Source of the DNA: Diphasiastrum complanatum
Lineage: Eukaryota; Streptophyta; Lycopodiopsida; Lycopodiales; Lycopodiaceae
Direction: 5' to 3'
NCBI GenBank assembly: GCA_029204225.1
Contig: CM055104.1
Coordinates: 41,829,187-41,893,186 of the forward strand
Length of the DNA: 64,000 nt
The notes beneath the pieces were generated by a model, which made no database searches, was not told where the DNA came from, and saw only the letters and a list, made by a program, of their open reading frames with translations. Positions 1-64,000 of the stretch are shown piece after piece. A program made the position numbers and the translations under genes. Each line of letters begins with the position of its first letter. Positions within the stretch are counted from its first letter, which is position 1.

Positions 1-975
1 GATGGAATGAATCGGCCAATTGAAGTTTTGAATTGTGATTTTGTCTAGAGGGGTGTCGCATTCCGCCCATTTGGATCGTCGTGTACATGGCAGGAAGTGC
101 GCGTTCACCCGTAATTGTTGTGGACTTGTCACATGGGCTTTGATGGCCGCAAGGTCTCTTTCAAACAGCTGTTGATGCCACTCTAGTTGTGGTTGGAGGG
201 CAGGTAATGCTTGCAGCTCCTTGTCCTTTATTGTTTGAGCTGAAAATGATATCTGCCAGTCGCCTCTTAATGACTCGTGGGGATACTTTGATAGGAATTC
301 ATTTATTTTCTCCTCCATGGACTTTGGTCTTTGGAAGGCCCGGTTGGCAAATATGGTGCGCGAACCTTGAGATGATGTTGTATGTCCTTCTTCTTGGCTT
401 TGGCTAGTAGTTGTGCCTTGGCCTTGGTCTCGCGTCTCCGCGACCGTATCTGTTGGTCCTTGGTCTTGGCCTTCAGACCCTTGATGTTGGCTAAATCCCC
501 CTGCTGCTTGCTGGCTTTGGTCCTAGCTTGTACTGGTCTGTGCAGCGTCAAAAACAGGTGGCGGTGGAATTACCACAGGGGTGGGCTGGGCCTTTTTCTC
601 CATGAACTGTTGGCAAGCCTTGAGGGCTTGTTTGGCCTGGGCGATCTCGTGAGTTGCACTTGTCTGATATTTATTGAACTCTGCCTAGTAGTTGTTTAAG
701 ATTTGGCTATAGACCTGCACCTGATGCCGAAAGAGATTCATTTCTGATTCAGATATCGGCCTTGATTCAGGTGCAGGTTGAGCTAACCAGGAAAGCTTTT
801 CATTTTGTAGGGCTTTGACTTCTGTCCCTAGGCGCTTATTCTCTGCTTCATAAATCTATAGTTGTGCCTGGAGTGGAGCAAGCCGTTGGGACGCTTCGGA
901 TTGAAGCTCCCGCACCTTCGTGGAGGCCTCTGTCAACGCTTTGGAGAGGTTTTGGATGTAAAGATTGAGGCCCTC
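1..975 (-). pseudogene. Degenerate C-terminal continuation of ORFx copy 1 (coiled coil, Gln/Pro-rich tail)
   Basis: Reading the minus strand beyond the stop of the 933-2708 ORF, but in a shifted frame, gives a long stretch rich in A, E, K, L and Q. It contains segments such as KVRELQSEASQRLAPLQAQL and YEAENKRLGTEVKALQNEKL, which look like coiled coil, followed by a Gln/Gly/Pro-rich stretch. A few in-frame stops interrupt it, for example after LQAQL and after ILNNY. The coiled coil begins inside the open frame, so I infer one frameshift near 975-1000 in a purine-rich run (AAAAAGAGGAGG on the minus strand). The intact ancestor probably exceeded 850 residues; it runs off the window at base 1. 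Its function is unknown. Confidence 0.6.
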
Positions 976-2708
976 CTCTTTTTGTTTAGCTTGGCGATCT
1001 CCCAGTGCCTTTTTTGTTCATGTTGCTGAGCTAGAATCAGCTCGTGCTGTAGCTTTGTGAGTTCCGCTCGCAGCGGTGTGTTGCTTGTTGCCATATGTAG
1101 TACCCTGCTTTTCAAAATAGCTTTGGCCGCTACCGCCTCCAAGATGTATTTGCCCAGAGTCTGGTACACCGTCATTAAGTCGGTGGGAGCAGCCGGTACA
1201 CTGGCACTGGTAGGGGCTTGTTTTGTATCAGCCCCGATGACTTGTGGAGTTCCGTTGTCATCGTCTTCAATGAGGTTCTCGTTGGACCTGATGGCATCTA
1301 GGGCGGTGGGATCAACCCGATCGGGCGATGGTATGAAAATGGTTTGAACAAATGCGTCATCAAGCAACAGTTGGTTGCCCTCGGCAACCTTTGGTGGCGA
1401 AGCAGGTGGGGTGCGAGAAGCAACAATGGAAACAAGATTGAGGATGGTTTGTCCAAACGAGAGGATGGGAGGAACAGAGGGGAACTGAAGGGTGGTGTGG
1501 AGTATGGAGGAAGGCAAGGATGGAGCAGAAAGGGTCTGGCGTGGAGGTGAAAAATTGATGACTTGCATCCACGCTAGAGTGTCGAGAGACATCTGAGAAT
1601 CGGAGGGATTAAACGTGAGGGGAGCGACGGTGGCGGCAAAAGTGATGGAAGATGCGATGGTCATGGAAGGAGTAGTGGATAATGGAACAGAAATGGAAGT
1701 TGTATCAATAGAGGAAATGAGAATGGACACAGAAACAGTTGTGGATGGAACATGAAGAGAGGTAGTGACAACAGAGACAGGAGGGAAAGGTTGCACGGAA
1801 GAAGAAGTGGCGGTGGTTGATGGAGTCGTTAGTGCGGTGGTGGTGGTGCATCTTCGGGTAGCAGATGGAGATGAAGTTGTAGAGGCAACGCCACACATTT
1901 GTTTGTTGGTCGTTGTGTCAATAACTACAAGTTGGGAGGAGGTGGATGCTTGAGATGGTGGATAGAGGTTAGTGTGCGACACAGTGGAAGACAAAAGAGA
2001 TAAGTGGTGGAAACCGCGCACTTTTGCCTCGAGAAGTGCACAGGCAAAATTACACAACAGGGGGCCTGCTACGATATGCTCACGGTTGTTGGGTTTAGTG
2101 GAGATGTTTAGTTCGCGAATGAGGAAGCTATGCCAGTCGTATGGCACAACTGAGGGGCCAGGGAATTCCAAAAAGTATTCCACTATCTGACTCAGCAGCT
2201 TGGAATGGATTCTGTCCTTGCGAAATGTTGAAATAACCAGAAAGTTATTCAACAGATGCACAGCCGCCTGAATGACGGGTTCCGTGATAGCATCTATCAG
2301 GTAACCATTGTTAGTCTGGATTGGAATTTCTGGTGCAGTTTGGGTGACGAAAGGTTTGAGAGTTTTGGCCTGATGATGGGAGATGGGGTGACGGTCACTA
2401 GACATAATGCCAATGGTGACCATCGAGTGTGCGTTAATCCTGACCTTGTACATGGTACCGTGGTACAGGAAGTGGAAGCCCGTCTTCGGTGCTTCCCAGG
2501 TGGTGTAAGCATGAAGGGCGAGGCCCATGTTAATCTCAGAATGGAAAAGCGCCGAGAAAAATCCCATTGCCTCAAGAAGTGGGCCGACTGTTTGTAGCCA
2601 TGGTTGGATCAGAGCGTTAGAGGGTAAGGGCCAAATCTGTGTGGCCTCGGGGATTTCACGATGGATCACCTGCTTGGTGCCAGAGTCTTCTAAGGATGAG
2701 GAGGCCAT
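933..2708 (-). CDS. ORFx copy 1: 591-aa protein of unknown family, retroelement-associated
   Basis: Open for 591 codons from an ATG at 2708 (MASSSLEDSG). Residues about 1-230 look globular and align by eye with the ORF remnant at 17397-18630: shared features include an AMG(I/F) segment, a TW followed by an aromatic-rich piece, KVR, NGYL-xx-I, a LLNNF block and RK-x-RI. Residues about 235-450 are very rich in Ser, Thr, Val and Pro. Residues about 505-590 are helical and charged and lead into the coiled coil that continues, frameshifted, to base 1. A TATA box lies about 250 bp upstream. A gypsy pol remnant lies about 1.2 kb upstream on the same strand, so this ORF sits where env-like genes occur in Athila-type elements. 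It could also be the main ORF of a non-autonomous LTR element. I recognise no known domain. Confidence 0.6.
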   Translation of the reverse strand: MASSSLEDSGTKQVIHREIPEATQIWPLPSNALIQPWLQTVGPLLEAMGFFSALFHSEINMGLALHAYTTWEAPKTGFHFLYHGTMYKVRINAHSMVTIGIMSSDRHPISHHQAKTLKPFVTQTAPEIPIQTNNGYLIDAITEPVIQAAVHLLNNFLVISTFRKDRIHSKLLSQIVEYFLEFPGPSVVPYDWHSFLIRELNISTKPNNREHIVAGPLLCNFACALLEAKVRGFHHLSLLSSTVSHTNLYPPSQASTSSQLVVIDTTTNKQMCGVASTTSSPSATRRCTTTTALTTPSTTATSSSVQPFPPVSVVTTSLHVPSTTVSVSILISSIDTTSISVPLSTTPSMTIASSITFAATVAPLTFNPSDSQMSLDTLAWMQVINFSPPRQTLSAPSLPSSILHTTLQFPSVPPILSFGQTILNLVSIVASRTPPASPPKVAEGNQLLLDDAFVQTIFIPSPDRVDPTALDAIRSNENLIEDDDNGTPQVIGADTKQAPTSASVPAAPTDLMTVYQTLGKYILEAVAAKAILKSRVLHMATSNTPLRAELTKLQHELILAQQHEQKRHWEIAKLNKKRRASIFTSKTSPKR

Positions 2709-2954
2709 GTTAGCAGTGATAGTTAGAGGACGGAAAAGTAGAAAAAACAGTGGAAAGGAAAAAAAAAAAAAAGTGTGGAAACGACAAAAAACTATGAATA
2801 ACGAGTATTGGATGGCAAGAACTGTAGTTCAGAGCACAGATCTATGTTCAATATGAGCATATGATAGCTGGTAGAAAGTCTGGTCGCAAACAGAGAACTT
2901 GGAAATTTCAGCAGAGCTTTGCCAACAAAGGTGACAAATGACTCGAATTCAGCC

Positions 2955-2965
2955 CTTATATAGCA
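2955..2965 (-). promoter_or_regulatory. TATA box upstream of ORFx copy 1
   Basis: The minus strand reads GCTATATAAGGGCTGAATTC. The same AAGGGCTGAATTCGA context follows the TATA box of the copy at 17249-17256, so the promoter region is conserved between the two copies. Confidence 0.6.
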
Positions 2966-3049
2966 GAATTTAGAGTGCGTATTAGGTGAATTCCATTTTA
3001 CCTTGCTCAATTCCACCCAAATCTTGGCAAGAACCTTCTTCACAAAATT

Positions 3050-3330
3050 CTAAGACCTCAGGGAAGTTTGCGAGAGTTCAGAAGGTGATTTGACTGTTAT
3101 GCGAAGGTTCTGCGAGGGTTCAGATTGTCTGCGAGAGTTCAACTCTCGCAAGAAGTCATCGCTCGCACAACATGTTCCTATGATTGTACTTTCAAGATCA
3201 GACCATGTAGGCAGACTAATTTTACTGCTCTGATTCCATTTAGGCACCTTACGATGGTTGGTAGGATGATCTTGATGCTCTGCGAAGGTTCTGAAGATTC
3301 AGCTCTAGGAACTCTCGCACACACTAAAAA
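3050..3330. promoter_or_regulatory. Cluster of GCGAAGGTTC / GCGAGAGTTC motifs
   Basis: Near-identical decamers recur here: TGCGAAGGTTCTGCGAGGGTTC split over two adjacent units near 3100-3121, GCGAGAGTTCAACTCTCGC near 3132-3150, and GCGAAGGTTCTGAAGATTC near 3282-3300. They lie between the gypsy pol remnant and the TATA box of ORFx copy 1. Similar clusters occur at 16.93-17.11 kb and, as GCGAATTC variants, at 33.72-33.99 kb, each time upstream of an ORFx. They resemble LTR U3 enhancer repeats and contain GAAnnTTC cores. Confidence 0.5.
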
Positions 3331-3884
3331 ATGATGATTCCTCCATCAAGAACTCTTGCAGAGATTTTTATGGATGCATTTGGGTCAAATCTAGCGACTA
3401 TCCAAGTTTCAAGAGCTATCTCTAGGGGATCTCCAAAAATCATAAAAAAAGTGCTATTTTAGAGTGTTTTTTGACGAGATCTTGAGATTTTCTGATTTTT
3501 AACTTTTGCAAACTGGTAATCAGTCTTATCCAGGCCTGATTTGACTGTTGGTAGTTCCCTGGAAGTTCTGATGGACATCCGGTAACAGATCCATCAGTCT
3601 TTGGTGAATATTTGCCCTTAATTTGCCATAGTTACTGGAGTCGAGATCTCTGATCTGCAGATTTAGGGGGCTTATTGGCATAATTTGATGATCCGCTTCC
3701 TCCTTGATCCCATCTGGATCTGGATCCCTCTTGGATTCTGATGGATTTTTTCGATCTTGCCAGATCTGGCCGAATCTTGATGCTTTGGCTTAACTTGGCT
3801 TGATCTTCCTAGATCTAGTGGTGATGGTCAATCAAAATAGCTTCTCGTGCCTTGCCACCACCAATCTGGATCTATCTTACTGCG
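3331..3884. other. Non-coding stretch between ORFx copy 1 and the gypsy pol remnant
   Basis: No coding signal is evident on either strand. The region is rich in GATCT/AGATC words (for example near 3710-3860). It is probably the decayed 3' untranslated or LTR part of the adjacent gypsy element, but no clear TG...CA boundary is visible. Confidence 0.35.
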
Positions 3885-5180
3885 GTGGCCAGTACTTGTG
3901 CAACCGACTACCATTGATGGTTGTATCGAATGGTGTCCCATCTAGCTTCTCTAAATTCATGGCTCCATGATTAAGAATTTCCTTGATCCGATAAGGACCT
4001 TCGCCTGTGAATTTTAATTTTTCTTTGATTTCCTTGGTTTTATACATCAAGACCAGATCTCCGGAGCGAAGATCCTTCTTTTATAATGTGCAGTCGCTAC
4101 ACAGGATCTTATTGGATGATTTTGCTTGCCCATTACCACGAGGGTAATAAGGCGTACCGGTTCTATGGATCACGAAGAATTCCTCCAACAAGACCTTGAT
4201 GGTCTCATTGATGAAATGACTCCCACGATCGCTGACTAGCTCCACCGGGCATCCGAAGCGCACAATGAAATTTTCAAAAAGGAATTTGGCAGTGGTCCTA
4301 GCATCAGCTACTCTTACTGCCTCGGCTCGACCCACTTGGTGAGATAGTCTGTGGCTATGATTATGTATCGAGCCTGGGAACTCCTTGCCACAGGGTGAAT
4401 TGGACCGATGTAATCCAATTCTCACTTTTCGAATGGTGCTTGGGCTAAGACCGGGTGTAGTAGGTCATAATTCAATCTCGTTGGTCTCCTCGCCCTTTGG
4501 CACACATCACACTTTTTCAAGTATTCTTCCATATCCTTATGGATCATTGGCCACCAACATCTTGATTGCAGGATCTTGCGAATTGTAATGTCGGATGCAA
4601 AATGGCCTCCACCCATGCCTTCGTGTGAAAGTGAAATGATCTGGGGGGCCTCATGAGAGAGAATACACTGCCGAAGAATCCCGTCTGGACCTCTTCGATA
4701 CAACTGGCCGGCAATCAGCTGATAAGGTCTAGCCTTCAAGATCAACTTCCGCTGTTCCGCCTTTGGTAGTGACTTGTCTGGTTGGCCCCGCATTAGATAT
4801 TCAACAATGTCGGCAGCCCATTCTAGTACTATGTCCACGTAAAATAAGGCAGCATCGGCCAGCTCATCATCGGGTTGGGTGCAATCTCCTTTCCCTTGAT
4901 TCGCGACACATGATTTGTTATGTAGTGTTGTTTTCCCTTGCGAACTACTATCCGAAAATCAAACTCCAACAACAGAAGTAGCCATCTGGTGATTCTCCCG
5001 GTGTTGCAAGTTTTGTTAACGAGATAGAGCAAGGGTTGATGGTCCATATAAAAAGCAAAATGTGTGGCCATCAGGTAGTGCCGAAATTTATTAACCGCAT
5101 AGATCATTGCCAGTGCTTCAACTAATTCAATGTATGTGGAGCTTAACCGAGCAACTGATAAGTTGTTGAATATATACACA
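3885..5180 (-). pseudogene. Ty3/gypsy pol remnant: RNase H, integrase and C-terminal region
   Basis: Read from high to low coordinate. 5179-4829 encodes an RNase H segment (YIELVEALAMIYAVNKFRHY, YMDHQPLLYLVNK). 4838-4422 has the integrase zinc-binding HHCC arrangement (HEGMGGGHF, then KKCDVCQRARRP). 4425-4081 carries part of the integrase core (VSDRGSHFI and YYPRGNGQAKSSNKIL, where the catalytic Glu region reads K). 4080-3885 gives the C-terminal GPYRI-type module (TGEGPYRIKEILNHGAM, SRLHKYWPP). The pieces are in different frames, so the copy is dead. The RT is missing upstream of 5180. The motif style is closest to Tat/Athila-type gypsy elements. Confidence 0.85.
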
Positions 5181-5229
5181 TGGCTAACTAATTAAAAGAA
5201 TAGTTAATTTGTACTTTAAAATTAGGATT

Positions 5230-5480
5230 AAGGCGCTACGTGCTGCTAGTAGTTGCCTTCGGACGATATTTGATATTCCGTCCAGTTGTGATAAAGGTAC
5301 TGATGAGCCGCCGATTGTTTGAGATGACTTTTGGAGTTGATATTGACATACAAATTGTCGATGTCGGGTGTCTGATGAATAGTCGATGTCGGTTGAGTAT
5401 ATTTGACCGACAAATAGTCAGAGTAGGTCGAATAGTCGAAGGATGGCCAAATAATCAATGTCGGTTGAGTCGTTAAGACA
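5230..5480. repeat. Reiterated GATGTCGG(TTGAG) motifs, LTR U3-like
   Basis: The word GATGTCGG, or TGTCGG followed by TTGAGT, recurs near 5360, 5388 and 5458. It is interspersed with ATAGTCGA and GTCGAATAGTCGAAGG words. Short irregular reiterations of this kind are typical of LTR U3 regions. No gene is supported here. Confidence 0.35.
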
Positions 5481-5629
5481 CTTTCATCTATGCCTTTGTA
5501 TTTCTGTAGATTGTCAAGAAACAAGTGTATTTCTGCAGAGTATGCGACTGTACAAGTATTTACAACAGCTAGTGAATATATCGAGATTAGCAGAGAGATA
5601 GGGATGGAGAGGATAGAAATTCAACATAT

Positions 5630-5940
5630 ATTATTGAGGGTTCTTAAAAGAAAAAGTAGTTCATTTTGTAGCAAAATCTTGTGCCTAAAAGTTGGATCTT
5701 CCCATGTTGCTCATTTTGTTCTCTCTTTTTAAGCTTGTTTACTTCTTGCTTCTCTCTCGCATCATTTGTATTATATAGAATGCTTTATGCCCAGTTAATA
5801 TGAGATGTTTCTTGGTTGGGTTCCAACACAAGAAAGATAAATAGGTAAAGTAAGGGAAGCCTCAAGAGGGTTTCTTACATAGCTAGATTTCTTTATCCTG
5901 GTAGGGAAGCCTCAAGATGTTTCTTGTAGGAGTTGATGGT
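5630..5940 (+). repeat. LTR-like dispersed repeat, copy A (partner at 37385-37690)
   Basis: About 300 bp matches 37385-37690 in direct orientation. Shared blocks include TTCATTTTGTAG, AAAATCTTGTGCCTAAA, GTTCATTTTGTTCTC-like stretches, TTGCTTCTCTCT, GGGAAGCCTCAAGA-like words and a final TTTCTTGTRGGAGTT. The partner copy is preceded by a TATA box and a PPT-TG boundary, so this is most likely the R-U5 part of a gypsy-type LTR. Confidence 0.65.
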
Positions 5941-6880
5941 TAGTTGGGAGCCGCCATAACTATCATCCTTTTCTTATGTTTCTTGTCTTTTCGCATTCAA
6001 GGAGAGTAGATCATGGAATATTCTAGCATGCAAGTTATAAATTACAAAGTGATTGGGGAATTATTTGATTGCACCATGGAGGAGCTTAAAAAGACCCAAT
6101 ATGGATACAAGAACAAGAATATCAAATATGACATGATATGAGCTTCCCTTTATTATAGTAGAGGTTGTACCGAAAGGACCGCATGACAAAAACCACCTTT
6201 TAATGCATACCTCCATGGTGGATAAGATCCATGTTGCATGCGGGTATATTTTGCAGTAGATCATAGATCTTCTCAACTACCCAGCATATATGGTCTTGAC
6301 CTATGACCCCCCTGTGGAGCCATAGGGTAGAAGTACTCCGACATAACAGCTCAAGCCAAAGATAGAACAAAAGACAACCCCACAACCAAAAAGGACAAGA
6401 AAATCTGCATGTAGATCCTTGAGGAGAAGTGATGGTAGTGAGAGTGATACCGAGGAAGGGAGTTCGAAAGATAGCTACAACACTGAAAATTCAAAATCCT
6501 TTTCCTCAGACTCAATACCTGAAGATGGTGGCTCGCGGACCACCCATTTTCACTACTTCATCAAAGGGTTTTAGTAAGGAAAATGACTCAAAAAAGACCA
6601 ATCACACAAAAAAGACGGAGGAGACCAGAGGAATAAAGAAGCCGATAGTGTTGCATTCGACAATGTATCTGAACTATTTCCCATCTGATGACTTTCTGTC
6701 TGATGACCAGTTCATACAAGTTCCATCCGATAGAGTTGCATCCAACACTATCCTTACATAGTTGCATCCGACATTGTCCTTACACTTTTCCATCTGACAC
6801 TGTCAGTCCAGTTGCATCCGACAAGCTTCTGCTCAGATCCGACAAACCATATTTTATAAAATTCCTCTTGAAAATCTATT
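5941..6880. other. No supported gene; short reiterated GTTGCATCCGACA words
   Basis: The short open frames here are unconvincing. Between about 6650 and 6845 the words TTGCATCCGACA, CATCTGATGA and CCATCTGACA recur five or more times at irregular spacing. This again looks like LTR U3 material. Confidence 0.3.
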
Positions 6881-6881
6881 T

Positions 6882-6922
6882 ATATTCTAAAGTACTATCA
6901 ATCACACAGTACTTTAGAATAT
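6882..6922. repeat. Perfect 15-bp inverted repeat with 11-nt loop
   Basis: ATATTCTAAAGTACT (6882-6896) is the exact reverse complement of AGTACTTTAGAATAT (6908-6922), with an 11-nt loop. It could form a hairpin or mark a small inverted-repeat element. No role is evident. Confidence 0.7.
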
Positions 6923-7261
6923 GGTAGCGTTTATATCATCATCGAAATTGCAACACCCATCACATCTTGTTTCTGACATCTCTTACGAAGTTGGTGCATT
7001 TGCATGTGATGTTTGTGCTCTTGCACATGCACTAAAAATTGAAAACACATCATTCGACAATCTATTGAAGATAATAGATTTTTTCTATCCCTTGACAATA
7101 ATCAGACTTTTGATTTTTGGAAAAAAAGAAAAGAAAGGTTCTTTGATCAAGCGATGACACTTCTAAAAGTAAGGATTTCTTAGATTCAATATCAAAAGGT
7201 ATCAGAATGTTTTAGAAAATTGACAATAGCTAGATCAAGTAGATCAGAACTCAAAATAAGT

Positions 7262-7670
7262 ATTGGCGAAGGTTCCCTAGGTGAAAGTTGACTCTCTTCT
7301 CTGTTATTTTGAATTAAAAAATCATTGATCTGGTTGTTTTCTGACAAATCTGGTAAACTTAACCTGCACCGAATTGACAGTAGATAAATCTGGTACTGAG
7401 AAAGTTAGGGTAGAACCGGCGAAGGTTCTTTCAAGTGAACAACAATGTTTTTGTAGCTTGGCGAGGATTAAATTGACTTTCTGGACGATCCTAATAGATC
7501 GAACCTTCGCCAAATTAAAAAATGATAAAATACTATATTTAGAATCCTCAAAAAAGTCGATGAAGGTTTCGGTAAAAGATCAAGAGTAATACTATTATTT
7601 TTACAAAAAAGAGCCTTTTTTTGACAAAAATAGGTCAACGCGACAACTTGCCTTGACTTAACGTTCGCCC
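7262..7670. promoter_or_regulatory. Second cluster of GGCGAAGGTTC motifs, orphan LTR-like region
   Basis: TTGGCGAAGGTTCCC (about 7263), CCGGCGAAGGTTC (about 7417), TTGGCGAGG (about 7458) and the inverted form GAACCTTCGCC (about 7501) occur within 250 bp. No ORFx follows, so this may be a stray LTR fragment of the same family. Confidence 0.4.
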
Positions 7671-7699
7671 AAACTAATTGATTATCAATGTTTTTTTTG

Positions 7700-8218
7700 T
7701 TGAAGAAGATGTCCATTAGTCTATCGCTGCCATTATGAGGCAGATGGGCGCATTTGCAATCAAAGAGATGATGGGCTGTCCATCACTAGACAACAAGCCA
7801 TCAATCACATGTAAACATCAATCTATTGCTTCAAAAAGAGGGAATTCAAACAACGAGCATCATAAGCTAGCATCAAGTTGATTACGCATAAGAATGTAAG
7901 ATGTCCATCATAGAAAAGATGTCTAGAATGCTTCTTACTAGAAGAAAGCTCCAAAGATTGCAAGTATCGTAGGGCACATTCACAATGATAGCAAACTGGA
8001 ACTCTTTCCTTCACAAGTAGTGAGGAATGCTTGTCGAAACTTTGTATTATATAGTGGTTTATCATGAAGTTTCCTGTAAGGTGATTTCTAGTCTTGAGAT
8101 TGGAATAGTGAATCTCATTCCTTTGAAAAAAGTGGGAAAACTTTTTAATTTGAACAAAAAGGAGAGAGATTTTTGAAAAGATGTTTTGCAAGTTTAGAAG
8201 TGGTATATAGAGGCATCC

Positions 8219-8219
<1 letters not shown>
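7700..8219. other. Intergenic stretch with no supported gene
   Basis: No convincing coding region or RNA gene is visible. The reverse strand is open for a while, but only because it runs into the simple repeat that follows. Confidence 0.4.

Positions 8220-8294
<75 letters not shown>
8220..8294. repeat. (GA)n microsatellite
   Basis: About 74 bp of uninterrupted GA on the plus strand. It is the first of roughly sixteen GA/CT tracts in the window. Confidence 0.95.
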
Positions 8295-8296
<2 letters not shown>

Positions 8297-8360
8297 TTTT
8301 TGGTTTTTTAGGGTTAGGATTGTCAGGGTTTTGGGATATAAAATAGCCATAATGTGAGGT

Positions 8361-8365
<5 letters not shown>
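8295..8365 (+). repeat. Telomere-like spacer, copy 1
   Basis: Contains TTTTTTAGGGTTAGG and then GGATATAAAATAGCCATAATG..GAGGTG before the next (GA)n. The same order is seen at 8840-8908, so GA tract plus spacer has been duplicated. The AGGGTTAGGG words resemble plant telomere repeats (TTTAGGG) but are too few to be a true interstitial telomere. Confidence 0.7.

Positions 8366-8417
<52 letters not shown>
8366..8417. repeat. (GA)n microsatellite
   Basis: About 52 bp of pure GA. It directly borders the dispersed repeat that starts at 8418. Confidence 0.95.
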
Positions 8418-8418
<1 letters not shown>

Positions 8419-8697
8419 AGCTCGTGGCTAACACCATTCTCCGCCTGGGTCCTAGATTACATGATGTGATGATGACCCTCCCAATGACCATTACCTAGTA
8501 TGTTATCGTTTTCTTATGTTATCGTTTTCTTCTCCGTGGCACCATAGATTACACCTTTGATATTGAGGTGAAATCTTAAAAGTCCTTATATTCATATATG
8601 GCATGGATTACAACTTTGATATTGAGTTAAACTCTTAAAAGTCCTTATATCCATCAAGTGAGTTTGTTATTGAGACCACATCACACACTATGGGTGG

Positions 8698-8700
<3 letters not shown>
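8418..8700 (+). repeat. GA-bordered dispersed repeat, plus-strand copy
   Basis: Starts GCAGCTCGTGGCTAACACC directly after a (GA)n tract and includes two degenerate units of about 60 bp (CACCATAGATTACACCTTTG, CTTAAAAGTCCTTATATTCAT). The reverse complement of the whole block is at 11440-11690, again with GA/CT at the same end. It has no coding capacity, so it is probably a short non-autonomous element. Confidence 0.7.

Positions 8701-8701
<1 letters not shown>

Positions 8702-8763
<62 letters not shown>
8702..8763. repeat. (GA)n microsatellite
   Basis: About 62 bp of pure GA, then GTGAGTGAGTGAGG and degenerate GA-rich sequence to about 8830. Confidence 0.95.
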
Positions 8764-8766
<3 letters not shown>

Positions 8767-8839
8767 GTGAGTGAGGAGAGAGATGGAAGGAGAGATAGAG
8801 AGAGAGGGTAAAGAGGAGGGTGAATGAGAGAGAGATGCT

Positions 8840-8908
8840 TGATTTTTTGTTTTTAGGGTTAGGGTTATTTTAGGGTTGTAGGATATAAAATAGCCATAAT
8901 GTGAGGTG
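8840..8908 (+). repeat. Telomere-like spacer, copy 2
   Basis: Repeats the block at 8295-8365: TTTTTAGGGTTAGGG, then ATAAAATAGCCATAATG and GAGGTG. It leads into a GT run and a short GA run (about 8920-8953) just upstream of an ATG at 8955. Confidence 0.7.
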
Positions 8909-8921
8909 TGCTTGCGTGTGC

Positions 8922-8953
<32 letters not shown>

Positions 8954-8954
8954 T

Positions 8955-10319
8955 ATGGACTCGTGTAGTACAAAGCGTGGAAATGGCAAAGCACCAGCGG
9001 TCTACAAGTGCAACCCAAGGCCTCCTCTCACTCCTGTCCTCGCAGCCTTGTCCCTAGAACGTTACAGCCATCTTTACGGATACCTCACTGCAAACCGCAG
9101 TAAACAAGCGACAGAGCAAAGCGTTCATACAGGCCATGGCTATCTGAAATATGAACTTGAGGAAGTAAGTAAATTGCAACTATGCTGGAAGGATATGATC
9201 AGCAGCAGCTTGATCAGGAATTACTAGTTTCACAAGATCAATAATGATGTGGTTCGTGTTTATTTAAGCAGATCTTGAAGTTACATGGCCTATCCGCTTC
9301 AGGAATTAATAAGGTCTGTATAAACCCTGTAAAGCTCTCAGAATCTTCCAGATCTGTCTTAACTTTATACGTTTCCACCTAAACTTTGGTAACGAGCACT
9401 TGCTAGAATTCTTGTGATGCTAAAGGTAAGATAGATATGATATATGCTTTTGCTTACCCGCTTTGCCAGGGAATTCAACGAGTAAATAGATTGAGGTGAG
9501 CATTTACCAGAACTTTCCATCAACTGGTATTATTTTTATAGTATAGATTTCTATGAAGTTATTGTCCTGCTTATTACCATCGTCACTGCATTTGCGGACC
9601 TGATTCTGAAATAGACATAAAACTTTTGCATAATTCATTACGGTATACTTTGCTTGTGATGTATCATTCAAGTCATATTGGATTTTACGCAGACAGAAGC
9701 GTTGCAGCGCATATCAGGCTTGGATTTATTCAATCCTTATCGGTGTATTGAATCTGCTAGTAAAACTAGGCCAGTTTTTGCACGAACAGAGATCGAACAA
9801 GATCTAGTGGTTCTAGACTGGCTCGATGAACCTTCTCAAGTCCAAACCATTGAAGCCTCACCCGACGGAGTTATCCTTAACTCCAAATTAGTCAACGAGA
9901 ATCCAACTGCTCTAAAGACATCACGTATCACAACAACATTGTTGCTGCCGAGTTCATTGTTAAATGAAAAACAAGCGTTCACAAAGCGCTACGAGCCATT
10001 TTCACAAGCGAGTGACTGTAAGGAAATAATCAATCTCAATCATCAACACGGCTTCCAGGCATCTCCAGTTGTGCAGAATATCGAAGCAGTTTCCCTTCAG
10101 GAAGTTTCAAAAAGTGTAACGGTTCCGCAACCTAGTTCTGCTGCGAGGAGCAAATCCTTGACATCTCATAACTCTCTATTAAAACAAAGAAAAAGTATTA
10201 GCGTCTTGCATAAATACAAGGCCCTAAAAGCGGAAATCAACAAAAACGCCCGGCAAAGAAACAAGAATGTTTCTCTTGAAACAGATGCATTGCTTCTAGA
10301 GAGGCGCGAGAACGTCTGA
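8955..10319 (+). CDS. Predicted three-exon host gene with a SAP-like segment (exons 8955-9164, 9272-9313, 9693-10319)
   Basis: Splicing at GAGGAA|GTAAGT, AAGCAG|ATCTTG, AATAAG|GTCTGT and ACGCAG|ACAGAA joins three phase-0 exons into a 292-residue protein. All sites are GT-AG. Across the junctions runs ELEEILKLHGLSASGINK and then TEALQRISGL, which matches the helix-extension-helix pattern of SAP motifs (residues about 67-94). SAP motifs usually bind DNA or nuclear-matrix regions. The C-terminus is basic and Ser-rich (KQRKSISVLHKYKALKAEIN), consistent with a nuclear protein. The remainder is not recognised. The 42-bp middle exon is very small. GT and GA runs lie immediately upstream and may be in the 5' untranslated region. 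The gene model is fairly secure; the SAP call is tentative. Confidence 0.55.
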
Positions 10320-10828
10320 GGCACGTCATAGACAAAAACATAAAATTCCTGCAAATTCTTGTCGAGCCTCAGCTTTAATATAGTGTTAGAATATTTGTTG
10401 TGAACATTATCAGAACTGTGGCTCATATTGAAATGTTAAACAGATTGATATATATATATCTGTTTGGTAACACACTTCATTGAATTGTATAGAATTTCAG
10501 CAATTCAACCATTTAGCTGAGGTAGGCAGTGGAGCTGGACGAGGAGAGGATAAATCATGAAACATGGATAAAACAAAGTCTTGTAGGTTTATCCAAAGAC
10601 ATCACCAGTTATTTCGCAAGGCCGATTATCAATAAATTTTCGTAAATTTTCTGGTAAATATCTCCACCATCAGTTACAACCGTTACCAAACAACACTTCA
10701 AAATAGAGATTATAAACAGTATGTTTTCACTACAATTGATTGCAGTTTTCCAGTGCTTTTCACTGTACCGTTGCCTGTTGTAAGATTGAAAATTTTGCAA
10801 GAATATTCCTTGTTTTTGTGGTGGGTGG
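10320..10828. other. Downstream flank of the SAP-like gene, no further gene seen
   Basis: AT-rich, with a TATATATATA run near 10450. It may include the 3' untranslated region; no clear polyadenylation signal can be assigned. Confidence 0.35.
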
Positions 10829-11010
10829 GGGGGGGGGGGGGCGCTGGGCCCTCGGCCAGGGCCCGACCAGCAAGGAAGGCCCGAGGGCTTCGGGCCTTCC
10901 CCTACGTAATGCATTGTGCGAAGGTTTTTTTTTTTTTTTTTTTTTCCCGTTTTTTGGCGTTACGGTACGGCCATACGCGTGAACCAGTTTTTTTTTTTTT
11001 TTTTGTAAAT
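10829..11010. repeat. Homopolymer island: G-run, GC-rich hairpin and two long T-runs
   Basis: A run of about 14 G near 10828-10841 is followed by a GC-rich stretch containing the dyad AAGGCCCGAGGG..TTCGGGCCTT. T-runs of about 20 occur near 10925-10945 and 10987-11004. The T-runs could be minus-strand poly(A) tails of retroposed sequences. Confidence 0.7.
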
Positions 11011-11054
11011 TTTTTTACGTTTGTGGTGGAATGTGGATGTGGACAGCCAATGAC

Positions 11055-11200
11055 GGGAGAACGTGCATTCCATCGGAGAGAGGAGAGAGAACGTGCATTC
11101 CACCGGAGAGAGGAGAGATAAGGTGCATTCCACCGAAGAGAGGAGAGAGAAAGTGAATTCCATCAGAGAGAGGAGAGAGAATGACAGATTCCTAGGAGAG
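11055..11200 (+). repeat. 30-bp minisatellite, about 4.5 units
   Basis: The unit begins CGTGCATTCCA and ends GGAGAGAGGAGAGA. Four to five successive copies diverge slightly (CATCGG, CACCGG, CACCGA, CATCAG variants). The 30-bp period keeps a reading frame open, but there is no sign of a gene. Confidence 0.8.
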
Positions 11201-11439
11201 AGAAAATTGGATGGACATTATGCTCCTGAAGGTGGTCCCAAAATACAAAGGACACCTGAGCACAAGGCATTACGTTGAAGACAAATTTAGATCACAATCA
11301 GCAAAGGATGCACTACAATATGGGACGCAAGTTTTATTCCCTGAATGTAGCAATGCCTCGTGTCGTTAATAGAAACACTTACAAAAGGCTCTAACATATT
11401 CAACGTTCATTGAAGAAATTCAAAACTTATTGTTATGGC

Positions 11440-11685
11440 CCATAGTGTGCTCTGGTCTCAATAGCAAACTCACTCGATGAATATAAGGACTTTTAAGCTC
11501 AATATCAAAGCTGTAATCTATGGTGCCATGGATGAATATAAGGACTTTTAAGAGTTCAATATTAAAGGTGTAACCTATGGTGCCATGGAAAATAAAATGA
11601 TAACATACTAGGTAATGGTCATTGGGAGGGTCATCATCACATCATGTAATCGAGGACCCAAGCAGAGAATGGTGTTAGCCACGAG

Positions 11686-11690
<5 letters not shown>
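11440..11690 (-). repeat. GA-bordered dispersed repeat, minus-strand copy
   Basis: Reverse complement of 8418-8700. It includes TAGGTAATGGTCATTGGGAGG, split across 11610-11630, and GTGTTAGCCACGAGC ending directly at a (CT)n tract. The two copies face each other about 2.8 kb apart, flanking the SAP-like gene. Confidence 0.7.

Positions 11691-11752
<62 letters not shown>
11691..11752. repeat. (CT)n followed by (GT)n
   Basis: About 52 bp of CT, then GTGTGTGTGTG. A second short CT run is at about 11898-11915. Confidence 0.95.
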
Positions 11753-11753
<1 letters not shown>

Positions 11754-12328
11754 CTAGTCCCACAGTCATTGGGCTACTACTCAAATCCACACCAACAACA
11801 ACATTGAAAAGGCAAGCCACGCCACCGCTAATCCAAACATCCACCACGTTGTATGCGTGCATTACAACAGCTCCCATCGATGTTTCCCCTTCACATCTCT
11901 CTCTCTCTCTCTCTCCCCCAACTTCTCTTCTAGAAATTTCTAAGAGCACATGTTCTCTTTCTAAAATCAACATGTTTGCCCTTCAACCCCACTTTGACTG
12001 CCTTTCAACTGCCCATCAAAGACGTTTTAGGGCAAAAGTGGACCAATGAAAATCTCTAAACCACGTTTTCTCCACAACAACCTCTCTTGCGCGCTAGCCT
12101 CCCTCGCGCTTCTAGCGATGGATGCCGACTAATCAACCAGCGCCGACAGCAACGCTGCTGCTGGGCACCCCTGCCTCGATGATGGATGCTGCAACTCCTT
12201 GTTGCTAACTGCCGCTACTGATCCACCCCTACCTTGATGATGGATGTTGCAGCTCCTTGCTGCTGACTGCCGCTACTGATCTACCCATCGAATGTTGACT
12301 GCCACTACTTCTATCCAGCGAGTCTAGG

Positions 12329-12664
12329 TTGATCGCTAAGAATAAGAAGAACTCACTTACCTCTACTTCCGCAGCTCCAGATGCAGCAGGTGGAACAATG
12401 GTGCATGTTGCTAATGCTACCGATCCTACTACTGCACTTGTCACAGATCTCTACTCTGTCTCTCCTCAACCTAATGCATTCGCTGCTCTAACAGTCGAAA
12501 CACCTGCCCCAACTCTAGGATGGGAATATGGCTTTTGCCTACGGGAGATAACAATCATTCAGACGACTGTTGCTCAGCTTCAAGAACATGTCAAAAAGCT
12601 GCGAGAAATCCCAAAAAAATTAAAAACTTTTCAAAAAATGGCAAGAATTAGATTCAGACCATAG
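12329..12664 (+). CDS. Short ORF, possibly the start of a LINE ORF1-like or gag-like protein
   Basis: 111 codons: basic start (AKNKKNS), then Ser/Thr/Ala/Pro-rich, then a helical end (TTVAQLQEHVKKLREIPKKLK). The composition resembles the N-terminus of the ORF1 at 53047-53640 (low-complexity head, coiled coil after it), and a CT tract lies upstream in both cases. There is no sequence-level proof. The region 11.75-13.1 kb otherwise shows only GCTGCTGCT-type coding-like triplets and no clear gene. Confidence 0.25.
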   Translation: MIAKNKKNSLTSTSAAPDAAGGTMVHVANATDPTTALVTDLYSVSPQPNAFAALTVETPAPTLGWEYGFCLREITIIQTTVAQLQEHVKKLREIPKKLKTFQKMARIRFRP

Positions 12665-13149
12665 TGAAGATATTCCTTATATGTCTCAATCACTCAAACT
12701 TGTTCTGTGTGAAGATGACACAATGATTTAGTAGTATACCCAAGCTGAACCAATTTTTTAGTTGCTTGACTTTCAAATTCCTCCATGGAAAGGCCACCAG
12801 AGCCTCTATCTATGTACCAAGCCTATGAAAATTTTGATAAGAAATAGTTGACATTTCGAATTAATCTCCAAATTTTTAGTCATTTGTCTATTTGGCTGGC
12901 AGCAACCTCACCACCTTTGGCTTCCCTAGTGGCCACCATAAAGAGAAACCAGTCAAGCTGACCAACATGATGCAGCAGCCATACGCCAGCTTCCCTGACA
13001 CCACTATCGACAAATGGAAAAACAAGAATGGCATCCTCCTGGTGTTGTAAAGTTACCTTTACAAGCTTTACTTCCGGTGCCACCGGCGCCAGCAACACCC
13101 CGGCGTCGGCGCCTCTCCCGGCGCCACTGTGACCAGAATCCAGCCGACG

Positions 13150-13560
13150 TCAAGTTCCTATGGCTGAAAATCTTTGATCGGTTCTAGCGTAGAGAGCTCA
13201 GATCGATGTGCAATTACCTCACACGATCTAGGCATGATTAAAGGAAGCCTGGGGATCAATAAATTCTAGAGAGAGAAAATGACTTTCTAGAGAGAGAAAA
13301 TGTGCTTTACCAGCCTGGGTAGAGTACTTGGTATGAGGGGAGGTGACGAATCCCACCAATACTATAGGGGAGTGCGGGTTGCGACTCAGGGCGAGCTCCA
13401 ACCAAGTCTCAGCCTCCCTTGCTGGAATGTTGTCCTGGCACTCACCTTGGCATGCCAGCGTCCCGGAGACTAGGGTCGGTCACACACTTGAAATGTAACC
13501 TTCTTAGATTTATCAATAAAGTGGGATTTTCCTCAAACTGACTCTGATTACCTTCTGGGT
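13150..13560 (+). repeat. LTR-like sequence with AATAAA signal and 21-bp direct repeat
   Basis: Contains two tandem copies of TCTAGAGAGAGAAAATG (about 13264-13302). Near 13517 it has TCAATAAAGTGGGATTTTCCTC, similar in position and wording to AATAAAGTTGGGTTCCTC at about 18848 in the LTR that follows ORFx copy 3. I read both as the R-region poly(A) signal of related LTRs. Confidence 0.4.
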
Positions 13561-13629
13561 TTCAATGTTCGGTAAAAGCGCCAGTTGTAAGGCTGCTTCA
13601 AACTTTTTGATTTGGCACATAGCTGAGGG

Positions 13630-14100
13630 TCGTATCCCGGGACGCCAGCGGTATGTCGTCGGGACTGTTCAGTCCGTGGCGCCAGCGGTATGCTGTCGGG
13701 ACCATTTGGTCCGGGAACTGGTTGTCTCCATATCTGTCACGGCTTGTGGTTCTGAGTGTTCTTTGCGTGAACGTGAATGGGTTAAGCTCTTGGGGAACGG
13801 GCTCTAACCTGTCAGCTGAGTTGGATGGCTTGCTTGGGTGGAAGTTACCTATTTATGGTTGTCCAGTCTGGCATGGTGCCAGGTTGGCTTCTAGCGCTCG
13901 TGACGAAGCTTTCAGTTGGTTAAGTCTGATGTAAGTCAGTGTTTGGAATGGATGTTACTCGTTTGTAACGAAGCTTCGAGTTGGTTAAGTCTGATGTATG
14001 TCGGGTGGCTTGCTTGGAGGGAAGTCACACATCGGGACTCCCGATCTGGCATGGCGCCAGATTGGATCTCAATGTTGGTTTCTGAACTTCCAATTGGTTG
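13630..14100 (+). repeat. Degenerate tandem repeats (37 bp and about 65 bp periods)
   Basis: CGCCAGCGGTATG..GTCGGGAC occurs twice, 37 bp apart (13641 and 13679). GTTGGTTAAGTCTGATGTA occurs at about 13915 and 13980, preceded each time by ACGAAGCTT. No gene is supported; the open frames here are fortuitous. Confidence 0.55.
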
Positions 14101-14649
14101 AGTTTGATCGTTGTTGGCGAGTTGGCTGCTTGTATGTCAAGTGGGTTTGGATGGCAAGAGTTGAAGGCCGAGAAGCTAAGTCGTGGTTCCTGGCTCCCTT
14201 TGGGATGCCTGCGCTACACCTGGAGGCCATCAAGTGCAAGGAATTGGGAGCTGCGTGTGCTTATCTTACGAAGTACACTTATACACGAAAGGCACATCTA
14301 TTGAGGATCCCCCTCCAGATTTTTGTCATTCTGGGAGACATGTACAATTAGGCTGAGTTCATCTCCAGACAACTTATTACTGCCTTACAAAAGAGAGCCC
14401 CAGTTACCTCTTTGGGCTATATTTTCTTTGATTTGGCTCGAAGTCAATCCTCCATTGACTCGAAGTCAATCCTCCATTGATTTAGCTCCAAGGGATGCTG
14501 CTGCTAGCCGAGGCTATACACCATCAATAACTTTAGCTACACCTTCCCACCAGACTGTTATACTTTCGGAGTGCCGAGTCAAGAAATGACATGATCGGCC
14601 ATCACAACTTGCTGATACCACACCACCATCGAAGAATATACGAAATAAG

Positions 14650-15990
14650 ATGACCGCCTGCAGACCACCTCCAGAATACGAGATGGAGTTTGATAGCCCA
14701 CAACCATCAAAGACAATGAAGCTGACTTCTAGGAAGCAGAAGAAGACAAAGATGGCCAGCTATGAATATGTTCCCTCCAACAGTGAAGCCGATGAACATG
14801 AAGAGGAAGGTAGCCTCCAGATGAGACGTACCCGACAAACATTACTTGTTGTCTCCTCACCTCAACTCCAGCTCAGGGACACCCATCAAACACCGGTGCA
14901 ATCACCAGCAAGAAGCACCAAATCCCAATCTCCATCAGGATCCTTTCATGCTATTACCTCACCCCCTCGTGTCCAGCAGACACAGACAACAATTTCAAGA
15001 GTGGGAGAAAGAGAGCCGCCTACAACTACACACGTAGAGACAATTGTAGCTGATTTCACTCAAGATGACAAAGTAGAAGAAACAAGAGGAGCTGAACCTG
15101 ATCAAGAAATGGCACAAGATCAAGCAGCTCAAGTAATAGTCGAAGTCCAGGAAAGCCCAAAGGCTAAAGAAGGCTGAAGACCCTCCTGTTCTGAAGCAAG
15201 ACGGCTTCATCGATGTAGACACTCTTGAATACTTCGATAAAGGTGATCTTGTAGATGAGGAGGTGGAGATAGTTCCATAGTCCGTTGCACCAGTCTCACC
15301 ACTAACCCTCACTTCCACCTCCATTGCCACCACCCCCATTGTTAATACCACCTTCCTACTCTTCCAGCCTATGATAGTTTGTCTGAGAAAGCCAGGGAGA
15401 CCTTGAAGTGGCATATTGAGACCTCATACCATCTACATTGGTTGGTGCATCAACTAGCATACAACATACAGATGAGTTCAGAATGGCAAAGCAAGACCTG
15501 CAGCTAAAAGATGTGGAGTTGTTGACAATTGTCTAGTCAGTACATGCAGATGATCGAGAAGTGGTATGGAAATAAGTTCATACCTAGAATGAAGCTGTAC
15601 ATGGGTCCTATTCTGTTGGGCACAAAAACAAGGTTTACCACATTTGAAGCCATCAAAGGAAGGTAGGCTACGAGAATGCTCTTGATAAAAGAAGAGATGA
15701 AAAGGACAAGCAAGAGACTCTCAGCTATACAGGGCTATTCTGAGAAGCTACTTTGAAGTTTTACCAAGATACACGACAACGAAGCTAATAAGTTCTTGAT
15801 TTTACATATGCAAATGCTGATCTATGCCTTTCCAAGAACCATACGTCAAAGCTGAAGCAATGTAGTGGGACCTGCAATACTATAGGGGAAGATAATGTTA
15901 GCTGATGCCATGCCCCGAGGTGTCAATGCAGAACCTCTCCACTCAAAAGGGCTTCTAGCAGAGATGAAGTTGAGAGCCGAATTATTAGTT
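14650..15990 (+). pseudogene. Broken ORF of unknown family: acidic/Ser-Pro-rich head, globular tail with stops
   Basis: Open from an ATG at 14650 to about 15177 (175 codons). It starts with basic stretches (TSRKQKKTKMASYEY), then Ser/Thr/Gln/Pro-rich sequence, then an acidic tail. Beyond 15177 other frames continue with plausible protein (YDSLSEKARETLKWHIETSY, QMIEKWYGNKFIPRMKLYMG, TRFTTFEAIKGR) but with several stops and shifts to about 15990. An LTR-like sequence follows. I infer a decayed retroelement gag or accessory protein, but no zinc knuckle is present. Confidence 0.4.
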
Positions 15991-16079
15991 CTAGGCTAAA
16001 ATGTATAGTTGTGAGCTCCATGGTAATTCCCGAAAGATGGATAGCCATGTGGGAGCTACCAATTTAGACTATCTCAACT

Positions 16080-16640
16080 TAAGTTATGTTTTTTAATAAA
16101 GAGGCCTCCTATTATCAAGTAAGAGGTGGAACCCAAATCTTTAAAAATTAGGATTGACTTAGTTGTAAGAGGTGGAATCCAGAATATGATAAAATTGGAT
16201 TCACCAGCTCGTGGGTATAGATAGAGGCCTCCTCCACGAGTTTCAAATCATGTGATATTGTATTGAAATGTCGTTGCATTGAAATTTTAATATCTCTCCA
16301 TTGCATTTTCATCTATGCTCCATTTTCATGCATTAAGTTTGGATACTGATGTATGAATTTGTTTTGTTGCCGATTCTTCCTTTTCAAAGTTTGGTTTTGT
16401 GATTAAATTCAGGTAGATGTGTAGGGCCTTGTGGTAGATCATAATCATTCTGATATAATGCTGCTTGGTGTTCGACTCCCTGAGGAGTTTTTGTTACAAG
16501 TGTTGAGTGATAGTTGTAACAAGCACATTGTTTCAGTATAGGTGTTGTGTTGTTGAATCTATTGATTTCAGGAGGATTAAGTTTCGATCTCATTTCCTGT
16601 TCTTCTTAGTTTAGATTTGTAATAATCTACAATCTGTAAG
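16080..16640 (+). repeat. LTR-like sequence
   Basis: Contains AATAAAGAGGCCTCC, two AAGAGGTGGAA(C/T)CC words, GGGTATAGATAGAGGCCTCC (a weak TATA context) and a T-rich downstream region. It lies directly after the broken ORF at 14650-15990. LTR ends cannot be placed. Confidence 0.35.
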
Positions 16641-16924
16641 CATCAAAGAAAGAACCAAAACATACTATAGAACGTAGGCATGCGAAATAGATCCAGATTA
16701 AGTTGAGCATCCATTATCAGTAGGATCGAGATCAAGTCGTTGATGTACTAAGTGACAGGCGGGGTATCACCATTGCATCATCATTATACTACAAACTATA
16801 GAAGTCAAGAAGCAAAGTAGACCCTGTCGGCTGTAAGCTGACTGGAATCTGTTAGATTGTCAGTAGGAAGAGAGTTAGGAAGATTCTGAGCAAATAGAGA
16901 TAAAACAGCAAACACACTTTGCCA

Positions 16925-17115
16925 TTTTGGAAATCTTCGCCGAGCACCTTACAATCATTATCAACCTTCGCCGATCTGACAAATGGATTCAGAATGCCAA
17001 AATTAGGTTGGCATAGGTTCAGATCCTGAAAATTTTTCTTATCTACAATATCTAGTAGGCGAAGGATATTCTTAGGCGAATGTTAGTCCTTCACTAGTTC
17101 TTAAGGACCTTCGTC
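16925..17115. promoter_or_regulatory. Third cluster of GCGAAGG motifs, upstream of ORFx copy 3
   Basis: TCTTCGCCGAGC (about 16935), CCTTCGCCGATC (about 16966), GGCGAAGGATATTC (about 17057), GGCGAATG (about 17074) and CCTTCGTC (about 17110) occur in both orientations within 190 bp, just 5' of a TATA box. Confidence 0.5.
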
Positions 17116-17248
17116 AAATCAGTTCAGATCTTAACCTTCACTGAGATTTTTGAAAATTATTTTCATAGTAATAAACATGCCTGCAAATTTTTGTCCAGAA
17201 CTGAGTAGCCAAACTAGTACTTTGTCTAATGGACCCTCCAAATTCACC

Positions 17249-17256
17249 TATAAAAG
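17249..17256 (+). promoter_or_regulatory. TATA box of ORFx copy 3
   Basis: TATAAAAG followed by GGCTGAATTCGA, the same context as the TATA box of copy 1. The first ATG lies about 140 bp downstream. Confidence 0.6.
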
Positions 17257-17396
17257 GGCTGAATTCGATTTCATTTCTCACTTGTGCTAGTGAAGCTCTT
17301 GCCAAATTTTCTAGCGACCAGAACTTTTTAAAACTTCTTTCTAACCTTCTGATACACTCTTGCACTCCTATTCTCAATTTCTGACTACTCTCATCA

Positions 17397-18630
17397 TGTC
17401 TTCTACAGATATGTCTTAGTCTCCTAAGTATGTCATTCATCATGATGTTCAGACCAAGATGGACATCATGATACTTCCTAGCACAACCATGGTGGCTCAA
17501 TGGATGAACCTTGCTGAGCCTCGGCTCACCGCAATGGGAATCCACGAGCATGTGTTTTTGGAAAAAAAATTAATATGGATTTTATCACTTTTGCCTTTAG
17601 CACCTGGGCCGAGGAAAAATCTAAGTTTTATATCAATTACCAGGAGGGTATCCAGAAGGTGCGTGTCATTGAAGCCGCCCTTGAAGCCATAGGATTATCA
17701 TCTGGCACTCACTCCTCACCCAACCATAAACATGCCAAAAATGTCATTAAGCCTTTTATTGACACGACCATTGACCTATACAGGACTAATGATGGCTATC
17801 TCCTAGAGTCTATCCTAGATCCCACCATCCATGAGGCTGCGTAGCTTCTAAACAATTTCCGAATGGTTGGCAACCTCAGGAAAGAGCGCATTTCCTCACA
17901 AATCCTGTACCGCATCGTTGACTCAAACTATAAGCTTGACAAGAACACTTTGGAGCCATACAACTAGCTCAAAACGGTATTTGGTGAACTAAAGAGAGCC
18001 ATCAAGAGTAATACCAAGCAACAATTTACTGCTGGTGCTCTTTTGTCCACCATCTCCACTTTTTACCTTGTGAACAAAATCCATGGGTTTGACCCTGATT
18101 CAGTCCTATCTATCTATGAAGATGTCGAACCTGCCGAATCTTCTAGACAAGTATCTAGTCTTCGATGGGTATGCAGCGAGATCATAATTCTTGACTTGCC
18201 TTCCAAGCCACGTAGCCGCACTAGGCAACCACAGTCAGCTGCGCTACCACCCCCTTCTGCCACTCACTCTGCACTTCCTATTCCCCAGTACACTGATGCT
18301 TACCTCGCCTCCACTTCCTCACAAGGTCAGTCTGATTGCCTTCCAACCTTGGCTTTTGATCCAAATATTCTGATGGCGTCTGACACTATGCAAGATCAGC
18401 TGCCATTGGCCGGATTATACTATTGAGCTACGATGCTGGCCGGATTGTGAGAATCAAGATTCACAACTTGGGACAATGTCCAAATGGCTTTCAGACGCAA
18501 ATAGGTGCTTTCTACAACACAAAGGATTTCAACACAGAGCGCTTGGTTTTTATGGAAAAGGTTCAATACCATCTCATCAAGGTACGATGCGAGGCCAACC
18601 AGAGCCCGAAGTGAATAATGTCACGAGGTG
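17397..18630 (+). pseudogene. ORFx copy 3 (decayed)
   Basis: Begins at an ATG (17397) with an early in-frame TAG and one frameshift near the A-run at 17561-17569. Conserved blocks shared with copy 1 include VIHH near the start, AEPRLTAMGI, FSTWAEE, NYQEGIQKVR, VIKPFI, NDGYLLESILDPTIHEAA, LLNNF and RKERISSQIL. It then becomes Ser/Pro/Gln-rich (about 18200-18400). It ends just before a polypurine tract and an LTR start, so in this copy ORFx is the last gene of the element. No pol is recognisable immediately upstream. Confidence 0.6.
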
Positions 18631-18649
18631 TCATGGGACTGCCACCAAT

Positions 18650-18900
18650 TTTGGTGGGGGATATTGTTGGAGGGTTTGCAGATCTCGAGGCAATCCTAAC
18701 CCTAGTTTATAAGTGTGAGGGATTTGGCACCCTGCATGTGTAAGTTCAACCCGATGATTACATAGTTATGTGATCAGTTACAAGTTAATAAAAGGATTTT
18801 AGACCTTCTTGCGGGACTTTTAATGTCGTCAGGCCTTCAAGTTAGTGAATAAAGTTGGGTTCCTCACCACAACTGCTTTAAAATTCAAATTCAAATTGGT
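18650..18900 (+). repeat. Polypurine tract and start of a 3' LTR
   Basis: TTTTGGTGGGGGATAT (about 18649-18664) is followed by TGTTGGAGGGTTTGC, a typical PPT-TG boundary. About 180 bp further on is AATAAAGTTGGG, a likely poly(A) signal. The LTR's 3' end is not identifiable because hairpin-rich sequence follows. Confidence 0.5.
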
Positions 18901-18949
18901 TCCCTCCATTTTTTGGGATTGAGGTTAGAATTCGCTAAATAAATTTTTT

Positions 18950-19110
18950 TTTTGCAGCCTCCAAAGGTAGCACGCCGGCGTGCTCGGGAAACCGCCTGAA
19001 AAAAAAAAGGGCGGTCTCCCAAGCACGCCAGCATGCTAGGTTTGGAGGCTACAATTTTTTTTTTGTGGTCTCGCTGTGCACGTCGGTGTGCTAGGTTTGG
19101 AGGCTACAAA
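18950..19110. repeat. GC-rich foldback of about 40-bp arms plus a third partial copy
   Basis: The left arm (CCTCCAAAGGTAGCACGCC...ACCGCC) and right arm (GGCGGTCTCC...TTTGGAGG) are imperfect inverted repeats around an A-rich loop of about 12 nt. The left arm contains the perfect 16-bp palindrome AGCACGCCGGCGTGCT. A third fragment, GTGTGCTAGGTTTGGAGGCTA, follows at about 19085. T-runs of 8-10 bound the units. Confidence 0.7.
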
Positions 19111-19119
19111 TTTTTTTTT

Positions 19120-20094
19120 CTCATTTCATATAGCACATGAGATGGAACTTCAGAATTCTCTGCGAAGGTTCTTGGCCACTAGAACTGAAAATTTAGGTGT
19201 TTGTGAGGGTTCTGCTATCTTTAAGAGCTGCAAAAAAAAATTTAGTTGTTTTACTTAGCATGTTGTTGTGGGGCTATTTCCTACCCTATCCTCAACCCAA
19301 GATCCAAGCACACAAGCATCAAGGAGACGAGGTTAGATGTCACATGGAGGTTCGATCCCATGAGAGCAATAGCATAGATCAGAATCCAGCATGCATTGAT
19401 GATGCAAAATCAACACTAAGAATCATAACACTAGCATTAACCCTACAACCATTAACACTACACCACACTGATGGAGACTCACTCTTTTCTCTCTCCCTTT
19501 CTCTCTCTCAAAAAGCATAAGAATAAGCAAATTCAATAATATTCAAATCCAATAATTAGCAACCATAAAGAAAACATGAGAGATGGAGGAAAAGAGATAG
19601 AGAGCAAGGACATTCCACATCCACTTCATAAGAGGGCCAACCTGCTTGTCTTAGAAATGAAATCGAAACATGTTTTACAAACTCGAGTTTGCATCTATTT
19701 ATCCTTTGTGACATTTTTAACTATGTACCAAGCCATATTCTCAATAATAAACATTGAAGTAGTAAGTGTAAAAAAGGTAGCACACCATGTGGTATCTTTT
19801 TGTTGAATCATGGCAAAAAAGAAACTCGCAAAATGCCAAGGCCCTTGGGTAGTTGATTACTCCAGTGTACAAGGTTATTAGTTATGCCTCGTCATTCCGA
19901 ACTTGGCTGGTAATGTAATTAATGATCTTATGAGAGCCCATACCTATAATTGGACATAGGAGCACTTGCATGGGGTAAGCTCCTATGTTTTCCAGCATTT
20001 TTCACCTCTTTTCTACCCTTGGGTATAATGTTTGCGCCAAGCCTCGCATTTTAGGTCCACCTTATGTCTACCGCTTTTTACGTATTCTAATAGG
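19120..20094. other. No supported gene; one further GCGAAGGTTC motif
   Basis: CTGCGAAGGTTCTTGG at about 19159 and GTGAGGGTTCTGC at about 19201 suggest another LTR U3 scrap. A CT-rich patch lies at 19484-19510. Otherwise nothing is recognised. Confidence 0.35.
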
Positions 20095-20716
20095 ATTTTT
20101 TGGCTTGCAAGAGATACTATGTCGAAGACAAATCAAAGGGTGGATGATTGCAGGATGTGCAAGTTGCCTACAATAGAAGATACATCCACTAGAAGTGATT
20201 GCCTTAAACTTGATGATTCGCCTCTCAAGTTAGGCTGGACAACTTTCAAGAATCACATCAAAGAAGACTCTGATGTGGTTTATAAGGTTGAGATAATACC
20301 CTACGCAGAATTTGATGTCCTTGATGTAGAAATGTTAAAGTCTGAAAGCCCGATCACCCTACTTTAACTAAAAAAAAGGAGGGTCACTTGTTTATGTTAC
20401 ACAAATCAACCTAAAGCATGGAAGGAACATTGCGGCTCCTATCTTTTCTTCTACCTTCAAATAGAATGTCATCAAGCAAGGGTCAAGAATGAAAATCAGG
20501 GAGCTCCTAGATACTGTGGAGCCCATAGCAATGTCGGAATATCATAAGACATATCTTATGAAGGTTCTAACAAATCTTTCAAAAGTGGAAAAGCTATCAT
20601 CTGCATTTCAGAGGATTCCATTGATCTTCAAGTTGCAATTGTTTTTCTTGGAACATGTGATTCAAACTGCGACCTCTGAATTTAGTGCCTCTTCTTCGGG
20701 GTACATTGTGAATTGA
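20032..20716 (+). pseudogene. Broken ORF in the left arm of the inverted repeat
   Basis: Two open stretches, 20032-20367 and 20489-20716, are separated by about 120 bp with stops and a shift. The first has a CxxC-like element (RMCKLP) and acidic segments; the second is helical (HKTYLMKVLTNLSKVEKLSS). Part of the second is also present, decayed, in the right arm. It may derive from a transposon protein or a captured host exon; no family is recognised. Confidence 0.3.
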
Positions 20717-21280
20717 TCCTCCCATCGTAAAATAGGTTACTTTGAGTAGAGTAGGGAGTTAGGACATTATATTGTTGTATTCTAGATTCAATTGCTACAT
20801 CACACTATACTAGATGCATCATCCCAAAAAAAAAATACAGGGTTTTAATTTTGCGTCTGAACACAAAACTCAACTCCAAGTGACAAAGGAGTTTTTAGTT
20901 TCAGGGCCCCCAATTCCAATATTATGACTAAAGTTTTAAAATAAGGAATATGCGATATGAGATTTTGAAATGTGTATTTTCATTCCATTGTTTCCTGAGT
21001 TTCACGAGAAAGCATGTTTTGTTTCCTAATTGTTGCCATTATAGAGCGTTTGAAGTTTTGTTTCTTAAAAGTGGCTCTACATTGAGTGATGTGCCTCTTA
21101 TTGCTAAGAAGTGATTGTGCTTTTATATGTAAATGTTTCATTGAGGTATATAGATATTGGACATCCCCTAGCACAATAATTTTCCCTTTTATGTAATGTT
21201 CAAATTTTCAGAGGTCTAATTGCCAAACATAGTCAGCGTTACAGAGTCATAGGAAGCATTAGCTATCATGCAAGTGTTGG
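20095..21280 (+). repeat. Left arm of a large inverted repeat
   Basis: Matches the reverse complement of 22170-23090 over most of its length, with roughly 350 extra bases near 20130-20480. Matching blocks include GATACTATGTCGAAGA, GGAACATGTGATTCAAACT, TCTAGATTCAATTGCTACATC and ATTAGCTAT..GCAAGTGT. It carries remnants of an ORF (20032-20367 and 20489-20716, for example WLARDTMSKTNQRVDDCRMC) of unknown family. Confidence 0.7.
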
Positions 21281-22169
21281 GTTAGTTGCAATTACTTGAC
21301 CAATCAGATTTAAAATGTATTCAGCTCTTGGATTACCAAGCACGCACAATCATTCCATGAAATAGAGCATATATAAGCTTGTATTGGGAGATCCCCTTTT
21401 TGGCTGCAAACTTATTGTTACCAATTTTAGATTAGAGGTTGATCAACAAAAAGAAAATAAGCTAGCTTGCTAGCAATTTTCTTCATGTAAGTGAAACTTC
21501 CCTTTTGTGGTGTTGGAATAGTGAAGGAGAACATTTGTCTTTATGGTTTCCTCAATGGACAGTGGGAGGTAACCTTGCCAGTAGAGGAAGTTACATGATA
21601 AGCATAGTTTCCATGCATCGCGATTGGCGGGTCCGAATCGCTTCACGAAACGATTTAGCTGAACCAAATCGTTGCGAATCAGCGTATCACTGTTCTTTTT
21701 CTTGGTGTTTTGATCTCGAAAGAAAACTTTTTTTTTCTTAAAAAAACAAAAAAAAACGTTCATAGCAAATCATTCAGTCCCCATCAATTCAGACCGGTGC
21801 TTCACACTGATTCACTGCACAAGGAAACTATGAGATACTTGTTCTCATATAACATATATACAATGCTTACAAATTTAGGCTTGGAATGCCAGGTCACAGG
21901 TTGGACTAAGTATATACTATAAGGAAACCCTAAAAACAAATTTCTCAAATTAAGGGTTGATTGGTGAATGCCCTAATGTTTATCTGTTTATCAGATTTCG
22001 TAGCATTTATCAAGTCAACCAAGGCTGAGGTGTTAGTGTCAATGGTGCTAGATAAAAAGTAGTGTGAGTAACAACAATTGGTCACCCTAAAATCTAGCCC
22101 CCCCTACTATAAAGGCCATTCAAGAAAGAAAAACGCAAAGTAGAAAACTGAGAGGAAACTAGAAAGATT
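21281..22169. other. Spacer of the inverted repeat, no gene seen
   Basis: AT-rich with T-runs and A-runs near 21725-21755. The short ORFs on both strands look fortuitous. Confidence 0.35.
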
Positions 22170-23090
22170 AATTACACTTGCACAATAGCTAATGCTTCCT
22201 ATGACACTGTAACACAGACTATGTTTGGAAATTAGGTCTCTGAAAACTTGAACATTATAAGAAAAAGGAACATTACAAGATATCCAATGGTCTCCGATTT
22301 ATGTACCTCAATGAAATATTTACATATAAAAGCACAATCACTTCCTAACAGTGAGAGGCACATCACTGAATATAGAGCTGCTTTTAAGAAACAAAACTTT
22401 AAACGCTCAATAATGGCATCAATTAAGAAAAAAAATATGCCTTATTGTGAAACTCAAGAAACAATGGAATGAAAATACACATCTCAAAATCTCATCTATC
22501 ATATTCTTTATTTTAAAACTTCAGTCATGTTATTGGAACTTGGGCCTTGAAAGTAAAAACTCCTTTGTTACTTGGAGCTGAGTTTTGTGTTCAATTGCAC
22601 AAATTAAACCCTGTATTTTCTTTGGGAAAGATGCATCTCGACTAGTTCCAAAGCTTGTAACATGTAACAAATAACCACCAAACCTAACTTGGTCTTCCAA
22701 GTGATTGATATTATTGATAATGTGATGTAGCAATTGAATCTAGAATACAACAATTAAATGTCCTTCCTCTCTACTCTACTGAAAATAACCTATTTTAGAA
22801 TAAGAGGATCCATCCCAACTATACCCGAGGAAGAGGCACTAAATACAGAATTTGTAGTTTGAATCACATGTTCCAAGAAAAATAGTTGCAACTTAACAAT
22901 GGAATCTTATGAAATGCAGAAGGTAAGTTTCCACATTTGAAAGGTTCTTTAAAACCTTCATTAGAGATATCTTATAGTATTCTGACATTACCATCGGCTC
23001 CATAGTATCTAAGAGCTCCTTGATTTTCATTCCAGACCAACATTTGATTTATCTTCGACATAGTATCCCTTGCAAGCAAAAAAAGGAGCC
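22170..23090 (-). repeat. Right arm of the large inverted repeat
   Basis: Reverse-complement partner of 20095-21280; the spacer between the arms is about 890 bp. By eye the arms differ by about 10-15% plus indels, so the duplication is not recent. A transcript across it could fold into a long hairpin. Confidence 0.7.
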
Positions 23091-23860
<770 letters not shown>

Positions 23861-23877
23861 TCTCCCTCTCTCTCTAT

Positions 23878-24005
23878 CACTCACCATGAGAACCATTGAG
23901 AACCATGAGAACCGTTGAGAGCCGTGAGAAGCTTGAGAACCGTTGAGAGAGAGGAACCGTGAGAATCGTTGAGAGAGAGGAACTGTGAGAACTTTTGAGA
24001 GAGCG
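23878..24005 (+). repeat. 26-bp satellite (GAACCGTTGAGAGAGAG type), copy 1
   Basis: Units built from GAGAACCATTGAGAACC and GAGAACCGTTGAGAGAGAG with CCGTGAGAA linkers. The same family is at 36318-36486 and 36765-36870. In all three places it lies beside (CT)n/(GA)n. Confidence 0.8.
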
Positions 24006-24189
24006 ATGGGCGATCTGTGCTTCCAAAGGATAGTATACAAAATGCTATGCCTGCAAACTCGTTAAAAACAAATTTCAAATTCTGGCTGGGAGTAAATAAT
24101 CAATTGAGAAATTTTGAAGCCCTTCGCATTGATAATTGTTATTATTTTTAAACTTGATTTGACAATGTGTTTTTTGTGCATGTTATAGG

Positions 24190-24716
24190 ATCTCTGGAAT
24201 CTGCTACAAACACTTTCACGAAATACTTTGCATCTATCAGGTTGAGATTTGGGGATTACCTTTTTTACTCCATATCTTCTGTGATGGAACCTATCCTGAC
24301 CACCGAGGCAAAGGAAGAGGTGAAGCTAGCAACAAAGTGTGTGATGTGGAGGTGACATTGAATGTTTTTACATTTGCATGGTACATTTTGTTTATGTGTT
24401 TTTTTTACTGTAATCCAACTTGATGTGTTCAATTGGACAGATATTTCTTTCATCTTAAAGCGAAGCATGCTGTGGAGGAAATGCCTCAAGTAATGGATAT
24501 GTGGAATCAAATCTCCATGAAGAAGGAGTTTTTTATGAAATCTGCAAAGGCCAATCTCAACAGAAAAAATGGCCTGAGTGAGTGGGAAGTGAAGTTTTGT
24601 CCTTGGTGGATAGACTTCAAGGAGGGAGAATGTCCTCCCTCGGAAAAAACACAGTACCAGCTGCATGAGAAAGGACGTTTGGTTGTGGATGATGATGATG
24701 ATGCAACAATGACAAA
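24190..24716 (+). pseudogene. Unidentified multi-exon gene, part 1, interrupted by the copia insertion
   Basis: Two exon-like blocks are seen. The first follows TTATAG at 24189 and runs to about 24352 (GSLESATNTFTKYFASIRLRF). The second starts after TTGGACAG at 24442 (YFFHLKAKHAVEEMPQVMDMW). Splicing ATGTGGAG|GTGACA to GGACAG|ATATTT keeps the frame. The second block holds WEVKFCPWWIDFKEGECPPS and an acidic DDDDDAT. At 24716 the reading frame enters the copia LTR and resumes at 30700 with one target-site copy removed. I do not recognise the family; upstream exons were not found. Confidence 0.5.
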
Positions 24717-25407
24717 TGTGAAAAGTACAGTACTAAGGACCATAAATAGATCTTTGAATGATCCACAAGGTTGATTGTGTGCTTGTTAAACAATCTATCA
24801 GAAACTAGTCATCAGAAAACAAGATCTAGTTTAGCAGCTTGATAGAAAACAAGTAGAGACAATCAGAACATTGATCAAAAACTATAATCCAACTCCACAC
24901 ATGTGGAATTGAGGCTGTAGTACGGCCTGTAGATAGTGTTTAGAATGTGCCAAAGCTAGGTTTCATTGGAATCAAAAGTAACCACCATACAATGAGAGGA
25001 AACTCGAGTTTCTCCTTGAGGCTCCAAAAAGTTTCTATCTTCTCACTATGGAGAATGGGAATACATAGTAAAACACACTTTCTTTGCTAAGTTAGGTGAA
25101 AATACAGCATGTAATAAGGAAGTAGACTCCACTTTCTTGCCCTAATGTGAAAACCCTAGCCTAGATCCAAGAGTCATGCTTGGTAGGTACATGGTAGGTA
25201 CAAATCTCATCATAAATCATTGTCTAGATCCTACAAAGTAGGAATCACTACCAAATGGACACAACCACTCCACTTGAGTCGTGGTAACCTACTTTAAGTG
25301 TGAATGTACAAGTGGAACTTTGGCCATTCAAGTAACCAACAAACAATATTGACAAAATGTACAATATTCTACATGGCTAGATTTGCCAATGTAGGCAATT
25401 TTTCACA
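24717..25407 (-). repeat. 3' LTR of the copia element
   Basis: Begins TGTGAAAAGTACAG on the plus strand and ends TTTTTCACA; as TG...CA it has inverted termini TGTGAAAA/TTTTCACA. About 96% similar by eye to the other LTR. Confidence 0.95.
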
Positions 25408-26560
25408 CTCCTCCTCAAATCTAGCCTTGGAGATCACAATGCTTTTATCAATAACTCCGATTGAAGATCTAAGCTTGACAAATGAATCTTTAGGTAAAGA
25501 TTTAGTAAACAAATCAGCCAAGCAACTTGATGATGGCACGTGTTGGAGTCTGATCTCTTTAGCTTGCACTTTTTCCCTCATGAAAATGATGAGCAATTTC
25601 GATGTGTTTGCTCCTTGCATGGAATGTAGGATTATTTGCAAGTGATTGGGCTGATTGGTTGTCACAATAGATGATAGGAATCTCCTCCTCCATGACAAGA
25701 AGCTCCACCAATAGCCTTTTGAGCCACAAGACCTCCTTGCATGTTGATGTCGAGTCCTTGTATTTGGATTCTGTGGAAGATAGGGAGATGGTATCTTGTT
25801 TTTTGGAAAGCCATGATACTACTCCATCACATAGAAAGGTGGCAAAGGCACTTGTTGATCTTGTATCCACTTTGTCACCTGCAAAATTCGAGTCACTATA
25901 GGCTCTTAAGCCAAGATTAGTTCCTCTATACAAAATGCCAAAATTCTTAGTGGATGAAATGTATCTAAGAACTCTTTTGGCCATCTTCCAATGTGAAACT
26001 AGAGGACTTTGCATGAATTGGCTTAACTTTCCAACACTATAACTAAGATCAGGTCTAGTTATAGTTAAATAGATCAAGGAGCCAATAAGCCTTCTATATA
26101 ATGTGATGTCCTCAAGGGACGCTTCATCACAACCAATGGATGCTTTTACATGTTGCTCCATTGGTGTCTCAATACCTTTACAATTCTTCATTCCAAATCT
26201 ATCTAGGATGGATGTAGCATATTTAGATTGACAAATGAAGCTAAAATCACATCCTCTAATAACCTCTATTCCAAGAATGAAGCTTAATAGGCCGAGATCT
26301 ACCATCTTAAACTCTTTTGCTAAAGCAAATTTTACATCTCTAATTCCATCTAGATCATTACCACTCAAGATAATGTCATCTACATATAAAACAAGAATAA
26401 TGATCATGCCATCATGAAATCTTATGTACAATGATGGATCATAGGCACTCATTACAAAATTGATGGAAATGAGAAAAGAGTTTAGCCTAGAGTACCATGC
26501 TCTAGGTGCTTGCTTGAGCCCATAAAGGCTCTTCTTCAAAAAAACACACCTTTCCTTCAT
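25369..26560 (-). pseudogene. Copia RT C-terminal part and RNase H, frameshifted
   Basis: The main frame (26560-25559) carries SLYGLKQAPRAWYSRL, the RT active site YVDD (about residue 60, LVLYVDDIILSG), LGIEV, TITRPDLSYSVGKLSQFMQ and the RNase H segments YSDSNFAG and LSSTESKY. The last part (VPSSSCLADLFTKSLPKDSF) is in another frame from about 25590 on, so a second frameshift is present. It overlaps the end of the upstream frame; the break lies in an A-run near 26535-26545 that changes frame within RT. Confidence 0.85.
25408..25419 (-). promoter_or_regulatory. Polypurine tract of the copia element
   Basis: The minus strand reads TTTGAGGAGGAG directly against the 3' LTR, the expected plus-strand primer site. 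Confidence 0.85.
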
Positions 26561-29387
26561 GCTTTGCCTTGATGAAGCCCTCGGGTTGCCTCATGTAGAT
26601 CTCTTCCTCCAAATAACCATTGAGGAATGCATTTGTGAAGTCAAGTTGGAATAGCTCCCAATTGAAGGTTGAAGCAAGACTAATGATCAACCTGATAGTA
26701 ACAAGCTTAGCCACAGGAGCAAAAGTCTCATCATAATCAATGCCTTTGGTTTGTAAAAAACCTTTGGCTACAAGCCTAGATTTATGCTTGCTTATTGATC
26801 CATCTTGATTATACTTCAATCTAAATACCCACTTGCAATCAAGAGGTTTCTTCCCTTGAGGAAGATCCACAAGATCCCAAGTATGATTCTCAATAAGAGC
26901 ATCATACTCTACTTGCATAGCATCCATCCAACTTTTAGACTTACAAGCATCTTCATAGCATGTTGGCTCATCCAACATTGAAGTAATAAAGGTGTAAGAT
27001 GTGAAAGATGATGAGCCTTCCCTTTGATCACCTTGACCATCATAGGTGAGCCTCAATGGCTCGGATCTTTCCCTTGTAGATCTTCTTGGAGTTCTTGGAG
27101 TTCTTGCATCTTGAGGTAGATCCTCAAGTTCTTCTTCACTTGGAAGCTCCTCCTCCATCCTAGCATGATCCTTGGCATCAAGATGATTAGTAGCATTATC
27201 ATCCAAATCACAAGCATGTCCTTCATAAAAAATAACATCCCTACTCACTATCATGTTGCTAATGATGGGATTGAAGACTCTATGACCTTTGCTATTCTCA
27301 CCATATCCCACAAAGATTCCTTTGATGGATGTTGCATCATCCTTCCTTCTCTTATCCAAGGCTTGGTGTACATAGCAAGTGGATCCAAAAACTTTGAGAT
27401 CCTTGAGATTGGGCTTCTCTCCAAATAGAGCTTCAAATGGTGTGATTCCTCCAATGGCTTGGTTTGGCAATCTATTGCACAAATAGCTAGCACAAGTTAT
27501 TGCCTCACCCCAAAATGGTTTTAATAGAGAAGCATCTAGCCTTAAAGCCTTACCACACTCACAAAGAGATCTATTTCTTCTCTCACTCACTCCATTTTGT
27601 TGAGGGGTGTATGGACATGACAACTCCCTCTTTATGCCATTAGAACTACAAAAGTCAATCAACTTATTGGAGATATATTCACCTCCATTATCACTCCTTA
27701 ATACCTTAATCTTGGTACTAAGTTGATTTTCTACCAAAGTCTTGAACTTTACAAAAGAATCAAACACCATAGATTTGCTAGACAAGAGGTACATCCAAAA
27801 AAATCTAGAATAGTCATCAATGAAGATTACATAGTACTTGGCACCACCATTAGACTCATGTGAAAAACTATGAACATCCGAATGGATGAGTTCAAGAGGA
27901 GAGTCTGATCTTGATGTAGATCTTGAGAAGGGTAGTTTGTGAGCCTTTGAGAGGCTGCATGCTTCACATCTCTTCCCATACTTTGACAAATGCAGTCCAA
28001 CTGCAAGCTCCTTTGCTACCATAGATTCCATGGCTTTGTAGTTGGGGTGGCCCAACCTTTTGTGCCACAGTTCCACCTTTGATAACTCCACCTTTGCCAA
28101 GTTAACACTCTCCACTGCAACATTAGCATCAAGCTTAAACAATCTACCTTGTTTAAACCCTTTGGCTATACATTTATCATTTCTAAGAATGGAACAAACT
28201 CCATGCTTAAATTGTACATCTAGGCCATTATCCATTAACTGGCCAACACTAAGCAAATTCTTGGTTAACTTAGGAACATAAAGAACATTATCAAGATTCA
28301 TCCTTTTGGATGATCCAACATACAAGGGAATTGTTCCTATTCCACTTATCTTACATTCTTGACTACTTGCAGTATAGATTGATCTATGTAAATCATTGTA
28401 AGAAAGTAAAGTGGAGAATATGTCCTTTTGATATGTCATGTGGGAACTAGCCTCACTATCAATCCACCAAGAATCATTGGTGTTGCACTTGGATGATGGT
28501 GGTTTGTTGGAAACCATCAAGGATGACTCTTCATCCTCCTCCTCCTCCTGATGTGCAATGTTGCTTTGTTTGCCCTCTTGTGCCTTCTTCTTCTTGAGAC
28601 ATTTTGATGCAAAATGTCCTTTCTTCTCACAGAAAAAACATTTGTACTTGGACTTGTCTTTGATCTTGCCCTTTGAGCTTGAAGCCTCATCCTCCTCCTT
28701 GGTCTCCTTGAAGTGCATCTTCTTGCCATTGGTCTTTTTCTTGCCTTTGAATGAGAAATTAGCTTTCTCATCACCATCCTGCAGAGAAATAGCATTCATT
28801 CTTGCATTGGTATGCGTCATCCTACACTCTTCATCCACTAATACACTGTGCAGCTTTTCTATAGTGGGCAAAGTGTCTTGGATTGCAAAGCTTTGGACCA
28901 AATTTGTAAAGTAAATCCCTAGACCATTGAGGACAATCTGAACAAGCTCACTATCTTGAATGTTCTCTCCAATGGAAGCTAACTCCCTATTGAGAGACTT
29001 GATTCTTAGCACATACACCTGTGCACTCTCATCACTTCTCTTCATGCTTTGCAGAATCTGATTCCTAAGCATGAGAACCCTTGAAGTGTTACTAGACTCA
29101 TAGATTGATTTTAGAGATTCCCAAGCCTCTTTAGCACTGGTACAAGCTGATACTTCTCTCAATAAATCATTGTTTAAACTCATCTTCACACAGTGAAGTG
29201 CAAGCCTAGATCTTCTTTTGTACTTAGCTAACTCCTGTGCACCTAGAAGTTCATCTTCCTCATCAATCAGAAACTCATAGAGATCATGGAGCACCATGAG
29301 TGACTCCATCCTCACTTTTAAAATAGCATAATTGGTAGAATTTAGCCTCTCACTAGCTTCTAGAAGATATGCTCCAGCAGATCCCAT
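26502..29387 (-). CDS. Copia gag-protease-integrase-RT polyprotein (N-terminal 961 residues)
   Basis: Starts at an ATG (MGSAGAYLLEASERLN). Gag occupies residues about 1-245. The CCHC knuckle CFFCEKKGHFASKC is near residue 250. The protease site near 307 reads WWIDSEASSHMT; the usual D-S-G-A has Glu in place of Gly, which should impair cleavage. The pre-integrase LWHKRLGHPNY is near 437. The integrase core has HSDVHSF (D), RSDNGGEY (D) and QQNGVSERRN (E). RT begins near 834 (WKVDLP-like WDLVDLPQGK, ETFAPVAKL, QLDFTNAFLNGYL) and ends by frameshift in a homopolymer. It is otherwise intact over nearly 2.9 kb, consistent with fairly recent activity. Confidence 0.9.
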   Translation of the reverse strand: MGSAGAYLLEASERLNSTNYAILKVRMESLMVLHDLYEFLIDEEDELLGAQELAKYKRRSRLALHCVKMSLNNDLLREVSACTSAKEAWESLKSIYESSNTSRVLMLRNQILQSMKRSDESAQVYVLRIKSLNRELASIGENIQDSELVQIVLNGLGIYFTNLVQSFAIQDTLPTIEKLHSVLVDEECRMTHTNARMNAISLQDGDEKANFSFKGKKKTNGKKMHFKETKEEDEASSSKGKIKDKSKYKCFFCEKKGHFASKCLKKKKAQEGKQSNIAHQEEEEDEESSLMVSNKPPSSKCNTNDSWWIDSEASSHMTYQKDIFSTLLSYNDLHRSIYTASSQECKISGIGTIPLYVGSSKRMNLDNVLYVPKLTKNLLSVGQLMDNGLDVQFKHGVCSILRNDKCIAKGFKQGRLFKLDANVAVESVNLAKVELSKVELWHKRLGHPNYKAMESMVAKELAVGLHLSKYGKRCEACSLSKAHKLPFSRSTSRSDSPLELIHSDVHSFSHESNGGAKYYVIFIDDYSRFFWMYLLSSKSMVFDSFVKFKTLVENQLSTKIKVLRSDNGGEYISNKLIDFCSSNGIKRELSCPYTPQQNGVSERRNRSLCECGKALRLDASLLKPFWGEAITCASYLCNRLPNQAIGGITPFEALFGEKPNLKDLKVFGSTCYVHQALDKRRKDDATSIKGIFVGYGENSKGHRVFNPIISNMIVSRDVIFYEGHACDLDDNATNHLDAKDHARMEEELPSEEELEDLPQDARTPRTPRRSTRERSEPLRLTYDGQGDQREGSSSFTSYTFITSMLDEPTCYEDACKSKSWMDAMQVEYDALIENHTWDLVDLPQGKKPLDCKWVFRLKYNQDGSISKHKSRLVAKGFLQTKGIDYDETFAPVAKLVTIRLIISLASTFNWELFQLDFTNAFLNGYLEEEIYMRQPEGFIKAKHEGKVCFFEEEPLWAQAST

Positions 29388-30005
29388 CTTACTAGTAAGA
29401 TTCTACACACAAGATATAGATTTGTTTGAACTTGAAACTCACAAAAGTTTCTAACTTGCAGTGTTTCACTAAAATGTTGACTTCTAATCCAACAGATGGA
29501 CTTGTAATCATAGTTCTATTACTCCCTCACAAAGCTGGAATGAAGATAAGATGAAGTGAAAACTACTCTCAACAAATCTTGCCAATCTTGGCTATTTTTG
29601 GACAAAAACTGACTCTATCTCTCTCATTCACTTTGATGTACTTTCAAAACCTGGTTTCCACTTTAAGAAGGTCTGAAATCAGCCTATATTAATTAGTTTT
29701 CATGAAACAAATTCAAAACGAATCAATGGCAAGTGATCTTGGTAGCTTATCCTAGGATTTGCACCAAAAAATACATCAAACTGACACCAGATGAAATTAC
29801 TGTGATCCAATGAATATGAGTTATTAAATGCTAGTTCAGAGATGCCCACACGTGTGAACAGTACAGATTTTTATCCTAAAAAAGTTTGGGATCAAATCCC
29901 CTCACCAAAACCTGGATACCAGCTCGCCCTTCCAATACTAGCTTTTTGCACCAAAACCTGCTAAAACTGGATTAGTTTCAAACACTGATCAATAGCCTTG
30001 TACTT

Positions 30006-30018
30006 GGCTCTGATACCA
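30006..30018 (-). promoter_or_regulatory. Primer binding site of the copia element
   Basis: TGGTATCAGAGCC on the minus strand, immediately inside the 5' LTR. It is the classical initiator-Met tRNA complementary site of plant copia elements. Confidence 0.9.
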
Positions 30019-30694
30019 TGTGAAAAGTACAGTACTAAGGACCATAAATGGATCTTTGAATGATCCACAAGGTTGATTGTGTGCTTGTTAAACAATCTAT
30101 CAGAAAACAAGATCTAGTTTAGCAGCTTGATAGAAAACAAGTAGAGACAGTCAGAGCATTGATCAAAAACTATAATCCAACTCCACACATGTGGAAATGA
30201 GGCTGTAGTACGGCCTGTAGACAATGTTTAGAATCTGCCAAAGCTGGGTTTCATTGGAATCAAAAGTAATCACCATACAATGAGAGAAAACTCGAGTTTC
30301 TCCTTGAGGCTCCAAAAAGTTTCTATCTTCTCACTATGGAGAATGGAATACATAGTAAAACACACTTCCTTTGCTAGGTTAGGTGAAAATCCAGCATGCA
30401 ATAGGGAAGTAGACTCCACTTTCTTGCCCTAATGTGAAAACCCTAGCCTAGATCCAAGAGTCATGCTTGGTAGGTGCATGGTAGGTACAAATCTCATCAT
30501 AAATCATGGTCTAGATCCTACAAAGTAGGAATCACTACCAAATGGACACAACCACTCCCCTTGACTTGTGGTAACCTACTTTAGGTGTGAATGTACAAGT
30601 GGCACTTTGGCCATTCAAGTAACCAACAAACAATATTGACAAAATGTACAATATTCTACATGGCTAGATTTGCCAATGTAGGCAATTTTTCACA
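30019..30694 (-). repeat. 5' LTR of the copia element
   Basis: Same termini as the 24717-25407 LTR; it lacks the 14-bp insertion found there. ACAAA follows at 30695. Confidence 0.95.
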
Positions 30695-31560
30695 ACAAAG
30701 ATGGCACTGAAGTCCTTCCTTACTGCCGCTCCTGAGAAGCCTTAGGTTGTAGAGAAGAAGAGCAAGAAGAAAGTTGATGATGCTATGCAGCCTATAGACG
30801 TATTCACAACAACCCTTTAACTTTGCTCCATCTTTGTGTGTTCTTTTTGGTTAATTATTGCTTGCTTTAAATCTTATTCCATTTATAATTCAAATGTGTT
30901 TTTGTTTCTATATATAGGATATCATGCCTTACACGCCTGCTAAAAGCAGACGTGAGGAGTATGAGTACATGAAAGTGGACATGGTAGGTGTTAACACCAA
31001 GTTAACATCTACCATTGAGGTCATTGTGGGTGATGTAAACATGGTAAGGGAAGGATTATCTCATGGGGACAATCTACAAGAATATCAGGCCATGAAATGC
31101 TTTATGGAAAGAAATAATTCTTCCAGGAGGATTAGGAAAGGTAAGAGCACCACCTACAGTGCCGACATCATCATTGTGGACTTGCCATCAGGGAACACAA
31201 TTGATGGTGTCATTGGCAGTGGGTCCACATGGAACAAATAATTCTTCCAGGAGGATTAAGAAAGGTAAGAGCACCACCTACAGTGCCGACATCATCATTG
31301 TGGACTTGCCATCAGGGTACACAGTTGATGGTGTCGTTGGCGGTGGGTCCATGTGGAACAAATGGTCTGATGAGACACTTGAGGCCAGCCTAGATATATG
31401 CATGGTTGTATTGGACGATAGTGGTTGGATCATCCTTATCAGTCCCCCTCACTCATAGATTGCAAGTTGAGATTCAGATCGGCTGACGGAAGTTGGCTAT
31501 TCAGAGACGTGTTGTGCTGAGAGGAATTGAAAAATTTGGAAGAGGAGAGGATGGCATGAA
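30695..31560 (+). pseudogene. Unidentified multi-exon gene, part 2, downstream of the copia insertion
   Basis: The frame of part 1 continues as MALKSFLTAAPEKP, then a TAG, then a Lys-rich stretch. After an intron-like gap with acceptor ATATAG at 30918 comes DIMPYTPAKSRREEYEYMKV, then TTYSADIIIVDLPSG and, after a duplication, WSDETLEASLDICMVVLDD. DIIIVDLPSG faintly recalls motif IV of SAM-dependent adenine methyltransferases, but the match is too short to name it. A later piece, VVLRGIEKFGRGEDGMN, ends at a GTAAGT donor near 31560. Stops and the 124-bp duplication show it is broken. Confidence 0.45.
31112..31359 (+). repeat. 124-bp tandem duplication inside a decayed exon
   Basis: AAATAATTCTTCCAGGAGG starts at 31112 and again at 31236; both units run to TGGAAC. 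The period of 124 is not a multiple of three, so the second unit falls out of frame and creates a stop (AACAAATAA). The units differ at several positions, so the duplication is not brand new. Confidence 0.85.
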
Positions 31561-31789
31561 TGTAAGTTGTGATTTTTTCGTTGCAAGTTTGTTCACATAC
31601 AGTGCTTGCATATTTATGAAAATTAATGCACTATAACTTGGATCTTCTTCGATACATATAGTTTCATAGTCATGAATTTGCTTGGAAGTATGTAATTCCA
31701 TGACATACCAACTGTCCCTCATTCACACACCTCTCCACCAACGAAACCTCAACCACGTGGTCATACTATGAAAGAGAAAATGAAAACCC

Positions 31790-33500
31790 ACTTCAAATTC
31801 AACCGCCGGATGACTCACCATTGTTCGGGAAGTTCCTAAGATTGCCTCTAGCCCTACACCAGTCCCTGAAAATTTCCAAACACCATCCTGGCAAGAGAAA
31901 GACAAGGCCCTCCTCGAATCTCCAGCCCATGATGTTCCTGGATACTTTAAGGACTATACGATCGAGGATGTCACAATCCAATTACCCCAAGCTCAATGTG
32001 AGCCAACTGGTAATTCATCCTACAAAGGCCCTGCACAAACCATAACCCTTTCCCTGAGTGAGCCAAATGAAACCAACAAATATCTTGTCCACGTCGGAGA
32101 TCATCTCAATCACGAACAATGCAGACGGCTTGAAAAGCTCCTGCGAAAATATCGACATGTCTTTGCCTGGACCTATAAAGATATGAAAGGCATCTCACCC
32201 CAAGTAGTTGTGCGTCATATCCCGCTTAAACCGGGTGCAAGACCCACTGCGAGTCGTCCATACAGATGCAATCCCATCTATAAGACCAAGATCAAAGAAG
32301 AATTACAACGCCTCTTAGATACGAGATTTATCTATGAAATTGAGCATACTGAGTGGGTCTCCCCAACTGTCATCGTCCCCAAGAAAAATGGAAAACTCCG
32401 AATCTGTGTCGATTTTAGAAACTTAACGTTGTCAACTGAACGTGATCATTTTCCATTACCTTTCTGAAAATCCATCTTAGAAAATCTAGCAGGAGATGAG
32501 GCTTACTCCTTCTTAGATGGCTTTAGCGGATACAATATGATCCAAATCGCCGAAGAAGATCAACACAAAACCGCTTTTGCCACAAAATGGGGAACCTTCT
32601 GCTAGAAAGTCAAAAAACAGACTACATGCCTTTACACCCCATAACCACTGATCAAGCTTTCCAGAAATGGGGAATTGATTATGTCGGACCTATTAGTCCT
32701 ACTGCTCGACACACAATCTTGTTACATCATAGTACCTACGGACAATTGCACCAAATGGGCTGAAGCAAGAGCTGTTCGCAATGCTGACGCTTGTTCCACT
32801 GCCAAATTTCTCTATGAACAGGTTATAGTTTGTTTCGGATGTCTTTTAGAGCTTATCAGCGATAGGGGTACACATTTCCTTAACTCTGTCATAACAGATC
32901 TTCTTTCCAAATTTTTTGTGGTACATCGCAAAAGTTCCCCATACTATCCACGCTGCAATGTCCAGGCAGAATCCACCAATAAAATCCTATGTGGAATTCT
33001 CACCAAAACCGTCGAATCCAGTCGATCTGATTGGGAACTCAAACTCCATGCTGCTCTCTGGGCTTATCGCACCACCCCGAAGCGAGCTACGGGCTTAACC
33101 CCTTTCCAGCTCACATATGGCCAAGAAGTCGTTATGCTTGTGGAATTCCATATCTCCTCCCTTTGAGTAGCCTATAACCTTGAGCTTGATACTCATCAAA
33201 ATCTAGCAAACAGGTTATTCCATCTAGAGCAACTCTGTGAAACACGACGGATCAACATCCATGGTCAACAAGTCCACAAACGACGACAAAAAGCATGGCA
33301 TGATCGATCATTGAAACTTAGAGACTTCCAGATTGGAGATAAGGTCCTGCTAATTCAGGCCAAAGCCTTCAAAGGCAAACTGAAATTTTCTGGCCAAGGA
33401 ACCTTACGTCATTAAAAAATCTTTGCCTCTGGATATGTACAATTCCAAACTCTTCAAGGCGATATCCTCGACATTGTGGTCAATGGGAGCTAACTGAGAA
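31790..33500 (+). pseudogene. Ty3/gypsy pol remnant 2: RT start, large internal deletion, integrase
   Basis: RT N-terminal motifs are clear: RYRHVFAWTY-like KYRHVFAWTYKDMKGI, HIPLKPGARP, WVSPTVIVPKKNGKLRICVD and FLDGFSGYNMIQIAEEDQ. After about 32600 the sequence jumps to integrase, so the RT active site, RNase H and zinc-binding domain are deleted. The integrase core has TDNCTKWAEA, LISDRGTHFLN and YYPRCNVQAESTNKIL, then WAYRTTPKRATGLTPFQLTY, a Tat/Athila hallmark. The C-terminal part ends near 33500 (LRDFQIGDKVLLIQ). Several stops interrupt it. ORFx copy 2 lies 0.7 kb downstream on the same strand. Confidence 0.85.
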
Positions 33501-33719
33501 AGTACAATGAACTCTATTTTTATCTTGATATGTATTAGTTGTTTTCTTTACTATTTTTCTTTCTTTTTTATTGCCTACATGCCATTTCGACAACATTTTT
33601 GTTGTGCTTTCTTATTCAAACCATCAAGATACTATTAGATCTGGTATACCAACAGTCTTCTCTGAGAAATCCACAAAAGTCATTAGTTTCAGAAGAAATT
33701 TTTTTACAACATCTCAGAT

Positions 33720-33990
33720 AGAATTCGCTTGATCCCTTTTTTACAGTGCAAGATTCATTTTTGGCCTCCGCGAATTCTGTCTCAGATACAAAAATTTCTA
33801 AAAATAGAAAAGAGTAATTTTTTTAATCAGATATCCACTACTAGAATTCGTAGACAATTCGCTGGAGCTCAAAATGATCCTCACGATTTTTCTGCTATCT
33901 CTGCGAATTCAAATCAGACACATTTTTGCACTGTCAGACGTTTTTTTTTTCTTTTGGCATAAAAAAATCACTTACAAGAATTCACGAGCC
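33720..33990. promoter_or_regulatory. Cluster of GCGAATTC-type motifs upstream of ORFx copy 2
   Basis: GAATTCGC (about 33722), CGCGAATTCTG (about 33769), AGAATTCGTAGACAATTCGC (about 33843) and TGCGAATTC (about 33902), with AGAATTCACGAG near 33979. The location relative to pol and ORFx parallels the GCGAAGGTTC clusters of the other copies. Confidence 0.45.
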
Positions 33991-34088
33991 CTCAAAACGT
34001 TGTCTCAAAATTTGCGACTATCATTACCAAATCGTGAACACTGAGGATGATTTCTGAGTGAAGTTGCGAACTTCTGTCAAAAAAAAGT

Positions 34089-34098
34089 CTATATATAG
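34089..34098 (+). promoter_or_regulatory. TATA box of ORFx copy 2
   Basis: CTATATATAG, about 115 bp upstream of the ATG at 34208. It is followed by CACGATTTCATTTT, recalling GATTTCATTT after the TATA box of copy 3. Confidence 0.5.
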
Positions 34099-34207
34099 TC
34101 CTCCACCCTTCTCTCCACGATTTCATTTTAGATTGCTGCTGTCGAGTTCATGCCAAAATTTTTCAAATTTTTCGAAATTCTCAGAGCAATCTAAAATCAC
34201 TGCTATC

Positions 34208-36150
34208 ATGGCTTCCCGCGATTCCTTGCTCAGCTTGCATCGATGTAAACCCCCTCATCCTTATTCAGGGGATATATTTATGATCTGTATCAAGAATTAC
34301 GCCGAGCAGCTCGCCCTGGCCAAGGATATCCTCACAAACATTGGCTTTGATCTGACACTTTTCTGGGACTAGCAGAGCGAGAGCCTCATCCGAGCAGCCT
34401 ACTCCACCTATTTGGATGAATTTCAAACTTTTCGGATTACATCCAAGAGTGGCAGCTATACCATTATCAACATCTCTCCTGGGGATCTCCAGAGCATTGG
34501 CTTCCCTAATCTCGGAGAGACAATCCATGGAAAGGGCACCAATTATGATGCCAAGTACTGCACAAAGTTTCTGACAGAGGACGACAAAACCATTGCCCAA
34601 ACCAATGACAGGATCGCTATCCGCCTCATCACGAATTCCCCATCTACGGGCCGCCTGAGAAATCCTCGTCACCATGGTCAAAGTGCATACCGTCAAGATG
34701 GATCGCATACCACCGGACAACCTCTTTTCTTTGACCCTCACCATGGACGATCCCACTCAAAATTATAAGTGGGCTGAGAAGGTAACAGAGAAGTTGTTCG
34801 GAGCTCTGAAAGCCCAAAAACCAACTACCAAATGTGGGTATCTCCTCCACATGCTGGTCACCACACAATTGGGGTCTAAGGCGGCTGCCGCCATCAAGGA
34901 GCTAGATGTTGTTTATCCCAGCACAAAAAAGTGAGCCACCCCCCAACCGATAGCCAAACCGGTCTCACCAGCCCCACCTACTAAGAAGCAGAAAGAGAAG
35001 GCGATTAGCACAGAAGCTGATGTCCCTCATGACATTCTATCTAGCGACATCGAAGTGGAATATGCTGAATCCGGAGGGAGCCTTAAATTATCTCAGGTCC
35101 CAAAGGAGGTCCTAGAGCAGTAGATGGCCTTACTTCACCAGGCCCAGCAACGCAAACAAGCAGTAGCGATAGTAGCAGGTAGCTCTAGGACGGCAAGCAC
35201 TGAAATCCTATGGGCGTGATTTTGTCCACACATACAATCTCCTTGCCATCACTTGCTCTCACACTCCCACTACCACCCCCACCATTTACTGCCACCTCCA
35301 CACCCTCACTAACTCTCAACACGAGCTTCACTTCCACCCTTCCACAAAAACCCTCACCTGTACAAATCTCCACCCTACTTACATAGATGATTTTGCATTA
35401 CAATTACTAAGTGCACTTCCATCAACCACTGTCAGTGACTAACCCAATCCAAACATCTCCGCCATGCAGTATCTCCCCACCTCTTGTACCCCCTCAATCC
35501 ACAATCAACTCCACATGCTTTTCATACACCTCCGTCTAGCCCTGCTCCTGATTTTCTACCATTTAACCCAATGTTGTATCCTAACTACACACGCACCCTC
35601 CCTGACATTGGTCCTTGGGAGCAGTTACCCCTTGCAGCCCAAAAAGCAGTATGGTTGGTGAATGAGCTCCAATACAATCTATTCGGCACCCTAGGGGGAC
35701 AATATACTATGCGGCAATTCGACGATGGTGCTATGGTGGACCTTCAGAAAGAAAAAGCAAGGCTTGAGGAGGAAAACAAACAACAATAGCTGCAGATCCA
35801 GAACCTCACGAATTACAATCAACAACAACAGCAGATGCTACTCCACCTCCAGGACCAGCTCCAACTGAAGGTATCCAACATGCAGCAAACCATCGATACC
35901 CTCAAAGCCGAAAAGGATGAGGCTGTAGCATATTCACAAGCAGCACGTTCCGCTACGAAGGAACAGTTGGAAATGGTGGACTTCAACGACTTTGCACCAC
36001 CAACTATTCCTGAGGGAACCGCCATTCCAGTGGTGGCCTATCAAACGCTGGCCCAAAAGCTGAAAGCCACGATGCAGCACTCAAAATTACAACAATCATA
36101 CATTGCTTCCGTTGAGGCCTTAAACCAGCACATAGCCACCCTGGAAGAAT
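34208..36150 (+). pseudogene. ORFx copy 2 (decayed), with long C-terminal coiled coil
   Basis: Starts MASRDSLLSLHRCKP; an in-frame TAG sits at about 34370, then the same frame continues (QSESLIRAAYSTYLDEFQTF). Later pieces in other frames include MVKVHTVKMDRIPPDNLFSL and WAEKVTEKLFGALKAQKP. From about 35210 to 35460 the sequence is Thr/Pro-rich; from 35650 to 36150 it is a coiled coil ([53 protein letters not shown]). The architecture matches copy 1: globular head, low-complexity middle, coiled-coil tail. A (GA)n tract replaces the natural end at about 36155. Confidence 0.55.
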
Positions 36151-36153
36151 GCT

Positions 36154-36729
<576 letters not shown>

Positions 36730-36764
36730 ATCATTGAAGCACTGATACAGATGCTATAGCATCC

Positions 36765-36870
36765 ACCGTTGAGAGAAAGGAACCGTGAGAAGCGTGAGAG
36801 AGGAACTGTGAGAACCGTTGAGAGAGAGGAACCGTGAGAACTGTTGAGAGAGAGGAACTGTGAGAGAACG
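36765..36870 (+). repeat. 26-bp satellite, copy 3
   Basis: CCACCGTTGAGAGAAAGGAA then GGAACCGTGAGAA and GAACCGTTGAGAGAGAGG units, as at 36.3 kb and 23.9 kb. Confidence 0.8.
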
Positions 36871-37329
36871 TGTCAAAGCAGGGCAAAAAGTCATGTGCGG
36901 TTTTTGCCCCGGAAGGGCCCCTGTTTGGGCCCATGGGACTACTGGCCTAGACTGAAGTATTAGACACACTCAATGGGCTTCCACGAGTCACGCCGAGGTG
37001 CCACACGTCCCACCCCGTCATGTTATCAGAACGATGGGCCCATAAACCCTATATGTGGGCCTTGTCAAGCCCTAAACTTAATGGCATGCCATGTGCATTC
37101 AATTTTTGCTATTCTCATTGCGTAGAAACTCGCAAAACTCGCAAGTGATTTACTCACAGAATGTCAAAACCCGAGGACACAGAACAAACACAAACTAGAA
37201 AGCTTTATTAAAGTTTATGCCTTTACAATTTGATGTAATGGCCTAACCTTGATTAGCTCTAGAATTAAGGTTTTTATAAATATTTTGGGTTTTCTAGTTC
37301 AGAACCAAGAAATTCTACCTTGGGGGTAT

Positions 37330-37690
37330 TGTCCGAAATACAAAGATTTTTTGCGGGGCCTCACTCTTGCCTATATATATGAGTGAGGCCCTTTTAAGAA
37401 AAAAGGAGTTCATTTTGTAGAAAATCTTGTGCCTAAATGTTAGATATTTCCATTTTGTTCATTTTGTTCTCGCTTTGTGATCTTGTTTGTTTCTTGCTTC
37501 TCTCTGACATCGTATGTATTGTATGCAATATTGGATGATCAGTTAATCTAGAATCTTGCTTGGTTGAGTGTCGCTACAAGTAAGCTAAATAGTAAAGTCT
37601 CTTGGAAGGGAACCTCAAGAGAGCTTCTTTGATAGATATATTCCTCCATCTTGATAGTGAAGCCTCAAGATATTTCTTGTGGGAGTTAAA
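37330..37690 (+). repeat. Gypsy-type LTR, R-U5 shared with 5630-5940
   Basis: CTTGGGGGTAT (PPT-like, ending 37329) is followed by TGTCCGAAATACAAAG, a plausible LTR start. TATATATATG with an inverted GGGCCTCACTC/GAGTGAGGCCC around it lies at 37355-37392. The rest matches the dispersed repeat at 5630-5940. It could be the 3' LTR of the pol/ORFx element to its left. Confidence 0.5.
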
Positions 37691-39057
37691 AAAAAAGCCT
37701 CATGTGAGTTTTTAGATCTAACGACAAATTTTGAGCTAGAAGCAAACTCGTTCCAAAATGATTTTTTCAAACTTTGCATACTATTCATCACAAGAAAAAT
37801 CTGCCGGCCTCAACCAAACTCCGAAATGATGTGGACAAATTTGCACCCCACAAATTTTGTCTTCGGTTCAAATCACAAAGATTTAAAACTCACCCTTTCT
37901 AGGCTATCTTCACAAGAAACAAATTCGCACGACGACTTCGACAACAACTAATTTATCCCATTTTACCATGGCTTAGAAATTTCATGGGTGAACACTTTGG
38001 GATGGTCTACGATTTTTTTAAGGTTGAAAATTTGCCCCTATAGAAAAACCAATTTTGAAGATCCAAACTACCCCTATTCACGTGAGAGTCCTATTTTCAT
38101 GATGCAAGTTCTTGGTAAAACATGGAAATTTTGTTGAGAATTGAACAAATGCTATTTTTCAGTTTTCTAGCCAAAACTTATTCATGTACATTTTCTTACA
38201 TGCTAGTTAGATCAAATATCTTTAAATAAAAAGTTCTTTCTCTTAGAAATAATTTAAAGTGACTTTTTATTTTTATAAAAAATTGTCTAGTATATCATAT
38301 TCTTCATTTGCAATCTTGACAATACATATATAGAGGCTTAGTGTCTTTCCAATTAAATGCAATGGAGGTCAATGCTTTTCTGTTGGAAGTATTTCTAGTG
38401 AGTGCGGTGGCTAGATCTACTTACGGGCGTAGTATAGGGATGTAGAGATTTGTCCACTTTTTAAGTTTCTACAAAAGCTTCAACAGAAATATGAAGGAAT
38501 GAGAGCACTAAGGCTTACCCAACTAGTGCCCAAAACGGAAGTAAACAATGAAAATCCTTGCTAAGGCTTACCCAACTAGCAAGGTGACTAGACTAATCCT
38601 AGATTAACGCCCAAAGGGTAATAAAATGAGATTGCGACTAATACTAAACAAATAAGCAATAATGAACATGCCACAATAAAACCGATGAAAAGGAGACAAG
38701 AGGAGGCTCGAGCACCTTCCCTCAAGCTGTGCACCTTTCCAAAGGGAACACAAATGAAATAGAATGATAATTCTCCAAAATAGAGAGCAAGATAGCTTAA
38801 TCTCAAAAGTGTTATTTACAATGCAAATACCTCTCCTTTTATGGCAAGGAGGGTCTTCCATAAGTGTCTACTAACTTATGGGACTAATCTGTTTCTAGCC
38901 TTTCTAGAACTTCTAACTTAGGATTTAGAACTTCAATTTTCTTAACTTAGGACAACTTAAGATAAAATATTTCTAATCTTAAATTTCCTAAGTCTAAGTT
39001 CTAAATCTAAGTTTAAGCTATTTTATTATTATTTAAGCTTCTACTCATGGACTTACA
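37691..39057. other. No supported gene
   Basis: AT-rich. The phrase AAGGCTTACCCAACTAG occurs twice, 55 bp apart (about 38508 and 38563), and TCTAAGTT/AACTTAGGA words recur near 38920-39010. No ORF of interest on either strand. Confidence 0.35.
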
Positions 39058-40494
39058 ATGATGGGGCCGAGAATTGAAGAGGAGTCTCCTCGGATTTTTT
39101 CACCAAGAAGATCTATGAGAGATAGATCCAAGCCTAAGAGGCTCTCATATGTTGATAAAGGCAAGCAAGTGGATCTTGATTCCACTAATTATGCTTCTTT
39201 TGTTTCTCATGAAGAGCCAAAAAATGTACAAGAGGCACTCAATACTAAGGAGTGTTATGATGTCATGAAGCAAGAGTATGATGCATTGATCACCAAAAAT
39301 ACTAGGGAGCTTGTGGATCCACCATCCAACAAGAATGTAATTCGTTGCAAGGTATTTCGAATCAAGTACAATCATGATGGCACCATCAACAAGTTCAAGG
39401 CAAGATTATGTGCCAAAGGATTTGCTCAAATCCATGGCCTTGACTATGAGGAGACCTTCTTGTTGCAAAGATCGTGACAATAAGAATTCTTATTTCTCTT
39501 GCTTGTTTTTTCAAATGGAAGGTATTCCAAGTAGATGTATCCAATGCTTTTTTAAATGAGTTGTATCATGCTAGTTAAAGAAACTAAGCTAGCGCTTGGA
39601 AGTGAGTTTAAAATGCAAAATTAGGAGAGATCCATTACATACTAGGCCTAGAGATTGACTTTCATGATGATTATGTTTTTATATGTCAATCTAGATATGC
39701 TCATTCTATGTTGAAAAAATTCCATATGGAAAATTCTAAGAGCATAGATACTCCAATGGAGCAGATTGTGAAAGATCCTAACAAAGGTGATGAAAGATCC
39801 TTTGAGGACATCATAGTTTTTAGGAGTCTTATAGGCTCCTTGATTTGGCTTACCATCACTAGGCCCGATTTGAGTTTTTGTGTGCACAAATTGAGTCAAT
39901 TTATGCAAGATCCTAAGATCCATCATTGGAAGATGGCCAAGAGAATTCTAAGATATGTATCTTCATCTTGTGATTATGGTCTACTTTAAAAAGTTAAGAT
40001 CTATCCATTGCTGGCTACTCAGATTCAAATTTTGCAAGTGATAAGATGGATCGAAAGTCTATTAGTGCATACACTATATTTCTTGGAGGCAATATAATAC
40101 CTTGGCTTTCCAAAAAGCAAGATACTATATCTCTTTCTTCATGTGTGGCCGAGTAAAAAGCACTCACCACAACTACCAAAGAAGTGCTTTTGATCAAGAG
40201 ATTGTTATTGGAGCTAAAGTGCATCAAGGAGGATGATCTACCAATGATCAAGTGTGACAATATCTCGGCCCAAGCCCTTGCCAATAATCCCATATTTCGT
40301 GCAAGGAGCAAGCACATAGAGACACATCACTTTGTGAGAGAAAAGCTTATTGGAGGGGAAATCTATTTGGAGCACGTCAACACATCCTCTTGTATTGCCG
40401 ATCTACTCACCAAGCCTTTGAGCAAGAATGCCTTCATTAAGCATAGATCTAATCTTGGAGTAATCTCAAGATCAATGCTTATCTTCAATAGATA
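39058..40494 (+). pseudogene. Decayed Ty1/copia pol 3' part
   Basis: RT N-terminal region (SPRRSMRDRSKPKRL, KVFRIKYNHDGTINKFKARL, GLDYEETF), then a deletion that removes the YVDD region. It resumes at about 39620 with DFHDDYVFICQSRYAHSML, LIGSLIWLTITRPDLSF and KLSQFMQDPKIHHWKMAKRI. RNase H follows (SDSNFASDKMDRKSI, SKKQDTISLSSCVAE), ending CIADLLTKPLSKNAF. Stops at several points show it is dead. It differs clearly from the 24.7-30.7 kb element and is a separate copia lineage. Confidence 0.85.
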
Positions 40495-40499
40495 ACTTT

Positions 40500-41325
<826 letters not shown>

Positions 41326-42440
41326 GTGAAATATAGTAGGGTATTGCAATTGTACAGAAAAAAACTATATTTTATGTTTTGGTTCATGTTTGATCAATAT
41401 CTCTTAGAGTTCACATCTCATTTTGTATGTAGATGCTGATTTTTCTACATTGGCAGGATTGGTGGTTTGCTCTCTTTGTAACCAAAGATCAGGGACATGG
41501 ATTTGGATCTTGAATGATTTGAAATCCTTCACATCGTGCACAAGCTTAAAAGCCTATGCGTGTGGGCTGTACGCCTGGTGCCCCATCTGCGTATGCCCCC
41601 CCCCCCCCGGATCCTACCAGTTGCCGGCCACCCTACCGTGGTTCCAGGCTCTGCCCCTGGCTCCCTACTGGTTCTCGATTACTCGGCTGTCGGGTTTCGG
41701 CTGCACCTCGATTGTGAGTGGAATGCCATGTGGTGGCGTCAACGATATCCCATAAGCAATATGGGGAGGTGATCGCTAACCATATATATGGAAACGAGCC
41801 TTCTAATGCGCATGCCCAAGAGTGCATGTGGCCGCTAAAGAATGGGCACATGGCACCGAGACAAGCTTATTTTATGCATCTATATTTTTGATTTCATTTG
41901 TGATGCATTGTAGCAAGGAATTGAGGTTTTTGTTAAGGTTTTGGAGCAATTATGTTTTTCTCTTCTTCAACTTCCTAGATAAGGTGCCTTTTATCTTCTC
42001 TTCTCATGAAGTTTGTTTTTACCAAAATTCCTAAAGAAGGTGACTCAAAAATTCTTATGCCATGGTGTCTCTCCAAACTCTCCCATAGCAATCAAAACCA
42101 ATCTTGAAATTTAGGATCTTTTAGAAGAAAAACATTCATCTTGTAATACCAATCTATGACTCTCATGAAACTACTCACCCTCTCTTTGGGTGGTATTGAT
42201 CAATTTATGACCTTGGACATGCTATCGAATAAAAACTGCTTTGGAGGATGGATAGAAATGGTCGAGCTTTGTGGAAACAAAATCTTATTCCAAACCAACT
42301 TTTTACGCTATTAGCATCAAGTTTGGAAGGGATGTGGTGGAGCTCTAGAACTTTGACAAGGTTGATGCAAAATAAATAAAAAATTCAACATAAAGGAAGA
42401 TAGTTTACAAATAGAATAGCCACTCATCAAGAAGAAGAAA
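41326..42440. other. No supported gene; C-homopolymer near 41600
   Basis: A run of about 13 C lies at 41597-41609 within a GC-rich patch (41570-41740). The flanks are AT-rich and unremarkable. Confidence 0.35.
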
Positions 42441-42449
42441 CATCATTTA

Positions 42450-42731
42450 CTACCTGTAGACCTTAGACCTTAGACCACACTTATCACTTTGAGACTCATT
42501 GATGTTGAAATTCCTCGTGATGATAACATGAAGGTGGGGGAGGTTGTGATTTGCACTCCACTTTGCAGGTCTCTTAGAGTTCAAGTTAGGCACACAAGTT
42601 GAAACCAAGAAAAGGTCCAAACCAACCACATGCACAAGGACCTTGACAAACTTATCAAAGAGGAGGGAGCGGGGACCATAAACTAGATTGATGTCAAGTG
42701 GGTACATAAAGTTCTTATCGTTGCCTTCCAT
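42450..42731 (-). pseudogene. Degenerate plant L1-type endonuclease fragment
   Basis: The minus strand reads STCVPNLNSKRPAKWSANHN and LPHLHVIITRNFNINESQSD. The layout (xPN...R..W...LP...xxIxGDFNxxES..DK.G) is that of plant L1-like endonucleases, with Arg for the usual Gly-Asp. No RT is recognised nearby. Confidence 0.4.
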
Positions 42732-42761
42732 ATCAATGCCCTCTCCTTGTTTGTAAAGGCA

Positions 42762-43103
42762 TCAAGTGGCAAACTCGTAGAATGATAGGTTCCTGTTCTT
42801 CTTGGGGGAAAGTCTAGCTTTCATGGTTGTTGTGGCCCGTCGTGGGCTTCCATCTACTCTTGTTTCTAAAACATGAATGAGAACTCCCAATCCCCCTACT
42901 CCCTTTGGAATGCTAATTTTCACATGGAGTTTGAATGGATGGAGTAGGGTTTCAAGTGATGCAAGGAGCAAAGGTTGTTGCAATGCAGCACTTTCAGTGA
43001 GCAAGGAGAAGGCAGTCGTAACAAGATCCTCAACAAGCAAGCCATCTTTGCAGCAAGACATCCCACTTACGGTTGTACCACTGTATCCTCCACAATCCTT
43101 CAA
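42762..43103 (-). CDS. 113-codon ORF of unknown identity
   Basis: MKDCGGYSGTTVSGMSCCKD, then a helical Leu-rich segment (VEDLVTTAFSLLTESAALQQ) and HVKISIPKGVGGLGVLIHVL, with a basic C-terminus. Codon pattern and lack of low complexity make it better than random, but no family is recognised. It may be a relic of a larger gene. Confidence 0.25.
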   Translation of the reverse strand: MKDCGGYSGTTVSGMSCCKDGLLVEDLVTTAFSLLTESAALQQPLLLASLETLLHPFKLHVKISIPKGVGGLGVLIHVLETRVDGSPRRATTTMKARLSPKKNRNLSFYEFAT

Positions 43104-43952
43104 CTACTGCTGTCTCCACATAAACTACTAACTGTGCACATTCCTAGCCCTACATGCAGTTGTCACACACAGGAGAGGGAATGAAGGTGATGGATTCGGT
43201 TAGTTAACCATGCCATATCACCTTAGTTAGTGAATGTGAAAAAAAATGCATTGTTTTAGTCAGTGCTAACTGAAACGACTAATTGAATCAATTTGTTAAC
43301 TGTAAGTGGGGCCCACTGGCATTTTCATTATCGCTAACTAGAAGCACTAACGGCTGGTGGGGCCCCACCCTAAGACCATTAGCTGTCGAATAAAAAAGGC
43401 CCATAATGGATCCGATGAAGTTTTCCAACCAAAAATGGATATGAAATTTGTTGAAACTTTCCTGTAGCAACCTCACTTGCCGGGAAGCAAGCAAACTTAT
43501 GGAGCTCTTAAAAGAAGCACAAGAACTAAGAAAAAATCTAGCAAGTTTCATTTGGCAATGACATCTGATCCAGGCAAGGGTTGGGGGGCGGGGTTAGTGT
43601 AGGTACCCACCCCCTAATGTGTGTGAGTTTATTATACAATTTTCTTTACGGTAGGCAAGAATTTTTCTCAAAACATACACAATGGGCCTCACATGCTTTT
43701 TAGGTTGATGCTCTCAACAATTAAAATATTGGAAACGTGAAAACACGGGAACACATCAAAATGTAATAATAAATAATACCAAAAATGAAAGGGGTAGTAG
43801 TTGAACCAATAAGTGAAGCCTTGTTTCAATAACACTCAATTCCAGTTCTACTAGTGAATTACGAAGAAGAATGATCGCGCTGGAGCTCGCAGATGCAGCA
43901 GAAGCTCGAGGGAGCGTGAAGGCTTTTGTGATGCAGCAGCAGCTTGATCGAG
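43104..43952. other. Upstream region of the DUF604 gene
   Basis: Non-coding. The last 80 bp carries an upstream ATG (43871) opening a 58-codon frame that ends at a TAG at 44045-44047, overlapping the start of the glycosyltransferase in another frame. No convincing TATA box is visible close to the gene. Confidence 0.4.
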
Positions 43953-46900
43953 ATGGTAAATCTAGGCATCGTCAGGCTCGGCATTTTGCTGCTCGTAACT
44001 CTTGTGTGTGGCTGTGGATATGTCATGTTCTCGGCTCTGCTCGGTAGCTCACATTTCGACTCATACTTGCATTGCAGAGATAGAAGGTGCTTTCCTCTTT
44101 ATTATAAGTCGGCTCTAAGGCTTCCTTTCCATTCCTCTTCTTCTTTTTCTTCTTCGCATTCTTCGTTGTCTTCTTTGGTCTTCACGCCTCTGCAACGGCC
44201 GTTAGAAGATGATGCAGGGAGTCCAGCAAGCACAAGCTTGGCCAATATTGTGTTTGGTATTGCAGCATCGGCAAGGCTTTGGGATAAACGTAAAGAGTAT
44301 GTCAGCCTTTGGTGGAGGGCTGATGCTATGCGCGGATTTGTGTGGTTGGATCAACCAGTTGGAAACTGGTCAGATTCCTTTCCAGCTTTCAAAATATCTG
44401 CAAATACTTCGCATTTCAGGTACACCAACAGAAGAGGGCGTAGATCAGCCTTACGAATCTCTCGAGTTGTATCAGAGACCTTTAGAATGGGGCTTTCAAA
44501 TGTGCACTGGTTTGTGATGGGGGATGATGACACTTTCTTTGCCACAGAAAATCTCATCAAGGTTTTATCTAAATACGACCATCGGCAGTTTTATTATATT
44601 GGAGCCAATTCCGAAAGTCACTTCCAAAACTTAAATTTCTCCTATAATATGGCATATGGTGGAGGAGGTTTCGCTCTAAGTTATCCTTTGGCAGAGGCTC
44701 TGGAAAAAATGCAGGATGATTGCCTTCATAGGAACCCTTCTTTGTATGGAAGTGACGACCGGATGCATGCATGCATGGCGGAACTAGGAGTACCACTCAC
44801 AAAAGAGCCTGGATTTCATCAGGTACCAACCTCTTCAATTCTCCTTAACTAGTTTGTTTGTGTTTCTTTAGCTGCTGTTCCAGGAAATGTGATAGTACTT
44901 AAAGTTACCCTTATTTGCATTTTGAATTTTTCTTTCGGACATTGGAATCCTAATCACTATCAAATGTTTCTTTGATTCACTTGAGCCATGTAATTTATTG
45001 TTATGTGTAGAGTCTAGACTTTAAATGCTGTAGTTATTACTATAAAACGCTATACTTTTGTGTTGGAATCTAATACATGCCGATAAAATGTCAATTCTCA
45101 GGCTTTTGTGCTATTACGAATGTAAATTTTCTCACAGCTGGAATTACACCTATGCTTTGCTTAATTTTACTGTCTCATGTCCATATCTGTCTCTTTCAAT
45201 GCTGGTGATTGACTGTTTCTAGCATGCCATAGGATGAGAACATTTTATGTTGCAGTTTCTGTGTAGTCGGTTTTTAAAATACTTTTTTTGAATGTTGTCT
45301 AGAGCAACAGTAATGGGCCAATTTTTTTTTAAACAATCTAGTCGTCGGATGTTGGTTGGCCAAAGGTTGGAGTTGGGAGTGGACAGAGGTGGGAAGATTG
45401 AGAGGCCAAAGCATGAGGGCAGAAATTGTTTTAAGATGTGGTGATTAGGAGGGCCCTAGTATGGGCTTGGGAGGGCAAAGATGAGGGTTGTGCGTTCCAA
45501 ACTTGATGTCTAAAACTCTGATCGAGATAAAGTTAGTTGCAAATAGTTCACTTAATGTATTAATACCGATCTATTCAAATGCTTAAAGGTCTCGTGGTGA
45601 TGGACTTTACTATTTAGCCTTCTAAAATGTTCAACTAGAAGCTCTGTTTGTACCAATCTCATAATCTTTGGATGTGGTGTACAAAGACAAGGTAATGTGA
45701 TCTCACATAATACTTTTTAATAAACTAGAATTTTATAGATGCTTGGCCCTTCTACAAGTTGGAATGGTGGCTCTTGATGTAATCTGGATATTTATCGCGA
45801 TTTGAACCTCTTCATACCAATGCAAATTGTTTTAAGATTCGAATTAAAATTTTGCAATTTCTTTTGGGGAATCTAGTTTTCGAATGTCATTGCATTGTTT
45901 TAAACTTGTGCACAATGAATAGTATTGTTGAAAAATTGTGCACATTTTGGTTCATAGTCAAATCGATTCGAATCTTTTGGTGAGGCTATGACTATGCTTG
46001 GAAGCCTATTGATTTATTTGCTCATACACCCTTACTTTAGGACCAAGCTCATATGCTTGTTGCCACTATTGATTTGACTGTGCAAGGTTTGTTTGCTAGA
46101 AAGGATCTAATATTGTTCAAGATCCACTTGTTGCTCCCCTTGATTGTAGAGCTATAATTCTTTTAATACTTATGTTAGCAGCTACTCTTATTCAATCTAT
46201 TGTACTTTTATGGCTTACTTGCCTAGGACCCATTTTGGCCCTTTTAGTAGGGGCACAACTGGACTTGAACCGAGTTTCTCAACAAGTTATCATTAATAGA
46301 AGTACTTTCTTTTACTGAACAGTAGTGGTGCCATTTATTTGATAGCGTGTGATCTAAGTACTAGAGGCTTTTTTTACATAAAACTCAATGCACTTCCTTG
46401 TAGGGGATCACTAATGGTATTATTTGTGTTCTCTCAAAATCCTTAATTTGAAGTATGCTATTTGATTCATCTTAAATGATCATTGTTCTTATGTGAATTC
46501 AAATTTGTGAATTAGTTCATAACACTGCGTGATTTCCTTTATTGTGTGGTTGTTTTTTTCTTTGTTGAATAATGTGATGAATGATGGTAGCCATTAGGCT
46601 AATGTTTGATGTCTCCTCTATTGAGCATAGTTGAGTGGATTGAGAGTGAATGATGAGTGGTGATGCTTTGGTGCTTTAAGTGCGCGAGAGAGAGATAACA
46701 TAATGACACATAGTTCCTCTTGACAAGTCAAGAAGCTTTGAAAACCTTTTTTCATGAACTAACAAGTTAAGACAAAGCCGAAAAGTATATATAGTACTCA
46801 GAAAAAGCACCATAAAGCAAAACTCATCTCAAGACATCCAGCTGGTACCACCATCCCACTTAAGACAAAGCCGAAAAGTGTATATAGTAGTCAGAAAAAG

Positions 46901-49021
46901 CACCATAAAGCAAAACTCATCTCAAGACATCCAGCTGGTACCACCATCCCACCACACAAAATTGCGCAAGTTAGCACAATGAGGAAGATAGGTGTCAAAG
47001 CTGTATTTATGTACCAAACAAGTTTTACCACTAATTAGCACAAAGTGTTTTTAACAAGCATAGTCCAATCTTCTCAAGCAATGTTTAATTTATAGCAATA
47101 GGTCGACCTTAAACGTTTCCGTAGTAGGGCTTATGCTATGCTGATTAGTCACAGGGTATCGGTCTATATCAATTTTAGCATAACATAAGTACGTACACTA
47201 GATTAACCGTAATTACTAAAACCTTGGCAATAGGTTAGACATGGGCACATAGGTAGGTGTTAGGCCAAATCCATGCCGTGCTAACCCTTAGGACTTGAAA
47301 GATTCCAACCCGTCATGCACCAATGTCGTTTTCCCTGAGCATGTTCATCTTTTCTAGGGATAGGCAAGTCAAAAACCTACAGTGCTAGTTCACAAACTTG
47401 TATAAACTTATGAGGTAGATAAGTTTTTGAGGTCTCATTATGGTTTGCAGGGACACCAATACGGGTATTAGGGCAAATCCATGCCATGCTAATCAAGAGT
47501 ATTCAAGCAGAAAAACCCTAATTTTGAGGCAACATTATTGGATTTTTGGAATGGTTTAACTAAGCATGATAAACTACAGTGTATTGGGGTTGAAGGTGGG
47601 TATCTAAAGTAGTATACTTGATTTGTGTATAGTTTAGGCAAGTTTGTTTTAAGCAATGTGTGATACAACTTATAATTTTTTGTTTCGCAAGGTATAAAAG
47701 AGTAAGAAACTTGAAAATGTATTTTTGATCCTCTCCATCCTCTAACTTAGCATGTGATTAGAATTTGAAAGCACCAATTTAGACGAACTTGTGTAACATA
47801 CCTGGATATGTGTAGATGGACTTTCTTGTGATGATGCCATACCATAGATTACGTATTCTTTATAAGCCAACATAAAACCGGTTTGAGTTTCCGAAACAAG
47901 TTTATGTTATGTAAGTGAATATCAAACCTTAATACCATGAACCATAACTAAATAATGAACTAGTTTTTACTGCAAATCCTTTATCATTTCTACGAATGAA
48001 TGAACTTTTAAGAAGAGTCCATACATCTGTATTGGCTAAATACAATTACTTGAATGTCAAAGCAAAATTGAAAGACATACCTTTATGTGAATCGAATGTT
48101 CAAAATAGAATCAAACTGAATGACTTCTCAAATAGCCAAAAAATGGTAGCTCAAAGTACCATACGCTTTTAATGTGAAATAGCTGTGAGAAACACAAGAA
48201 TTAGCATTGAGTTCTTACGAGACCAATGTTGTAGGGTCGTGTCATTTATTGTGAACCTAGCTTGCTGGAAATTTCAGCATAAAAGTGTATTGAATTATTG
48301 CAGTGGGTCGCTGTTTGGACAGTCCAATTCATGTGACAATTTCATGCAAAAACAAGCTAAAAAGCTTTACAAAATTATGTTGGGGTACAACTTGGACAAT
48401 CAACAGTTTACTTTGTTGATAGGGCAGTGGTCAATGAAAATTTAGCAGTCAGTCGCTGCTCAAGCAGCTCTCCTTCCCTGCAAACAAATTCATATTGCGC
48501 CTATTGAATGTATGTGAAAAGTATGTCCCAAATGCCCAAAATGAAGTGTAAAACTATTGTTGGTCACATTTGCTTCAGCAAACTAGCAAAATGGATTGAA
48601 AACGAATAGTAGATCACTGGTGGGACATTGCCCCTATTGCATGATTGTCTCCAAAAGTGTGCAGATTCATTGCATGAAAAGAAGTATTGAATAAGCTTAC
48701 CGAAAATGCGTTTCATGGCTTTGGAAGAGATAGGAGATGGGTGCTGAAGGTGTCAAGGCAGTTGTGGATAGTGCTCCATCGCAGATAGTGCTGTGGACAA
48801 ACCTATTGTGAGGTTTATGGTCACCTCTTTATAGTTTCCTATTAGGTTGACGAGGAAACTTGTTGAGGAAGTAACAAGGAGACTTGAAGATGATGTAAAA
48901 ACAAGCCTCAACTCTTCGCTGATGCCATGAAGTGGGTTGGAATCAAACTCGTGGAGTGCTCTTGATGTGAGGAGTGAAGGTGCCGCTGCCTGGACCTATG
49001 GACAATATGTTGCCTGCTCTG

Positions 49022-49080
<59 letters not shown>

Positions 49081-51400
49081 ACATCCAACAGACTCACATC
49101 ATCTGACAATTCTTCATGGTATAAGTTTTTTGTTCAATATTTTATACCGATAACTATAAAAGCAAACTACATATTTAGCATATGCACTTTTTGTGATGAA
49201 AAATACAAGAAGTAACATATTGTTGCGATGCCTTCCAATGTTTCGTGGACCTTTTCAAAATGCCTTTTCAAAACTGATGAATGATGACCCATAAATCATT
49301 GCTCATGTAACATTGAAATTTGATAGCCTGCAATTGTTAAATGTCTAAACTTTAAGGTTGATAATGCAACATGCCCATAGATTTCTAAAAGACCGTAGTC
49401 AATATTTGATAATGCTCGTTGCCAAAATTTAAAATCAAGTCCCAAATCATACATGAATGATGGCACATGTCATTCCAACTTCCAATGTTTGGATTCCATA
49501 AAAGTCAAATAGCAAATTACAATATCTACTAGTCTGCAGAGTGTGAACAACTTTAAAATAAAATTCTAATTACTAAAGCCCGAGAAAGTAGGGCTGAAAT
49601 CTAATAGCTAAAGGCTAACTAGTAACATCTAATGCAGCCTACTCGTAGTCACCCGTGATGCAGGTGCACGCTCATAACCCTCATCATCGTCACTCGGACT
49701 TTCATCCCTCCTTGAGGAATTTGAGAACTCCTCACTGTCATCCTCATCCTCTGAGAGTCTTCCGCCTCCTCTGGCTCCTCTTCCTTGACTGCTTGACTCC
49801 CTGCATAACCTTATCTTTGCCATCATCCTCAATGACATTGTCAATATAGCCAAAGAGTTTCTAGTATCCAACACTCAACCCGGCTGTGAGGTGTCAATGG
49901 ATCTATTGTGCTCATGCAAGAGGACTATGATATTTTGATAATGTGGCGCCTCCTAGTATTAGTCCATTTAATATGATGGGGCACCCATACCTATTTCAGA
50001 TTTATGATGGAGCACACATGACACACAGTGACAAACGACTCAATGGCCATTTTCAAAAGTTAAGACTCATAACTCAATAATAAATATCAAATAAACAATG
50101 AGCTTAGTATTTACTACTTAGCCAATTAGCCTACTGAAAGTTGAAAGTCTAAAGTTAGAACTTCAAAACTAAGGGTAACAACTTCCAACTTGACAATTTA
50201 AAGCAGAGTACGATTAGGGTTTAGGGTATATGTGTTACATGACCTCCTAATAAGCTCTAGTGCGCTATCCACGTAGTCTCACTTGGCAACTAGCTCCCTT
50301 GTCTTCAAATGCTTCATCTAGGTCCATCCCGCTCAGCACCAATCCTGGAAACATGCCTCATCATCGTTATCCATGTAGGGTCTTAGCCACATGAAAGCAA
50401 AGGTTGCACAAGTAGTAACACTTTCAAACATAAACTAGTGCCGCTATTTTTTTGATGACTGAAATTGTTCGATGTAAACATCTCTACTAGTAGGCCTAGG
50501 TGGACGAACTTGGCTGCTACCCCTTGCCCTCTGATAGTGCTGCCAATCCCAGATGCATAGTGTTAACCGCGGTTGGCTGTGATGAAAAAGCCTTTGTCAA
50601 TGAGCAACATTTTACAATCTACAATGAGAAAAATAATAACGATACGTATTACGTATAATCTTAAAATTTTAATTTTAAAATGTAGGTATATTGTATTAGG
50701 GCTTGGACAGCAAATTGTTTGAACTTTGATTTAGGACTTCGAACTTTGAACTATCAACATTGTCAAGTTTACTATCTAGAGCTTAGGAAGTTATCGTATA
50801 GGAAGTTAAAAGTAGGATCGGTAATTACTAACTTGGGGTCAAAATAGTAGCATTCGACTGTATCAACAGTGAAGCTAGTGCACATGTAAAACTTGCAATA
50901 TCATATCCATGCAATCAAAGTAGGCGTGCCTTTATTCTCATAGAGCCACTTGATTTGTCGTTCCTGAAATACTTGCATGTCCACCTCTTTGTGCCTGAGT
51001 GTAATAGGCTCCCCCACAAGCGATCCCTCTCCCTCAACATGGTTTGAGGTCTCCTCTCTCCCTAAATCTAACGCTAGTTTCTAGATTTTAACACTAATCT
51101 CACCTTAATTAGTAATCACACACTACTAGCTAGTCTAGTTCTTAGTTCTAACAATATTCTAAGTTCTAAGTTTTAACATTAATCACTCATTAGCAATGAT
51201 TAATTCTAAGTTCTAAGATCTTGCACACTAATACTAATCTTAAAATTTAACTTCACACTAACTTCTCTCCCTCACCTCCATCTTTCTAGACTCTCCCTCA
51301 GTCTTATTCCCTCATTTTTCAAGTTTCAAGCACATTCACATTTCTAATCTATGTATCTCATTGCCTATCCTCACACAAAAAACATAACTTAGTACTAAAC

Positions 51401-51469
<69 letters not shown>

Positions 51470-52697
51470 GGCGCCTAAACGGCGCCCGGTTGCTGTCTCG
51501 CCCCGCTCTCCACCATCACGCTCCCTCTCCCCCCTGTCAGCCCGCTGATATGGCCTCAGTCCCGCTACCTGCTGGCTCAGCCGCCTGTCAGCCCGCTGGT
51601 ACGGTCCTGCTACTTGCTGGCTCACCCGATGCCACCTGTCAGCCCGCTGGTATGGATGAGCTGGTTGCGCTGCCTGCTGGTTTGCTTGCTGGTACGGATG
51701 CTATCCCGCAGCCTGCCAATCATTGTCCCACAGTCCTGCTGATGCCTGTTGCCATTTGTACGGATGCTGCCACGGCTTCACAGCCCGCCAGCCAGCCCAA
51801 CAGTCCACAGTCCCGCTGCCAGCTGCCTCCAGTATGGGTGCTGTTTTGGCCACTCCCTCCGGGCTTCCCGGACTTGGGAGCGGTCCGGGGGCGAGCATTA
51901 CAGTTGGGTCTTTGGAACTGCAATGGTATTCACTCTTCAGCCACGGCTGGTGATTTCAGAGTCTTTTGTGATACCAGAGACATTCTACTATTTACGAAAA
52001 CACATGAGAGTCCGGGGAGAGGACTTCTCGATGTTGAGGGTTTTTGTTGGATATCGGCGTACAGGACAATGATGAGGGCCTCTACAAGCTGTGGGTCAAG
52101 AGGAGTTGCATGTCTCTTTAGGGACCATCTTCAGCCTTGGGTCGAGCTCCTGTACACGGATGAGCGTCCTTGCTATATTTGGATTGGATTGGACCATACA
52201 CTGATGGCGCTTGATCAGGATATATTTATGGCCATTTGCTACTTTCCTCTATAAACATCATCGTTCACTCAGGATGAGGAGTCATGTTCCATGGACATTT
52301 CATCGGACATTGTCAGATACGTAGAGCGAGGATACATCCTTCTAGCCGGGGATTTTAATGCCAGGATTGGGTCCATGCAAACGAAGTTTCATAGTGCCAC
52401 AGATGATCCACATCGGATACATGCGTTAGATTGGGATGGTCTCGGTCTTCGGCGTCAGTCCGCAGATGCAGATGGTCCGATTACATCTTTTGGGGAGCAG
52501 TTACTCCAGTTACGCGAACCAAATGGATTGGCCATTTTTAATGGCACGCTTCAGTTGCCAGGCTCAGGAACTATACTTGCTTCCCGGATAGTGGAGGACA
52601 CAGTGTTGTTGACTACTTCATGGGATCACCGTCTCTCCTTTCCTCTATTTCATCTCTCTCTGTTCATCGTACTACTCTCTCTGATCACTCATACCTA

Positions 52698-52767
<70 letters not shown>

Positions 52768-53953
52768 GGCTGCTGGCCCAGCTCCATCGCGCTGGTGGCC
52801 GCCTGATCCATGTTGCTGCTGGCACCTGCTCCTTGCGCCCTCCATCGCGGCTGCTAGCGCCCTCCATCGCCCTTCCTCTTTGAGCCTGTTCATCGCTGAT
52901 GGTGTCTAGCTAGCCATCCTTGCTTGCCTATCCTTCAAATCTGCAAAATGCCTCGTCGAAAAGGGGTTATTCCTGATCCATCTTCTGTTTCCATCATTGC
53001 CTGAACCTCACAAACAGATCCAACTTCAACTTCCCCTTCTACTTCTATGCCCGTTGCAATTCCTATCTCTCCATCAAATCCTATTACCAACAATGAAACT
53101 ACTGTAGCTATTCCCTTGACTCCAAACACTCCAGACTCTCTAGAAGCACCTGCTTCTCTCCCCACATATACCATAGTCCGTCTTCTTCGTGAAGATCAAC
53201 TTCGTCTATTTGAATACCTTAACAATCATAGAGAGAAACTTGCTTCCCATGATTCTCTACTTCTCGCTGTGCAATCGCACCTTCAGCAGCTAGACACTTC
53301 CATTGAAGCACTCAAGAAGGAAGTTGCAGTTATCAAAAGTGAAAATTCTTCCCAAATCGCTACTTCAGAAAAGATTCAGCAGCTCGAAAATCAGGTGGAA
53401 CAGCACCATACGGCTGTCCAATCATGGGCAGATGTACTTAAAGGTTCATCTACAACTATCTCTCCACTTTCGCCATCACCTTCGTTTATCTCAGCCACGT
53501 TCAACGAGGGCCGTCTGCGAGAACACAAAGCTCTCAATGTCCGTGTTAGAGGTATCTCGAACTCCCAAAATGCTGTTGAAGAAGCTGAAAAGTTTTTGGA
53601 AGGAAATCTTCAGCACCATAGCAAAGGTATGGAAACTTCTTGGCGACCTAAGAAGGACCTAGATAACACTTTGACAACATACCTGACGACAGAGGAGAGC
53701 GGCATATCCAGTGGTACCATCACAGCATACCATACACACTTTCTTCCAGGTTGCTGGACATCATAATGTATCATACCAGGCCGATGGACCCTGACTGGGC
53801 CAGGCAAATTTTTCATACAGCTTATATATAGCATTTGTTTGCAGTTATTATTTCTTTTGGATTATCGAGCTTTAAGCTCCTATGTTTTCACACTTGACAT
53901 GTACCTTTTCTTAGTCCTATGTACCTTAGGGTATCCCAAAGGCCATTAATAAA

Positions 53954-54032
<79 letters not shown>

Positions 54033-54075
54033 CGCCTAAACGGCGCTCGGTTGCTGTCTCGCCTTGCTACACTCC

Positions 54076-54136
<61 letters not shown>

Positions 54137-57100
54137 CGCCTAAACGGCGCTCGGTTGCTGTCTCGCCCCGCTACACTCTGAGGCAGTCTTTTGAACATTA
54201 TGTCCTATCCTACATTGAACAACTCAACCAAGAATCTAGCTTCCTAAGGCAGGAGATTCGACAAATGCAGGTCACCATTCACACTATGGCTATGGAAAAA
54301 GGTGCAATGGCAGTCCGGATCACCACTTTGGAAGAGGCTTTGCGACGAGAGGGACCGGACAGCACAACTATCCAAGATTTTGAGGCAAAGATCGAACAAC
54401 ATAAGGCTGAGACCAAAACTTGGGCTTCACTCTTCAAGAAACGAGAATGCGGACACACCTACATTGAATACCGTTATTTCAGCCAACATATCAGAAGAAA
54501 AGATGAGAGAATATAAAGCTATGAACATTCGGGTACGTGGTATTGAGGACACTACTGCTCCCATGACCGAGGCAGCCCACTTTCTCTCTACCGTACTAAC
54601 CCATCACTCTTATGGTTTGGAACGAGCATGGAGAATGAAAAGGGATCCTTCTACACTCATTGTACGGTTTACTAATTTGGATGATTGGCAGCCCTCAAAC
54701 TACGGGCTAAGTTACGAGGTACACATATCTTTATGGATGATGATCTCACGTCTATGCAAGTGACGGAAAGGAAGAGGGTTTTCAGTGAAGCCAAAGGATT
54801 TGGTAAAAGGGTGATTTTTCGGGAGGGCAAGGCTGGATACATCGACTCACCACCACTTGAGAAATAGGGAATGGGGCTTCCCGGACTTGGGAGCGGTCCG
54901 GGGTCGAGCATTATAGTTGGGTCTTTGGAACTGCAATGGTATTCACTCTTGAGCCACGGCAGGTGATTTCAGAGTCTTTTGTGATACCAGAGACATTCTA
55001 CTATTTACGAAAACACATGAGAGTCCTGGGAGAGGACTTCTCGATGTTGAGGGTTTTTGTTGGATATCGGCGTACAGGACGATGATGAGGGTCTCTACAA
55101 GCTGTGGGTCAAGAGGAGTTGCATGTCTCTTTAGGGACCATGTTCAGCCTTGGGTCGAGCTCCTGTACATGGATGAGCGTGCTTGCTAGATTAGATTGGA
55201 CCATACATTGATGGCGCTTGATCAGGATATATGTATGGCCATTTGCTACTTTCCTCTATAAACATCATCATTCACTCAGGATGAGGAGTCACCTTTCATG
55301 GACATTTCATCGGACATTGTCAGATACGTAGAGCGAGGATACATCCTTCTAGCCGGGGTTCGCAGATGCAGATGGTCCGATTACATCTTTTGGGGAGCAG
55401 TTACTCCAGTTACGCGAAGCAAATGGATTGGCCATTTTTAATGGCACGCTTCAGTTGCCAGGCTCAGGAACTATACTTGCTTCCCGGATAGTGGAGGACA
55501 CAGTGTTGTTGACTACTTCATGGGATCACCGTCTCTCCTTTCCTCTATTTCATCTCTCTCTCTGTTCATCGTACTACTCTCTCTGATCACTCATACCTAT
55601 CACTCTCGATAGGTCGCCTCCCCATCAATGACCGCACATACTCCTATCTCACCTCACATTGTGAAACCGCTATATCGCTACACCCCATGTAACACACCAC
55701 TCTACAGGGAAGTCCTGTCTGATTTACTTATACATTTCCCTAAAGTATGCTCCTGACATCCTCTCACCCTTTGTCTCCACTCTCTTTAACCGCGCTGCCA
55801 CTTCCGTTTTCCCTTCCTCATGATCCACCAACCTGATCCATCCTATTCGCAAAGGCAGTGATCCTATGAAGGTTGACAACTACTGTACTATTATGATCAA
55901 CCACCTCTTTGCCAAAATCTATGGTTCTATTCTACAGTCGGAGACCAGTGTAGAGATGGACATCAGATCGCTTAATGCTATTGGACAGGCAGGTTTCAGA
56001 CCAGGATACACTACCACAGATCATATCTTCACTCTGAGATCCATTATAGAGGAGGCTAGGCCAAGAGAGCGTGTATATTGCTGCTTTGTGGACTTCCGCA
56101 AGGCTTTTGATCCAGTGCCTAGACATCTACTGATACAACGGCTTTGGGATCGAGGATTTCAGGAGGATACCATACGGGCAGTGGTGTCATTATACAGGTG
56201 GGTTATTGGTTGGGTTCGACTATCAGGAGTCCTATCACTCGAGGTTAAGAGTAACATTGGGGTTAAGTAGGGATGTCTCATCTACACTCTTTGGACTATA
56301 CATTGATGAGCTGGAGCAATACAACGAGATGGAGGGGAGGGCTGCACATTAGGAGCCCTTATCATTGCTATCTTGTTATATCCGATGATGTCGTTTTACT
56401 CTCGAGGACCAGAGAGGGTTTACAGAGGCACCTGGATGCTCTTTTTTCTTTTTGTACACGGTGGGGCTTGTCAGTGAATATAGCCAAGACCAAGGTCATG
56501 GTATTCGACACATTTAGATCTTTCATGATGTGACAGGAGCTCCTATGGGATGGCCATATCTTGGAGGTTGTTGACTCATACACACACCTAGGTGTTCTAT
56601 TTTCCGGTCCTACATTTAGCATGCAACAGGCAGCCGCTTCACGAGTACGGAAGGGCTATGCCTTGCTGGTAGATTTGGAGCAGTTTTGTTCTCGTTCACA
56701 CATCAAAGACGCATCTAATGAGTGCCGACTTTTCGATACTATGGTGGTTCCCTTTGCTATGTATGCCGCCAAGATATGGAGTACGAGTTTGACAGTTACT
56801 GAGCGGGCACATATCTCATGCCTACAGGTCCAGATGTTATCCAGGATGATACGAGCCAAGCCTTCAGTGCCACATCAAATTATATTGGCAGAGTTTGCGG
56901 TTCCTCCTATCGTGGTTGAGGCCCTTTTTCATATTGTTACATTTATACAGAGGCTAGATGACTTTCAGGATGGAGACACACGCTATGTTGTCGTTGCCTT
57001 ATCCTCTTCATGACGCCTACACTCAACGGGACATTTATTCTCATGGTATTCACTATTGTTTGTTCAGGGAGCACCCAGTCACACTCTCTACTTTGATATC

Positions 57101-57662
57101 CTACGAGGATTCTAGATGTGTATCTACTATCTTTGATGATCCGGGAGATGTCCGACATGCGGATGGGGAGACTTTCTATACATACGCCATCCTTGGTCCA
57201 GCTGAGCATTAGGGTGTACATATCTCGCCAACGTCTGAGATTCGAGGTGAACAATGATTCGGAGGGAGAGGCTGAGATTCCTGATGTTTCTAGACTCTGG
57301 CAGCAGAGACAGTGTCGACACCCAGATAGAGAGCCCGCTATCAGAGCATAATCTAGAGGTTTACGACAATGAACACTTTGACAACATAACTGACGACAGA
57401 GGAGAGCGGCATATCCAGTGGTACCATCACAGCATACCATATACACTTTCTTCTAGGTTGCTAGACATCATGATGTATCATACCAGGCCGATGGACCTTG
57501 ACTGGGCTAGGCAAATTTTTCATACAACTTATATATAGCTTTTGTTTGCAGTTATTAGTTCTGTTGGATTATCGAGCTTTAAGCTCCTATGTTTTCACAC
57601 TTGACATGTACCTTTTCTTAGTCCTATGTACCTTAGGGTATCCCAAAGGCCATTAATAAAGT

Positions 57663-57734
<72 letters not shown>

Positions 57735-60700
57735 AAGAAGCTCACAGGACCTTGTGTGCATAAATCAGTCCTGTTCAAGACCAGTTTCATTCGGGTTTTC
57801 TTTTAGAAAACCTTTTTGATCAGCCAAAATCCAATTTGAATCTAATCGGATAGTTTCTAACCGGTGCTTTGTTGGTCCGAATGCCATTTGATGAAACATT
57901 GATGCTTTCAACATATGCATTATGAAGTTTATATCTTTTCCCATTTATATCAGTTACAATTTCGCATTTACATTCAATACTCATCTATATGCCCATGCCC
58001 ACAGAGTGTGGAAGAGTTTAGGACATTCTTACATTATGTTACATTATTGGAACTAATACTGGTACCTTAAACAATACTTAATTAATAAACCCATTAATCA
58101 AGTATTGGGGATGTCTTCTTAGAAGTTCCCTTAAGGTACTCCAAACTAGTATAAATAGGATATGTACTAGTCATTGTGCAACTAGTGAGTTTGATATCTA
58201 TCCGTCTTTTTAGGAGATACTTAGTAGTGTTCCTTCATACGACTTGCACACTTGTGTTACATTGGTTGTATGTTGTTTGTTGTAGGATAATTTTATATGA
58301 TCAATGGTCTATTGTGTATTGTTTTTCATATAGGCCTTATCGGTGATGTGTATGATGCTTCCTTGAGTTACGTCCTTGCTTGTCTTTCATACTTTATGCT
58401 GAAGAATCTACTTGAGTTTTGTACATTTTTATGCACAATCTTTGGATTGATGTTCAATAATGGGCTCTTGAGGAATTGCCCTATAGATTGGTTAAGGAGA
58501 TTGACATGAAATGCGTCGTGCATTTTCCATCTTGGAGGAAGCGCCAACTTGTATACTATTTGATTGATGACCTTCATAATTTTAAAAGGTCCCTAATACC
58601 TCAATGACAACTCCGGAATAAAGTGCATATTCTTGTCCTTTTGTAGTTTTACTTTTGCAAGTTAGGGTCTTACTATGTCGACATCACAAACTTGTTCAAT
58701 TTTTTCTGCAATGGAATGGTCATCCTCTTGATGAAGTGATGTGGGAGTCTCTAGATGTGTTTGTGCACACTCCACTATTACATGAGCAGGCTTGTGCTTG
58801 TCATGTTCGAGATCACGTGACTATTTTGTTTTTGATTCGCCTCTTACTATTCATGATCCCTATGTTGTTGTTGATGCTCCTGATGATCTTTTTCCTACTT
58901 CAAATATCTTTGAACTTCATATTGATGACACACATGATCCTCTACCTGCACCACTGATGACCTACTGAAGTTTTTCCTTTTATTGCTAGCATGCAATAAG
59001 ATTGTGTGTGAAAAAATATAAGCACAAAGCTTCATGGTACCACAGTGGCTTGTTTCACAGTTGTAGGGGATTTGGCTTTTGGACTAACACTACTAGCACA
59101 AAATTATAACCCACGAAAGAACAGGACAAACAATGGTACAAAAATAGCCTTGGTAGCTAAATTTTTAAAGCCCACATTGAGGGAAATTCTAAAAAAAGGG
59201 GGAGTCTTATAGATGTACATTGCAGGTCATGTTATGGCACATGAGTACCCACAACTTTCAAGGGTCTCATAACAGGCCTAATTTGCTATTTTAAAACCCC
59301 CTTCATCTAGATAAGACTGTTCCAGTAGATAGGGCTAAATGCACTAATTTGGTAGGAGGTTGCATTTGGAACTTTGAGGATTCTTTCCATTTCAGTATAA
59401 GTAGGAGTCAGGGATTCACCATTTGTCATATTAGCTGTCCTGAGCTTCTTGTCTGGGAGTTTCTACGTTATTTGGAGATCTTAGTTGGAGATTTGCTTGG
59501 GCTATCGGCAACCATCGTTATTCATCAAGTATTCTTTGTCGGAGATTGCTTTGTGAATGCTATTTGTTGTTTTATGCTTTCATTGGTACCGATATCTGTG
59601 ATTAGGTTCATAAAAAAAGGTCACAACAACTCGATCAAGGGATAGGGCGATGAAGGGAGAGAGGGGGCCCAGGGCAATTGTGATATTGAAGCATAGCATC
59701 CTGAGCCTTGAACCAGGGTTTCTCTTTGAGTTTTGGAGTTGTGGATCCATTACCTGCTCTTTTGATCTTGTCTTAGGTCCTCGGGGCTTGAAAATAATAG
59801 TTCCAAATATGAACATTACAAACAATTTTAAGTCATCCATGTCAAAATTGCATTTGATACTGTAGCCTTCAAATGTGTTCACTTGTTACAATCTTTCGGG
59901 TATTGCTCTTTCTCTATAAATGCTTCTTTTAAGGTGATTCAGCTGGATTTATGTTCATATGATACCAAAGCTCAGATTTCCTTGGCTATCTGTTTGCTGT
60001 GTGCATTGGTGTGTGGTGCTGAGTTCTTTTGCAAGAGTATTTGTAGGTCTTGTAGTAGTTATAAAGAGGAGATTTCTGGTTATCTAAAGCTCAATTAATG
60101 GTAAAGACTTAGATTCAATCTTACTCTAAGAGGAATTCTAAGATCAATTAAGGTTGGATGACTAATTAACAATCTTGGTTCATAAAAGTCTCTAAACAGT
60201 TATGTTTCTCTTCTGTAAAGCAAGATGACGTGTGGGCATCCAGTTTGGCAGATGATTTTCTTTGCCATCTAGAGCTGGATGAATGGTGAAGATTTACATT
60301 CAATTCACTTCTAAGGACTTTTTCTTTTTATTTAGAGTTGCATGAGTGCAGCAAAATCCTGGTTCTTAAGGTGGCTTGTGTAAGTCTTGAAACAGTGGTA
60401 TCTCTCTCGTTACAAGATAAAAGTTCAAGTGGATCAAAGCATCTCTCTTCTCCATTGTGTTCTATTGTTTTCACCTGAAAGCATTAGAAAGTTGTGGATT
60501 GTGCTCTTTGACAGTTTCCTTATCTAAGTATATGCAGTGATTCTGTTTGAGTAGGGTTTGAGTACCTGAAATTAAGATGCATGATTTAAATACTTTACAT
60601 TCCTGCCGCAAAATGTCCAGAGTTTGAAGTGCATTTTGCTTTTGGTTTTCAGTTTGATATTTGTGGTGATGCCTCTGGGCTATTGGCTGCCCACCCTGTG

Positions 60701-62185
60701 ACGCCCTTGATCTCCTTGCACCATCTTGATGCTATTTATCCAGTCTTCCCTAATATGAGCCGAGTGCAAGCCCTTGAGCACCTGAACAAAGCCATCCAGG
60801 TAGACCATGGTGGGATCTTTCAACAATCAATCTGTTATGACAAGCTGAAGAAGTTGTCTTTTTCAGTTTCATGGGGATATGTTGTGCAAGTAGCTAGGGG
60901 CATCGTACTCCCTCAAGAGTTTGAAGTACCTACAAGAACTTTCACGAGTTGGCATAGGAAAAATGATGAGGTTAGTTATGCATTTAACACACGCTCTGCT
61001 GCCAAAGATTCCTGCAAGCAGCCAGTCCTCTTCTACATGCAAGATGTGTTTTCTGGAGCAGATGGGCTAAGTACAAGTAATTATACAAAGGAAGTTAGGA
61101 AACGAGCCAACTGTCAATGGACAATGCCATCTCCAGATGCTCTACACTGGATACACGTGGTGAAGGCGAAAGCTAGAAACACTTGGTATAAGGTTTGGAG
61201 CTCCTGCTTTCATTTTTTCACATGTGGTCTCTTGCCAAATACACTCTAGGTACTTAACAACATGTTGAATACTGTGCCCATTCTTGTCAGTACCTTCTCA
61301 GTTAGTTGTTGGAAGAAGTTTAGTTTGCATCTGAAATTGTTCAGTTAAATGCTCCCACATATTGTGAGAAACTTTCAATGATCAAAGTTTTATGAGTTTT
61401 GTCTGTTTAGCTACGAGTGTGTTTCAAACCCTGTGAGATAACAGTGTATTCAAGTCCACTAACCTGCACCGTTTTTATCCTTGGTAATTCAAGAGCTTTA
61501 TTAATGGCCGTGTCTGGCATGCTTTTAAATTTTGTATCAAGCATGTTCTTTCCCAATGTTTCTTGCACTCTTCTCATTGATGGACTTTTTCTTTGTCATT
61601 TTATCTGCAAACGGTATAAATCTGATCAGCTACAAAATGTATAAAGTGAACTTTAAACTATGTGAGCAAGCAAGATTACTAAACTTCAATCTTGTGCCTT
61701 CCATTTTCATAAGGGAGCTATGATTCATCTAAAGTTCCACTGTTTAGGTCGAACACAATTCACTCTCTCCAATTCGTGAAAAAGTTCTTTATCTTCTGAA
61801 AGCAAAGTTTTCCCTTGAACTACTGTGATTTTGAAAGGCAAATTAAGGATGCTTGTGTACAAAACTACCTGATATGGATCATGGATGTAAAAGTTGATGT
61901 GGAAGGTTCTAGTTGCTACATAATTTAGATGATAACCAATCTTGACGCTGATTGTTGCTCAAGTGTTTCTACCAAAGTTGAGAAAACTATAAGGAATTGC
62001 CTTCTTGTAGCATCTTTCATGTTATATTGTTATTTCTACATTTCTTTGTCTATTATCTAAGTCATAATCTCCTATTTGGAACTGTTCAGGCACCACGCAG
62101 GCAGTGCTGTAATATAGTTGACTCTGAGCATCATTATGCACACATTGAAATTGGAAGCTGCAGAGAAGGTGAAATCATTGCATAA
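43953..62185 (+). CDS. DUF604-family putative glycosyltransferase, three exons (43953-44822, 60653-61192, 62090-62185)
   Basis: Splicing at CATCAG|GTACCA, TTTTCAG|TTTGAT, TATAAG|GTTTGG and GTTCAG|GCACCA joins phase-0 exons into 501 residues, the usual size of the family. The start ATG is the first in frame after a TGA at 43929. Residues about 5-29 form a signal anchor, so it is expected to be a type II Golgi protein. Exon 1 includes WFVMGDDDTFF with the DXD-type metal-binding site at residues 191-193, then AYGGGGFALSYPLAEAL and YGSDDRMHACMAELGV. Exon 2 has the DUF604 core (AAHPVTPLISLHHLD, QQSICYD, VSWGYVVQVARGIVLP, PTRTFTSWHR, AFNTRS). Exon 3 ends APRRQCC...EIGSCREGEIIA. The family resembles beta-1,3-galactosyltransferase/fringe enzymes; substrate unknown. 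No disabling mutation is seen. Intron 1 is about 15.8 kb and transposon-filled. Confidence 0.92.
44823..46099. other. Intron 1 of the DUF604 gene, proximal part
   Basis: AT-rich, no gene or recognisable repeat. The intron as a whole runs to 60652 and hosts the elements listed below. Confidence 0.5.
46100..46318 (+). other. Hydrophobic open segment of unknown origin within intron 1
   Basis: Open for 72 codons between a TAG (46097) and a TGA (46316). It includes LLILMLAATLIQSIVLLWLT and VGAQLDLNRVSQQVIINRS. The composition resembles a transmembrane protein fragment, perhaps from an organelle genome or a transported gene, but I cannot match it. It lacks an ATG until mid-segment. Confidence 0.3.
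46768..46953 (+). repeat. 93-bp tandem duplication
   Basis: TAAGACAAAGCCGAAAAG starts at 46768 and 46861. The units are near-identical, each with a TATATAGTA core and ACATCCAGCTGGTACCACC near the end. Few differences imply a recent duplication. Confidence 0.9.
46954..48900. other. Intron 1, no supported gene
   Basis: AT-rich; AAATCCATGCC(G/A)TGCTAA recurs at about 47267 and 47485. Nothing coding is supported. Confidence 0.4.
49026..49079. repeat. (GA)n microsatellite in intron 1
   Basis: About 54 bp of GA between CTGCCTCA and GCACATCC. Confidence 0.95.
49629..51050 (-). pseudogene. Possible decayed hAT/BED-type transposase
   Basis: On the minus strand near 51010-50900, GTKRWTCKYFRNDKSSGSMR followed by IKARLL recalls a plant BED finger (W.C.YC...GS.xRIKAHL), with Phe for the second Cys. 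Further down are VDSALELIRRSCNTY (about 50260) and an acidic tail (SEDEDDSEEF, about 49760). No catalytic residues could be assigned. This is a weak call based on one motif. Confidence 0.25.
51401..51468. repeat. (CT)n microsatellite at the 5' end of LINE copy 1
   Basis: About 68 bp of CT, ending directly at ATGGCGCCTAAACGGCGC. Confidence 0.95.
51469..52699 (+). mobile_element. LINE copy 1: 5' end plus endonuclease, cut off at a CT tract
   Basis: Starts GGCGCCTAAACGGCGC directly after (CT)n. A GC-rich leader with three CCTGTCAGCCCGCTG repeats (51532, 51581, 51636) runs in frame into an endonuclease domain: LGLWNCNGIHSS (N), LLFTKTHESP where the catalytic Glu of the usual ET motif is Lys, and LLAGDFNARIG (about 52335-52370). 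A TAA at 52252-52254 interrupts it; the same TAA and Lys occur in LINE copy 3. Compared with that copy, this one stops at CACTCTC and passes into (CT)n, so the RT is missing. Confidence 0.75.
52700..52762. repeat. (CT)n microsatellite between LINE modules
   Basis: About 62 bp of CT joining the truncated copy 1 to the 5' end of copy 2. Confidence 0.95.
52763..53957 (+). mobile_element. LINE copy 2: ORF1 fused to a 3' end by internal deletion
   Basis: A leader with repeated CCATCGCGGCTGCT and CCCTCCATCGC words is followed by ORF1 (53047-53640): Ser/Pro/Thr-rich head, coiled coil (LQQLDTSIEALKKEVAVIK, IQQLENQVEQHHTAVQSWAD) and a core with LREHKALNVRVRGI. At about 53660-53670 (AACACTTTGACAACATA, present in both partners) the sequence jumps to the last 280 bp of the LINE, about 95% like 57385-57666. 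It ends AATAAAGTT and then (CT)n. EN and RT are absent, so it is non-autonomous. Confidence 0.75.
53958..54030. repeat. (CT)n joining the 3' end of LINE copy 2 to a LINE 5' end
   Basis: About 73 bp of CT between AATAAAGTT and GGCGCCTAAACGGCGC. Confidence 0.95.
54031..54079 (+). mobile_element. 49-bp LINE 5'-end fragment between two CT tracts
   Basis: GGCGCCTAAACGGCGCTCGG to GCTACACTCCGAT, nearly identical to the next copy's first 45 bp, then (CT)n. Confidence 0.85.
54080..54134. repeat. (CT)n microsatellite at the 5' end of LINE copy 3
   Basis: About 55 bp of CT ending exactly at GGCGCCTAAACGGCGC. Confidence 0.95.
54135..57666 (+). mobile_element. LINE copy 3: 5' to 3' copy with decayed ORF1, endonuclease and reverse transcriptase
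   Basis: Starts GGCGCCTAAACGGCGC after (CT)n and ends AATAAAGTTCTTT into (CT)n, about 3.5 kb. ORF1 (54170-54860) has a coiled coil (QLNQESSFLRQEIRQMQVTI), MREYKAMNIRVRGI and KLRGTHIFMDDDL, spread over three frames. The endonuclease (54870-55610) matches copy 1 but lacks about 110 bp including GDFN. RT (55840-56530) shows VDNYCTIMINHLFAKIYGS, GQAGFRPGYTTTDHIFTLR and FVDFRKAFDPVPRHLL; the active site reads ISDD because one base is missing before the two Asp codons. Several stops and shifts follow to about 57540. L1-like clade by layout; this copy is dead. Confidence 0.8.
55866..56533 (+). pseudogene. Reverse transcriptase domain of LINE copy 3
   Basis: The frame opened at 55866 runs to a TAG at 56268-56270 just before GCLIYTLFGLYIDEL, the usual QGCxLSPxLF(N/A)LYID block. 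A shift follows, then SDDVVLLSRTREGLQRHLDA and TRWGLSVNIAKTKVMVF, the post-active-site region typical of non-LTR RTs. The spacing of blocks is normal for L1-type RT. Confidence 0.85.
57667..57734. repeat. (CT)n tail of LINE copy 3
   Basis: About 68 bp of CT directly after AATAAAGTTCTTT, where a poly(A) tail would be expected. Confidence 0.95.
57735..58367. other. Intron 1, LTR-like patch without a gene
   Basis: AT-rich. TATAAATAGGATATG at about 58150 could be the TATA box of an LTR. No boundaries can be seen. Confidence 0.3.
58480..58650 (-). pseudogene. Chromovirus-type gypsy integrase C-terminus
   Basis: The minus strand reads GPFKI and then VYKLALPPRWKMHDAFHVNL, the characteristic GPFxI...YxLxLPxxxxxHxVFHVSxL block found between integrase and chromodomain. 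Upstream integrase is not recognisable. Confidence 0.7.
58680..58790 (+). pseudogene. Chromodomain fragment in opposite orientation
   Basis: The plus strand reads LVQFFLQWNGHPLDEVMWES followed by LDVF, matching the chromodomain core (xLVKWxGxPxxEATWExxxxL). Its natural partner, the GPFKI block, lies just upstream but on the other strand, so a local inversion separates them. Confidence 0.6.
58960..60652. other. Distal part of intron 1, no supported gene
   Basis: AT-rich with no recognisable domain. It ends in a pyrimidine-rich acceptor, GCTTTTGGTTTTCAG, before exon 2 of the DUF604 gene. Confidence 0.5.
61193..62089. other. Intron 2 of the DUF604 gene
   Basis: 897 bp, GTTTGG...GTTCAG, AT-rich, without recognisable insertions. 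Confidence 0.8.
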
Positions 62186-62890
62186 TCGTTATCACTTGGA
62201 TGTCATGGCATAATGAGAAGCATTTTGCCCTGGTTGGTGGAATTTTAATGTGCGTGGGGGAATTTTAACCTCAAAGAAAAATACAAGCATAAAAGCAGGC
62301 TTTTTAGTAATGCCAACAGGTGGAGACACAGAGCCACTACCTCTCAAACGTGAATCCAGTAATCAGAGCTCAAAATTGGTGTAACATTCAAGACGTAAAA
62401 GGTTTTATACACATATTAGTGTATCTACTGTAATTATTCTTTTTAACCTGCATAGATATCTCCTTCTCAAATATGTTTTTGCTTTGCCTTCTGGCTGCCA
62501 ATCATCAGCATATTGGCTGCCAGTGATCATCTGGCAGTAGCATTAGAGCTAGTCATAAAATACAGTAGCACCAATAATATACACTTTATAGTTAATGATA
62601 CAACAATTCGTCTCTTATGGGTTAAGATCGATAACCAAGGACTTGAAAGTCTTGAACATTGCAAGACACTGTCAGATCAAGATGTGTCAGCTCAGTTAAC
62701 CAGCATGTAGAAAGATGTGAGATGTGATCTGGTTAAAACTTTTGTCAAGGAGAGCTAGTGAATTGGTGGGTATTTTCAATGCTCCAACTTGGCATTGTGT
62801 GAATTTTTCATGATATTCTGAAATGCTCTTGCATCGTAGAAAAATCAAGATGAGCCACAGATTTGCAGATGTGTACCACAAGTCACAGAT
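62186..62890. other. 3' flank of the DUF604 gene
   Basis: Probably includes the 3' untranslated region. A short direct repeat, CACAGATTTGCAGATGTGT, occurs at about 62858 and 62884. Confidence 0.4.
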
Positions 62891-62896
62891 TTGCAG

Positions 62897-63268
62897 ATGT
62901 GTGCTGATTTTCAAGATGCTTTGATTGACTTCAAGTCAGCATTAGTGTGTGAAACAGGTTTTGCATATTCTTGTATTACAATAGTATTTCCAATTGCAGA
63001 CAATCCTCAAGCACTTCTTGTTGTTGTATGTGTCAAAATCAGGAATCAAAAGATTTCAAATGTATTGGCATATTTTGACATTAGGGCGAATGTGGTTCAC
63101 CTAAGATACACCAATTTTCGGCTTTCCAACATAAGAGAGCATCATCTATTGGCTCATCACTCCAATGCGGTCAACCTGGAAAGTTTTATATATTCTTCAT
63201 CAAATAGAGAGTTTGAAAGAGAACCTTTTGTCCCGTGCTTTGAAAGATTTCCTGGTGGTCACCACTAA
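62897..63268 (+). CDS. 124-codon ORF of unknown identity
   Basis: Opens at ATG 62897 and ends at TAA 63266-63268. It includes TIVFPIADNPQALLVVVCVK, VLAYFDIRANVVHLRYTNFR and FEREPFVPCFERFPGGHH. The hydrophobic and charged pattern looks protein-like and free of low complexity. No family is recognised. It could be an exon of a neighbouring gene, a pseudogene fragment, or chance. Confidence 0.25.
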   Translation: MCADFQDALIDFKSALVCETGFAYSCITIVFPIADNPQALLVVVCVKIRNQKISNVLAYFDIRANVVHLRYTNFRLSNIREHHLLAHHSNAVNLESFIYSSSNREFEREPFVPCFERFPGGHH

Positions 63269-64000
63269 AAGACTGCTTTTTTGGAAGATTTTTAACTTTT
63301 AGTATTTGTTGCTTCTAATATCCAACAACTCAAGGCTCTTGCCTGCTACAATCCTTAAAATACTAAAATTTTGGATCGAATTTTGCATGTGAGAGTTGAC
63401 AAATGGAATGAATCTACCTTGTAGTGCAGTTTTGTAATGTTTAATTCATTGGAAAGTTCACTAGGGTCAAAAATTTCTTTAAATCTTGCCTCTTCCATTG
63501 GGTCTAAAGTATTTTTGAAATTGACTTGTATTAGTTTGTTCAGGTATGACCTTAAAATGAACCTTGTGGCAAAGTTATCATTTTGATTATTCGATTGTCG
63601 CGCAACCTTTGGATGGCTTGAAATATAAATAGGAAGCATACACAACAATCTCAAAAACTTTCTAAGATTTCATCGTTCTTTATTGAGGTCATCCCAACCC
63701 TAAAATCCTTCGATTATTTTTTTGATGTGAATTGTTGTAAGGAAAAAAATCAGCGTGGGTCATTTGGAAGCCAACATACTCAAATATTTGTTGATCTTGA
63801 TGTTTGGGGAAATTTTGCTTCAGTTTTTTCAAGAATGTTGATTGATCGAGCATTGTTTTTGTCAATGTGTTGCAATTCTCATATCAAATAATCATTGCAA
63901 AATGACATTGCTTGAAAGACTTGACTATGTTTCAACAAAAGATTCACATCCAAAAAACATGAATGAATTTTAACTGAGAATGGTACTCAACTATAAGAGA
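63269..64000. other. No supported gene to the end of the window
   Basis: AT-rich. A minus-strand open stretch of 99 codons (63355-63654) shows no recognisable motif. Confidence 0.35.

Follow-up and report, generated by a model that had tools for sequence, protein, structure and literature searches.

The analysed window is a 64,000-nucleotide stretch of the Diphasiastrum complanatum genome. One gene in it is a 100% match to O6H91_13G078300. Near the end of the window, CT tracts alternate with pieces of LINEs, all on the forward (+) strand. Unrelated left flank gives way to a (CT)32 tract (51404-51467), followed by the 5' end of copy 1 of an element designated A (51468-52700), which opens with ATGGCGCCTAAACGGCGC and is devoid of its 3' half. 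The place of ORF1 is occupied in this copy by a 353-bp stretch of different sequence with 63% GC (51508-51860). Its endonuclease region starts at 51861 and contains an in-frame TAA (52252-52254), common to copy 3 (TAA at 55259-55261). Copy 1 is cut off by a (CT)30 tract (52701-52760) whose left junction is internal to the element; copy 3 has TATCACTCTCGATAGG there. Next comes B (52761-53664), which comprises the 5' region plus ORF1 from a second, related family of LINEs; its ORF1 begins at ATG 52948 (M-P-R-R-K-G) and reaches an in-frame stop after 18 codons. B is fused to an A-type 3' UTR (53665-53955) with terminal AATAAAGTT, the last T of which is read into the tract.

A (TC)37 tract (53956-54029) joins this 3' end head to tail to a 48-bp stub from the 5' end of A (54030-54077), part of a 104-bp tandem duplication, and a (TC)28 tract (54078-54133) leads from the stub to copy 3 (54134-57666). 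Copy 3 comprises a 5' end, broken ORF1 with its last piece ending at 54864, broken ORF2 consisting of endonuclease and reverse transcriptase (RT) pieces with protein matches to about 57058, and a 3' UTR with AATAAAGTT. Its 3' end meets a (TC)33 tract (57667-57732), beyond which lies unrelated right flank, TAAAGAAGCTCACAGG.

The elements of the array are LINEs with an endonuclease of the APE type, and all are broken. Their identity as LINEs had been predicted originally and is confirmed by RT domain and endonuclease alignment. The RT domain PF00078 was detected in two of nine pieces scanned, with E-values of 2.6e-5 (under the curated cut-off) and 1.1e-7 (over it), and 465 of 7993 candidates scored are related proteins at E <= 1e-10. 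No Pfam endonuclease match was obtained from the window pieces themselves, but their endonuclease pieces align at 36% with the PF03372 domain of protein P0001, located upstream of its RT. LINE proteins P0001-P0006, P0018 (from Adiantum nelumboides) and P0020 belong to the same endonuclease/RT family; the query is 40-47% identical to them over 49-74% of its length. In comparison with solved structures, relative P0003 matches R2 RT (3.3e-24) slightly better than L1 RT (3.9e-21), whereas the window RT piece matches L1 (0.0073-0.019) slightly better than R2 (0.05-0.15), with a recA row (0.00076) above both. ORF1 of A and ORF1 of B are homologous (33% identity, 152 aa). Pfam scan of B ORF1 returned sub-cut-off matches alone, many of them to coiled-coil-like families, and the ORF1-A protein query retrieved nothing at E <= 0.001 among 251 candidates; by eye only, ORF1 appears RRM-like.

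Pattern scan of the window located GGCGCCTAAACGGCGC exactly at 51470, 54031 and 54135, with no fourth match even when three mismatches were allowed; three matches were seen in 0 of 100 shuffles. All three are directly preceded by (CT)n, reading ...CTCTATGGCGCC in copy 1 and ...CTCTCTGGCGCC in the other two. Both AATAAAGTT 3' ends run into (CT)n, one directly at 53956, the other at 57667 with CTT in between. The expectation that 5' ends start after (CT)n and 3' ends pass into it is upheld, as is that of a head-to-tail link between a 3' end and a 5' end through one CT tract (53956-54029). Every A-type end of the window, three at the 5' and two at the 3' side, adjoins CT in a single polarity, with CT on the sense strand; this count represents one locus, the copies of which may stem from one insertion. 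The 5' region of B also borders a CT tract, at 52761. The 5' border of copy 1 coincides with the ATG of ORF1, hence CT is the sole leader present in this copy. The tracts 5' of A measure 56, 64 and 74 bp and those 3' of it 66 and 74 bp; the one of 74 bp counts for both. The left and right outer flanks resemble neither one another nor any other part of the window. A stem-loop preceding the tract at the 3' end, as in recognition of the stringent type, was tested and dropped (z-scores 0.18 and -0.13), and the 5'-terminal GC hairpin, with z-scores of -1.50 and -0.72, is unremarkable for sequence of this composition.

The array copies do not look independent. The original prediction spoke of "separate" ends; their independence is not confirmed, in view of a local duplication and of lesions common to copies 1 and 3. 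The 104-bp unit at 53974-54178 is tandemly duplicated with 98% matches and includes the starts at 54031 and 54135. In two endonuclease stretches that they share, copies 1 and 3 reach 95.3% and 98.4% identity; they also have the nonsense codon and a frameshift in common, and the A-type 3' UTR behind B is 96% identical to that of copy 3. Of eight listed LINE/CT junctions, two (52700/52701 and 54077/54078) fall within it rather than at its ends, copy 3 reading on past CTCTC or CACTC, which indicates that CT tracts recombined at the array. On the other hand, where copy 3 has ORF1, copy 1 carries the 353-bp segment, and no similarity was seen past the first 40 bp; the two are thus not simple duplicates. 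The common lesions could also have arisen if a dead copy was mobilised in trans. Perhaps all ends in the array reduce to one founding A insertion and one B 5' region.

Further, we examined CT/GA tracts in the remainder of the window. Outside the array there are 11 tracts of at least 20 bp (20-187 bp), together 965 bp of 57,665 bp. This share, about 1.7%, is the chance that a random insertion point falls in a tract; with 20 bp of tract left on each side it is about 0.9%. A single founding event is therefore no proof of targeting. None of the 11 tracts lies beside an A-type LINE, and with 120 LINE relatives listed, no LINE sequence was matched elsewhere in the window. Other repeats border CT/GA tracts as well (the repeat 8365-8694 / 11439-11741 and the 23606/36155/36542 group), so CT edges are not peculiar to the A-type LINE.

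Outside the window, a locus scan with a query alignment, the first sequence of which is P0003, identified seven LINE-relative loci in genome_contigs. L001-L003, located in a Trichormus MAG, are nearer (44-59% to P0003) and match the window pieces at 29-58%; L004-L007 are distant (23-26%). Two remote loci come from viral_contigs, where the patterns of the A 5' and 3' ends found no match. In L003 the endonuclease is preceded by an open ORF1. CT/GA runs of at least 5 units are absent from L001-L003, also upstream of L003 ORF1, within loci whose true ends are not delimited, and tandem arrays in these loci have periods of at least 7, unlike CT in the clubmoss array. CT runs were detected in one of the nine loci, L005, which carries (TC)9 at 3270-3287, ~680 bp beyond where its LINE match ends, as well as a 10-base run at 5279.

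We see about an even chance that a LINE lodged within a tract of CT repeats and was subsequently multiplied and scrambled through such tracts. An APE-endonuclease LINE, probably with two ORFs, would have settled within host (CT)n, leaving (CT)n of the same polarity on both sides. We infer the order of events, and also that target-primed reverse transcription within the tract first placed the element there; in the general LINE scheme, cDNA synthesis would start at a nick, here in the GA strand, on an RNA pairing with it through its 3' end. Function would already have been lost in the element or its source copy before the locus grew at the DNA level. Unequal exchange or slippage between CT tracts may then have copied the element head to tail and likewise duplicated the 104-bp stub unit, CT-like motifs within the element would have been joined to tracts, and the B 5' fragment would similarly have been brought in at a CT tract. 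The CT at the outer borders, the common polarity, the shared lesions, the stub duplication and the internal junctions are features observed at the locus.

A tentative possibility is that the family is targeted to CT, its endonuclease nicking the GA strand and the RNA 3' end pairing with the primer, and that repeated independent insertions built the array. The upstream tract might in addition serve as promoter or 5' leader, since ORF1 starts at the border. Targeting is suggested by the CT borders of all five A-type ends in single polarity, by the CT on the 5' side of related family B and by the lack of any leader except CT before the ORF1 ATG of copy 1; nested insertions in the same orientation would yield the observed picture. 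However, the shared lesions and stub duplication leave fewer independent events, two internal junctions reflect tract recombination, L001-L003 are without runs of 5 or more CT/GA units (their true ends not being delimited), and none of the 11 other window tracts is beside an A-type LINE. That a lycophyte LINE lineage is specific for CT microsatellites, has no 5' UTR of its own and lands in a target tract that doubles as its promoter or 5' leader seems unlikely.

Somewhat unlikely, too, is a narrower form of the lodged-LINE reading, in which the element landed by chance in a CT/GA-rich region and its family is unrelated to CT. This agrees with the 1.7% tract share outside the array and with the tract-free L001-L003, but leaves B unexplained, unless B entered by recombination at CT. 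With this same proviso, CT on the 5' border of both A and B fits a lineage habit better than chance.

It is improbable that the element bears the CT itself, as a (CT)n leader abutting the ORF1 ATG and a (CT)n tail that arises when the 3' end is copied reiteratively, seeding microsatellites at landing sites. CT does lie directly 5' of the ATG and directly 3' of the 3' UTR, PMC2887409 describes microsatellite-seeding 3' ends in RTE elements of Lepidoptera, and PMC3747384 (Table 3) short-repeat ends in several green algal LINE families. But A tracts on the two sides are about equally long and within the 20-187 bp range of other tracts, a tail leaves the leftmost outer tract unaccounted for, and that Table 3, a table without lycophytes, has no CT end among plant and green algal families. 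Since (CT)n stands between unrelated flank and 5' end in the leftmost copy, tailing alone is disfavoured. What survives of the prediction of a CT-inserting or CT-tailed element is thus the LINE, CT on both sides and the polarity, while targeting is weakened by few independent events and tract recombination.

Among the open-access literature matches listed, no microsatellite-specific LINE of a land plant is described, and the accessible portion of PMC12868710, a listed match for Diphasiastrum LINEs, contains nothing on this matter. If the family does target CT tracts, it would be such a LINE, and one that also exploits its target as leader. Otherwise the array is still a compact example of long CT tracts copying and shuffling transposon pieces, and a warning that such ends should not be counted as independent insertions.

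Several non-LTR elements of other organisms are comparable. Kibi, a Tx1-group LINE of fish, reportedly inserts in (TC)n. If so, Kibi and other fish Tx1-group LINEs would resemble the array in both APE-type endonuclease and TC-repeat borders; these are animal elements. Waldo/Mino elements of the R1 clade also reside at simple repeats. PMC4640811 places Togen at (TG)n and some HERO families at microsatellites, and groups HERO, and by NeSL kinship Togen, with elements that have a restriction-like endonuclease. Waldo/Mino, Togen and HERO are simple-repeat non-LTR elements like the array LINE, although repeat units and clades differ. Lepidopteran RTE elements generate microsatellites, the repeat being at the 3' end, between target site duplications (PMC2887409). 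Their 3' end passes into a simple repeat as it does here, whereas the clubmoss array has CT on both sides.

All parts of the array at 51404-57732 lie on the + strand in a head-to-tail series, which reads from left to right (CT)32, copy 1 of A, a LINE with APE-type endonuclease and two ORFs (51468-52700), (CT)30, a 5' fragment of the related LINE family B (52761-53664) fused to an A-type 3' UTR (53665-53955), (TC)37, a 48-bp A 5' stub (54030-54077), (TC)28, A copy 3 (54134-57666) and (TC)33. The three tracts reported on their own by TRF (51400-51467, 52701-52761 and 57663-57733) gave matches of 96, 100 and 97%, respectively. The original prediction that three 5' starts and two 3' ends border CT is confirmed: the start sequence GGCGCCTAAACGGCGC has three exact occurrences and no others in the window at up to 3 mismatches, and both 3' ends read AATAAAGTT and continue into a tract. 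In copy 1, ORF1 of A (ATG GCG CCT AAA CGG CGC) starts exactly at the tract border, so that its start codon is preceded by no leader except CT; the border in the stub and in copy 3 is CTCTCTGGCGCC, without the A.

The LINE copies in the array are broken, and read-through pieces of the broken ORF2 were used as query. Among 7993 candidates scored, 465 proteins match at E <= 1e-10; organism-named proteins among the best 120 of these belong to Adiantum nelumboides and Taxus chinensis. The same 120 match the window solely within the array, except for three rows of the chimeric protein P0018, which fall beyond its RT part. Exo_endo_phos and RVT_1 domains both score above cut-off in three of five relatives scanned (P0001, P0003 and P0007), and in the remaining two RVT_1 is accompanied by weaker matches to the endonuclease. 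Solved L1 and R2 proteins give RT matches of comparable strength, and their order reverses between the window RT piece and P0003, so the clade is not fixed by these matches.

The array is most likely a dead LINE, once seated in a CT tract, that was then copied and rearranged by way of the tracts. Copies 1 and 3 share TAA after CYFPL (52252-52254 and 55259-55261), a lesion called by comparison with P0001 and P0003. The two copies likewise carry identical bases GGCTCAGGAACTATACTTGC (52561 and 55461) at a frame break between PGSG and YTCFP. At this point the copy 1 alignment switches frame. Copy 3 has lost ~100 bp immediately upstream, which allows a single alignment to continue in the later frame, so the common break is deduced from the base identity. 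Two endonuclease stretches of these copies are 95.3% and 98.4% identical, and the two A-type 3' UTRs 96%. That two neighbouring copies have two lesions in common suggests that both descend from a single dead copy, most simply through local duplication. A 353-bp stretch (63% GC) occupying in copy 1 the place of ORF1 in copy 3 counts against simple duplication, and a dead copy mobilised in trans might also account for the common lesions.

CT tracts recombine in the array. Of the eight LINE/CT junctions listed, three are A 5' ends, two are 3' ends, one is the B border and two are element-internal. At the latter, copy 1 ends with TATCA before CTCTCT where copy 3 has TATCACTCTCGATAGG, and the stub ends with CACTCCGA before TCTCTC where copy 3 has CACTCTGAGG. 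Such 3'-less pieces would not be expected from simple target-primed insertion. Tract edges also occur on other repeats of the window. Each copy of a second dispersed repeat (8365-8694 and, inverted, 11439-11741; 81-86% similarity between the two) immediately abuts GA, reading (GA)n and then AGCTCGTGGCTAACACC. Tracts at 23606, 36155 and 36542 have flanking sequence in common.

Several neighbouring features were seen along the way. A portion of the opposite flank of the 8365 tract is found again at 8844-8953, and long CT/GA tracts at 23606-24003 and 36155-36865 lie beside GAACCGTGAGA-type minisatellites common to both places. An open frame at 35790-36341, coiled-coil-like by eye, continues directly into an (AG)58 tract, translated as (RE)n. 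Long - strand frames suggest by eye a Copia-like element (24716-30694), bounded by direct repeats 24716-25407 and 30018-30694 (94.7% identical), probably its LTRs.

Targeting of CT by the LINE family is possible. The outermost left tract has unrelated DNA on one side and a 5' end on the other, which is explained by insertion within a tract and not by tail-making alone; the outermost right tract is bordered by a 3' end on its left and by unrelated DNA on its right. No target site duplication was seen by eye outside the tracts. Outside the array, 11 tracts of at least 20 bp make up 965 of 57,665 bp (1.7%), and positions with at least 20 bp of tract on either side make up 0.9%, so that, by this post hoc estimate from this window alone, a single founding insertion within a tract is uncommon and not remarkable. 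The B border is a second LINE/CT adjacency, which recombination at CT could have selected. Independence of the insertions, on which the original interpretation rested, is not supported, given the two common lesions and the fact that two of the three A 5' ends fall within one 104-bp tandem duplication.

We also considered relatives in other contigs, one genome_contigs scan of which gave seven loci. The nearer loci L001-L003 (44-59% to P0003, 29-58% to pieces of the window LINE) come from a cyanobacterial MAG named Trichormus (ERR2144891_bin.1); their LINE-bearing contigs appear eukaryotic. Trichormus azollae is a symbiont of the fern Azolla, and these loci are therefore probably host DNA contaminating the MAG. 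CT/GA runs of at least 5 units occur in none of the three, the periods of their tandem arrays being 7 or longer. An open ORF1 starts at 1355 in L003 with no CT run upstream, and in L001 and L002 DNA is present beyond the end of the LINE match. As element ends are delimited in none of them, these loci argue weakly against a clade-wide CT habit. Among L004-L009, CT runs were found in L005 only, including (TC)9 some 680 bp beyond the LINE match.

As for the host, O6H91_13G078300 of Diphasiastrum complanatum, a lycophyte in the family Lycopodiaceae, matches a glycosyltransferase ORF in the window (43932-44852) at 100% identity across the 290-aa query, the second-best match by E-value reaching 59% over 92% of the query. 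Among known LINEs, Kibi of fish inserts at (TC)n. The plant LINE table of PMC3747384, which includes no lycophytes, gives (A)n ends for 224 of 233 L1 families of flowering plants, no repeat for 9 and another repeat for 0; there, (TTG)n or (TTGATG)n ends are given for 7 RTE families of plants, and green algal families have (A)n, no terminal repeat or some other short repeat, with CT never among these. Microsatellite-specific LINEs described for animals in PMC4640811 include Togen at (TG)n and some HERO families.
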